Shown: positions 1 through 64,000 of the stretch, piece by piece
How positions within the stretch are numbered: position 1 is the first letter of the stretch
How the letters are laid out: each line of letters opens with the position of its first letter
Source: Ziziphus jujuba
Lineage: Eukaryota > Streptophyta > Magnoliopsida > Rosales > Rhamnaceae
Assembly (NCBI RefSeq): GCF_031755915.1
Contig: NC_083385.1
Span: 18,559,001 to 18,623,000 of the forward strand
Reading direction: 5' to 3'
DNA length: 64,000 bases
Notes under the pieces: model-generated
The model's database searches: none
Told to the model about the DNA's origin: nothing
What the model saw: the letters and a program-made list of their open reading frames with translations, nothing else
Position numbers and translations under genes: made by a program

Positions 1-1544
1 ACCGATAAAATAAATATAACAAAACAATAAAAATATTAATATATAGATTATTATTTTTTAAAACTTTTTTTTATTATAACTATCTTTTTAGAAATGTTTT
101 GATTCTAGAATTAAGGAGATACATTTAAAAATAAATCTTAGTTTGCTATATTTAACAATAATTATTTATGAAATTATATTTTTATATCATAATAAAAAGA
201 TATCTGTATTAATTTCTATGTAATCATATTTGTATATGTAAAAATATTTAAAATATATTTGATTAAGAAAACTATATATATGCAAATACATTTTACATAT
301 TTGACTTATTTGGTAAATAAAATAAAATAAAGTGTTTTGTTTATTTTAAATTTATTTCAAACTTATTATCATATATCACTTTATCAATTGTTTGATTGTT
401 TATCAAAGATTAATTTTATATATATTTGAGTATAAACGTAAAAGGTAAAATAATAAATAAATAAATAATAAATAATAAAAAAATAAAAAATAAAGAAGAT
501 ATTTTTGGGGGTAATTTGAAAGAAGCGTATGTTGACATGTGGCGCATGCATTTTTTTTTTTATATATTATATAGAAAATAAGACCAAATAATTTATTTTG
601 AAAATAAATCTTATTTTGTTATGTTTAACAGTAATTCTTTATGATATTATATTTTTATACCCTAATAAAAAATATCTTTATTAATTTCTATATAATCATA
701 TTTATATATGTAAAAATATTTAAAATATATTTAATTAAGGAAATAAAATTAAACTTATTTGGTAAATAAAATAAAATTAAGTATTTTGTTTATTTTAAAT
801 TTATTTCAAAATTATTACCATATATCTCTTTATCCATTGTTTAATTGCTATATCAAATATTGATCTTATATATATTTGGGTATAAACATAAAAAGTAAAA
901 TAATAAATAAATAAATAAAATAAAAATAAAGAAGATGCTTTTGGAAGGAATCTAAAAGAAGCATATGCTGACACATGGTGTATACATTTTTTCTTTTATA
1001 TATTATAATATATTTATGATATTATATTTTTATATCCTAATAAAAAATATTTTTATTAATTTCTATATAACCATATTTGTATATGTAAAAATATTTAAAA
1101 TATATTTAATTAAGAAAATTATATATATGCTTACACGTGGCATATACGCTTCTTCTTTTATATATTATAATATATTTATGATATTATATTTTTATATTCT
1201 AATAAAAAATATCATTATTAATTTCTATATAACCATATTTGTATATGTAAAAATAATTAAAATATATTTAATTAAGAAAATTATATATATGCAAATACAT
1301 TTTATGTATTTGATTTATTTGTTAAATAAAATAAAATCAAATATTTTGTTTATTTTAAATTTATTTCAAAATTATTACCATATATCACTTTATCAATTGT
1401 TTGATTGTTATATCAAATATTGATTTTATATATATTTGGATATAAACATAAAAGGTAAAATAATAAATAATAAATAAAAATAAATAAATAAGGTGCTTTT
1501 GGAGAGAATTTGAAAGAAGCATACGCTTATTCTTTTATATATTA
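1..1544. repeat. AT-rich degenerate tandem repeat
   Basis: The same block recurs several times. A landmark beginning TATAATCATATTTGTATATG or close variants appears near 220, 690, 1062 and 1222. Each block is followed by AAATAAAATAAA-rich sequence and a short motif like GAAAGAAGCATAYGCT. Spacing is uneven (about 470, 370 and 160 bp), so the units were partly truncated or duplicated again. The open frame at 965-1423 is a by-product of the 160-bp unit and encodes low-complexity I/Y/F/K peptide repeated twice; I do not regard it as a gene. No known element terminus was recognised inside this block. Confidence 0.75.
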
Positions 1545-1572
1545 CTAGATATATATCCATGCGATGCACAGC
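1545..1572 (-). mobile_element. Helitron 3' terminus (hairpin + CTAG)
   Basis: Read on the minus strand, this is a short hairpin (CTGTGC-ATC-GCATGG, 1571-1557, six pairs including two G-T wobbles), then about nine A/T bases, then CTAG ending at 1545. The next minus-strand base is T. Helitrons end in CTRR about 10-12 nt after a hairpin and insert between A and T, so all three hallmarks are present. The flanking tandem repeat has the unbroken form TATATATTATAA, which suggests the empty site. The matching 5' TC end, expected to the right, was not found by eye. Confidence 0.7.
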
Positions 1573-1704
1573 ATATATAATTGGCATACATTATTTTGAT
1601 AATAAATTGTAAAAAAGAATTGTAATCAAATCATATTTAAAGAACCATAAAAACAATATTAAACAAAAACTTTCAATTCAACATAATTAATTCAAATTTT
1701 AAAA

Positions 1705-2115
1705 AACTTCTTTAAAGACCACATTAGTGGTTGAATTGATAGGTTCTCCATCTTTATCACAAACTACTATTTGTAACTCCGAATACTATAACATATAATT
1801 GTCCATGATTGAAAATTAATTTTTTAAGATAAAGTCTGACATACGAAAGAGATTGACTTTGGCTCTTATTAATAGTCATATAATACAACCAAAGGATACT
1901 GTCTTCTTTGAAACTTAAAAGGTAATTTTGGGTTTGACGGAGTTAAAGTCATTCTTAAAATAAGAACTTTAAACCTAGCATTACTTCCTGAAATAACTTT
2001 TTCTTTGAGAAAATGATTGCCTTGTAATGACCAATCTAGTCTCCTTCCACAATTCTCTTGATGAATTGAAAAGTCTCCAAGACATTGAGTACTTTTCTAG
2101 TCCCATGTGCAATCT
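1705..2115 (-). pseudogene. Helitron PIF1-like helicase, decayed C-terminus
   Basis: Minus-strand translation in three alternating frames reads like the end of a Helitron Rep/helicase: RMTLTPSNPKLPFKFQRRQY, then MTINKSQSQSLSYVRLYL, then IFNHGQLYV, then INSTTNVVFKEV. In autonomous plant Helitrons these motifs are contiguous (helicase motifs V and VI: TINKSQGQ and HGQLYVALSR). Here they are separated by frameshifts and stops, and the arginine-finger segment is degraded to VIVFGV. The piece lies about 150 bp inside the Helitron 3' terminus at 1545, as expected. No Rep HUH domain was recognised. It cannot be functional, but it dates the left edge of the fragment mosaic to a Helitron. Confidence 0.8.
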
Positions 2116-2360
2116 CTTCCTTCTCTATGCAAAACTGCCATAAAATTGATATTTTTTGTATTAATAAATATTTACCTTTTGAAACTTTTAGAATGTAAAT
2201 TAACTAATTAAATAAATAATCATACCATATGTGACATCACTCAATAGGATTCTTGAGCAACTTTGTGAGCTCCTTAATAAATCTTGACTTTGACAAATAA
2301 CTTTTATGTTTGGTGAAAAGAAACAACCATTTAATGTTCTTGTTTGAGATGGTATATTTT

Positions 2361-2677
2361 CTACCATAGCATATGCTAATCCTCAAATAACATAAAAACA
2401 AAAATAAATTAAAAAAAAATACCAGTAGCATATTCCTCGACTCCTTGCCAACTTTTACTTCTCAAAATGGCATTTTGGTTAATATAAAGACTTATATTGT
2501 TCAATAACCAATATATTCTTCTTATACCATATATATAATTGGTTACTCGAACGCTCTGTTTCGGAGCTCTTCTCCAAGCTTCTCTCTGTTTCTCTCTCTC
2601 TCCCTCTCTGAAATGCGGACTGATACTCTGGGAGAGAAGCTCAACCTATGGACTCTTTAACAATAAAACCCACGTTT
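2361..2677 (+). repeat. VPR gene promoter/5'UTR, duplicated copy 1
   Basis: This segment covers the proximal promoter, a CT-rich leader (TTTCTCTCTCTCTCCCTC), the ATG at 2648 and the first ten codons of the VPR-type gene. It is repeated with high identity, same orientation, at 11514-11847. The copies begin at CTACCATAGCATATGC and end at CCCACGTTT. The main difference is an extra 18 bp or so (near ACAAAAAATTGG) in the second copy. The left breakpoint here abuts sequence inside the Helitron. Confidence 0.85.
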
Positions 2678-4993
2678 TCCTTTAATTTCAGCTTCTCAAA
2701 TCCTCAGATCAAACCTCTATGTTGTTCGCACATTTCCTTCTTCAGGTTCACAAACTTCACAAAGCTCAGGACTTCATCCATCTCATTCTACTCTCATAGA
2801 ACTCCATCAAATTCAGAAGACCCAAAACCAAAACGTGATACTTTGGGTCTTCCCTTGAACCCTCTGTTGGTTTTGGTCCCGGTACTTCAAAGCGTCAAGG
2901 GTCTAGTATTTTCCCAAAGCGGGAAATGGGTTTCGGTTTTACAAGCTCATAGAGAATGGGAAGTAGACGATGGTAGTGGTAAATACTTGCAGAACAGCGG
3001 GCTTGGAATAGCTTTATTAAGCGTGACTTCAAATGCCAAGTTGAAGATTAGTCCTTTTGCGGCTCAATTGGCAGCGAACCTGACGTTTGTTTCCGGGTTG
3101 TTTGCTTGGGCTTTAGCGCAGTCGATCAAGGTGGTTTTGAATTTTTTCGTGGAGTGAAAATGGGATTTGAGAATTTTATTTTCATCGGGAGGAATGCCCT
3201 TGTCGCATTCGGCATTGTGCACGGCTCTGTCGACCTCGGTGGCGCTCTGTCATGGTGTAGCGGATTCCCTTTTTTGGGTATGTTTGGGGTTCAGTCCCAT
3301 TGTTATGTATGATGCTATCGGTGTTCGTCGACATGCTGGGATGCAAGCTGTGGTATGAATTGATTATGCTCCTTTTTTTATTTTTTATTTTTTTTAAATT
3401 TTTTTTTATTGGTATCCAGTTTGCTTGTTTGGTTGAAAAGAATTTGTCTTTTTGGATTAAAGTAAAGAATTTTTATGCCTCTAATAGGTCCTGGGGGAAC
3501 AATTTAAGTTCATTGTTACACTTTTTTCTTATCTATGAGGATTTTTTATGTCCAAGTTTAAATTTCCTAGATTACTCATTGTTTAATCCTTGAAAATAGA
3601 TTTTACCATTATGGATTGCGTAAGGGACATTTGAATGCTCCGGTACTTAAAGTACCATATACTTCCTTAAGGTAGGGTTGTGGTTTGAAAGAAGTTACTT
3701 AAAGTATATACTTCCTTAAGGTAGGGCTGTGGTTTGGAAGAAGTTCTATGACTTTGTACAATCTCGATGTATGGTGGAGGCTATGTTTTAGTTGGCTATG
3801 CTTTGCTTTTCTTGACTAGATAGAGTAAGGTTAAACACTGAATATATGTAGGAAGGTAAAATGGTTGATGGATCTTTTAATGCCATAGGAGTCGTGCAAC
3901 TTTTGAGACCAAAGTCCTACGTACTTAGGTAGGAGACAGATGTTGGATGGATGGGATATGGCTTTGAGTCCATATAATTAACAACTCTAAATCATGAAAT
4001 TGCTAAGGTGGAGACTAGATCATGAAAATTGAGGCTTAATGAAGCTTTGGTAAGATTATCCTCACAAACAGCAGTTAATGCAATTAAATTATTGGAATTT
4101 TACCACAATATGTTGCTAGAGCTAAATCCTAGACGGTGATATATGTTGCTTGGTGTTTGAAGTGTTCACTGGCTAAGGTTATAATATGAGATCAAAGCCT
4201 TTGATAGGCGAGCTAAACGAACCATAGCATGTGGTTCAGGATGATGTCAACCTACAATTTATTATTTATACCTGTTGTTACTATGGTCGTGTTTTGCTAC
4301 CATTATGGCCTAAAATACGACTTAAGAGTTAAATACCCTTACTATATGCTCATCCAATGGTGTGGTGTCCTCTGAATAAAGCCCTCTGCTAAGGAATGTG
4401 ATGCAATTGTCAGGCCACAATGCATGCACCAGCTTGTTCATTTTGTTAAGTTCTAACTATTTTGTCAATTTAGAGGCACCTTAGTTTAAGCTTTTCTCTA
4501 TTATCTTTTATTGGCATGTAAGATCTGAGATATGCAGAAAATAAATGTTTCAGTTGTCGAAGAAACAAATGTTATAGCTTTTATGCAATCAGTTAAAGTT
4601 AAACAGTTTATTGGAGGTTCAGGTTATTTTGAAATTCTGAATTCCTATACTTAACTGCATTGAATAATGTAATGCTATTGTCAAACTGAAATCGGGGCGG
4701 GGAATCAGTTTTGAGTTTGGACATTATATGTTGTGAACCAGAGATAATTGGATTCGTTATCTCTCTAAATTGTATATGACTTTATAATGATTTTCATTTG
4801 GTTTCATCATCTTGTTACTGCCTTGCAACAGGTTCTTAATAAGATAGTTGAGGACTTGTTTCAAGGGCATCCTATCAGCCAAAGAAAGCTGAAAGAACTC
4901 CTTGGCCACCCTCCATCACAGGTCCTTGCTGGAGCTGCTCTTGGCATTGTGGTTGCTTGTTTCTGCTGTCAAGGTGGATTCATTGCAATATAA
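2648..4993 (+). pseudogene. DUF212/VPR phosphatase-related gene, nonsense copy
   Basis: Two exons, 2648-3352 and 4832-4993, with a GT..AG intron of about 1.48 kb in phase 0. They join to a ~288-codon protein of the acid phosphatase/vanadium-dependent haloperoxidase-related (DUF212) family. The first ~60 residues are Ser/Thr/Phe-rich and look like a chloroplast transit peptide. Family motifs follow: ALAQSIKVVLNFF, GGMPLSHSA, MYDAIGVRRHAGMQA, then LLGHPPSQVLAGAALGIVVA near the C-terminus. Two defects stand out. Codon 170 (3155-3157) is TGA exactly where the family has Arg before KWD, and the conserved first Ser of GGMPSSHSA is Leu (TTG, residue 185). Both fit C-to-T change. Everything else is in frame, so this is a young pseudogene, a readthrough case or an allele. 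Family assignment is confident; biochemical role in plants is poorly known. Confidence 0.85.
3645..3745 (+). repeat. 52-bp tandem duplication in VPR intron
   Basis: Two adjacent copies of ACTTAAAGTA..TATACTTCCTTA followed by AGGTAGGG(T/C)TGTGGTTTG lie inside the single intron of the VPR-type gene. A few base differences separate the copies. No effect on splicing is evident. Confidence 0.8.
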
Positions 4994-6440
4994 AACTGCT
5001 TTTTGCGGGCAATTTTTGGTCAGATTTTACCGATGCACAGTTCCTGTAAATTACAAGGCCCTGTGGAGTTATTATGTTTTATTGGTCATCAATATGACAC
5101 AGAGAAATTGGAATATTGAGATTGAGAATTCAAATGCTAATTTATTTTGGGGAAACTTCTTTTTCCCGTTTTCTTCTCAGCACCTCAAAACTGATTCAGA
5201 GCCCCTATGAGGCACCAATTTGCACTCATTCTCAACTGTAGTCTGCAGGGGCGAGATACCGCTAGTTCTTGTCTTTGTCACCCTCTAATTTGCTGCCATT
5301 TTTATATTCAAGGAACAATAAATTGTTGTTGAAAGCTAGTATTGATGTTATTAGGTGGTTGTAAATTCCTGTCATGCTCTTTCAAGTGGGGCAGAAGATG
5401 ATGTCTGCAAATTTTTTTTTTTTTTTTTGGTTTTTTTGGGGGGTTCATGGGAAGAGAACAGTAGGGTGGGGTTGTATCCTTTTGAACATTGTAATTCCAT
5501 CATATTATTTTTCTCTTTGTCGGATTCTTATTTTAATACACTCGATCGGAACAACTTCAATGCCCTTCCCTTTTTTTTTTTTTTTTCCTCCTCATGTTTT
5601 GGCTAAGAAATGGATAATCAAGTGAGACTCAGAGCCAACGAGGAATTATGCTTGGCCAACAGGTCGTCCGTTTCTCACAATAGAAATGCCGTTACGAGTG
5701 GGCTGCCGTTTCAGTATCCAAGTCCAAGTCCAATAGTCGAAAAATAGAATGTTTCTCAACATAAAATCTTAACCGACGTCTAATCAAATTTTATTTCAAC
5801 AAACATTTAAAAAAAAAAAAAAAAAAGAAACTAAAATGATTCATAATTTAGGACCTAAAAAAATGTTTTATAAATTTTTGCTTTCAAAATTAATTTTAAA
5901 TTTTTATTAAAAACCAGTTGTGCGGGTTTACTTATTCAAATTATAACAAATTTTGTTACCACTTGAAATAAAGAAGACCTGAAATAAAGAAGACCTTATC
6001 AAGATTTCTATTTATTATTGTTTTTAATTAAAAATAAAACTTCTATTTTCTAATTAATAGTAAAAGAACATATTATGAAACAAGAAAGTAAGAGATAGGT
6101 GGTGCCTTATCCTTTAAACAAAAAAAAAATTGTTTCTGGTCAAAGGACGCTTATTTACTGTTAGGTTGGACTGTTGTCGAAGTTGTTTTCATTTGAAAGT
6201 GGTGACCTCCAACTTCCAACAGTAGGTAAACTCTATTTTCCTTCTTGGTTCGGGCCACTCAGAGCTTATTAGCTAAACACTGAGCAAAAACTTAACATCA
6301 AACTTTGTGAAAGTTGCATAGGAAGAAGATTCAAGACGCAAACAAATCCTGGGGAAGTGAAGTCTGGTGACTGATACATAGTTTGATGGATTAATTCAAC
6401 ATCCCATTAGTTTGACGGATTAATTCAAAATTCTTATGAA
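4994..6440. other. VPR 3' flank and CBL upstream region
   Basis: There is no gene here. The first few hundred bases are the probable 3'UTR of the VPR-type copy, with AATAAA-like signals near 5314. Then come long poly-T tracts near 5409 and 5570, a poly-A tract near 5811, and AT-rich sequence. The last few hundred bases precede the CBL start codon and may be its original promoter and leader. I see no RNA gene. Confidence 0.5.
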
Positions 6441-8293
6441 ATGGGTTGCCGTACCTCAAAGAAAGAACCCAAGTAGTAAAATCTGGCTCGTTGGAGGATC
6501 ATGTTGTTCTTGCTTCTAAAACTCCCATGATCATGTGAGCTTTAGAAACCATCTTTTTCCTATTACAATTTTTTTTCTTTGTTTCTCACTTGACCTCTCT
6601 CTTTTTCTGTGGATGTGTGTCTTTCTGATTGTACTTGTTGCAATACATTTTGTATGGTGGTGGGTTCACGAAACAGCCAAACCCTCCCTTGCTGGATTTT
6701 CCTCAGCCGAATTTGACATTACAACGACGTATATAAAATATATTTTCAACCACATCCTCTAAAGGGGTCCATTAAAAAGAGATGAAATTCCCAATTACGT
6801 ACCAAACAATGTAAACAACATTTCAATCAACCCAATAATAACTCAACACAAATACAAATATAAATAGGATATCAAGATATCTTTTTAAATTGTCATATAC
6901 TACAAAAGTTTAAGCTGATAAAAAACAAATCCAACAATGTATATCAAACTTATTTTTTTAGTAATTTGATTGTACGTTTACTTGCATTTTCAAAACTGCT
7001 GTTTAAAAAAAATAAAAAATAAAAATCACATCGGTTAAAGTGGGTGGAATCTGACAATCCCTATATGATTTGCAGTTAAGATTGAGTCCTTGTATGAGCT
7101 ATTAAGAAACTAAGCAGTTCTGTTGTCAAAGATAGGCATCATAGATATTCTCCAAATTAGTACACTGTAGTTTACTGCTGACGAAACCATTATAAGGATT
7201 ATCTTTTGTTCTGAATCATGTGATCTAATAGTTGTTGGGCTAATTTTTCTCTGTTTAATTGATAGGAAAACTACAGCTTGCACTTTTCTAAAATAGCAAT
7301 AAGCGAAGTCTCATTTGAGAAAGGATATGCTGCACTGATTTTTTAGAGAGTCATGATTCCATGATATTCACTTTTGGGATTTAAAGAAGGAACTTCTGTG
7401 ATCTGCTGTTCTTTATGCTACTTATTAATCTATACACTTTCACAACCTTTTGTTCTACTAAATTTTGCAGATGTTTGATATCGATGGGCACATTTAGTTT
7501 GGATAATTTGTTCAATACTTGAGTGTTGTTACTCAAAAACTCCTTAAGCAATTAAATTTACATCTAAGAAATTTGTGTCTTGGTTGTAGTACTAATATCT
7601 ACATTGACCACTTCTTTTGTTCTCTTTTCCATGTGGGAGTATTTTGATTTCCAGTGTATTTTTTTAAGGCAAGTTTTCAGATACATCGAGTCACTAAAAA
7701 CGGTATATATGATCTGAGGCAGATGCATGTAAAATTATATGCTCTAAGGCAGACTGATTACATTGAGGGCGAGGAGGTAAATTTCCCCTGTGACTGTTCT
7801 TTTATCAATTGGTTCTTCAATGACTTAAATATCTTTCAGTTTATGGTATATATCTGCTCTACCAGTTGATCACCGTCTCAGTAATTGGTTTATAGCTTGC
7901 TGGTATTGGTAAAGCAACGATTAAAAGAACTATCCTGTTTTAGTTTATTAGAATTACCCATGAAAATCATAACTATCCTGGTAATCACAATAAAATTTTC
8001 CTTTCTGCAACTGTAAGCAGTTGAAGAAGATGGTGCTGGCTCTTTTGCTAGAATATGATCTGATGATGTTGTAGGAATGATTCTAGACATGGTGGGTACA
8101 GAAATGGCTCTATACTCTTGGCTCCAAAACATTTTCAGTGTTCTGGTTTTCACATGTTGGTGCTTCCTTGTATGTTATACAGACATTCACGGAAGCAGAT
8201 ACAAAAGGAGATGGCAGGATTGACTCTGAAGAGTGGGAACAATACCTAGCAAAGAATCTTTCTTTACTGAAAAAAATGACTCTTCCTAGCTAA
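6441..8293 (+). pseudogene. CBL: CBL (SOS3-like) calcium sensor, broken copy
   Basis: Calcineurin B-like proteins are EF-hand calcium sensors that recruit CIPK kinases. Exon 1 (6441-6526) starts MGCRTSKKEPK, a typical N-myristoylation/palmitoylation start. It then hits TAG TAA, and in a shifted frame reads SLEDHVVLASKTP. Sequence then jumps to an unrelated repeat (6584-7313), and the exons for the first EF-hands are missing. Later exons are recognisable: one ending at 7776 (YALRQTDYIEGEE), 8021-8091 (LKKMVLALL..., then [10 protein letters not shown] in another frame after a small deletion), and 8183-8293 ([18 protein letters not shown], a complete EF-hand loop, ending MTLPS-stop). The usual C-terminal YLKDI...FPSF segment is lost. 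Splice sites GT/AG still flank the later exons, so this is a DNA-level copy, not a retrocopy. CBL4/CBL8-type is my best guess. Confidence 0.85.
6584..7313 (+). repeat. Inverted dispersed repeat, copy A
   Basis: This segment matches 13241-14130 in the reverse orientation, running from CACTTGACCTCT to AAGCGAAGTCTCA. Its last ~125 bp (from CCATTATAAGGATTATC) also matches part of every monomer of the array at 15.8-22.6 kb. It sits between exon 1 and the later exons of the CBL copy, so it probably inserted there or marks a rearrangement joint. Copy B carries about 150 bp extra in its middle. No clear terminal inverted repeat or target duplication was seen. Confidence 0.8.
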
Positions 8294-9234
8294 TATATGT
8301 CCCAAGTCTACTTTCCCTAGCCTTCCTTGCATTGTCGCGTGACACTAATCATTCTTTCCTTGTATTTGATAAAAATTTCCACCTTTTGCCATGTCTTGCA
8401 AAATTTCCTAGTTTAATGTGTGATGAACAGTGCCAGAGAAGATGGATCCTACACGCAGATGATAGGCCACATAGTATACCAGTGTATAATGCATACTTTT
8501 GTTGAAGCTGACAAGATCGAAAACAGCCCAGTTTTCACTGTGACAACCTCAGATTTCTCAGCAATCAGCATCCATATATCAAGCAAGCAGGCAAGCGATG
8601 TGTATAAGTGGGTATCTTCAACATTCTCCATTATGGAACCTAGTCTATGATTGGTTCTAAGTAGAATGTTTGTCTCTCTGCCTTTTTTGTTCAAGTTTCC
8701 CGATTTGAAAGGGATTAATTGCCTACTCAAGAGGACAAAGATGGGGAAGAAGAAAGGGTTGGCTTATAAGGCTCTGACTTTTTCTTTCTTTCTTTGGTGA
8801 ATAAGGCTATGACTTTTTCAATTGTTATGCAGCATGACAAACTCCAAGTTACTGAATTGATTAGAGAATAGAAATTTGCGTTTGTCAAGCATGGAAAGCC
8901 ACTTGTGTTTGTAGGTTTTGTTCACAACCAGGCTGTGAACCTGTGTGAAATGGAAAGCAGACTCCAAACAAATGGAAAGCAGTCCAAAAGAAAAAACAAA
9001 TGGAAATGAAAATAAATAAATAAAATAAAGAGAGGAAAAAACACAGGGAGACAGTGAATCAGGTATATGAAACAAAAAAGATACGATCAAACTCAAAGAA
9101 AGACAATCCAAAAAATGGCAAAAACATGGATCAGAGAAAGATGTGGTGGAAGAAAAGAGAAATAAGATACGATATAAATGAAAGAGATTAAAAGATTGAG
9201 ATAAAGAGAGAGAAATGACGATCGAGGGTGGGAC
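8294..9234. other. CBL 3' flank and DRP1A intron-1 remnant
   Basis: 8294-8750 probably derives from the 3' part of the CBL gene. A 76-codon plus-strand frame (8420-8650) is present, but I do not recognise it and it may be former UTR. 9234 down to about 8818 reads on the minus strand as the start of intron 1 of the DRP1A fragment: GTCCCACC donor, then pyrimidine-rich sequence. No later DRP1A exon follows. Confidence 0.45.
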
Positions 9235-9363
9235 CTGGCCTCCTACGACAGCAATTGAAGGCAAGGCGTCCCAGAGAGTAGGCAATGCGCTCTCCTCGCC
9301 ATGATCACCTAGGGCTGTGCACGCCCTCTGTAGTTTGTTCACCAGCGTTATCAGGTTCTCCAT
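9235..9363 (-). pseudogene. DRP1A: Orphan exon 1 of dynamin-related protein 1A
   Basis: The minus strand encodes 43 residues: [20 protein letters not shown], then [20 protein letters not shown], then GGQ, followed immediately by a GT donor. This is the N-terminus of the plant DRP1A/ADL1A large GTPase, which works in clathrin-mediated endocytosis and cell-plate formation. In the family the next exon supplies the P-loop (SSGKSS), and an intron at this point after GGQ is expected. Nothing downstream on the minus strand (to 8.2 kb) restores the GTPase domain, so only exon 1, part of intron 1 and the upstream leader were retained. The exon itself is undamaged. It could still provide a promoter and a short translated leader. 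Confidence 0.88.
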
Positions 9364-9447
9364 CTACGCGGAGCCCCGGTTCCAATCGGCGAGTCGACTC
9401 GGTGTTTGTAGTTATGGTAAGTGAGTTGACTCTACGCGATTCAGGAG

Positions 9448-9496
<49 letters not shown>

Positions 9497-9600
9497 GGAG
9501 GGAAGGAAGAGTGTGGTGAATCAGAGAAAAAGAGGCTGGCGAATGAACCGGGAAATGAGAATAGGTCGGTTGGTTGATTTTGGAATTTTTAAACGTCTAT
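9364..9600 (-). promoter_or_regulatory. DRP1A 5' leader with (GA/TC)n tract
   Basis: Upstream of the orphan DRP1A exon on the minus strand is a long pyrimidine tract, a perfect (GA)n/(TC)n run at about 9447-9495. Such CT-rich microsatellites are common in plant 5'UTRs. I infer this is the original DRP1A leader and proximal promoter carried along with exon 1. No clear TATA box was identified. Confidence 0.5.
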
Positions 9601-11513
9601 ATTTTTAACGTCCAAAAAATAAAACGTCTATATTTTTTTCTCATATTCTTTTTCCAGTTTTTATTTTTTAAACTTTGAAATTTTTTTCTCAAAAAAAAAA
9701 AAAATTTGAAATTTTGTTTTTGTTTCAAAATTTTATGCGAAAATTAATTTACTAGTTGGGAAAAATATCCTCACAATTTGTATGGAAATGGAGGAGACTT
9801 TTGAACAAATTTAAACCATTACATTTTCTTTACTTGTCTAAAATAAATCATGATCATAATTTGATAAGTTAAACACTTTAGGAAATAAGACTTATATTAA
9901 GATTTTCTATATTTATATATTTTTTTCTTTTAGTGCTATGGATTGATATAAAACAAATATAAAATACAAAATTATTATTTTTATATATATGGATAAATTT
10001 GAAATATAGAAAAAAAAATTAGAAATCAAAATATTTTGATGATGATTTTGAAAAAAGAATAATAATATCATCATCAAAAAGAATAATAATAATTAACAAA
10101 CAATTATGGAGTTCTCTTATTATTTAGTTGATAAATCATCAATTTTTGATTGCTATAGTTCATATTGTTTCAACTTTAATAGCTAGCAATAATATTATAT
10201 AAATTTCTTTTTATTTATTTTTTCTATAATGTTTAATTTATTTGCATTACTTTTTTTTTTAAAAAAAATTAACTTAAATTTCATAATAGTCACAACTATT
10301 TAGATTTGGAAAAGTGTTCAATAATATTATGCATTTTTTTAATAATAACTTTTTAAAAAATAAAAAAAATTAATCTCACTAAAAGTTATTAGAATTGTTT
10401 TTTTTTTTTTTTGAGTAAAAGGATTTGGTTTAATTCTAACCACTTCCAATGATCAATTTAGATTATTATATATGTAAGAGAAAAATTAACAATATTGATA
10501 TTTAGATTGTACAAAAGCATAATCAAATAAAAAATTGTTTTCCAATGTACTTATTAAAAAAAAAAATCCTATTAATGATTTTTATTGACAATTAATTAAT
10601 TATATCTTTATTAGTTTTTTATTCTTAGAAAAAAATAATTTTTTATGAAAAAATTTGAATAATAAATGATTGATTGAATAAACAGTAGGTAATGAAGGCG
10701 CTTGCATCGATTTTAGAATAGGCTTTAATAAAATATTTTCCTTAATTACTATTTTCATGAAACCTGAACTTAATATAATTAAATTAAAAATCATGATATT
10801 TACAACTTATATTCACATCGAAAAAAAATATAAATTATTCACTTCAAACTACATAAAACTCATTTTAACATTGATTATTGATTAGTAGCAAACTTATGTT
10901 TCAAGGAAGAAAAACAGTGGTAAACTTATGAGATCAAATTACCAATGTGATTAATTACAATTTTCCACATATTTTACTTTTAATACGAAATTTACAATAT
11001 TAAATATTTATTTGACCTAATAATCTTTTATATGAAGAAATAATGAAAAAATCATTATTTTATATGAAAAAAATAATGATTATTATCAGAGAAGAAAAAA
11101 ATAATGATGCCATCATTGCTTCTCATAGAAGATTAAACATAATTAAGTTAAATTATGCCTGTAAGTTATAATCAAACAATGCCTATAAGTTACAATTCAA
11201 ATAATTTTGAAAAGTTTAAGCATCGTCCTGAAACTTTTTTCCTTAATTATTTTTTTCCCAAAAGCATTTCAAATTATTTTATTTTTATTTTTTATTTTTA
11301 TTAAAAAAATAAAATAGAGATGTCTCATTTCTGGTATTGGTAGGTGCAATTAAATTGACATACGGGCTTACTTTCCACCAATCAAATGTCAAACTGCAAA
11401 TTAAGCAAAAACGAAATTGAAGTACAAAAACTGAAATGGGCTTACATCAACTATCATCCACGAGGCATCCTAAACGGAAGGGACATAAGATTGGTCCCCA
11501 TGGTATGTCAAAG
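9601..11513. other. AT-rich intergenic stretch
   Basis: Very AT-rich, with many poly-A and poly-T runs. Open frames here are short and low-complexity. I see no recognisable gene, RNA or element end. The last ~170 bp, before the duplicated VPR promoter, are somewhat less AT-rich and may be more of the original promoter of that copy. Confidence 0.6.
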
Positions 11514-11847
11514 CTACCATAGCATATGCTAATCCTCAAATAACATAAAAACAAAAATAAATTTAAAAAAAATACAAAAAATTGGAAAAATACCAGTAGC
11601 ATATTCCTTGGCTCCTTGCCAAGTTTTACTTCTCAAATGGCATTTTGGTTAATATAAAGACTTATATTGTTCAATAACCAATATATTCTTCTTATCCCGT
11701 ATATATAATTGGTTACTTGAACGCTCTCTTTCGGAGCTCTTCTCCAAGCTTCTCTCTGTTTCTCTCTCTCTTCCTCCCTGAAATGCGGCCTGATACTCTG
11801 GGAGAGAAGCCCAACCCATGGACTTTTTGATAATAAAACCCACGTTT
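11514..11847 (+). repeat. VPR promoter/5'UTR/ATG, duplicated copy 2
   Basis: Direct repeat of 2361-2677 with scattered base changes. It keeps the CT-rich leader and the start codon at 11818. Identity stops after CCCACGTTT, ten codons into the coding region. The frame then runs into unrelated sequence and stops at TAA after 19 codons. Only the promoter, leader and start are present, with no downstream exon, so this is a promoter fragment with no gene behind it. Confidence 0.85.
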
Positions 11848-12018
11848 GGTTCCTTTATCTTAGTAGAGTTTTAATTTTTTGTTATTATATTTTATTTTAT
11901 TTATTTTTGTTTTTTAATTTTGCAATTAAGTAGTTAGACGTGGAAAGGTAATAGTGACACCTTATATTAAACACATTTTGTTTTTTTATTTGATATAAAA
12001 TTTTCTACCATGTTATGT

Positions 12019-12080
12019 AGGCCCAAACATTAAAGAGGGGCCCAAAGTAATCAAAATATTTGGGCTTGTATTGTGGGCCC
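12019..12080 (+). promoter_or_regulatory. Cluster of GGCCCA site-II elements
   Basis: Four GGCCCA/TGGGC(C/T) motifs occur within 62 bp: AGGCCCAAA, GGGCCCAAA, TTGGGCTTG and GTGGGCCC. In plants such site II elements, bound by TCP factors, are typical of promoters of nuclear genes for organelle-directed proteins. They lie 135-195 bp before the MORF start codon, which is the expected place. The telo-box-like AACCCTAA at 12244 just inside the coding region also fits that promoter class. Confidence 0.65.
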
Positions 12081-12214
12081 TTATCACATGCTATTCATTT
12101 AAAGCTGAAAAGGAATGAAACGCACACCTAAACCCTGAACCAGCACCACGCTCTCCTCGGTCCGAGTTACTCTGTAAAACTCTAACTGAGTTTCAGCTCC
12201 ACAACCCACCAGCT

Positions 12215-13090
12215 ATGGCGATTAGCTCACTTCGTCTCCGCCGAACCCTAACCACCTTATTTACTTTCCATTGCTCTCTCGCGGTGGCTTCTTCATCAGT
12301 CTCGGCTTCGCCTCTTCTTCATCTCCACGATTTCGTACAATCACCCCTTGCTTCGCCGATTCAGTCTCATGTCCAGCTCCTTCAATCTCGTATGTTTAGG
12401 TCGTCTGCGATATTGCTATTGTCCTCCCGATAGGCGTACAATAGCAGTAACAACCAGAGCGGCGAGATTGGACCCGATACGATACTTTTCGAAGGTTGCG
12501 ATTATAACCATTGTCTAATCGTCATGGATTTCCCTAAGGATCAAAAGATTCCTCCTAAAGAGATGGTTCCCATGTACAAAGAGACTTGTGCTAAGGGCTT
12601 GAACATCAGGTAATAATAAGGAACTTCATTTTTAATGCCTTTTAATTGTCATTTCTATTGTATTTTGTTTACAGTCTGTTATTTTATTAATTTCTCAATG
12701 CCAATACTTGTATGTTCATGGGGATTTTTAGGTTGGTGTATTTTTGAGTGGTTTTGGGTTTGAAAGGTTAGTGGTTTGCCTTTGTGATTTTTGCCCTGAT
12801 TATAGATTGTTATTGTCGTTTCCATGTCTACCGTGTTGAAGAGGCAAAAAAGAAAATATATGCTTGTAGCACAACAACTTATGTAGGATTTCAAGCAGTG
12901 ATGATAGAAGAAGAGTCAGAAAAGTTTCATGGTAAAACTTTGGTGGCATTTTTAATGTTTTTACTACGAATAAGAATAATATGCGGTAATGATGCACAAT
13001 TGTTTTACTTTTTGATCTAAACAGAGTTACCTGGGGTAGTTTTCGTACTGCCGGATTCGTACATTGACCCGCAGAACAAGGAATATGGAG
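12215..13090 (+). pseudogene. MORF: MORF5/6-like RNA-editing factor, truncated copy
   Basis: MORF (DAG-like) proteins bind PPR proteins and enable C-to-U RNA editing in plant organelles. Three exons can be placed: 12215-12609, 12834-12931 and 13025-13090, with phases that agree. The N-terminus MAISSLRLRRTLTTLF is an Arg/Ser-rich mitochondrial-type presequence. The MORF core follows: [56 protein letters not shown]. Defects: an in-frame TAG at 12431-12433, Trp of the usual NHWLI motif changed to Cys, the acceptor of intron 1 reading CG instead of AG before 12834, and loss of all exons after KEYGG (exon 3 ends at a GT donor, then poly-T and an unrelated repeat). Introns are retained. The gene is clearly dead, although its promoter looks well preserved. 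The closest relatives should be MORF5/MORF6, judged from MVPMYKETCAKGLNI and CSTTTY. Confidence 0.9.
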
Positions 13091-13240
13091 GTATTTTTTT
13101 TTTTTTTGATTTTTCTTTTCTTTTCTTTTTTTTTTTTGGAGAACTCTAATTGAAGTTTTCCAAGTTATGGAGTCTATCCTTTGGTATTCAATTTTAAACT
13201 TGGCATTCAATGTTGTAATTCTCAAGGGATAAATTCAAGT

Positions 13241-14130
13241 TGAGACTTCGCTTATTGCTATTTTGGAAAAGTGCAAGCTGTAGTTCTCTGATCAATTGAA
13301 CAGAGCAAAATTAGTCCAACAACAATTGAATCACATGATTCAGAACAAAAGATAATCCTTATAATGGTTTCGTCGGTAGTAAACTACAGTCTACTAATTT
13401 GGAGAATATCGATGATGCGTATCTTTGACAACAGAACCGCTTAGTTTCTTAACAGCTCATACAAGGACTCAATCTTACTCACAGAAACTGCAAATCAAAT
13501 AGGGATTGTCAGATTCCACCCACTTTAACCAATGTGGTTTTTTTTTTTTTTTTTTTTTTAAACAGAAGTTTTGCAAATGCAAGTAAACGTACAATCATAT
13601 TACTAAAAAATAAGTTTGATATACATTGTTGGATTGTTGGATTTGTTTTTTATCAGCTTAAACTTTTGTAATAGACAAGATATCTTGAAATTTTATTTAT
13701 ATTTGTATCTATGTTGAATTATTGTTGGGTTGATTGAAATGTTGTTTACATTGTTAGACACGTAATTGGGAATTTCTCCTCGTTTTAATGGACCCTTTTA
13801 GAGGATGTGTTTGAAAATATATTTTATATACGTCGTTGGATTTGTTTCCTATAAGACTTTTTGGACAACGGCAACTTAACACATCTAAACATCTTATTCA
13901 TCAGACAATCAACCAGTTATTTTGGCAGACAAACAAATTAGATATTATCGATAATGTTGATGATGTGAATGTTCTAATAAAAATATAAGTATTAATGTTA
14001 AATTCGGCTGAGTAAAATCCAGCAAGGGAGGGTTTGGCTGTTTCGTGAACCCACCACCATACAAAATGTATTGCAACAAGTACAATCAAAAAGATCCACA
14101 TCCACAGAAAAAGAAAGAGGTCAAGTGGAA
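13241..14130 (-). repeat. Inverted dispersed repeat, copy B
   Basis: Reverse-orientation counterpart of 6584-7313. Both copies share a short frame reading FLIVLVAIHFVWWWVHETAK with PSLAGF after it. Copy B carries ~150 bp (about 13850-14000) absent from copy A, and a long poly-T near 13540. Its left 125 bp is homologous to the B3-derived array monomers. It begins about 150 bp after the last MORF exon, so it is adjacent to the point where that gene is cut off. Confidence 0.8.
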
Positions 14131-14523
14131 AAAAAAAAAAAAAAAAAAACTGAAAACATAAAAACAAAAACAAGATAGTCAAATGATAACATATGAGTAT
14201 TCTTATTGACTTAAATTGATCAATAAATGTGTAGGTCATTAAGAGTTTCAATTGTAAGTTTTATGAACTAATTAAGAAACCTAATTTAAACATTAATAGA
14301 AAGCTTATAAAATGTATCAAACTTTTAACTTTTGTTATCTTTCTTGATTCAAACTTTTATTTTTGTTATTATTTTTATAATTATTATTTTTTTACAGGCT
14401 GTTTAATAGATTGAATTCAAAGATAAGCTTTTGTCTGTTACATTTAAAAAAAAAAAAAAAAATTATTTATGAGAAAATCTTGAATTCTGGGTTGTACAGC
14501 TATCAAATATAATGATAGCAAAA

Positions 14524-14565
<42 letters not shown>

Positions 14566-14729
14566 CTATTTGAAATTTGAATTAAAACACGATTGGAGTT
14601 ATATAACTACCACATCAGCTTAGAAATGCCAGCTGCATATTGTTATCTCCAGTTGTGTTATGTCGTACAGCTATTAGATTTAGTTAAAACTGTATCAGCA
14701 AAAGCTCTACAATTACGGCACCCTTTCTT

Positions 14730-14764
<35 letters not shown>

Positions 14765-15588
14765 GTAATTATATATATGTAATTAGAGAGAAGTTACAGG
14801 TCACTATAATCAAGATTTCGCAAACAAAGAAATTAGAGAATAATTCATTTTCTTTCACTTTTGTATCAAATATTACAAGATCATGACCATGTAATTTGTG
14901 AACTAAATAATTATAAAATTTGTAGTTTCGACCGTATGAGTTCAAACTGGAAATATATGCGTATGTATGTGTATATACGGTTCAAAGCCATTTGTACGTA
15001 AGATGATGCTTGAGGTAATGATTGTGGTAAAAAAATGAAAGGGTGGTTTCTAACAGTCCAATTTGACTTTTTTGTTTTTATTTTTTTATCTTTTTTTAAT
15101 TTTTGGAATGATTCAACTAATTAAAGTTTTTTTATCAGCTAGGCTTGATAATTACAGTTTCGAATATTGTTCTTATTAGAAATTTGATTAGGATGTTATT
15201 CAAAGGGGATGGGATATACAAAATAAGTTTGAAATTTGGTTTATTAATTTAAAAGATCCGCAAAAAGCTTTCAAATCTAGAGACTTTATTATTATTATTT
15301 TTTTTCAAGAAAAGGGAAAAAAGAGTTCCAAGTATGTGTGCTGGAATAATCAAGCTTGATCATGACAGTTTGTGCCGCACGATTGTTGCAACATTTATAT
15401 ATGTTCCTTATCATAACAATATTACCAATTAGAAAATGTATATAAATATATAATAAATATCATTAGAAATATATAAAATGTTAAAATACTACAACTTTAT
15501 TAGAAAGTTTTATTGTGCATGCATGTGGTGCATGCAACAATGAAATTAGAAATATATATTATAACTCCCTCTAGCCTGAATTAGGCTG
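14131..15588. other. AT-rich spacer with poly-T and (TC)n(TA)n
   Basis: A poly-T run of over 30 bases near 14528, a (TC)n(TA)n microsatellite near 14731-14764, and otherwise AT-rich sequence. A short motif (GTACAGCTAT..A.AT...AGCAAAAGC) occurs twice, near 14496 and 14668. No gene recognised. Confidence 0.55.
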
Positions 15589-15900
15589 CTATATATAAAC
15601 TGGAATGAGATCAACAACCTGAATGTAGAATTTTCCATTCCTTGCGTGTTTCCAAAAAACTATCTTGTTCCCAGCTTGGAGACCTTGGTCCCTGACGAAT
15701 TCGCCCCATTCCCTGCGGTTAAAGACAGGCTTCGAGAGATTTCAACTCCCCTAAGGTCTAGTACTAAATATACACGAAGCTCATTCTCATTGTCTCTTAA
15801 AAACTTGGATGGAAAACTTAATCTATCGTTGATATCGGTAGGCGTCGATACTTTTACAGCTGAGGACGCTATCATCTGGTTTTGCTCCATATTGGTTCTC
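15589..15900 (-). pseudogene. B3 DNA-binding-domain gene, last exon fragment
   Basis: Read on the minus strand, two frames together give a plant B3 domain. The first frame is AVKVSTPTDINDRLSFPSKF followed by LRDNENELRVYLVLDLRG. After a frameshift near 15735 the second is REWGEFVRDQGLQAGNKIVF, then WKHARNGKFYIQVVDLIPVY, ending at TAG (15589-15591). The family signature is present: a 'TPTDI..RLSFP' start and W..FV...GL..G..I.FW near the end. B3 proteins are plant transcription factors; this resembles the short REM-like/DUF313-type group, but the subfamily is uncertain. The exon is the leftmost and longest version; its upstream half recurs in every array monomer to the right. Confidence 0.75.
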
Positions 15901-18900
15901 CAAGGCATTATCTTTTTTCTTCTTTCTTTTTTTTTTTTTTTTGGCAATACTCTATAGGGCTTGGTATTAAACACTGAAGGAGCACTCCATATTTATAGAT
16001 TCAATGGCAAATGCATAGCAATAATCATAATGAGGGAATTCCAATATTATTCAAAGGGCTGTAATCGAGGCCAAAAGAGTGCGTGAAAAATTTTATGATA
16101 ACCAATTGTGTATATAGCCATAGCTTGTGTTATTCAACTAATGAAGCTGAATAAGAACGTAAAAAGATTTTATTTTTGTTTCCAAATTTAGCGTAAAATA
16201 AGTATCAAACCAGTATAAGGATTATCTCTTGTTATGAATCATGTGATCTAATTGTTGTTGGACTGATTTTGCCCTGTTTAATTGATTGGAGAACTACAAC
16301 TTGCACTTTTCCAAAATTGCAATAAGCGAAGTTTTGATTCTCTGATTTTGCTCTGTTTACTTGATCGGAGAACTAAAGCTTGCACTTTTCCAAAATAGCA
16401 ATTAGCTCAATGTCATTGTTTGTTAAAAACTTGGATGGAAAACTTAATCTATCGTTGATATCGGTAGGCGTCAGTACTTTTACAGCTGAGGAAGCTATCA
16501 TTTGGTTTTGCTCCATATTGGTTCTCTAAGGCTTTTTCTTTTTTCTTTTTTTTTTTTTTTGGTAACACTCTATAGGGCTTGGTATTAAACAGTGAGGGAG
16601 AACTCCATATTTATAGATTCAATGTCAAACGCATAGCAATAATCATAATGAGGGAATCGTAATATTATTCAAACGGCTATAATCGAGGCCAAAATAGTGT
16701 GTGAAAAATTTTATGATAACAAATAGCCATAGCTTGTGTTACTCAACTAATGAAGCTGAATAAGAGCATAAAAAGATTTTATTTTTGTTTCCAAATTTAG
16801 CGTAAAATAAGTGTCAAACCATTATAAGGATTATCTTTTGCTATGAATCATGTGATCTAATTGTTGTTGAACCGATTTTGCTCTGTTTAATTGATCGGAG
16901 AACTACAGCTTGCACTTTTCCAAGGTTACAATAAGCAAAGTTCTGATTCCCTAATTTTGCTTCGCTTAATTGATCTGAGAACTATAGTTGGCACTTGTCC
17001 AAAATAGCAACAAGCTCATTCTAATTGTCTCTTAAAAACTTGGATGGAAAACTTAATCTGTCGTTGATATCGGTAGGCGTCAGTACTTTTACAGCTGAGG
17101 ATGCTCTCATTTGGTTTTGCTCCATATTGGTCCTCTAAGGCTTTTTCTTTCTTCTTTTTCTTTTTTTGGGTAATACTCTATAGGGCTTGGTATTAAACAC
17201 TGAGGGAGCACTCCATATTTATAGATTCAATGTCAAACGCATAGCAATAATCATAATGAGGGAATCTTAATATTATTCAAACGGTTATAATTGAGGCCAA
17301 AAGAGTGCGTGAAAAATTTTATGATGACCAATAGCCATAGCTTGTGTTACTCAACTAATGAAGCAGAATAAGAACGTAAAAAGATTTTATTTTTGTTTCC
17401 AAATTTAGCGTAAAATAAGTATCAAACCAGTATAAGGATTATCTTTTGTTATGAATCATGTGATCTAATTGTTGTTGGACTGATTTTGCTCTGTTTAATT
17501 GATCGGAGAACTACAACTTGCACTTTTCCAAAATTGTAATAAGCGAAGTTTTGATTCTCTGATTTTGCTCTGTTTACTTGATCGGAGAACTAAAGCTTGC
17601 ACTTTTCCAAAATAGCAATTAGCTCATTGTCATTGTTTGTTAAAAACTTGGATGGAAAACTTAATCTATCGTTGATATCGGTAGGCGTCAGTACTTTTAT
17701 AGCTGAGGAAGCTATCATTTGGTTTTGCTCTATATTGGTTCTCTAAGGCTTTTTCTTTTTTCTTTTTTTTTTTTTGGTAACACTCTACAGGGCTTGGTAT
17801 TAAACGCTGAGGGAGAACTCCATATTTATAGATTCAATATCAAACGCATAGCAATAATCATAATGAGGGAATCGTAATATTATTCAAACGGCTATAATCG
17901 AGGCCAAAATAGTGCGTGAAAAATTTTATGATAACAAATAGCCATAGCTTGTGTTACTCAACTAATGAAGCTGAATAAGAGCGTAAAAAGATTTTATTTT
18001 TGTTTCCAAATTTAGCGTAAAATAAGTGTCAAACCATTATAAGGATTATCTTTTGCTATGAATCATGTGATCTAATTGTTGTTGAACCGATTTTGCTCTG
18101 TTTAATTGATCGGAGAACTACAGCTTGCACTTTTCCAAGGTTGCAATAAGCGAAGTTCTGATTCCCTAATTTTGCTTCGTTTAATTGATCTGAGAACTAT
18201 AGCTGGCACTTGTCCAAAATAGCAACAAGCTCATTCTAATTGTCTCTTAAAAACTTGGATGGAAAACTTAATCTGTCGTTGATATCAGTACGCGTCAGTA
18301 CTTTTACATCTGAGGACGCTCTCATTTGGTTTTGCTCCATATTGGTCCCCTAAGGCTTTTTCTTTCTTCTTTTTTTTTTTTTGGTAATACTCTATAGGGA
18401 TTGGTATTAAACACTGAGGGAGCACTCCATATTTATAGATTCAATGTCAAACGCATAGCAATAATCATAATGAGGGAATCTTAATATTATTCAAACGGCT
18501 ATAATTGAGGCCAAAAGAGTGCGTGAAAAATTTAATGATGACCAATAACCATAGCTTGTGTTACTCAACTAATGAAGCAGAATAAGAACGTAAAAAGATT
18601 TTATTTTTGTTTCCAAATTTAGCATAAAATAAGTATCAAACCAGTATAAGGATTATCTTTTGTTATGAATCATGTGATCTAATGGTTGTTGGACTGATTT
18701 TGCTCCGTTTAATTGATCGGAGAACTACAGCTTGCACTTTTCCAAAATTGTAATAAGCGAAGTTCTGATTCCCTGATTTTGCTCTGTTTAATTGATCAGA
18801 GAACTAAAGCTTGAACTTTTCCAAAATAGCAGTTAGCTCATTGTCATTGTTTCTTAAAAGCTTGGATGGAAAACTTAATCTATCGTTGATATCAGTAGGC

Positions 18901-21900
18901 ATCAGTACTTTGATAGTTTAGGACGCTATCATTTTGTTTTGCTCCATATTGGTTCTGTAAGGCTTTCTCTCTTTTTTTTTTTTTTTTTTGGTAATACTCT
19001 ATAGGGATTGGTATTAAAAATTGAGGGATTGCTCCATATTTATAGATTCAATGTCAAATGCATAGTAATAATCGTAATGAGGGAATCATAATATTATTCA
19101 AAGGGCCGTAGTCGTGGCCAAAAGAGTGCGTGGAAAAATTTATGATAACCAATTGCGTATATAGCCATCGCTAGTATTAATCATCTAATGAAGCTGAATA
19201 AGAACGTAAAAAGATTTTATTTTTGTTTCTAAATTTAGTGTAAAATAAGTATCAAACCATTATAAGGATTATCTTTTGTTGTGAATCATGTGATCTAGTT
19301 GTTGTTGGACTGATTTTGCTCTATTTAATTGATCGGAGAACTACAGCTTGTACTTTTCCAAAATTACAATAAGCGAAGTTCTGATTCCCTGATTTTGCCC
19401 TATTTAATTGATCTGAGAACTATTGCTTGCACTTGTCCAAAATAGAAATAAGCTCATTCTAATTGTCACTTAAAAACTTGGATGGAAAACTTAATCTGTC
19501 GTTGACATCGGTAGGCGTCAGTACTTTTACATCTGAGGACGCTATCATTTGGTTTTGTTCCATATTGGTTCTCTAAGGCTTTTTCTTTTCTCTTTTTTTT
19601 TTTGGTAATACTCTATAGGGCTTGGTATTAAACACTGAGGGAGCACTCCATATTTATAGATTCAATGTCAAGCGCATGGCAATAATCATAATGAGGGAAT
19701 CGTTGTATTATTCAAACAACTGTAATCGAGGCCAAAAGAGTGTGTTAAAAATTTTATGATAACCAATTGTGGCTTGTGTTACTCAACTAATGAAGCTGAA
19801 TAAGAACGTAAAAAGATTTTAGTTTTGTTTCCAAATTTAGCGTAAAATAAGTATCAAACCATTTTAAGGATTATCTTCTGTTGTGAATCGTGTGATCTAA
19901 TTGTTGTTGGACTGATTTTGCTTTGTTTAATTGATGAGAGAAGTACAGCTTGCACTTTTCCAAAATTGCAATAAGCGAAGTTCTGATTCCCTGATTTTGC
20001 TCTGTTTAATTGATCTGAGAACTATAGCTGGCGCTTGTCCAAAATAGCAATAAGCCCATTCTAATTGTCTCTTAAAACATGGATGGAAAACTTAATCTAT
20101 TGTTGATGTCGGTAGGCGTCAGTACTTTTACAGCTGAGGACGCTGTCATTTGGTTTTGCTCCATATTGGTTCTCTAAGGCTTTCTCTTTTTTCTTTTATT
20201 TTTGGTAAAACTCTATAAGGATTGGTATTAAACACTGAGGGATTGCTCCATATTTATAGATTCAATGTCAAATGCATAGCAATAATCATAATGAGGGAAT
20301 CGTAATATTATTCAAAGGGCTGTAATCGTGGCCAAAAGAGTGCGTGGAAAAATTTATTACAACCAATTGCATATATAGCCATCGCTAGTATTAATCATCT
20401 ATTGAAGCGGAATAAGAACGTAAAAAGATTTTATTTTTGTTTCTAAATTTAGCGTAAAATAAGTATCAAACCATTATAAGGATTATCTTCTGTTGTGAAT
20501 CATGTGATCTAATTGTTGTTGGACTGATTTTGCTCTGTTTAATTGATCGGAGAAGTACAGCTTGCACTTTTCCAAAATTGCAATAAGCGAAGTTCTGATT
20601 CCCTGATTTTGCTCTGTTTAATTGATCTGAGAACTATAGCTGGCGCTTGTCCAAAATAGCAATAAGCCCATTCTAATTGTCTCTTAAAAACATGTATGGA
20701 AAACTTAATCTATCGTTGATGTCGGCAGGCGTCAGTACTTTTACAGCTGAGGACGCTGTCATTTTGTTTTGCTCCATATTGGTTCTCTAAGGCTTTCTCT
20801 TTTTTCTTTTTTTTTTTTGGGAATACTCTATAAGGCTTGGTATTAAACACTGAGGGAGCACTCCATATTTATAGATTCAATGTCAAATGCATAGCAATAA
20901 TCATAATGAGGGAATCGTAATATTATTCAAACGACTGTAATCGAGGCCTAAAGAGTGCTTGAAAAGTTTTATGATAACAAATTGTGTATATAGCCATAGC
21001 TTGTGTTACTCAACTAATGAATTTTAATAAGAACGTAAAAAGATTTTATTTTCGTTTCTAAATTTAGCGTAAAATAGGTATCAAACCATTATAAGGATTA
21101 TCATTTGTTATGAATCATGTGATCTAATTGTTGTTGGACTGTTTTTGCTTTGTTTAATTGATCGGAGAACTACAGCTTGCACTTTTCCAAAATTGTAATA
21201 AGCGAAGTTCTGATTCCCTTATTTTGCTCTGTTTAATTGATCGGAGAACTACAGCTAGCACTTTTCCAAAATTGCAATAAGCGAAGTTCTGATTCCCTGA
21301 TTTTACTCTGTTCAATTGATCTGAGAACTATAGCTGGCACTTGTCCGAAATAGCATTAAGCTCATTCTAATTGTCTCTTAAAAACATGGATGGAAAACTT
21401 AATCTATCGTTGATATCGGTAGGCGTCAGTACTTTTATAGCTGAGGACGCTGTCATTTGGTTTTGCTCCATACTGGTTCACTAAGGCTTTTTCTTTTTTC
21501 TTTTTTGTTTAGTAATACTCTATAGGACTTGGCATTAAGCACTAAGGGAGCACTCCATATTTATAGATCCAATGTCAAACGCGTAGCAATAATCATAATG
21601 AGGGAATTGTAATATTATTCAAACGGCTGTAATTGAGGCCAAAAGAGTGCGTGCAAAATTTTATGATAACAAATTGTGTATATAGCCGTAGCTTGTGTTA
21701 CTCAACTAATGAAGCTGAATAAGAGGGTAAAAAGATTTTATTTTTGTTTCTAAATTTAGCGTAAAATTAGTATCAAACCATTATAAGGATTATCTTCTGT
21801 TGTGAATCATGTGATTTAATTGTTGTTGGACTGATTTTGCTCTGTTTAATTGATCGGAGAACTACAGCTTGTACTTTTCCAAAATTGTAATAAGCGAAGT

Positions 21901-22562
21901 TCTGGTTCCCTGATTTTGCTCTGTTTAATTGATCTGAGAACTATAGTTGGCACTTTTCCAAAATCTTAACAAGCTCATTCTAATTGTCTTTTAAAAACTT
22001 GGAGGGAAAACTTAATCTGTCGTGGATATCGGTAGGCGTCAGTACTTTTACAGCTGAGGACGATCTCATTTGGTTTTGTTCCATATTGGTTCTCTAAGGC
22101 TTTCTCTTCTCTCTTTTTTTTTTTTGGTAATACTCTATTGGGCTTGGTATTAAACACTGAGGGAGCACTCCATATTTATAGATTCTATGTCAAACGCATT
22201 GCAATAATCATAATGAGGGAATCGTTATATTATTCAAACGGCTGTAATCGAGGCCAAAATAGTGCGTGAAAACTTTTATGATAACCAATTGTGTATATAG
22301 CCATAGCTTGTGTTACTCAACTAATGAAGCTGAATAAGAGCGTAAAAAGATTTTATTTTTGTTTCCAAATGTAGCGTAAAATAAGTATCAAACCATTATA
22401 AGGATTATCTATCATTATGAATCATGTGATCTAATTGTTGTTGGACTGTTTTTGCTCTGTTTAATTGATCGGAGAACTACAACTTGCACTTTTCCAAAAT
22501 TTCAATAAGCAAAGTTCTTATTCCCTGATTTTGCTCTATTTAATTGATCGGAGAACTAAAGC
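15780..22562 (-). repeat. ~610-bp tandem array derived from B3 exon
   Basis: The landmark GGATGGAAAACTTAATCT recurs near 15805, 16431, 17040, 17648, 18255, 18862, 19478, 20079, 20692, 21386 and 21999. That gives about eleven monomers, mostly 601-626 bp, with one of 694 bp. Each has the same order (read on plus): B3-exon piece, poly-T/TTTCTT tract, GG(T/C)ATTAAACACTGAGG, TATTTATAGATTCAATGTC, GATTTTATTTTTGTTTC, then 75-80-bp subrepeats containing GTTTAATTGATC(G/T)GAGAACTA. On the minus strand the exon piece encodes the TPTDINDRLSFPSKF part of the B3 domain, now mostly out of frame. Neighbouring monomers are imperfect. The array ends at 22562, where Copia sequence begins. It was probably expanded by unequal exchange. 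Confidence 0.92.
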
Positions 22563-25500
22563 TATGATGCAATATTGACTGCTATTAAAAATCAAAAGAT
22601 ATTTCTCAACTTTAAATAATAGAGTTGATGGGCTCTTTACAATCTTTTGGAAAAAGATTAAATGCCAGTAATAAAAATTTTGTTAAGAACAGGTTCAAAA
22701 AATCGATGTCGACGAAAATATCGAGAGTTTAAAATACGAAAATTTCTATGAAAATATCGGAAAATATCGAATATCGATAACAAATTATAAAAAAATAATG
22801 GAAAATTATTTTTAAAGGAAATGTTTTTATTGAAACTTTAGAATTAGCTTATTTAATCCATCAATTATCAAATTGATTATAAAACTTGCTAAATTATTGA
22901 ATGGATGTTATATTCTTTTTAGTGAATTGATTTATAATAAGTAGATGAATTATTATTAATAAAAATATGTCAAAAATACATATATGATAAAATTATGTAT
23001 TAACTAAAATATATAAAACAATTATTACAATTACATTGTAGTTCATAAATGTCATCTTAATACCACATAAAACTTCTGGATGGTTGAAAATCATCGATTT
23101 CTTCCTCATTTTGATTTTTAGATTTGAAATATGAGAAGTAATTATGAAAAGATTTATCTCTTTGATAATTTTGCATATAATTATTAATATGACAACCATA
23201 TAGATCTTGCATTGGTTAACTATGTGCATAACTACTACTCTTTGATGGCTAAGCTTGAGATGATACCCATGAGTTGCTACTTGATAACATTCCATAAATA
23301 TCCATTGAATAAGAGTTATGAAAATAACCTCCAACCCTTGTAGATCCAAAATTCATAGAAATTGAATCTTCTTCTTATTATGACATCTCCATTATATATT
23401 TCTCTCTACGTATATAGTCTTTTTCAACAGTACCGAATCATTGATCTGCATCTCTATTCTCATGATCTTCATCTTGTATTGCATGTGTATAATATTGTTC
23501 ACCAGTAAATGGACTTAATCTAACTTCTCGATTTGGTGATTCCTTTTGGCCACTATTTCTTCTAATTTCTTCAAAAATTAAAAAAATAATAAAAAATAAA
23601 AAAAAAACTAAAAAAAAAAAACTTGTGAATTGTTAGGAATTTTTTTATTTATTTTTCAACCAAACATTATTATTTCACATGTATATATTTCATCATCTAT
23701 TTACCCATATTTGTAAAACAGATATTCCAGACAATAAAATTTGCTAGGTTAAAAAATTAATCTACATTCTTTGTATTTTTCTTTATCGATATTTAATAAA
23801 TAGAACTTATTAATGTTATTCACTTCAATTCTATCTATTTTGCTTATATCACTAAATGTCTAAAAAGCAATTAAAGGGTAAAAAAAGTATCAATGAAGTT
23901 AATTTGATAAAAATTTTTACTAAATATTAATAATATTTACGAATTTTTTTAAAAAATTTAAAAACTCCCTGCATATTTTCAAATTTTAATTGGAAATTTC
24001 ATGAAAATTTTAGAAATTTCCATGGAAATTATAGACTTTTTAACTAAATCGTTAAGAATTTGATGTGGATATTTTATAAAAATTTTGGTGAAATTTCGAA
24101 AATTTCAATGGATATTATGGAAATTCTATCAATTTCCATTTCGAACCTAAATTTTATTTCGATCCTTTTAAAAAATAAAAATATTGAGAAAATTTTAAGG
24201 AAATATCAAATATTTTAAACTTTGGTTAAGAATACATTTCAGTTTAAATCTACTGCATCCTCTCAAAAATCAAAAAATGAAGGAAAAAAATTAAAAAAAT
24301 TTTTAAAGGAGACAACTATAAAATTGATGTACAAAAAAAGAATACAAATTATTCTCCTTGTGGTATCTGTAAAATGCCAAACCATTTGAAGAAGAACTGT
24401 TGGTTTCATAATAAACCACAATAAAATAATTGCAAGAAATGTGGTCATATTGAAAAAGATTGTTGCTTTAGAGGGAACTACAAAGCTAATTTTATCTGAC
24501 GATAAAAAAGATGTTGGAATTCTTTTTTATGCTTGTCAAGCTGCAGTAGGAGTAAAAAATGAAAAAGCGTATATTGATAGTGACTATAGTAATCACATAA
24601 CTGTTGATGTAAGTATTTTTTGCAATATTGATACATCATGTAAGTCACAAGCTAGATTGGGAAATAGAGCACGAGAGGAAATAATTGGAAAAAGATATTC
24701 TATGTCTAGAAAAAAGGAAAAATACTTGTGCACAATGTTATCTTAGTTCCCAACTTGCAGCAAAATATACTAAGTAGAGGCCAGATGATACAAAATGGCT
24801 ATTCTCTATATTTTAAAGGAGACTCGTGCAAAATCTATTACAACAATGTGATTATAGCCAATGTCAAAATGGAGCAGAAGAATTTTCTTATTCAATAGAG
24901 GTAGACTAAAGATGTAGCTATGAAAGTGCAACAAGATAATTTGTGGCTATTGCACCATCATTTTGGTCACTTAAACCTTCATGGATTAAGTCTTTTGCTT
25001 CAAAAAGATATGATTAAAGATTTGCAATCAATAAAAGAAAATGATGATGCTTGTAAAAGTTGTCTTTTTGGAAAACAACATTGTCAATCATTTAGCTTTG
25101 GCAAATCATTGAGAGCTAAAGGTTTGTTAAAGTTGGTGCATACATCTATATGTGGCATGTGAGAACTCTAACACATAACCAGTACAAGTTTGATATACGT
25201 TATAATAGAAAGACTTTGGTATACTTTATAATAGAAAGATTACAAGTTTGCAGATTTTAAAAAATTCAAAAATTATGCTGAAAGCATAAGTGGTCATAAA
25301 TTAAAAATGTTAAGGAGCAATTGTGATATTGAATATAAATCTAGACAATTTACTAAATTTTGTGAAGATGAAGGTATTGAACATTAAATGACAGTTACTA
25401 TGCTTCTAAACAAAATAGTGTATAAAAAAAATAAAAAAAGTAAAACAATGATGGAGATGGCAAGAACTATGCTGAAAGACAAAGGCCTTCCAAATAAGTT

Positions 25501-27579
25501 ATTGGCTAAACTCTTCACACAATAGTCTATCTGTTAAATAGATTTCCAACAAAGGAAGTTTAAAACTAGACACCAATTGAGGCATGGAGTGGGCGAAAAT
25601 CTTTAGCAAAACATTTCAAAGTATTTAGTTGTATTTACTATGTTCACGTTGCAAAAAAAATAAAAAATAAACTGGATGAAAAACTAGAAAAAAATGGTAT
25701 TTTTCTTGGTTATAGCTTTAAGTCAAAAGGTTATAGAGTTTATAACTTGAAAATAAAAATGTCAATATCAGTATGGATGTAGAATTTGAAAATAAAGCAG
25801 TATGGAATTGTGATGAAAAAAAAGTTGAGAAGAAACAATTATTATCTAAACTCAACTTTCAATTCAAGGCAATAAAAAATGAAAGAAAAAGAAGAGCCAA
25901 AGACTTCCACTCACATACAAACTCTTCAATATGATGAGTTTACTCCTAATTCGGCACCAAGAAAAATGTGGCGTGTAGTAAAATATGAAGCTTGCAACTT
26001 TACCATTTTAGAGCTTGAAAGTTTTAAGGTTGCATCAAAATAAGATGTTTGGGTGAATGCAATGCAAGAAGAAATATATAAGAATGATTAAAAAAAAAAA
26101 AAATCAAACACGGGAATTAGTGAAACCACCTGTAGACAAAGAAGTCCGTAGAGTTAAGTGGGTTTATAACCCAAAACTTAAACTAGATGGTTCAATTTAG
26201 AAATACAAATGAAGACTTGTAGTGAAAGGCTATGCATAACAATTTGATATGGATTACAATGAAAAATTTGCTCTAATAGCTCGATCAGACACAATCAGAG
26301 TAGCGAATGGGCTCATTGCATTTGCTGCTCAAAAGAAATGGTACATTTATCAACTTAATGCAAAGTCTACATTTCTGAATGGCTATCTTGAAGAAGAAAT
26401 CTATGTTGAACAACCATTGAGGTCTGAAATTCGTGGAGAAGAAAACAAAGCTCTCAAACTGAAGAAAGCTTTGTATGGATTAAAACAAGCTTTGCAAACT
26501 TGGTGTAGAAAAATAGACATATACTTCACAAATAAGGAGTACGGAGGAGTAAAGTGAACTGACACTGTACATCATGACCCAAGGTAAAGATACTCTTCAT
26601 TATCTCCTTGTATGTAGATGATCTTATCTAATACAGGAAAGAATGAGAAGAAGATGCAAGAATTCAAAGAAGATATTATGAAGACTTTAAAATAACAGAT
26701 CTAAATTTGATGCATTACTTTTTTGACATTGAAATAAGCTAACAAAATGACAAGATTTTCATATCTTAAAAAAAAAGTACACCAAAACAATGTTGGAATT
26801 TGGAAAAGTTCAGAATGAACAATTGCAAGTCAATAACTATACTATTTGTGGCAAATGTAAAATTAAGTAAAGAAGATGGATTTGAGAAGGCAAGCGGCAG
26901 GCTTGCAGAAGTTTAATTGGAAGTTTACTATATCTCACTATTACTCGAGCATACCTCAAATATGCTACAAGTCTACTTTTAAAGTTTAAGCATAATCCAA
27001 GTCAAATACATTTCGGCGTAGTAAAGCATATACTTAGATATCTGCAATGAATGAAAAATTATGGAATTTGGTAGAAATCATGGCAAATTCTAAATTGTTT
27101 GGCTATACTAATAGCTATTGGGTTGGATCAGTAGATGACTCAAAGAGTAGTTCTAGGTATGCGTGCGTATACATCCAAATTAGACTCTGAAATTTTCTTA
27201 TGGGCATCCCAAAAATAAGAAAGTATAGCACAATCATCAGCTAAAGCCAAATACATTGTAGCACCAATAACTACAAGTCAAATAATTTGGCTGAAACGAA
27301 ATTCTTAAGACATGGAAGAACCTTAGAATCAAGTTACAGAGACCTTTATAACAAATTAGTAATTGCTATGGCAAAGAATCCTATATTTCATAAGAAAGTA
27401 ATACACATCAAGATCAAATTTCATTTTCTACGTGATATAGTAGAAGACAAAGCAATTGAGTTGGTGTATTGCAAAATTGAAGAATAGCTAGCATATATCT
27501 TCACCGAAGCACTGCCCAAGGCACAATTTAAATTACTTGGTAACTGATTGGGTTATTAGAAATGTGAATTAAGGAGGAG
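22563..27579 (+). mobile_element. Decayed, 5'-truncated Ty1/Copia retrotransposon
   Basis: Domain order gag-(PR)-IN-RT-RH on the plus strand marks it as Copia. Recognisable parts: a gag CCHC knuckle CGICKMPNHLKKNC (about 24359-24400), a GAG-pre-integrase block with HHHFGHLN and CKSCLFGKQH (24920-25160), RT with KWVYNPKLKLDGS, MDYNEKFALIARSDTIRVAN and FLNGYLEEEIYVEQP (26150-26560), the RT catalytic LYVDDLI (26608-26628), and RNase H remnants (27100-27480). Stops and frameshifts are everywhere. The 5' LTR and early gag are missing: the left edge is the junction with the B3 array. A hAT-like insert lies in gag. A polypurine tract AAGGAGGAG at 27571 precedes the 3' LTR. Confidence 0.85.
22690..24224 (-). 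mobile_element. hAT-like element nested in Copia gag
   Basis: The 8-bp sequence GTTAAGAA flanks this 1.5-kb block on both sides (22682-22689 and 24225-24232). An 8-bp duplication is the hAT hallmark, and it interrupts Copia gag. The ends are CAGGTTCAAAAAATC on the left and, reversed, CAAAGTTTAAAATAT on the right, i.e. hAT-like CA...TG with poor inverted repeats. Minus-strand frames give coding remnants rich in Ser/Tyr/Gly (STRVGGYFHNSYSMDIYGM, and QKESPNREVRLSPFTGEQYY further upstream). These resemble the C-terminal tail found after the dimerisation domain in some plant hAT transposases. No intact transposase remains. Confidence 0.65.
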
Positions 27580-27892
27580 TGTCGATGTGTTGATACAAAT
27601 TTCATGACATCCAGCAAGTAGATTAGTCATCCTTTTAAGCTAATGTGCAAGCCAATATATGGCTAAACCATTTACACCTAATGTAATAGGTATCTTCACG
27701 CATGTGCTTGTAGCTTAATTAGTTTACATATGCAGATAACATATGTCAACATGCTTGAAATTGTAATCTTAATTGTTGGCACCTAAACTAGCTACTTGTC
27801 AACATGCATGTGTATATAATTTCCTATAAATAACAGCTCTCTCATTAACTTTGTATAAAAAAAAAATTGTAGTGAGGTGTTGGGAGTTTCAC
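27580..27892 (+). mobile_element. Putative 3' LTR of the Copia remnant
   Basis: Starts TGTCGATGTG directly after the polypurine tract. It contains a TATA box (CCTATAAATAACAGC near 27825) and ends near TTTCACA. The 5' LTR that would confirm the borders is missing, so the right edge is approximate. Confidence 0.45.
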
Positions 27893-28372
27893 ATTGTTAA
27901 AACTTCCACCTTCTTTTTCCAAAATTCAATATAAAAAATTCGAAAAATTTCCAAAATATTTTTCCCATGAATTTCTAACATATTCTCATCTGTAGCTTTT
28001 ATACATAAAAGTTTGTTCAGAAATTTAATAGTTTAGTTATAATAATTTTTTATTTATGTAGTATGTTTTAGTAGTTAGGTAAATTGTTATTTCAAAGGAA
28101 AAAAACAAAACAAAAAAGTAGTTAGGTAAATTGTTAAAATACAAAATAATAATAAAAAAAGGTGTTATCCTTCGACAACATGGCTGTAAGCGTCTTTTGT
28201 TATCTTACCTTTTAAGTTCAACTAGGTTTTTGGCTAAAGACTCCTCTTCTCCAATTTAAGATATAATTGTAATGAAATTTAATTTGGAAAGGGATTTTTT
28301 AAAAATCAAATATATATATATATATATAGATAGATAGATATATAAAAGTATATGAATATATATATATAGATA
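27893..28372. other. AT-rich spacer with (TA)/(GATA) microsatellite
   Basis: Intergenic sequence with a short duplicated phrase (AAGTAGTTAGGTAAATTGTTA around 28070 and 28115). A (TA)n/(TAGA)n tract (28310-28372) is the site where the solo LTR inserted. Confidence 0.55.
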
Positions 28373-31293
28373 TGTAACACCCCGTCACGAACCATGTCGG
28401 AAATTTTTGCACGTTGACCGAGATTGACCGTTGACCGTTGACCGAAGGGGTCAAAAGTTGACTTTTTGACCCGGTTGTAATTCTAGGTTGACTGAGGTAT
28501 CGTTACGGAGTACACGTTGGCATGAGTTCGTAGACTAGTAGCACGTTGAAAACGGAGCTACGGTTTGAAAGTTATGAGCAAAACAAGTTGAGGTTCAAAC
28601 TGTCCAAGGGGTGCCAGAGTTGACTTTTTATTCATGCAAGGTTGAGCTTTGACTCATGCATGGTTGTGAAGTGCTCGTCGATACGAGTTCGTAGACTAGT
28701 GGCACGTCCGATTTGGACATGTGGTTTGAAAGTTATGGACCTGTAAAGTTTTTTAAGTACTATATTATTTTAATATTATTTACACGCGTAACGATGTGCC
28801 ACGTGTGACTTAATGAAGATGGCCATGTGTCACCATGGTGAAATGCTACATGTCAACCATGTTTAAAAATCAAATTATTTTTATTATTATTTTAAATAAT
28901 AATATTTTTTATTTAATTATTTTTAGTTTTTTTTCCTTTTTCCTTTTTCTTTTTCTTTTCCTTTTTCTTTTCTTTTCTTTTTCTTTTTCTTTTCTTTTCC
29001 CCACGTGGGAAAACACCTCCCTTTTATTTTCTTTTTCTTTTTTTTTCTTTTTTCCTTCTTCTTCCCCGAGCCCGAAAGACAAAATATGCAGAAATTTTTT
29101 TCTCCCTTTCTCTCTCCTTTGACTCTCTCCCTCTCCCAGTTTGACCGGCGTTTCGCCGGATTTCAATCCCCAGAATGCTACACGCGCCGGCCACCGTCCA
29201 AGCCCGCCACCTTGCGACCTCGGCCACCAAGTTTCCCGGCTAGCAGCCGCCGGACGCGCCTAGATCGGGCCGGCGAAGTCGCGGCGGCGAGGTAAAATTT
29301 TTCCGGCGATTCTCGCCGTTTCCGACCAACCCAGCCCGTCCCATACCTCTATCCCACCATTTTCGACCCCTCTGAGTCCATTTCCGGGGTTGGTTTGCCC
29401 AAAATCCCCACCGTTTGAAAGATCCCTCAAGATCAAAACCGGCCGAAACTTCCCGACCAAATTCCGGCCACCTCCGGCGGAATTGGGGTCGATGGAGACC
29501 GGATTTGTGATCCTCGTCCCACGAGCTTCGATTCAGTATATCATTCGCCTATTTTGGTTAACGTTTGCATTTAAGCCCCGGGTACGGGGTATTATTTACC
29601 CGATTAAAATATTAATTTATTTGACTGTCTGTGAATTTTGTTCTAGGAGCACCGGTGAGTCGTAAAATTGATCCCGTGGTGGATCATGGGTTAATTGTGT
29701 GCTCCAGGTGAGTGACCCACCTTTAAAAATATTTTTGGGGTAATTAATTGTATTTATGTGGTGTTAATTTGATATCTGTAATTTGTACTCATGTGGTGTA
29801 TTTTAAATACAATCGGGAAAATATTATTTTATATATATATTTACCCATTGGTGCTAAATGAAATGTTGGGGTCATGAGAAAATTCTCGATTATTATTTTA
29901 TTATGATTAAATGATATTTATTACACATGAGTAAGTATTTTCAGTAATTCGTTGTGTTTAGATTTTATATAAATTTTGGGCATAATTGGGTTAAATATTT
30001 TATGAAAATATTTGTTTAAGTTGGTGGTTTAATTTTATAAATTATGCCTGTGGTATTTCAATTGTTGAATCTCGTATTACGAGAAAAGGTATGGTTTTAT
30101 CTGTTATCGATGTTTTTGTACCGGGTTGTTGAATAAAAATATGTGGGATGGTGTTTTGTGAAAATTTGGTATACTTCCCACGGTAATTTTGGAAAACGGT
30201 ACGGTTGGTTGTTAATGTTTATTTTTAGACGCACTCATACAGTATTGGTGTTCTGGTGTATGGTGTATGGACACGTGGTAGCACGCGGTTATTATGTGGT
30301 TTAGCGTGCGGTTATTACTTCACCCGTGAGTTGCTATTGGACTGTGGGCAGGCAAGGTTATTGTTGTGCACAGCCGCCCCCCTCCTTGGCCGGGTTGATG
30401 GTTTTAGCAGCGGTACTGTCGGGACGCCGAAGTGACCGTTGCAGGTTTCTCTCTTTAACCCCCCACCAGTCGGTGCTCAGGACGCTGGGTATCGGAGGGC
30501 ATCACCGGTATATGGTGTGGTGCGTCGGTGTAAATTGCAAATAATGTTTTAAACCCCAAAGGTGTTCTAAAATTATTTATTATAATTTATTACAGTTATT
30601 TATATTTGGGGTATTTATTTATTTATTTGTTGTTTATTAAATTATTTGGTTCATTGGTTTTCGGGAAGTACGAATATCGGGTTTTGTGAAAAGGTTTTAA
30701 AAGGGGAACATTTCCAACTGAGAGAATTGTAAGGGTTTTGAGCGAAATTATTATTTTCCAATTAATTATTATCTATCTACTGTATTACCGTGGTATTATA
30801 TTGTATAGTAGATAGGGTCACTCACTGAGATGATTAGCATCTCACCTCTTAAATTCCATTCCCCTAGGTCCAGGTTGGAGACGTTGATTGTCCGGGGCGA
30901 GCCCAACGTCTCAGTTCGTTGCCGAAGGTTCAAGCAGTTTTTCTTCCCTTTTTCCTCTCTGTCTTGTATTGTTTCCTTATCTGTCATTTTATAAATTCCA
31001 CATTTATCTGTATAATGCTCTGTATACTGTATTGGACGTGTAATTTTTATTTATGCACTGGGTTGCTGCTGTTGTTTTATTTTGAAGTGCTGCAATTTGT
31101 GGAATCAAATTGTAGTAACGTGGGAGGAATAAGGGGATGTTTATAGAAGTGTGTTTTCAGTGCAGGTAATTTGTGGTAAGTAAATCCCTTAGGGGAGGCT
31201 CTGCCGGATTTTCCGTTGGAGGGTTCGGTAGGGTTTCCCTGGGATCAGGGCTTGTCTAGGATTTCGGGAAAGGAATTCTGGACGGGTCCTGAC

Positions 31294-31294
<1 letters not shown>
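28373..31294 (+). mobile_element. ~2.9-kb solo LTR (TGTAACACC...TGACA)
   Basis: The block starts TGTAACACCCCGTCACG and ends GGGTCCTGACA, with TG..CA borders and GATA on both sides (28369-28372 and 31295-31298), although the flanks are a microsatellite. It has no gag or pol. Composition differs sharply from its surroundings. It begins with repeated GTTGACCG phrases, has a poly-pyrimidine stretch (28927-29060), then a GC-rich island (29110-29510) with many CCGGCG motifs, then AT-rich sequence and another GC-richer tail. This architecture is typical of large plant Gypsy-type LTRs, so a solo LTR left by LTR-LTR recombination is the best reading. A LARD-like element is the alternative. Open frames inside are compositional artefacts. 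Confidence 0.7.
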
Positions 31295-31326
<32 letters not shown>

Positions 31327-31642
31327 TATATGAAATTGTATGATACAGTAAGATGTTAATCTCTATAGTAATATTTTATATACGAATTACCTCCCTGTAG
31401 TTATAAAAAAAATAATGGTATCAACTTTGATAAGTTATAAATAAGCATAACTTATATATTGTAATAAATTGTAAATTTTCTAAATCATGTTTTAAGGAAC
31501 TTATTTTCATATAAGAATAATAATCTGTATATTACAAAAATATATATATATATATATACTTTTAATATACTTCAAAGGTTTAAAATGAATAAAATATTTA
31601 TATAAGTATTTTGCCTTTTATAGTAAAAGAGCAGGCATTATA
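31295..31642. other. (TA)n-rich spacer
   Basis: (TA)n tracts at 31295-31325 and about 31541-31559 with AT-rich sequence between two retroelements. No gene. Confidence 0.6.
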
Positions 31643-32427
31643 TGTTAGAATTTTACGGATCTAAATATATATAATAAATTTCATAAATCATAAATTATTA
31701 ACCTCCAAACGCAGCCATTGATAAATTAAATATTTAATCCTGCAAAATAGAAAACAATGTAAAGCAGTGCTTATGGACATACTACTCTCAAATCACTCTC
31801 AGATTTCTGAAAAAATCCTAATATCAAAATACCGCAGGCATATATTTGGTTGCTTGTCCTAGACCTTTTATAGTCTCTGCAAGTCACACTTACCCAGTAA
31901 TTTTAACACCACAAAATATTAATAATTTAATAATATAATAATACTAGAAAAAATATGGATAAGTCAATGGGCTTATAAAGAGAGTTGGTCCTCTAGTCCA
32001 ATGGGCTAACTGGAGTCTTATAGAGAGGGTGTGACCAAGAGTCATACTACAAAATAATAAAATAAGCCAGTCCCAAAATATGATACCATTTCAACTGAGC
32101 ACTTTGCATGCCATAAACTCATCTAGGTAGTAGAGATTTACCTCACCATGTGCAATCCCCCAACACACAAATATCATTTCATCTGAGCACATTGTGTATC
32201 GACAGTATACATCAATATACCCAAACTAGGTAGTAGGGACTCACTATGGCACCTGTGGATCAACATACACATATACATAGACTAATAGTCTCAACAGGCC
32301 TGTAAATATAAGGAGCAATAATATGTGTAATAAAATATCTCATAAATATATAATGATCCACATACATCAATGTATCAAAATAATAAATAATACTTAACAT
32401 GGATATTATTGCAGAAAATATAACAAA
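31643..32427 (-). mobile_element. 3' LTR of minus-strand Copia element
   Basis: On the minus strand a polypurine tract CAGTGGGAG (about 32430-32438) is followed by TGTTATATTTTCTGC, and the block ends ...TTCTAACA at 31643. The perfect TGTTA...TAACA termini support this 785-bp reading. Only 31643-32075 is matched in the opposite LTR. The unmatched part holds a degenerate ~95-bp duplication (TTTCA(A/T)CTGAGCAC...CTAGGTAGTAG) at about 32090-32260. Confidence 0.7.
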
Positions 32428-32449
32428 CTCCCACTGACCTACAGCAGTC

Positions 32450-35400
32450 TCAGCTGCCTAACAATCCCATACGGGACACATGCTCCTCAAATATGCCTAC
32501 AAGTAAGGCCTTGGTCAGTGGATCTGCCACCATACTGTAAGTAGGCGTGTGAACTACAGTAATGAGACCTTCCTCAACTTTCTCTTTAACCACAAAATAC
32601 TTAACATCAATGTACCTCGCACCAGGGGTACCTTTTAAATTATTGGAGAAAGATACTGCTGCAGTATTGTCAAAATATATCATAATAGGCCTCTCAATGG
32701 AGTCAACACTCCCAAGTCACGAATAAAATTCCAAATCCAAACTGCATGACGAGTAGCCTCATAACACTGCACATACTCTACCTCCGTAGTTGAGGATGCT
32801 GTCACTGACTGTTTGGCACTGTGCCAAGATATAGCACCTCCTGCCATAATAAATATATATCCAGTGGTAGATTTCTTATCATCCACACAGCATTTATAAT
32901 CTGCATCACTATAACCAACAACATCTAGGGAGTTGGTATATCGATATGTCAACATATGATCTTTAGTACTCTGAAGATACCTAAAGACCTTCTTAACTGT
33001 TGGTAATGAATAGAACCAGGATTGCTCATAAATCTACCAAGCACACCCATAGCAAAAGCTCTATCAGGCTGTATACATACTTAAGCATACATCAAACTAT
33101 CCACTGCTGAAGAATAGCGAACATTCCTCATCGCCATCCTCTCTTTATCATTCTTGGGACATTGATGCTTAGAAAATCTTTCACCCTTTGTGACCAGTAT
33201 ACTTCCAGGAGAATAATTATACATATCAAATCTCTTAAGGATTCTATCAATATAGGCTCTTTGAGACAATTGCAACATATGATTAGTCCTATCTCGAACA
33301 ATCTTGATGGTCAAAACAAAAGAATCCTCTCCAAGATCTTTCATATCAAAATGGTGGCACAATATCTGCTTTGTCTCAACCAACAGGTCAGTGTCATTAG
33401 TAGTCAGAAGTATGTCATAAACATACAACACTAAAAATATAAAACTGTTCCCACTGACTTTTATATATATGCATCTATCAACAATATTCTCCTTCAACCC
33501 ATTTTGGATGACAACCTCATCAAACTTAAGATACCATTGCCTCGAAACCTGCTTAAGACCATAAATTGACTTCTTAAGCTTACAAACCAAATTACCATTC
33601 CTTGTTTGCTAGAAGCCAACTGGTTGAACCATATACACATCTTCAAATAAATCACCATTCAGAAAAGTAGTTCTGACATCCATCTGATGCAACTCTAGGT
33701 CATAATGTGCCACAATTGCCATAATGATTCTAAAAGAATCCTTTGTGGATACAGGAGAGAATGTCTTTGTGTAATCAATTTCTTCCTTCTAGCTAAACCC
33801 TTTAGCTACAAATCTAGCCTTATACCTTTCTACTTGACCATTAGAGTCTCTTTTAGTCTTAAAGACCCATTTGCACCCTATAAGCTTGCTACCCAATGGT
33901 AACTCAACCAAATCCCAAACACCATTTGATACCATAGATTTCATTTCATCTTCCATTGCATCCAACCAAAAATTTGAGTGTAAACTGCTTATGGCTTCCT
34001 CATAAGTGATTGGATTTGAATCATCACTTATGTCAAAATCATGCTCCTGCAAGTAAACCTCATAGTCATCAGGAATACCTGACCTCCTAGTCCTTTGTGA
34101 CCTTCTCAAAGGCACATAAGCATCTACAATAGCTGGGATATTCTGCTCCTCAATGATGGGTTCATCCTGATCAACTACTGGTTCATCAACTACTGGATTA
34201 ATAATATCTCTATCAGAAACTACAACACTGGGAATGAATACATTTTCTTCTCTAAATTGAGGCTCCCTTGGACCATTACTATCATCAAACCCAAAATCGT
34301 CTTCAAAATAAACAGCCTTGTCTGATTCAACAATTCTCGTGGTGTGAGATGGCCAAAAGAATCTTGAACCTCTAAATCCTATACAATAGCCAACAAAATA
34401 CCCACTCATAGTTTTAGGATCCAACTTCTTAATTTGGGGATTATAAATCCTTACTTTAGTTTTGCAACCCCATACTCGAAAATGATGTAAATTAGGCTTT
34501 CTCCCTGACCATAACTCAAAAGGAGTCTTAGGAACGAATTTACTTGGAACTTGATTCAAAATATAAGCAGCCGTCCTTAAAGCCTCTCCCCACAAGTAAT
34601 CTGGCAAGTTAGAATTTGCCAACATAGATCGCACCATGTCCAACAAAATGCGATTTCTCCTCCCAACTATGCCATTCTGCTGAGGTGTACCAGGCATTGT
34701 ATATTGCGCATCAATGCCACACTAACGTAAATAAATTGCGAATGGCCCTGACTTCCTTCCAGTCTCATCATATCTGCCATAAAATTTACCACCTCTATCA
34801 GACCTCATAGCCTTTATCTTCTTATTCTTTTGAAGCTCTATCTTTACCTTAAAAGCAACTAAAGAATCTGACTTCTCACGGATAAGCTCAACATGTCCAT
34901 AACGAGAAAAATCATCAATAAAGGTAATAAAATACCTATAACCACCCAAAGCAGTTGGAGTGAAAGGTCCATATACATCAGTATGTATTCCATCCTTTAC
35001 TAACATTTCCATCCTGTGCTTAGAAATATGTCCCAAACGCTTATGCCACAACATTGAGAAATTATCATTAACTCTTGGATGTTTAGAAGCAATAATAGGG
35101 GCAACAACAGAATTAATAGAAGAATTGAGACCATTACTAAATAAATCAAGTCTATATAAATTGCCACATAAAGTACCAAAACTAACAACTTTATCATTCT
35201 TATACATCTCAACTTTATTATTCCCAAACAAAAAACTAAAACCTTGACTATCCAATAGTGAAATAGATAACAAATTCCTCCTAATTGAGGGTACATATGA
35301 AACTTCTTGTAATTCTAAAACATATTCAGTGGCAAGCTTCAACTTGATTGTTCCCATGATATCCACCTTCACTCTTGAGTTATCTCCCATATAAACATGC

Positions 35401-35691
35401 TGCTTAAGATTGGTTGGCCCCCTTTGCCTTATCATCCCCTGCAATGAATAAGTAACATGAATTAGTAACATGAATTGTTGCTCCAGTATCAAACCACCAA
35501 GTATTCATAGGCACATCAATAATCTTGGTCTCAATCATTAAAATATTACCTTTCTTTTCTTGCTTTCCCTTCAAATGCCAACAATCTATCTTCTTGTGTG
35601 CAACTTTATTGCAGTAGCCACACTTTCCATTGAAGTAGGCTTTCCTTTCCTCTATGTGATGAGCTCCATCCCTAGGCACTTTTGGCTTCAT
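32450..35691 (-). pseudogene. Copia pol (PR-IN-RT-RH), disabled
   Basis: Minus-strand frames give, in order: gag knuckle CGYCNKVAHKKIDC, protease WWFDTGATIHVTNS, GAG-pre-integrase LWHKRLGHISKHRM, integrase HTDVYGPFTPTALGG / DDFSRYG / SDRGGKF / [17 protein letters not shown] start [22 protein letters not shown] core (KKSIYGLKQVSRQWY, LYVYDILLTTND) and RNase H (GYSDADYKCCVDDKKSTTGY, DNTAAVSFSNNLKGTPGARY). Several frameshifts break it. Three changes hit function: RT YVDD is YVYD, the catalytic Glu of integrase (usually NG(V/I)AER) is Gly, and ~30 residues carrying the integrase CxxC half of the HHCC site are deleted between MLVKDGI and HTDVYGP. The element therefore cannot move on its own. Confidence 0.9.
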
Positions 35692-35756
35692 ACCAGAAAA
35701 CTTCTTCTTGTTGGGTTAAATCCTTGTCCAGATGTAAATCCTTATCCAGGCTTAAA

Positions 35757-36425
35757 TCATTGTCCAGGCTTAAATCCTTGTCCTTTCTTTTGGAAAACCC
35801 TCTTGGACTTATCTACCTGATGTGAAACTATAGCAACAGATCTTGACCTACTTAGCTTAATATCATCTTCCTCTTTTACAAGAATAACAGTTAATTCCTC
35901 CAAACTACATCCTTCTTTCTTAGTATTCAAACTAGACCTTGTATTATTAAACTGAGATGGAAGACTCTTCATTATCGAATAGGTCAAGAACTCCTCTCCA
36001 ATGGCCATCTTAAGGTCCTTTAACTTATTATAATAAGAAGAAAATAACATAATATAGTCCCTTACTCCTTTAATTCCATCATGTTTAGTATTATTCAAAA
36101 GGTCCAAATAATGATGCTTCTCATTCATATCAAACTTGATAAATTTCTTTCCTATCTCTTCAAGAAGCTCCTTTGCAATTTCGACCTTTTGAATACTTGC
36201 ATCAATTGATTCGTCCATATAATTCTCCATAATCATCATGCAGCACTTATTAGAATGCCTCCAATCCTCATAAAGTTTTATATCTGCTGCACTACTCTCA
36301 TCAGTTGGTATCTCTGGTGGATCTATCTCTAAAGCCAAATCCAATTTCATAAATGTCAAATTCATAACTAAAGTCTTCTTCCACTTTTGATAGTTTGTCC
36401 CATCCAATTTCATCATGGTAGTCAT
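35757..36425 (-). pseudogene. Copia gag with GFKPGQ minisatellite
   Basis: Starts MTTMMKLDGTNYQKWKKTL (ATG at 36425) and continues with the UBN2/Copia-gag pattern: WRHSNKCCMMIMENYMDESI, LLNNTKHDGIKGVRDYIMLF, IGEEFLTYSIMKSLPSQFNN, LNTKKEGCSLEELTVILVKE. It ends in a short repeat of GQGFKPGQ-like units (35715-35790) that contains stop codons, before the zinc knuckle in the next frame. The ~65 codons in frame upstream of 36425 look like leader sequence, so I place the start at MTTMM. Confidence 0.85.
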
Positions 36426-37909
36426 ACGCAGAACATTCGGTGTGCTGCTAACTGTGAAAATAGTAAACACAACAAAGCATTTTAATATATATAAAACAAT
36501 AACTATTTTACAGCCCCTCAACATAAAACATAAAATCAATATCGCTAGGGTCTTTGTAGTACTAAAGATACCTTTTCGCGGGCCAGAGACAGTCAACCAA
36601 ATAACCACAATCAAATGCATTTAACTAAATCACCGAAAGGGTAACTTAGAACCTACGATTCATGGCATTTAATCAACTTCCACTACCATTCCAGACGTCA
36701 TACAAAGTAGCTAAAACTACCGACAAGGTAGCCTAGTTACCCGTATAGACCCTGGTTAATAAGTGGGAGAAAAAATAACATATTGGCAATTTCATGAAAT
36801 AGGCAAATATAAAACATCTCATCTACTATGCCAAAATACATTACATTGGTACACATAATGCAGATAAAATAAGTCTCACGACAGATGGGTATCTAAAATT
36901 CCACACTACTGTACCAACTAGGCACAAACTCTCTTTAGGAAAAGCTAACACAATCAAAATTTTCATGCATAGATATTTAAATTTAATTCAAGAAATTTGG
37001 TATAGAATAAATAAACAAATAACAATAATATATCTATATATATATATATTTTTTTTTTTAATATCAAACAATAGATAAATAAATAAACAAATAAACAAAT
37101 AAATAAATCCAAAAAAAAAATTATTATTTTTATTATTATTATTTTTATTTTTATTTATAATTTCGGCTGCTGACGTCAGCACGATGACATTAGCAGATAA
37201 AAAACTGCATGCTGTTTCTTTCGTCTCCTCCGGCCAACGGGGTCATGGGCGACTCGGTTCCAATCTAAACAGGTCACTTGACCCGAAGTCTTACCCGGCT
37301 ATATCTCGCCGTTCCAGCCATCGTTTCCGACGATACCGACGGCGTTCAGTTCGTCTTTCCATAGGCAACAGTTTCCACAAATCAATTTGGTTCAAATTTG
37401 ACTCAAAGCAAACACCCAAGCAAGAAAACATTCGGCCATGGAAGGTTCATAAATAATCGATTTTACAAGGTTTTGCACCAAATTAATTAGCCTAATTCAC
37501 TCCATTCAAACCGAAAAACAATTTCAAAGTTAACCCAGGTCATGAATTCATCCAAAACAATTTTTTCCCAAAATTTTGCAAAACAAATACACGCCCGATA
37601 TTTACAATTTTTTTTTTAAATGGCAATCGGGCATGTATATACGGACTACATAATCTTGAATCTTGTAATTTACACATGTATACAAATCAAGAAAAGAAAA
37701 GAAAAGAAAAATTAATGTAAAGTAACGTAAATCATGTATTTGAGTTCTGGAACCACAGATCCATAAGGAGGAAAATAATTAAAAATAATCGTCATGTAAT
37801 CAATTTACACAATCAAAGATGAATGGCTGAATAAAACATATAGTCGCAATCCGAGTATAATCAAAACACAACAAAAACAAATCGAAAGGAAAATTTATTA
37901 TGCATATTA
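36426..37909 (-). other. Copia 5' untranslated region
   Basis: Between the primer site and gag is a long non-coding stretch. It contains microsatellites ((TA)n near 37031, AAAT repeats near 37080), a GC-richer part at 37165-37400 and short AAAAG repeats near 37692. The plus-strand frame 37184-37456 is not recognised as a gene. Confidence 0.6.
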
Positions 37910-37927
37910 ACCATGCTGTGATATCAA
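37910..37927 (-). promoter_or_regulatory. tRNA-iMet primer binding site
   Basis: On the minus strand one base after the 5' LTR is TTGATATCACAGCATGGT. It resembles the complement of the 3' end of plant initiator Met tRNA (TGGTATCAGAGCATGGT) with about three mismatches. This is the usual primer site of Ty1/Copia elements and fixes the 5' side of the element on the right. Confidence 0.75.
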
Positions 37928-37928
37928 T

Positions 37929-38364
37929 TGTTAGAATTTTATGGATCTAAATATACATAATAAATTCCATAAATCATAAATTACTAACCTCCAAACGTAG
38001 CCATTGATAAATTAAATCTTTAATCCTGCAAAATAGAAAACAATGTAAAGTAGTGCCTATGGATACACTATTCTCAAATCACTCTCAGATCTCTAAAAAA
38101 ACCCTAATATCAAAATATTATATGGCATATATTTGTTTGTTTACTCTAAACCTTTTATAGTCTCTGCAAGTTACACTTACCCATTAATTTTAACACACAC
38201 AAAATACTAATAATTTCATAGTATAATAATACTAAGAAAAATATGGGTAAATCAATGAGCTTATAAAGAGAGTTGGTCCTCCAATCCAATAAAGCCAATT
38301 GGAGTCTTATAGAGAGTGTATGACTAAGAGCAGTACTACAAAATAATAAAATAAGTCAGTCCCA
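37929..38364 (-). mobile_element. 5' LTR of minus-strand Copia (truncated)
   Basis: Matches 31643-32075 over its whole length, starting TGTTAGAATTTTA (plus orientation). The two LTRs differ mostly by C/T and G/A changes. Similarity stops at GTCCCA (38364), while the other LTR continues for ~350 bp, so the outer part of this LTR is lost. No target duplication can be scored. Confidence 0.8.
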
Positions 38365-39051
38365 TTAATGGTATAAATAGGTTCTGTGAGTGAGTAATTG
38401 ATTATGCTAAGTCCGCAATTATTAATTTATTTAACATTATAAGCCACCATACATCTTTTCAAAAGAGGAAGCATTATAAACGACCATACATCATTTTATG
38501 CCAAAAGAAAAATTAATATAAGAAGATCAAGAGACTAATGATTAATAATTAAGAACTTCTGATGGATACTAAATGGATAAAAAAGTGTGTTATGGACATT
38601 GGTACAAACTTGTTCGTACTTTTGGCATATTAGAAATAATTATGTTTATTTTGATTAATGGAAGTTTATGATTTAGATGGAAAGGGCGCTCCTCCGTCTC
38701 GAGAACCGCCCTCCGAAAGATAACATCGAATAAAAGTCATCCACATGAATATTACGGTTCAAAACGACCAACAATGCTCACCATATTAAATGAAGTATCG
38801 AAGTATGACAGCACGAATGAAAAAATAGTTAACATTTTTCAAAAACGAAATGTCAAATATTGTTAAAATTTTTCACATCTATAAAATATCCTTAAACTAA
38901 TTTATCAAGTATGTAATATTGTTTGATCACCCATTGCTAATATGCTAAATGAATTAATTTTTTTGGTTTTTATAAACTTTTTTTAAAATAATGCTAATTC
39001 TTAAATTATATAACAATATTAAACTATCTTGAATTTAAATTTCAATTCAAG

Positions 39052-39082
<31 letters not shown>

Positions 39083-39420
39083 GTATGAATTCTATTTAAT
39101 CAAATTTCAATTTCTTTTTTTTTTAAGAGTAAGAGTAGTAACACTTGAAATTATTTTCAATCTAAAGAAAAATATTGGTACCTCTTATTAGAAAATTTAA
39201 CATTTCAATGTTTGTTTAATCAAATTCAAGAAATTTATATATTCATATCACTTTAATTTATTTATGTTTCCCCGTAGAGTGTACTCTATTCGGAATTTGT
39301 CCAAATTTCTAACATACAACGCATTTGCGTAAATATCACCATATAGTAGGGGTAGAAAGGTAATTACATTTAATGAGATCATTTTGAAACTCTCTGACAC
39401 AGATTCTCTCTTGTCTAAGT
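38365..39420. other. AT-rich intergenic region
   Basis: No gene seen. Includes a short GC-richer phrase near 38690-38720 (GCTCCTCCGTCTCGAGAACC), a (TA)n tract at about 39051-39075, and AT-rich sequence leading into the promoter of the next gene. Confidence 0.55.
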
Positions 39421-39738
39421 GACGTGGCAAAATATATGTCAAAAGTATGGTCCTTCAAGCATGCGTTACACTTCAAACCGCAATTACCAATCCTACCCTT
39501 CTCACCCTATGTATACCTTTGCTTCTTTTGCCCGCCCATCAAATTCATCATCTCTCTGATCATCTTTCTGGTACATATCAAAGTTCGATTTCCCCCATTG
39601 ATTTTCTTTCAATCCAAACAATTAAACCTTAGTCTCGTTTCAACTTAAATGCACTTTTTAATTTCCGTCAATTCTTTCCCAATTCAAGTCAATTGTGCAC
39701 ATGTTTTTTTTTTTTTTTTTTTTGGCTTTGTTATATAC
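39421..39738 (+). promoter_or_regulatory. ABRE-type motif and TATA box
   Basis: GACGTGGC at 39421-39428 contains ACGTGGC, the core of abscisic-acid-responsive elements. TATATAC at 39732-39738 lies ~155 bp before the ATG at 39892 and is a plausible TATA box. The ABRE link fits the dehydration/senescence-type gene downstream, but a single short motif is weak evidence. Confidence 0.4.
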
Positions 39739-39891
39739 ATATCATCGTGAATTACTCAAGCGAAAATCAAATTAGATCTTCTAGTTTTTGCTTGCAAAAT
39801 TTCTACATTTTTTTTTAATGACTAAACCCAACTTTCTTCCTTGCTTTGTGGTGTGAAAACCAAACCAGGATGTGTGAGGTTTTTCAACAAG

Positions 39892-41364
39892 ATGGCAATC
39901 TCAAGTCCTTTGCCGGGATCGGTAACCGAACTCTTCAAGTTCGAATGCGCGGCGATTATACTAATGGATTACAACAAAGAAGAAGAAACGAGATTTCTTA
40001 GACTAGGTCAATTCACGGTGAAGATGATGATACAAAGTATGGAAATGACACCTAACATCCTGATATGTGTTTGCATGGTGGGTGATCTCCAATGGCCTTT
40101 AGCAAAAGACTCCGCCGTCATCCGCGTCGGCCATCGGACTTTCGCCTTCGCCATGCCAGGACTCTTGTATGGTGTCCAGTTTCCTCCTGCGTGTGATTCT
40201 GACTTGATTCACTCTCTTCTCGCTGTTTTCAGGAAGTTTGGTTACTACAAAGATATTAATGAGAATGGATTAACTGGTAATCAATTTAAAAAACCCATTC
40301 GTACCCTTCTCTCATCTTTTTTTAACTCTTCATGTGAAATTTTTATAATGCTTTTCCTCATGATTTTTGTTTTAATCTATGTATATATATATTTTAGATA
40401 ATGTTTTATAAATTTAGAATTATTTCATAGGTCAATTACCAACTGAGGTTGTTCTGGCATGTTTTAATGATTCATGGGAATATTTAGGTCAATGAATAGG
40501 ACTCCATAATATTCTTTGTTAATTTATTTATATATTTAATTACTTACTCCCACTAGTTTAAAGAAGGAAAATAAAAACTGTAACCCTTTTCAGATATATT
40601 GATTTTTGGTAGAGAAAAGGTGCAATTTTTTTAGATTTATATATTTTATGTGATATTTATTTATTTATTTTTGAAGATTAATTTGTTTATATGTGTGTAA
40701 TTTGGGATGGATTTTGACACATAGAAAGGAAACCAACCTGGTGCTAATAAGCTAAGGCTATTATTAACCTACCATATATAAAAATGTATTGATAATATTA
40801 GCAGGCTATCCATATCCAGACAATGAAGCACACCTATGGCAGAAACTAAGGGTAAGAATCGAACTAGTAGCTCATTCTACACTCTCCAAATTGGGCCACA
40901 ACTCCGGGAGTTCACCAGCCTCCATGGCAACAAAATCTTCAGACTTGTTAAAGGCGATTCGGTTGTCCGCCACCACCAAAATGATCAGCAATGCTATTAT
41001 TTTCCAAACCTTGGACTCCAATTTCATACACATCCAGAAAGAAAAAGGCCGGTCATCAGTGAGACCGATTAATAAATCCGAAAGGAAAAAGAGGGGTTTG
41101 ATGATTGATCTCCAGCCAGCTTATTCTTCAATCACTGTGTTTACTGGTCTTGTAGAAGCTGTTGAGATTGCGTGGGCGGTGGCCGCCGGATTCGGTGATC
41201 GGTTGAAGGACTTACCGCGGGCAGAGGTGCCTAAGGCGTGGAGGGGTGCGAAATCTTGGAGGTTGAACAGGCTGGGTGTTATTGCTTTCTTGGAAGGGTT
41301 GAGGCCTATCGTTGAAGTTGAAGTTGAAGAAAGGAATGAGAATGAGAGTTTGGAGAAGAGATGA
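39892..41364 (+). CDS. ERD7/senescence-associated-like protein
   Basis: Two exons, 39892-40276 and 40805-41364, joined by a GT..AG intron with matching phase 1, encode 314 residues with no stop or frameshift. The N-terminal half (SVTELFKFECAAIILMDYNK, FTVKMMIQSMEMTPNILICV, VGDLQWPLAKDSAVIRVGHR, FAFAMPGLLYGVQFPP) resembles the N-terminal region of plant ERD7/senescence-dehydration-associated proteins. The second exon gives GYPYPDNEAHLWQKLRVRIE and a helical part (SDLLKAIRLSATTKMISNAI; ITVFTGLVEAVEIAWAVAAG) that may be a divergent Senescence domain. The C-terminus is acidic (VEVEVEERNENESLEKR). Such proteins bind lipids and respond to stress; that role here is inference. I start at 39892 because it is the only ATG before the conserved region and follows a short leader. 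It is the best-preserved gene in the window. Confidence 0.75.
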
Positions 41365-42716
41365 TGGATGTGATTAAGCATTAATGTGAATGATTGGTCA
41401 TGAAATGTATGAGAATCCAAACATACCGAGGACTATTCGTAGGTTTGATAAAAAAAATTATTGAAAATGTGGTTTAAATCCCTGAAAATCTTCTTTTCTC
41501 CAAAATTTTAATAATAATAATAATAAATTAATAAACTGAATAGTTATAAAAGGTTTTATTTTATTTTATTTTTTTATGCGATCATTTTAAGATTTTATGT
41601 ATGGAACAGTGTATTTTGTGAAATATGTGATAACACCTTTTGGAAAAATAAGACAAAGTGATGATAATTAATTGGCACAATTTAATTTATTCATATGAGA
41701 CAGTAAATGACAAAGTTATTATTTTTTCAGATAATAATTTCAATTTAAAATTTTCATGTTTGATATTAAAAAATATTAATTGATCGAATTTAAGCTTTCT
41801 AAATTTGAGATGATCGCCGGATCACAGTTGAGTTGATAACATGTAATTAATTCCATTTGCTCACCCAACTAGAGTTTGAGCTAGAGCTAATTGTGGTGTC
41901 CAAAAAAAAAAAAAAAAAAAATTACCAACCGACTGAAAAAAGAAACCCGAGAAAAAAATGTGCTTTAATATGTTTGATACACTATGTTAGGTTACACTAA
42001 ATTAAAATTAAGGTAATGCTTAGGAGAATTATAGGTGGAAAATGAGAATCTAGAAAAAGTTATTGGCAGTTTTGTCTGATTGTATCGTAAATTGGTACTT
42101 CTTCAAATTTGACAAGTCAATTAATATATATATATATTGATAATCTTATCAAATGTTCAAACCTAAATAAAAAAAGATAAGGAAACATAACATTTCCTAG
42201 CTCAATTGCGACTTCGACCACAAGTCAATTAATTTATTGGAAGTATAAAGGTTTAGAAATGTGATATCATTGCTAGTCTTCCTCACTAATGAAAAACTTA
42301 GTCAGTAAATATAAATATTAAACGCTGGTAAAAAATTAATTTCACATGCAATAATTCTCATCTATTAACTAGCTACTTTTTGGTCCTTAAAAATCCTTTT
42401 TGTTTTTTCTTTTCTTTTTTTTTTCCTTCTTTTTTTTTTATTATTATTTTTTAATCATGAAGGTTTTACTTCCTTTTTACTGCTAGGTCCTTTTTTTAGC
42501 TGGATACTTTTATTCCTTGTGATCCTTTTAATTAGGATTACATTGATTATATTCACTTGTGTTAAATTTGTTATAAATTTCACTCTAACAAATCCAAATT
42601 TTTACAATCCTCTTGTAAAAAACATAAAAAAACTTCATAGTTAATTAAAATCCTAATGGTTTCTTGCTATAACTAATTAGGGTTGCTAAGTGAATTTGAT
42701 TTAATTTGTAAGTCAC
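41365..42716. other. Intergenic, ERD7-like 3' flank
   Basis: 3' flank with AATAATAATAAT near 41508 and several poly-A and poly-T runs. The rest is AT-rich with no recognised gene. It ends at the TCA that borders the next element. Confidence 0.55.
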
Positions 42717-43033
42717 TCAGGGGGTGTTTGTTACATAGGACTGGCCAGGACCGGATGGGTTATAGTCCCAATCTGGTGTTTGGGAAGGAAAATGGAGGAC
42801 GGGACACACTTATCCCGTTAATCAAATTATCCGAAACGAAGGGGACAAAGCTGACCCACCAAAACACCTGGGTCACTTTTGTCCTGCCCTCTTTCGATGC
42901 TTTCAACCTTTCAGCCTCTCACACAAAGTTGCTTCTGCCGGACCGTTCGCCACTTCTTTTCGGTTTGAAGCCACAATTCTTGACCTCGAAGATGTTTCCT
43001 ACCAGCACGCCTTTCTCAACATGAAGCAAAGCA

Positions 43034-44866
43034 ATGCGCAACTTCAACATCTCCATTATCGCATTGCTTGAATCCCACCACAAAAGTCGCCGCAATATCC
43101 TTCAGATTCTCAGTTCTGCCATTGTTTCCGGCCATTTCTCCGGCGACCCCTTTGTGTCTAGCAAACTCCTCCTTCACTCTCACTCCGACGCCGATGATGA
43201 TGATGATGATGAAGCTACTTTCGCATTCTCTAAGGCCCTTTTTCTTTCACATACAGAACCCAAATATCTTCGCCTGGAATTTCATATTCAAGGCCTATTC
43301 TCGGAGCTCTTCACCTCAAGAATCGCTCTCTCTTACAATCTCATGCGACGCCGCGATTCTCCTTTGTTTCCCGACAGCTATTCTTTCCCTTTCCTACTCA
43401 AAGCTTGTGGGCGTTGCTTGTTTCCTCAAAAGGGTCAAGAGCTTCATTGCTTGAGCTTCAAACTTGGATTTGAGCTCGATGTCTTCGTTCAGAATGGGCT
43501 CATTTCCATGTACTCTCTGTGTGGTCTTATGGAGGAAGCTCGAAGAGTTTTCAATTTGCTTCCGGTTTTTGTTCGCGACGTGGTGTCTTGGAATAGCGTC
43601 CTTTCTGGGTATTTACAGTGCGAGCGCAATGAGGATTCCTTGAAGGTGTTTGTGGAAATGATGGAGGATGGTTCGGTGTGGCCTGCTCAGGTGACTTTTG
43701 TGGGTGTTCTGACTGCTTGTGCTAGGATTGGATTTCTTGATTTAGGGTGGAAAATCCATGGATTAGTTTTAGGAAGTGGACTGGAATTGAATGTCTTCTT
43801 GGGTTCATCTTTGATCGATATGTATGCTAAGTGTGGGAAGATGGAGGATGCGAGAAAAGTTTTCAACGGTATTTCTGACAGAAATGTGGTCTGTTGGATT
43901 TCCATGATAGTGGGTTATGCTCAGTCAGATTCATTCAAAGAGGCGATTGAATTGTTCAGAGAGATGCAATTACGTGGGGTTGAAGCAGATGCGGCAACAG
44001 TTGGCAATGTTGTATTGGCATGCGGGAATTTGGGGGCATTAAGCCATGGTAGATGGGTGCATAGCTATTCTGAAAGGTGGGGTTCTTTGATGAGCCTCTC
44101 AGTGAAGACTTCTTTGATTGATATGCACTCAAAATGTGGAGATATAGAAAGGGCCCTCCAGATTTTCCATGAATTGTCTAACATAGATGTTATTTCTTGG
44201 ACTGCTGTGGTTACTGGTCTAACCCTGAACGGGGAGTCCAGGAGGGCTTTGCACTTGTTTTCACAAATGGCAATGTCAAGGGATGTCATGCCAAACGAGG
44301 TCACTTTTCTGGGAGTATTGTCGGCTTGTAGCCATGGTGGATTTGTAGAATTGGGTTTTGTCTATTTCAATGCCATGTCTCAAAGTTGAGCTCACTCCTC
44401 GCATAGAACACTATGGTTGTATGGTTGATCTTCTTGGCCGTGCCAATCTTTTAATCGAGGCAGAAAGTTTATCAGGGAAATGCCAATTCAACCTGACACA
44501 GTTATATGGAGATCCCTGCTCTTTGCATGTAAGACTCACCAGAATATAGAATTGGCAGAGTTTGCTATGAAGAAAATAGAGGAATTGGAACCAAGGAGAT
44601 CGGGGGTGCATATTTTGTTGTCAAATATCTATGCTTCAGCATCAAGGTGGAAAGATGTGAATAAGTTGAGAAGAGATATGGCTCTCCATGGAAAGCCAAA
44701 GCAACCTGGTTGCTCATTTATAGAATTAGAGGGTCTTGTTCATGAATTCTTTGCCGCAGATTGTTCACATTGCCAAATTGATTCCATATGCAAGACCGTT
44801 TATGGAATTAATAAAGTTATACGATTTGAAACATTAGACTTTGATATCTTAAATTGTCAGCAATAG
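43034..44866 (+). pseudogene. PLS-class (E-type) PPR protein, frameshifted
   Basis: Intronless, as usual for PPR genes, and ~610 codons. Repeats are clear: DVVSWNSVLSGYLQ, SSLIDMYAKCGKMEDARKVF, DRNVVCWISMIVGYAQ, TSLIDMHSKCGDIERALQIF, DVISWTAVVTGL and NEVTFLGVLSACSHGGFVEL, then HYGCMVDLLGRA and an E-type tail (LLSNIYASASRWKDVNKLRR, PGCSFIELEGLVHEFFA). There is no DYW domain. Such proteins bind organellar RNA for editing or processing. The frame is lost near 43235 (reading continues as FHIQNPNIFAWNFIFKAYSR) and restored near 43334. It is lost again near 44380, where a TGA follows, and restored near 44475. So there are two one-base shift pairs and one stop. It lies wholly inside transposon-like inverted ends. 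An active parent gene elsewhere is expected. Confidence 0.9.
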
Positions 44867-45992
44867 TGAGATGATCTTCAAAATTGAGTTCTATTGGATC
44901 TTTACAATTACTAGATGATTGTTTTGGAACTAATTTTGTTATCAATATGATCTCACTTGAAATTGAAGGATGAAATAATTGTTAGTGGAAAGTTGAGTAC
45001 AGAAAATCCCCATGGAATGCAAGTGTCACTGGTAGAAAATGGAATTATGATAACCCCAGTGGAAACTATGGTTCAGGTCTCATGCTCATATGAGACGAGA
45101 ACAATGTTCTGGAAGTCCAGAGAGACATTGACTGGCCACATATGTGTGTCTTGTATTGTAGCTGTGGTCTAAAGCACTGGAGCTGAAGGGAATAGCAAAG
45201 TTTGGCTATGGCCTTGGACTCTAGAAATTTGTCATATTGAGTGCTCAAGTGAGATTGGATTGGCTAGCAGTTTGGGATGATTGATGAAGAAACCAGAATA
45301 AAGAATTTGATATACTAAAGGTATGTATAAAAATTTTACTTCTGTGGAATGGTTATTTAGTTTACAGACATAAAGAACAAAATAAGTTACATTGGCCAGT
45401 GTGATTAGTTTAGAAGTACTTGCTTTAGGAGATACAAAGACTTGAAAGAATCATATTTTTGTTCACCAAAGAATATACAAATAGAGAACAAACACCAATC
45501 CAGCAGGTGCCTTGCCTGCCGCTCACTATTAGTCCATAAACATTAACAACAACAAAAAAGTGATGGGGTGAGGGGTTATTCAAGGGATTCTGTTCTTACT
45601 AACATTTTCATTAAGCATTTGACATATTGCAAAAGCTTTAACAGTAAAAATAAAGGGCAAAATACATACGACTTTAGTCCTTGCTTGACCATGAGCTAAA
45701 AAATGGTATTATGATGTTAATCTATTAGAAGTCAGAAATAGTAATATAAACTGAATAAAATAATTGCAGGATGAAAAATAGAAATTGCAATGACCTTCAA
45801 TAGATAAGCTGAAATTTGTACAATAGAAGTAGTAAAAAAATTATATTAAAATTGTACACTTTTGAAAGTAAGATTATAAAATAAAAACTATAATTATAAA
45901 ATAATCCAATCCAGTCCGATCCTACACCAAACATGGGACAACTAGTCCAACATTCAGTCCAGAACTATACCAAACACAGTACTGCACTATTC

Positions 45993-46050
45993 GATCCTGT
46001 CCGATCCGAACCTATCCTGTCTGATCCTGTCCGATCCGGACCTATCCTGC
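45993..46050 (+). repeat. 30-bp subterminal tandem repeat
   Basis: GATCCTGTCCGATCCG followed by (A/G)ACCTATCCTG occurs twice in tandem just inside the right end of the TIR-bounded element. Related GGAC/GTCC words are seen in the left end. Subterminal repeats are often transposase binding sites. Confidence 0.7.
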
Positions 46051-46068
46051 GTACCAAACGCCCCCTCA

Positions 46069-48616
46069 TATCTATGTTTGGAAGGTTATGGATATAAAAT
46101 ACTAGGATATGGAAAAAATATTGTAAATGATAAAAAAAAAAAAACTGATTATGAGTTTTGAAAATCTGTCATATTTTGATTTTTTTTTTTTTCTCTCTTC
46201 TGTGTGTGTTTGTTATCAAAAAGCAGATTCATTCCAAATGGCTAATAGAAGATCTTTTTGAATGACAAATTTGCGCCATAAAGGCTCTTGTTCACAGGAT
46301 GTATATATTGCTTTTAGAGATTTATCAAATTTTATGAAAGATGAAAAATTTGTAAATATCCATAGTGGGATATTGGGCCTATTGTGAGCACAACACTCGT
46401 TGGGAACAATTTGATATCTGGCCTTTATTTGTACGCAGCTCGTTTACAAGATGATCAAGAGCTAGAAAGCCCAAAGTAGAATTTCATATGCTTCTCTAGT
46501 ATTATATTGCTTATTTTCTTTTCAGTTCATTTATAACCTAATTTACGCTTTGAATTTTTATCATCAGCCCTTTTTTTTTTTTCCTCCATTTTTTAATTTT
46601 TAATTTTTAATTTTTTCTACGTATATGATAGAATTATATATATATTGATTTTACGATATTCATTAGATTTTTACCATTTGGGTGGAACTGCTGGGAAAAG
46701 GGAATTGTTTTTCCCTAATTTCATCATGTTCATGATCTAAATATTTATTTTTATCTACTTTTTTTGAAAACATTTTGTCGTTTTAAAATCAGAAAAAGAA
46801 AATGTTATCAACACATGGCGAAACAAGCAAGCTTATCTCATTCTGATGAGATAAACGTGAATAAATTTATTTGAATAATTTTTTTTTGCCAAAAATTTTT
46901 TTCAATGTTAAAAATCTTTGAAAATATTGATCACCGCAAACTCAAGAAGGGGGAAAAACAAAAAAAAAAAAAGGTAAGAAAATTATTATGACAAATGAAT
47001 CAGCAAATTTGTTATGTTTTGGCCAACTTCAATCCTCAATGCATGGGCCTTAATGAGCTTAAATCCAACTCTTCAGTCTCCATGACGCTTTACCAGGACT
47101 TATCGACTAATTTGATCTAACGTATCAACCCAACATTTTCTGACCGTTGATACTATTATCAATTTGGTCGATGATGAAACTATTATTTACATGAATATTA
47201 TTTGTTGATTTAATTTAATTATGTATTGAATTTTTTACTTTAAACATTTAATTTGAAAAACTAAACCCTTATGTATCGCTAATAAATTATCAAATATATA
47301 ATAATATTGTGTCTAGTAATGATAACTAAATAGTATTTTTAGAAATGGAGCCGTCCATATCAACATTAGTGAAACTGACAATTGATATGGTGGATCCTTA
47401 ACATTTGCCAATTAAATTGCCATACTAATTTTCAAGCTCCGCAATATTCTCATCAACAGCAGTAACAAGTAGTATTTTTCTTCGTTTTGTTGGTTGGATA
47501 GAAAATAAGCGTAAGTTGTGGAAGATTGTAGCCGAAAGGGAAAAAATATATTGGACTGTAAAGGCCACAAGGAAAGCAGCCCACCTTTTTGTGATCTAAA
47601 AGGAAGTATTAGTAACTGTGGGCGTACATAGTTTAGCCTAGGCTTGTCATATTTGAGTACCAGTATCCCTAAAAACAAAGGCTATTTAAAGTTACAGAAA
47701 ATTCATACAAGCAGATTATTCAAATTATTATTCTTCTTCTTCTTCCTTTCTATTTTTATTTTTCCTTTAATTAAAAAGGGCAACAAATTGTAAAACCCAG
47801 CTCTTTGATTATAATTCGAGCTAGGTCGAGATCTAGAGAGGAATATAACCCAAGAAAGAAAAACAAACATTTGAGGATGGAGATTTATTTTTTTATTTAT
47901 TTATTTTTTTAATTCCCATATGTAATAAAAATTCACCTTAATTTTAATTTATTGTTTATTTTTGCTAGGCTTTTTAAATGAAGTAACATTATATTATATT
48001 ATATGACATTATATCATTGATCGAATATTAATGAAGATAGGAAAATTGACAGAAGATGCGGATCCAATATTTGATAACCCTCAACAAACTTTCATCAAAG
48101 TCTGTATCTCTAAGTACTAAGAAAAATGGGAAATTTTTGTTGAGGATTAGAAAGTGACCCTTCTTTTTCTTTGACAATTTAGTCAAAATTTTGTTACCAT
48201 TTTATTTTTCAAAAGAAAAAAAAAAAAGGTAAATCAATAGTCCAAGAGCACTATGATTGAATAGACACTTGTCTAACTTTTACTGAAATTGAAGGAGGAG
48301 ACTATTGAATAACCACTACTCCAAAAATTTAAGTTGAAATATGATTTTAATGCAAAGATATAACAAGAAAATTCATGTAAAGGAAAATTAATATTCACAA
48401 TCATATTCATCACCAAACTCTCTTGACAAATCTAGCTTTCACTATGAGAGATTATCCATACAAAGTCAAAAGTGTTTAGGACAACACCCACAAACCATAC
48501 AAAACCTACCCCTTTTTTTACTTCACACTAAACTTGAAGATATACGAATGTTCAGAAAACCAAAGTGAAAAATTGACTACAAACATTGAAAACGTGCAAA
48601 AAGAGAAACATTCAAA

Positions 48617-48656
<40 letters not shown>

Positions 48657-48764
48657 TGATGAAACTCCAAAGCAAGCATGCGATGATTTTCACCATTTTT
48701 CCCACATTGAGTCTTACATTATATATATATAATAATAACAACAATATTATTATAATTATAATTA
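46069..48764. other. AT-rich intergenic region
   Basis: No gene recognised. A (AC)n microsatellite lies at 48619-48653, a (TA)n tract near 48722, and poly-T tracts near 46175 and 46572. The minus-strand frame at 47412-47678 has no recognisable domain. A few hundred bases around 47400-47680 are less AT-rich, but I cannot assign them. Confidence 0.55.
48619..48653. repeat. (AC)n microsatellite
   Basis: Perfect dinucleotide run of about 17 units, ~110 bp downstream of the stop codon of the small minus-strand gene. Confidence 0.95.
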
Positions 48765-48974
48765 TTATTCTCTTGCTCCTGCTCCAAGATTACCATTAGA
48801 GTCAGGGCCCGAGAAGTTTCCCGGATGAACCTTCTTGTTCCTTCCAGCTTTAATCTCTTCCACACTGCTGTCCCCTCTCTTTGCTCTTATTTCCTCTTCT
48901 TTCTTCTCCATTTTCTCCTTCAGGCGTTTCTGCATCAAATGAACTCCTGCATAACTTGCTCCAATGGAGGACAT
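48765..48974 (-). CDS. Small basic/charged protein, 69 residues
   Basis: Starts MSSIGASYAGVHLMQKRLKE (ATG at 48974) and continues KMEKKEEEIRAKRGDSSVEE, then IKAGRNKKVHPGNFSGPDSN and GNLGAGARE, stop at 48765. The middle third is a charged helix, possibly coiled coil; the C-terminus is Gly/Asn-rich. There are no signal peptide or membrane segments. Codon use and composition (GC-richer than the flanks) look coding. A TATA box TATAAATA lies on the minus strand at 49111-49104, about 130 bp before the ATG. I do not recognise the family for certain and give no function. It is a single exon with no sign of decay. The frame also extends three codons upstream without an ATG. Confidence 0.7.
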   Translation of the reverse strand: MSSIGASYAGVHLMQKRLKEKMEKKEEEIRAKRGDSSVEEIKAGRNKKVHPGNFSGPDSNGNLGAGARE

Positions 48975-49103
48975 GATGGCCAATTAAAAGGACAAAGAAA
49001 AACCCAGATAGCTTACAAAGACTACTACTAGGAGAAGGAAAAAAATTAAAAAAGAAAGTATAAAGTTTTGTTTGGTGAGATCAGAAGGTTCACCAAAGGA
49101 GGG

Positions 49104-49111
49104 TATTTATA
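49104..49111 (-). promoter_or_regulatory. TATA box of the small gene
   Basis: TATAAATA on the minus strand, in a typical position for a leader of about 100 nt ahead of the ATG at 48974. Confidence 0.6.
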
Positions 49112-51359
49112 GGAAAACGAACATGTGGGTACTGGCGAGCAAGCCAATCACTTAGACTTTCTCACAACTAAACCAATTTTGGAATTATCTTAACCACCCC
49201 CTTAATTAAAATGGTATTATCTTAAAGTCAGAAGGTAGTTTAGAATACAAATAGAGAAAGGAGAGGGAATAGTGGTGGCTTGGTGGGCTAAACAAACTTT
49301 TTTAAGTAAAACATAATTTGTAGAGAGGAAGGGATAGGAGGAAGTGGGTATCACATACATAAAGTCAGGCTTTCTTTGTAAAAGTGGTACATCTCGTGGC
49401 TTAACCATTAGTTCTACAAAAAATAATTAGCCACATCAGATGAGGTTATTGGTGAGGAGAGAGAAGATGAAAAATGGAAGGTGCCTAGTTGGACATTATT
49501 ATAAGAGGTTACTTTATCTGTAAACCGCAAGAGGGTCCAATAATTAAGAATTTTAACCAAGTTAACTTCATTAAATAAAGGGGGAACGTTTTATCATGTA
49601 GTGGGCCTCAGCAGCCACCGAAATAAGAAATTGTTTAAGGTTTTAAGATATGTTTAGCATAAGAAATGACTATTTCTAATAAAATAGAAATACTTACTTA
49701 TATGAATTAAAAAAAAGAATAGTTATTCTTATAATGTTTAGTTATTATGCTGAATTAGATTTAATTTTTAGCCTTTATAATTTTTTTTCTTTTTAAAAAT
49801 ATTAAATTTGATGAAAAGTAATTAAAAGTCAAAAGTTATAGTTATTCATGTATTTTTAATATAGGATATAATTAATCATAAATTAAATATATTTTAAATA
49901 TGATAAATATGTTTACCCTTAAAATAAAATAAAAAATACAAATTCTGAATTTTTTAAAAAGAATAATTATTCTTAAAAATAAGAGAATATATATTCTTAT
50001 GGAATATATTTTACTAAAATTGAAACTATACCAAATAAAAGAATTATTAATCCTATGGAATAGCTATATTTTATTTCTATATCTATTTCGCATACCATAC
50101 ACTGAAGTTAGTTGATAGAAGCAAATGAAAAATTTGAAAACTATTACTATATAATCAAAGAATAATATTATTTGTTAACAGTGGTGATATTTATTATAAA
50201 TGCTATATTCTAACATGTTAATTTAGTTGGCTGATGCTGTGAGTAATGAGCTATGAGTAATGAATTACTTTTTCATATGGATTTTTTAATTTTAAAATGT
50301 CATAAACCATTTAAATGTGGCCTTACTTAGAAAAACCTTTTCATTCTTTTTTTTATTATTTTTTAAAATTTTTATAAGCTACGCTTATTTAGAATAGTTT
50401 TCTAAAAAAGCTACACTTCAATGGTTTTGATTTTAAGACCTTCAAGAAATTATTCAAGCACTCTCAAAGTTGCTTTTTAACTTCAAAAACCTAAAAACAA
50501 CAATTTGTAAACCATGCCAAATTGGATCAATTTACAGTTGTTATGTCCACAGTAAATTCCAAATGATAATAAATAGCAATATTCATAATTAGTGGGGCTA
50601 TAAATGTTTCACCACGAGTGCTTAAGTGAGTCCTCTAATATAATCATGATAAGTGAAAAGATAATGGACTTATAATTAATTGCTTCGAACACCCAATTGA
50701 AGCACTAGATTAATGTCGACATGAATGACTACCAAAACGTCAGAGACATTAACTACTTCCATGGCCTTAAATTCCTTTAATATTATCTTTGGCAGCTTTT
50801 GAAAGTAGTACCCTAGCCTCATGTAAATGATTTTAAAGACATTAAGTTATTATCTGTAGCTTCATGATTTGTATTATTATTGTGGTTGTCATCTAAAGGT
50901 TGTCTGTACCTCCTACTTTATTCTCCAATAATATATAATTTGATCAACCCCTTTATAGATAAGGTTTTTCTTTCCTCTGTATATATATATATATATATAT
51001 GTATACTTGTTAATGAAGATGTCATGTAATTATTCAATCGAGATTTATTAGTATCCTATATATCATTTCATTTGTACTTGATATCTTAGTATAAAAGAAT
51101 CATCACTGAAATGTCTCTTCATGATTAATTTCTTATCAAATCACACATTTTCATTTGATTAAAACTTTCAAATTGTTTAATGTGACAAATGATGTTGTTA
51201 TATATTAATAGTTGAGAAATTCATAACATTATTTAGATATATATGACTAAATAATCCTTTAAATGATTTTTATGAAACCAAATAACAAGTTAATTAATGT
51301 TATGGGTTATTGGTAAGCTACCTACCAAATCAAGGCAAGATATATGATGAAGGAAAAGG
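49112..51359. other. AT-rich intergenic region
   Basis: No gene recognised. Contains AAAT-rich stretches, direct repeats such as GAGTAATGAGCTATGAGTAATGA near 50241, and a (TA)n tract at about 50979-51001. Confidence 0.55.
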
Positions 51360-54213
51360 CCACAGGACCAACTCCGGGAACCCTTCCAGGATTTCCTAGA
51401 TGGTCCTGCCTAGTGATAGTCCCACTGGATAATCCGTAGAGTATATTCAATGAAACCACACATTAAACGTGGACAACGAACAATATGCATTAGCAATAAT
51501 CTCTCAATATATATAAATATATAAAACCTCAGCAGCACAAAAGTTTAAAACTATGGTTTACAACTAGCTTATCATACTACAAACCATAACTACACACATA
51601 TAATATGGTCTCTATTGAGTCCAGTATTTAAATCAAAGCATTCTAAGAGTGTTAACAAAGTTTAGAAGTACAAATAAATAATAAAGGAGTCCAGAAAGAT
51701 TAGGATAAAATAAAGAAATGATAAATATTGTTACTTTCGTGGAAAGAACGAAGTGACAAGCGGTGCGCGAGGTAGACTACTATTAATTGCATGGACCTAA
51801 GGGAATGAATTTAAAACAAAAAAACATGAGATAAAGAAATCTTAGTGAGTGACATAGTATAATAGAAAAATAATAATTTATTTCCATAAAAATTTCTCTC
51901 AAGATCTCTTGTTCCACTTGTTTGAAAAGTTCCGCATTTAAAAATCATTTCATAAAATCCTAAACTTGTACCCCAATTTAATATCATAAAATCGATGGTC
52001 AAAGGTATAAAGTGAATGATCAATATAATATTACAAAAATATCTTAATTAAGATATAATATTGAACATAAAATATTGTAAACACAATTTCACGAAGTACT
52101 TATGAAAGTGTAGTAATAACCACCATATTTGAAAACCAACAATATACTCAAAACATATATAATGTATCATACGATATACCAAACGATAAACCGTGTAATA
52201 CACCCATCCCACGACCCTCAATATATGAAAGGTATCATGGAAATAATAAATCATCAGGACGTACCCAATCTTACGGCCCGTGGTAATAATAAACCATCAG
52301 GTGAACCCAACCTCACGATACCGTGGCAATAATAAACCGTCGGGTAAACCCAACCTCACGGTCCGTAGCAATAATAAACCATCCGAATGAACCCAACCTC
52401 AGGGCACCGTGGCAAACCCGCGCACTATAATATAATACTAAACCAAAATACTGGTACTACATGGTACATCAATAACAATATAGTATCCTTGAAACAATCT
52501 TGTAAGATCATGTATATTTTTCCAAACAATACTGTATCATAAATCATAATTTAATATTCAAATTCAACCACTTATGTAAATATTTCATAAATTTCAAACC
52601 ATCATTTCATGCTAAAACCAAAAATACCATAGTAAATTATATTCACCATGAACATATTTTAAGCACATAAAATTATAAAATATTTGAACATGCTTAAAAT
52701 CATATAATTTTTAATCTGCTTTCTCGAATCAATTAATTTCCAAAATGATTTAAAACCGCAATTCAAATACTAGGATATTTAAATAACATGATCCACAAGT
52801 TTACTATGAACATATCAAAGTTAGAAATCATTTAACATCTTATCAAAATCCACATAAAATAATAACACATATATGTAAATGTTGATATTTGTATATACAT
52901 AAAATAATCATTTAAATCAAATGATATATATACGTAAAATAAACAAACCATATATATTATACTATATGCCCAGAACATTTTAAAAATATAACCACTCACA
53001 GTACTACAGATGCTTACTCTTACTCCCATGCAGGATCAACTTTAGGCTTAACTCGAGTGTCTGTAATATAATAAAATATTTTTCAGGCTCCAATAAGTAA
53101 ACCAAAGACATTTGTGAATACCAAATATCTTAATTTAATTTGTACAACTATAAAATTAAGCAAATTGGATACTGATCGGTCTAATTATACTGTGTAGTCT
53201 TGGGATCCGATATCCAAAATTGAGATTTTTCACTCAAAAGCTAATCTTTTGAAATTGAACCATCTAATGGGTCCTAATAATATCTAATTTTACTAATCCA
53301 ACTTTAATTTTGTCCAAACACAATTCAAATTTATCTGGTATTTAACTAATTGACCCAAGTATGGAAAAATTATCAAATGACCTCCAAAATTTACAAATTT
53401 TATATTGTGGAAAGCTTAAGAAATAAAGAATGCAACGGTGTACTCACCTTGATCCAAAAGTGTCACCGGTGGCCAGAAAACTTGTCGTAATACTCAGCCA
53501 AATTCTACATTGATATATATCTTAAACGGTGAGGAATCTTGGCAAATGGATCATAGAAATGAGTTCAGAGGTCGAAAAATGGTCGGAGAGATGTGTGGGT
53601 TGGCTTAAAACGATTGGAAAATGGCCAAACGGCTAGAAAAGTCCAAACGGCCACCTTCGGTTTCAAACAGCCTATCTTGGCGTGTCAACTGGCGGTTTGG
53701 CCTGAAATTTGGCCAGAGAGGTCTTCACGAGGTGCGTAACAATGGTGGCTAATGTGTGCATTAAGGTGGTGACCAGATTTAGACAAAATGGCGATGATTC
53801 GGTTGGGCATAAAACGGGTTTGAAATGATCCGGTTCAGATTCGTGGGTCTGGAGAGGAATTTCTCGGGTTTGGAGGATAAAATGAGTATTTTGAAACTTG
53901 TTTCTTGTTGGACACGCTTTCCAATATTTATATAGAATTTTGGGTCACTAACAGATGAAAATCTGGAACTGGTTCGGACATTGATATAAAACTGATATTG
54001 AAATTTTACAGAATCATAACATTTTATCCGTAACTCAGAATTTGGCATGCTGCCAGTTTACAAACTCATATCGATGAGCTCTACACAATGATACATTAGT
54101 TAAACCAAAAATCTTAACCATAAAAAAAGTCAACTTTGGATCCATATACTGTTCATTTGATCAAATCTTGTCAAACTTGTACAACAGAAGTATTTTGGGT
54201 ACGGGTTGTTATA
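51360..54213 (-). mobile_element. Second large solo LTR, opposite orientation
   Basis: Read on the minus strand it begins TATAACAACCCGTACCC and ends ...GAGTTGGTCCTGTGG. These match the layout of the 28.4-kb LTR (TGTAACACCCCGTCACG ... GGACGGGTCCTGACA), with the starting TG changed to TA. Shared internal features are an early AGTTGACTTTTT, a CACCGGTGA near a GGTGAGT, and an AAATCCTGGAAGGGTT-like tail. The length is about 2.85 kb, close to the other copy. No coding domains. No clear target duplication. The two belong to the same superfamily but are distant copies. Confidence 0.6.
52241..52413 (-). repeat. ~43-bp minisatellite inside solo LTR
   Basis: Four copies of AATAATAAACCATCAGG plus GTGAACCCAACCTCACG-like sequence begin at 52241, 52285, 52328 and 52370. 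They are imperfect, with 42-44-bp spacing. Confidence 0.9.
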
Positions 54214-54797
54214 GGTAGATACTACCATGTTAATCATATCTTCTAATATAATTTATGGATATATTATAGGGCATCAACACATCATTCTTCTCCACTTCCC
54301 TGACACGTAAAATGGTAATAACAAAAATAGGGAATAGAAATTAACTTTATTAGTGATATATGCTTCCTTGCTTATGAAGAAGAAGTAGATGTAGTCTTTA
54401 ATTCCTCTAGTACTGTTTCTTATTTATAAGGTGTAAAAGTACAGCCATGTTTGAACACTTAAAAGGTGCAATAAGTAGTCCCACTTTTGCTCACGACTCT
54501 CTTTTGAGTTCAAAAGGATAGCAACCAAGTCTTCAGACTTGCAATGAGTAGTATTTCGTGCAATGAGAGCTAATTTTCGTGTAAGTTTCAGTGGACCCTA
54601 CATTGTGTTCCAATCTATAAGGAAAATTCATCATATAAAATCCTACACAATCTTAACAAATGAGTACCTTGATTTGCAATAATAATTAACATTGTTTGAC
54701 TATAACAAGTACTTCAGCAACCAAAAGCATAGGAAAAAAACTTTCTGAAAACCCATCTTTTTTCATGCTAAGGAATTATACAATGCCGTAAAGCATT

Positions 54798-54828
<31 letters not shown>

Positions 54829-55650
54829 AAAGAAAGGAAAGAAAAAGAAAAGTTTAATTGTAAAACATCTTTAATATTATCGTATCATTATTATTAGTAT
54901 AACTTATGGTGGAATCCAAGATGATAAGAATGGCCGTGAAGCCTTTTCCTGTATGGTTCTGCCACTTCTAATTTGGTACATATATAGAACTCAAACGTAG
55001 CAGCAAATGACGTGCTAATTTTGACCTAAACACAGTAGTAGTAATATGTACAGAAACCTTGGTATTAAATCCAAGGGGAGACAAGAAAAAAGTTGTTGGG
55101 GACATTTTGTTTTTTCCAGGTTTGCTTTTTTATAATGACATCTTGAAGCACAAGCATTAATATTGCTTGACTTGAAATTTTAGCTAAAATCAAGAGATTA
55201 GTAGTAGGTAGCTAAGCTAGCTAGATTGCCAATATGAGATAGCATCTGCATCTTCTCCATGAAGGATTTTTTGGTAATAGTCTTCTTCAAGAAGGATATC
55301 TAAAGATATATGAAATGGACCAAATTACGAAGACCACTTCCACAAAAGCTATGTAAACGTTCTATAAAACATATGTATAAAGTTAAAGTCCAATACTAGA
55401 CATTGTTTATTAATTGCTTAATAGAAAATCTAATCCTACACCTAGAGGTATCCACATAGGCTAGATGTCATGTGGGTTCATATATTATATATATATAGTA
55501 CATGATAAGACTAATGGAACATATATTTTTATAGCCATATATATTAGACAATTTGATTAACATTGAGTCAATCTGATAGTAAGAGCCATTAAAATTTTTT
55601 TAATAACCTTGGATTATTTTAATAGCTATGATTTAAAAGTACATCAACGA
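54214..55650. other. AT-rich intergenic region
   Basis: No gene recognised. There is an A-rich AAAG tract near 54797-54850. The rest is unremarkable. Confidence 0.55.
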
Positions 55651-55654
55651 AATA

Positions 55655-56653
55655 TGTTGAAATTCATTCAACCTAATCGAGCTAAGAAGAGCCATAACAT
55701 AAGAACAAAGAAAAAGACATCAAAAAGTGTCAACAAGTGAGCTGGTGCAAAGCCTTCGATGCTTAAGTTAGTAAATAAGTTAAGCCAGCTACTTCAAAGG
55801 AAGTCCAGCAGAGTGAGTAAGCTAGTCAAAAAATTGGTCTTAGTGAGATCAAACTTCAGGGCTTTTATGGGAGATAGGGAAAGGTGGATTAGGGCCGCAT
55901 GTTACCTAGGCCGCGAGATAGAGACCTTCTAGACCTTACATTTGTCTCAGAAGGCATAGAGACCTTCTAGACCTTACATTTGTCTCAGAAGGCTTCTCTT
56001 CTAGGTCAAAGAGCTCTTAGCCTCTCTTGAAGTGATAGCTGGAGGTAATGACAAGCTTTGCCAGCTTGTGATTCATGTGTTAACGCTTACTCTTGGGTCA
56101 CCTGATTGTCCATCTTGGTTCATTTAACAATCCTGGATGAGCCCTTATATCCGTTAATTTTAGGGAGGCACAATCGCACCCTTGTACCCAGTGGTGTCCC
56201 TCACCACAAGTCAATCTCAATGAGTGCATACTTGCTCAGATATTTTGTAAGTAGCGTGGAGTCTTTGTAAAGTTCTTCTAGATGTTATCTCTTGATAAGT
56301 CAATCTGTTTTTTGCATATCGTTGAGCTGTTTCCCTTAAGTCCTCCAGATGCTTCAGGCTGTTGGTCTAGGCATATAGCTTCAGGCTGTTAGGCTAGGCA
56401 TGCACCTCATTGAGCTAGGAATATATCTTGTTAAACCAAGGTTACATCTTACAAACCTCGAGTGCTAGCATCTGAGCTTGGGAAAAATATCATAAGGTCC
56501 AATTTCCTCATGAGCCAACTTAGGCGAGCTGGGAGAAATTTACTCATACCTACCTATATAAGTCCATATAAAGTTTACCTTGTATACACAGAGGTTTTTC
56601 TTGATTCACTAGATTCATATATATAGGCCACCAAAATATTTTGAAATTTCCAC
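55655..56653 (+). mobile_element. Possible solo LTR or LTR-like segment
   Basis: The block is distinctly less AT-rich than its flanks. It runs from TGTTGAAATTCATTC to GAAATTTCCACA and has a TATA-like CCTATATAAG at about 56553 followed by a leader-like stretch near its right end, as in an LTR. It contains a 38-bp perfect duplication and imperfect GCTTCAGGCTGTT repeats near 56350-56400. No matching partner or target duplication was found, so the borders are tentative. Confidence 0.35.
55919..55994 (+). repeat. 38-bp perfect tandem duplication
   Basis: TAGAGACCTTCTAGACCTTA plus CATTTGTCTCAGAAGGC occurs twice head to tail with no difference, which points to a recent event. Confidence 0.9.
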
Positions 56654-57685
56654 ACCTTAACCGGTTTAAAGGCTAATAAAGGTGGTTAGAACGGTATAAC
56701 CATCACCTCATATGAGATTTATCAAAAGAGTGATTCTATCCATACTACAATAGTTGCTATTTACATTACCTTTTTAATGATATTTTTATATTACAAGAAT
56801 ATCCATTCATAAAAAGGTTAGCAGTGCCCTTAAACTTTTAAACAAAATAGATAATAATAATAATAATAATAATAATAAACAAATATAACATACATTACAC
56901 TACATTTGACATTTTAGGAAAAACATTAAACTCTAACAATGGTGTTTAACAATAAGGAAGAAATGATAAAAAAAGAAGGGTTAACAAATCATCCCTTTTA
57001 ACCCTAAAAGGCTAAGTATCCAAGCATTTTTTATGATTTATTTATTTTGGTTACATGTTTTTGTATAAATTTTTTTTTATGTTTATTTTATTTTTTTATT
57101 CGTCATCTTAGTTGTTCTAGCAATTCGCTCCAAAACTCAAATTAGTATCAGTTTATATGATCTAGAGAATATTGTTGTGACCAGTCTATATAACCTGAAC
57201 GAATCTAAAACATCTGAGCTATACATATCAAATGCCTTCTCATATTAAAGTATTTCTATTCGGTTCTATAATTTGGAGAATATTGTCGTGTCCGATATAT
57301 AGAGCTTAGATAGATTAGATTCAAAATTTTCAAAATTTTCAAATTATGTATACTGAATGACACTTTATATATATATAAGGAAAAAAGAAAATGAATTTGG
57401 AGCATAAATAGGGAGATACTTGGAAGGTTCAGTTGACAAGGGGCATATGGGTTTATAGCTACGAGGTGACTCATTATTACTCCAGGTGTATGGCTCTTCA
57501 CTATCACTCCGTAGTTTTCGACTGTAATAACTAATGAATTAGGAATATAATATATTTAGTTTATTTTATTTGTTTTAAGGGTAAAATAGGCACATTTTAC
57601 TGATGTAGAGAGCAAAACTAAGATTAAACGTGTGTATATGTATATTGTAGGTAGTAACTATTATAGTGTAGATAGAACCAATATT

Positions 57686-57723
<38 letters not shown>

Positions 57724-58243
57724 TGATTCTCGGCATCATTGCCCATCTTATGTTGAATGTAGCTAATCTCTTTCCAGAAAGAGAATATTGTTCGAGTCCC
57801 TGTAGAAAATTGTTGATATATATGTATATACATGTAAAGACAGTATCAAGTAAGGTTCACCATAAATCTATTTTTAATGATTTAGGTTTAAAATTTAAAA
57901 TTCGAAAAATGATCAAATATAGTTTTAATGACATTTTTATTTAGGAAAAATAAATCATGTTGGGATCCACTAATTAATAAGTGTAATTTTAAATTTCAAT
58001 TTTTAATACGATTCAAAAGATAGAAAAATGATGACATCATGTCCGCCATCATATTAAGCACATTTTATTTGAGCCCGACTATATATATATATATATATAT
58101 CAATTTTAACTATTAGAAATTGTACTATATGACAAGTGCTAAGAATTTTAATTTTACATTCTAAATTTTTAGTATTAGTTCATTAATTAAAATGATACCA
58201 TTCTAAGGTGTCCATCCAATATAAAATGGAAACAATGTTCCTA

Positions 58244-58275
<32 letters not shown>

Positions 58276-61116
58276 TTGTACATATACGGCTAAGTTTGGA
58301 TAAGATCTTTAATATTATGACTAACAACAAAACTTTTTTTTTTTATCCCTTAGATCGTATTGAGGGTTTATATTTAAAATTGCATTTTTTAATCACTAGG
58401 TCATGATATAGTTCATTTTTCTTAAATAGGATTTCAATATGTCATTAAACTCAAATTTGATCACATTTTGAATTTTAGATCTTAACCCCTAATATGATCC
58501 AAGGATTAATAAAAAAAAATCTTCTGTTAAAACCATCAATCACCCTGATATAAATTTGACTCTCTTTTTCTCTATTTCTCCATAAATATGTATAATTTTG
58601 CTATTATAAATGAGAACTCCCCATTTTTCATATGAAATAGGTAATAAAACTTTAGCATCAAGAGAATGGTTAACTACTTGTAACTATGGTGACTTGATAG
58701 TCACGATTAACTGTCATCCATTGTAGATTTCCTATATATATATATATATATATACAACTAAGCTCATATCAGATCGATATGATGGTTTAAACATCAATTA
58801 TCCCTTTTCAACTTCTAAATTGTTTCAAATATCGAAATTTAAAAGCTCATTTATTTCACTAAACCAATAGCCAATAACTGAATTTTAAATTTTAGTCCTT
58901 GGTGTTATTTAAATACTAATAATGAAAGAGTTCTTGCTAAAATCTTCATATCAACTTGATTTGAATTTGACTTTATATATACATGTGTATATATACAGTC
59001 AGTTTCTTTTTTGAAATTTCTAATGAAATTTAGTGTGGATTCTTATGCCACTCAATATTGTTGCCCGAAAAAAAAAAAATTCCTGCAATATGTTGGTGAT
59101 GTTGGAATCCACACCAATTCTATCAGAATACATTGACAAAAGACGAATTATGTATATATAGATTTGAGGGAAAACTATACTTTGGGATCTATGTGCTCCC
59201 TGGCTGGAACCTCTAAAGTTTCCAATGGTTTAGACTTAAGTAATTTGCAAATAAAACATCATCAAGAACAATGTTCTACAGAATATATAACTCAAGCTTG
59301 TTTAGGTTCTTTATAAAAATTCATTGGGATGTAGCTACTATCATTATATATTTATATATATATATATACACTAAGATGTATATTAAGTATCATGTTCCAA
59401 TATTTAATTACACTTATTCTAAAAGGATTTCATTTATCCATAATTAGATTATATTAATATCTTTAAATAATAAAATCTCCATGTTCACATTTTTCAAAAT
59501 TGGTTTTTTTTTTTAAATAAATTAACTATGACAGTTTTTTAATATTTAAAACTAATAGTTTAAACAAGAAAAGGTGACCAACCATCTTATTTCATTCATC
59601 TTTACTTTACAAACTTCTTTATTTTTTCTCCTTAAATTTTTCTCTTAACATGATAAATAATAAACAAATTGGTACGGGAAGAGTTAATAAAGAAGTTGTT
59701 TCATGTAATATTATTGTATATCCAAAATGTCAGGTCAGTATTCAATGAGAGAAAACTTGTATTTAATATCCCTAATCTTTATTATTATTATTTTTTAAAC
59801 AAAAGAAAACCTACACTTATAACCACTAGAGTACCATGATAACAAAAGCATGTCGGATTATATAATTTTTCTTTAATATTCTACCACTAGGCCCATAGGG
59901 TATCAGCATTTTTTAATACTTGTGAGTAGTAAATATAATAATTAGAAGAACAATAGCAACCATAAACATAACGATGTAGTAATATAAACAAAATAGTACT
60001 AGCAATAATATTATATAGTCAGGACGGTGACCCCATTGTCCAACATGTAATTGTTTAGTGAATTGAGTTCCTCAATCTTCAAATTAAATGTCCACACATC
60101 ATATCACAATTCAGCTCAACTCAACCACACAACACGAGCCACTTAAAAAGTATTAGTAAGTCATCAAAGACTACTTAATTTCATGATCATATTTTCAATT
60201 TGGAAAACACGCTGAACATTCATCGCCATAATGTAAAATTTTTGGCACGATTGCCCCTAAAGTTTATTCCTTTCTGCTTTTTGCCCCTTTTTTCTTTTTT
60301 TGGCACTTCTCCTGTTAATTTTGGTTTTTAATTGCACTATTAGGCATAATCTTTTGAGAGATTTTTTTTTTCAATGCAAATTGAACTCTATACAATCCCA
60401 TTAAAAATTTAATTACTAAAATACCATTATTTCTTTTTTACTCTTTTCCCTTATCTTCTCCATCTTCCTAATCTCCCTTCATTCTTTCTCTCTACTGACG
60501 GCCATTTCTATTTTCTCACATTAATTTCTTTATAAACTCAAAATCCATTTATTGGGAAATTAAAAAAAAAGAAAAAAAAAGAAAAGAAAACAAAATCTGT
60601 TTATTTCTTATCGTCATTCTTTTTCTTGTTGAGGATGACCTAAATCCATAGTAATAGGATAAATACCAAAGTCTCTGAACAATGGTGCTCTTGTGTGATA
60701 ATCCCATACTGTACTTTAAATTTTGCTAATCTTGAACTAGAATATTATAAAATGGGTTCGGACAAACAGTCTGGTTTGATTTTGGGGCATGATACAACAT
60801 TTCTTTACTCCCACGATCTCTTCTTCACCAAGTGATTCTCCACCAGCCGCCTCCTCCACATCTTCTGCCATTTTCCACCATGAGTCCACTGTCCTCTGGT
60901 GTCTGTCTCTGGCAAAGCCATTATCCTTCACGTCTCCATCTGCGTCGGTGGTTAAGGAAGTGGTTTTTTTTTTTTTTTTTTAAATAAAAGAGTACAATAT
61001 TTAACAAGGTTATTATTGAAATTTAAAAATAATGGGACTGTGAAAAGTTTTTTTAGCAGTGCAACTAGCAATTCCCTAATCTTTTTTTGTGTTCAGCACA
61101 TGTTTGGAGAGCAAAG

Positions 61117-61156
<40 letters not shown>

Positions 61157-61166
61157 AAGAAGATTT
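56654..61166. other. AT- and microsatellite-rich intergenic region
   Basis: No gene supported. (AAT)n lies near 56849-56876, and (TA)n tracts near 57689, 58081, 58242, 58734 and 59346. A minus-strand frame at 60737-60931 has good coding-like composition (SWWKMAEDVEEAAGGES) but no recognised domain and no start or stop context; it may be an exon remnant. Confidence 0.5.
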
Positions 61167-61800
61167 GAGAGAAACTAGACTTGACAATTCGTGTTTATGG
61201 GTCCTATTCGTGTCAATCCCTTTAATAATCATATCAAAAATACCTAATCCGAACACGACTCATTTATTAATCGTGTCAGGTATCTAAAATACTAATCCGA
61301 CCTGTTTATAAACAGGTCAAAACGACACGAAACGATCCATTTAATATGATTACTTTAATGAATCATATTGACCTATTAACCTGTTAATCTAAAATTGACC
61401 CATTAATCCAAAAATTAACCTATTAACCTGAAAATTAATCTATTTATTTTTTGTCTTTAAAAAATTAATAATAGAAAATTATTTTTATAAAGTTTTTAGT
61501 TTATTATATTTTTTAATTATTAGATATTATATTATGGATAAAATTATAATATAAAATTAAATTTAAATGAGATGTAATAGGTATATAATCGTGTCGGATT
61601 AAAATTGACACGCTTAATAAATGGATCATAAAGGATCAATTTCGAATCAAACGGATCAATCCAAAAATAACACGATTAATAATTATGTTAAACAGGTTGA
61701 TCCGATTATGATCCGAATCTATTTATGATAAATCCAAACCCATATATTTCATATGGTTTTCAAATCGTATTACTGTGTCATGACCTAGATTGCCAACTGT
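61167..61800. mobile_element. MITE-like element with TGNCAA ends
   Basis: The left end is TTGACAATTCGTGTTTATGG; the right end, reversed, is TTGGCAATCTAGGTCATGAC. Inside are repeated words such as AACCTATTAACCTG and GACACGA. This is the look of a very common plant non-autonomous DNA element rich in CGTGTC/GACACG motifs. No coding sequence. Borders are approximate. Confidence 0.5.
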
Positions 61801-63413
61801 AAGAAAAACTGCATAAAGGGGTTAAAATTGGGGAACTAACAACTGTGCTGAAAATCTGATATATACAAGGCATATTAAATAGCCGTATACTGTATATACA
61901 TATAAGGTATCTTTGGTGTGTAGTACTGTACTGTATTGTAACATAATATATTGTACCATATTAATATTATATAATGCTTGGAATAGGAATATATTATACT
62001 ATAAATTCTTTTAGAAATATTATTTTTATTAAAATAATATTGATTTTTCATTATTTCTCATGTAACTTTGTAAAAATAATTACATTAAATTTTTTTTTTG
62101 GGGAAAAAAAAATAAAGTATGAAATAGTTCAAAACCGTGTAAACCCACCCCCCATGGTATATTGTATACTAATCCCCGTAACTTGGATTCGTTTAGCATT
62201 TTAGCCGCAACTATTTTATTTTTTGGGCCCTTGCGCACCACCCCTCCCCCACGCCCCCACCCCCCCCCCCCCCCCTCTCTCTCTCCAAAACACGTGCTGT
62301 GTACCTGGATTAAAAATATATAAATAATATTAAAATTATTAAAATATTTATTAAATTTATTTATCAAATTATAATGTTATAATATTAAATTTATTTATTT
62401 TTTAATTTATTTATTTATTTAAAAAAAATTTATATTTAAATTATATAAATATATTAATTAATAATATTTTAACAAGTATCATCTGATAACTAAATTTGAT
62501 ATATATAGTAATATTGAAAAAATATTATAGTTAAATGGAAAAAACAAATTAATTTTTTATTATTATTCATTAAAATTTTTAGTGATTTTAAGATAAATAA
62601 ATTGATTTTTCATTATTACTAATATAACCTTTTAAACAGTATCTTTTTAGGCAAAAAAAAACAAGTATGATATGGTTAAAAACGGTGTAAATCCAACCCC
62701 ACGCATTCTTTTGTCGGCGTAGTTATATGTGTCCGGATTGCCAAGCATAGTATAGGGTTATCTAATACAATCCTGCCCTTTCATGCGGTGTTCCAAACAT
62801 ATCCATAATAGATATGAGCATTAACAGTACGCCAATGAAAAAACAGATTATGGTCAAACAATACAACTGATAAACAGGGTCGAGGGGCAAAGTGTCAAAA
62901 AAAGAAAAAACAAAAAGTTTTGGGGATGAAATTTTAATCACCGCGTGAAGGTTGGGGCAATCAGGGCAAAAACCTTTGCTATCATGTCGCGAACAAAGCA
63001 CACATAAGGATTCCATTAGAGAGAATATCTATCTATACATACTGAGTGTAAGTATTATACTATCTCAATCTCATAATAAAATCTCATTTATTAGATTTTA
63101 AATTATTGTAAAAATTTGAAAATAACGCAATTATATTTTGTTATCCTTTAGTTTTGAAGTTTTCCAATTTAGATTGTCTGTATTAAAACCTACCACACGG
63201 AGCCCTCCACTTTTATTTTTTTTTTGGGTACCCATTACACAAATTAACATTATGCCAAAAATAATATTGGCATGATTTTAGTGGTTTAATATTATATATT
63301 AGATTATGCTTATGATTATGTTTATTAAATGGTGTACATTAGTATGTATAAATTATGTTCACTGTTATATTAATATGAAAAAAATTTAAAGCAATAACTA
63401 AAGCGGACTAAGA
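61801..63413. other. AT-rich region with C16 tract
   Basis: AT-rich intergenic DNA. It contains a C-rich stretch at 62240-62275 ending in 16 consecutive Cs followed by (TC)n, and two related phrases (TGAAATAGTTCAAAACCGTGT near 62119 and TGATATGGTTAAAAACGGTGT near 62668), which may be a degenerate duplication. No gene recognised. Confidence 0.5.
62240..62275 (-). repeat. Poly-C/poly-G tract
   Basis: On the plus strand CCCCTCCCCC, then CGCCCCCA and 16 Cs; the minus strand is a run of G tracts able to form a G-quadruplex. It is unusual in such AT-rich DNA. Exact run lengths here are prone to sequencing error. Confidence 0.8.
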
Positions 63414-63945
63414 TAGACCTGACAAAATTTTTCACGATATGAATCCACACGATAATATATGGATTTGAATTGACATTATTGTGTTAGGTTCATATCAATA
63501 TCAGCGAATAAGACCCAACAAATTAACAGATTTTAATAGATAAAACATAATAAACTCATTACACCCATTAAAAGAGATATTTTTGTAATCACACAAGCTT
63601 TATAATATTAAAATTACTTAACTTATTATTAAACATATATTAATTTGTTTTTTTAGTTTAATTTTTAAAAAATCTAAAAACAAATAAAAAATTTGGTAAG
63701 TTTTTTTTAAAAAATATTATTTTATTATTTGCAAGCAAAGCCAAATTTAAATTTTTAAATTTGTATTTATTGTTAATGAGTTAACAGATCAGATAACGGA
63801 TTACATGATAATTTATCAAATGGATTTGATTTATTTATTTTTCTACGAAAGCTTAACGGATTGTGTTTGGGTTAATTAAATTACACACGAACACGATGCA
63901 ATATAATACGAATACAATTCAAGACGATACGTTGCCAGACTTAGA
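63414..63945. mobile_element. Second MITE-like TGNCAA element
   Basis: The left end is CTGACAAAATTTTTCACG; the right end, reversed, is CTGGCAACGTATCGTC. Internal words (TAACAGATC, GAACACGAT, ACACGATAAT) resemble the element at 61.2 kb, so the two are likely the same family. Borders and target duplication are uncertain. Confidence 0.45.
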
Positions 63946-64000
63946 CTAGGATTAGATCCAATTGGATCAATGTGCACAAAATTAAAAACGAAAGGCTTAA

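Follow-up and report, generated by a model that had tools for sequence, protein, structure and literature searches.

Layout of the locus

The window analysed here is the whole stretch of 64,000 nucleotides, C7:18559001-18623000, in a genome that was searched as 14 contigs (393,829,984 bases). It contains an array of 11 minus-strand units, each about 610 bp long and joined head to tail, which we call the 5' array (Table 1). Read on that strand, each unit carries, from a small B3 gene with a single exon, the promoter, TATA box, 5'UTR, ATG and first 37 codons; this part is joined to repeats that are also found in the neighbourhood of an EF-hand gene. As the first part of the gene, the B3 piece reads MEQNQMIASSAVKVLTPTDINDRLSFPSKF.. 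and is preceded by the promoter. The original prediction was of a tandem array of eleven units of about 610 bp holding part of a B3 coding sequence, and 11 minus-strand copies were mapped. It described the unit as an exon piece with adjoining non-coding sequence. The B3 coding part is borne out, but the unit is the front end of a gene rather than a separately recruited exon, and the adjoining sequence is the gene's own promoter together with intergenic DNA.

Table 1. Positions in the window of the features described in the text
Feature	Position	Strand	Detail
Left flank, four ordered blocks	2361..15723		duplicates C7:3143222-3131972, reversed
Complement of the 126-bp piece	13245..13370		sole inverted array match in the window
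Single 3'-half copy	14990..15723	minus	last ~44 codons and 3' flank
Terminal B3 copy, pseudogene	15589..15890	minus	ATG to TAG
5'-half array	15777..22562	minus	11 units, each with the B3 5' piece and its own promoter on the right side
B3 5' piece starts, units 1 to 11	15777, 16404, 17012, 17621, 18227, 18835, 19450, 20052, 20664, 21358, 21971	minus	
B3 5' coding piece, unit 1	15780..15890	minus	111 nt, MEQNQMIASSAVKV...NENE
TATA box, unit 1	15990..15998	minus	CTATAAATA on the minus strand
TATA 9-mer, units 1 to 11	15990, 16608, 17216, 17823, 18430, 19037, 19651, 20251, 20866, 21558, 22173		
126-bp piece, unit 1	16207..16332		common with the EF-hand gene neighbourhood
Recent dimer duplication within the 5' array	16406..18836	minus	from unit similarity

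Measured by the promoter landmark the units are spaced at 600-618 bp, with a single unit of 692 bp; from ATG to ATG the spacing is 601-626 bp, with one at 694 bp. The long unit contains an additional 79-bp subrepeat, and the last unit is slightly short at 589 bp. Autocorrelation has maxima at 607 and 1214 bp (0.43 and 0.45), against at most 0.30 in one shuffled sequence. Similarity is 97.9% between the units with their ATG at 16516 and 17733 and 96.7% between the pair at 17125 and 18340. Tandem Repeats Finder, run with periods up to 500, detected neither this unit nor that of the 3' array described below, and no known RNA family reached its gathering score within 14500-23500.

The other ten B3 coding pieces occupy the equivalent place within their units. 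The TATA 9-mer is identical in 11 of 11 units and the ATG is kept in ten, the remaining unit having ATA. In units 2-11 codon 37 is followed by a subrepeat of the 79-bp type and a 126-bp piece. The 126-bp piece is present in every one of the 11 units, and in most of them a second, partial 79-bp subrepeat comes after it. Outside the array it occurs at 7184-7309 and as the inverted match, where the longest exact run is 29 nt. It adjoins remnants of an EF-hand gene (EF-hand match of 30.2 bits), which is presumably calcineurin-B-like.

The leftmost copy retains its 3' end and runs from the ATG at 15890 to a TAG at 15589-15591, as had been predicted, although compared with the whole genes at C7:3.08 Mb it carries a frame-shifting internal deletion of 64 bp. 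A complete B3 domain is absent from the units: ten of the 11 stop after about 37 codons, and the eleventh is the one that is frame-shifted by the deletion.

Identity of the parent protein

Neither the repeated 5' piece nor the open frame alone matches a Pfam family. When the two parts of the leftmost copy are joined by one X, Pfam B3 is matched with an E-value of 3e-6 and 27.5 bits, below the cut-off of 30.1, and three whole copies (18.7, 22.9 and 20.6 bits) also fall below that cut-off for PF02362. The joined leftmost copy did not match any solved structure. In a large protein set neither the joined copy nor an intact parent found a homologue, since three 5-residue words were not shared by any candidate. 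A single parent protein alone matched only FUS3, with an E-value of 0.036.

An alignment of seven proteins from the same genome was also used for hmmsearch, it comprises four copies from the clan and three other proteins that match PF02362. This gave RAV1 (2.1e-10), TEM1 (1.5e-8) and NGA1 (5.3e-8), as well as the B3 domains of ARF5 and FUS3. The fold predicted for the intact copy at C7:3083617, from an alignment of seven sequences only, has a pLDDT of 78.1 and a pTM of 0.72. All 18 Foldseek matches to this model at E-values of 0.001 or below are B3-domain proteins, headed by TEM1, FUS3, LEC2 and NGA1 and including VAL1 and ARF B3 domains, with TM-scores of 0.50-0.62 by query length. On its alignment-profile matches and its predicted fold, the parent protein of the array is a B3 domain, related on both counts to solved B3 domains, and the B3 reading therefore stands against that of another family. 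A PF02362 search of the genome itself gave at least 120 B3 matches, many of them clustered.

Whole-gene relatives and genome-wide count

The monomers were predicted to be homologous to B3 genes, and their relatives elsewhere in the genome are ten whole B3 copies. Five of these (A1 to A5) lie at C7:3083617-3096111, four (B1 to B4) at C4:25.800-25.811 Mb and one (C1) at C4:32.989 Mb; in all of them the coding sequence is a single exon. Two of the ten, A1 and A3, have an open frame between the shared ATG and the shared stop. In A4 the frame is open but continues past the stop position, C1 is open across the 120 codons inspected, and B4 is open from codon 6, its shared ATG being out of frame. The copies A2, A5, B1, B2 and B3 are broken.

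Within the C7 cluster the distance from ATG to ATG is 1531 bp between A1 and A2 and 1530 bp between A4 and A5. The full promoter and the 126-bp intergenic piece are present in three of the five C7 copies (A2, A4 and A5), and other copies in the cluster are broken up by LTR-like insertions. Of the promoter, the C4 copies share only about 200 bp. Two monomers were aligned to the 1531-bp parental unit. They have the 111-nt 5' end and the promoter in common with it, and between those ends they are without a net 0.9 kb made up of coding sequence, 3' flank and intergenic DNA. At the join in the 5' unit, read by eye, only CTT is common to the two sides.

A 33-nt pattern from the 5' piece, with up to three mismatches allowed, occurs 21 times in the genome, and a backward control gave no occurrence. 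There are 11 occurrences in this array, five in the C7:3.08-Mb cluster, four at C4:25.80 Mb and one at C4:32.99 Mb. The 5' array is a single-locus local array and not a dispersed satellite, since the ten occurrences outside it are in whole-gene copies. The term satellite, which had been applied to it, is right for head-to-tail tandem repeats without coding constraint; in the sense of a high copy number in long or multiple arrays it is too generous for a 5' piece found 21 times, 11 of them here. The 3' array is larger, with 47 monomers at a single location.

The paralogous segment and the 3' array

The left flank of the array follows its source on C7 in four blocks (2361-6721, 6724-8729, 8727-11291 and 13734-15723) with 90.9-94.0% identity including gaps. 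Window positions 11292-13733 do not form a block in that source stretch, with the exception that 13242-14144 matches the EF-hand neighbourhood of the source in inverted order. For the right flank (22563-28300), C7:3058001-3158000 contains no matching sequence.

This arrangement bears on whether a transposon, such as a Helitron, Pack-MULE or Pack-CACTA, captured and multiplied a gene fragment. Inverted arms at 6569-7313 and 13241-14145, with pieces of EF-hand and MORF genes to the left, would suit such an element, but the array is not enclosed between these arms, no element boundary was seen along the 13 kb over which the left flank follows its source in four ordered blocks, and no element termini were seen by eye at 15777 or 22562. 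The source is itself a tandem gene cluster with the same promoter and intergenic sequence, and capture is very unlikely. A transposon with long terminal inverted repeats was considered separately for the same arms and was rejected, the arms match the EF-hand neighbourhood of the source and the array lies outside them.

The single 3'-half copy at the end of the left flank corresponds to the monomer, of about 720 bp, of a 37-kb array at C7:3095977-3132696. This 3' array lies beside the whole genes, in the segment that is paralogous to the window. It holds 46 complete monomers of 705-728 bp and one that is split by an insertion, making 47 (a scripted count also gave 47 complete monomers, but included a monomer at 3092261 that lies outside the array). 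The complete monomers begin with the 3' end of gene copy A5. Seven junctions were inspected; five read ..AAA/TT[TG]AAC[CT]G.., with the slash at the join, and two (3096703 and 3131265) read the variant ..AAAGG/TAAC... The mirror-image 3' array at the paralogous locus is more surprising than the 5' array.

Over 23.8 kb of the 3' array (C7:3107365-3131175) there are 11.04 exact copies of a trimer of 2,156 bp, with zero mismatches. A DNA search of the genome returned 3' monomers up to 3104265 and none from this trimer block, thus similar searches can miss high-copy arrays. So long a run of mismatch-free copies is unusual and could indicate that the assembler invented the repeat number of one or both arrays. 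However, the units in the window differ from each other by K80 distances of 0.02-0.13 and so are not erroneous copies of one another, and both the window and the source stretch are free of N. We regard an assembly artefact as extremely unlikely.

Selection and divergence

Neither half-array looks constrained as protein. Nucleotide diversity in the 5' array, per 50 columns, is 0.04-0.13 overall and 0.07-0.11 in the windows of the coding piece, inside the range of the non-coding part. For the 3' array 17 monomers were compared after 30 repeats from the trimer block had been dropped from the scripted 47, this set includes the outlier at 3092261 and the gene's own 3' end. Their diversity at the three codon positions is 0.120, 0.091 and 0.124, against 0.089 in the flank. 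A selected micropeptide of about 34 residues in each 5' unit was considered and rejected, as the coding piece is no less diverse than its surroundings; several units contain stops, and one has lost the ATG.

Three blocks of the left flank differ from the source by K80 distances of 0.032-0.037, and the fourth (13734-15723), which holds the 3' piece, by 0.068. Within the 5' array the median is 0.095 (range 0.022-0.132, 55 pairs) and among the 17 3' monomers it is 0.100 (136 pairs). With transversions only, the result is similar: the three blocks have 0.015-0.0175, positions 13734-14989 have 0.0235 and 14990-15723 have 0.033, with medians of 0.038 for the 5' units and 0.043 for the 3' monomers. 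The units of an array share their junction and their divergence exceeds that of the flanks, which suggests that both junctions predate the segmental duplication. Each locus nevertheless has only one of the arrays, so older junctions would require that arrays were lost differentially or that repeats change faster. A tree rooted at its midpoint, without an outgroup, places the units with ATG at 15890, 17125 and 18340 on the parental side, and such a placement would not be predicted by a single clean amplification. The simplest order of events is at odds with the divergence.

Origin of the arrays

The array is very probably what remains of a tandem cluster of small B3 genes, each with a single exon, after decay and renewed amplification. 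The parental repeat would have been about 1.53 kb long, with the promoter, a B3 gene of 121 codons, the 3' flank and a piece of the EF-hand neighbourhood. One such unit would have lost a net 0.9 kb, from codon 37 to the intergenic piece, giving the unit of about 610 bp. Unequal crossing-over would then have multiplied this unit, the latest step being the duplication of a 1.2-kb dimer. A mirror event at the paralogous locus would have turned the 3' end of the gene into a unit of about 720 bp and this into 47 monomers. The gene family, the anatomy of the units, the junctions, the copy numbers, the divergence and the lack of signs of coding constraint are direct observations; unequal crossing-over, the order of events and any transcription or silencing are what we infer.

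No whole B3 protein comes from either array. The 5' array may still start short transcripts, because a TATA box is retained in each of its units. Our leading interpretation is that both half-arrays are non-coding by-products of unequal exchange within a gene cluster.

A possible role in silencing

Tandem repeats can act as silencing elements, FWA is one that is grouped with b1 of maize. At b1 there are seven direct repeats of 853 bp, about 100 kb upstream and unique in the genome, according to one source (PMC3798267). The 5' array could function in the same manner, with transcribed promoter repeats giving rise to 24-nt siRNAs through which the surviving genes of the B3 clan are methylated or silenced in trans. 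Its geometry is like that of b1, both being direct repeats at a single locus with a similar length and number of units and with regulatory sequence in each; the 5' array differs in that its repeats are the promoter and start of a gene that has homologues elsewhere. The b1 siRNAs also arise from alleles outside paramutation, as stated there (PMC3798267), which weakens the parallel. By analogy b1-like silencing by the 5' array is possible.

Besides the TATA box in every unit, exact matches to the whole genes would favour such a role. Between 35 and 64 of the 346 21-mers of A1-A4 occur exactly in the 5' array (A1 64, A2 58, A3 37 and A4 35), compared with 7 for A5, 44, 14, 11 and 14 for B1 to B4, and 13 of 340 for C1. 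Eight canonical B3 loci, the best of at least 120, have almost nothing in common with the arrays, as 0-2 21-mer positions per locus match the 5' array and 0-3 match the 3' array. Any target of the antisense or small RNAs that had been suggested would therefore be the small clan alone, and action by small RNAs is conceivable only against it.

Following the direction of transcription, 2.8 kb separate the nearest copy in the array from the inverted 126-bp piece, which would also suit a source of siRNAs. Transitions in the units are more frequent at CG (25/286, 0.087) and CHG (32/340, 0.094) than at CHH (42/1607, 0.026), which would favour a silenced array, but CHG is raised in four parental copies too (17/84). 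In the 17 3' monomers CG is raised (71/578, 0.123) and CHG (24/491, 0.049) is not, relative to CHH (138/2760, 0.050). The rows in this test of cytosine deamination are related and the counts are not independent, making it a weak test. Taking these points together, we consider a functional silencing array unlikely.

A wider form of the idea can be read from the sequence. A gene family dissolving into complementary arrays at paralogous loci, one of promoters and starts and one of stops and 3' ends, each matching one end of the genes that survive, might form a two-ended reservoir of small RNAs that silences the B3 clan, and the exact trimers would then mark a process that is still going on. This we hold to be quite improbable, and the two half-arrays as by-products of exchange remain our preferred interpretation.

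Comparison with known systems

The birth of a tandem repeat mostly has to be inferred once its parent is gone. Here a single chromosome holds parent genes, the shortened unit, both junctions, the 11-unit array and an array of 47 monomers in which a higher-order repeat recurs exactly. A section of a regulator-gene cluster has become repetitive DNA without signs of coding. An array arose from each of two opposite halves of one gene family, which suggests that new tandem repeats form readily in gene clusters with a unit of about 1.5 kb. With a promoter in each 5' unit, the locus is also a natural experiment on whether RNA-directed methylation is drawn to promoter repeats.

We found no paper on a B3-derived tandem array in the open literature that was searched. 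Clustered small B3 genes of plants, which we take to be of the REM type, resemble the parents of the array in fold and in tandem clustering. Most of the units here differ in that they retain a single end of the gene and a domain is no longer coded.

Pack-type elements and Helitrons carry truncated pieces of genes from which siRNAs against the donor may arise, as described in one source (PMC13317346). Truncated gene pieces are common to these elements and the 5' array, but here the source is a tandem gene cluster and element ends were not seen.

The centromeres of jujube and maize contain tandem repeats that derive from pieces of LTRs, according to a further source (PMC12596083). In these repeats, as in the 5' array, a longer parent was cut down to a unit which was then multiplied. 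The parent of the centromere repeats is a retrotransposon, while the parent of the 5' array is a protein-coding gene.

Gene remnants beside the 5' array

The exon pieces of a MORF domain in the window give a match of 103.1 bits when joined, and they stop just short of the right arm of an inverted repeat. The arms are up to ~0.9 kb long, with 91-93% complementarity in the longer ungapped pieces. The stretch holding the MORF exons (window 11292-13733) is missing from the paralogous source segment on C7, in which the counterparts of window 11291 and 13734 are directly adjacent. A short reverse-strand reading may correspond to the beginning of a dynamin-related protein. The Pfam search returned no match of that kind for it.

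Features in the window
Feature	Position	Strand	Basis
Inverted repeat arms, EF-hand gene neighbourhood origin	6569-7313 and 13241-14145		
43-residue reading	9235-9363	-	
Relative of ~2.96-kb LTR-like element	28371-31296		
Putative decayed copia-like retrotransposon	32680-36620	-	reading frames

Repeats in and around the 3' array

The 3' array, made from the end of a small B3 gene, includes a 2156-bp trimer in 11.04 copies (C7:3107365-3131175), with no mismatches across 23.8 kb. This exact block reflects either very recent growth or copying by the assembler. An LTR-like element of ~2.96 kb (C7:3104266-3107226, ends TGTCAGGACCC..GGGTGTTACA) is inserted within the array, flanked by a 5-bp target duplication, and further relatives adjoin the whole B3 genes. 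The putative decayed retrotransposon at window 32680-36620 we take to be copia-like from motifs in its reading frames.
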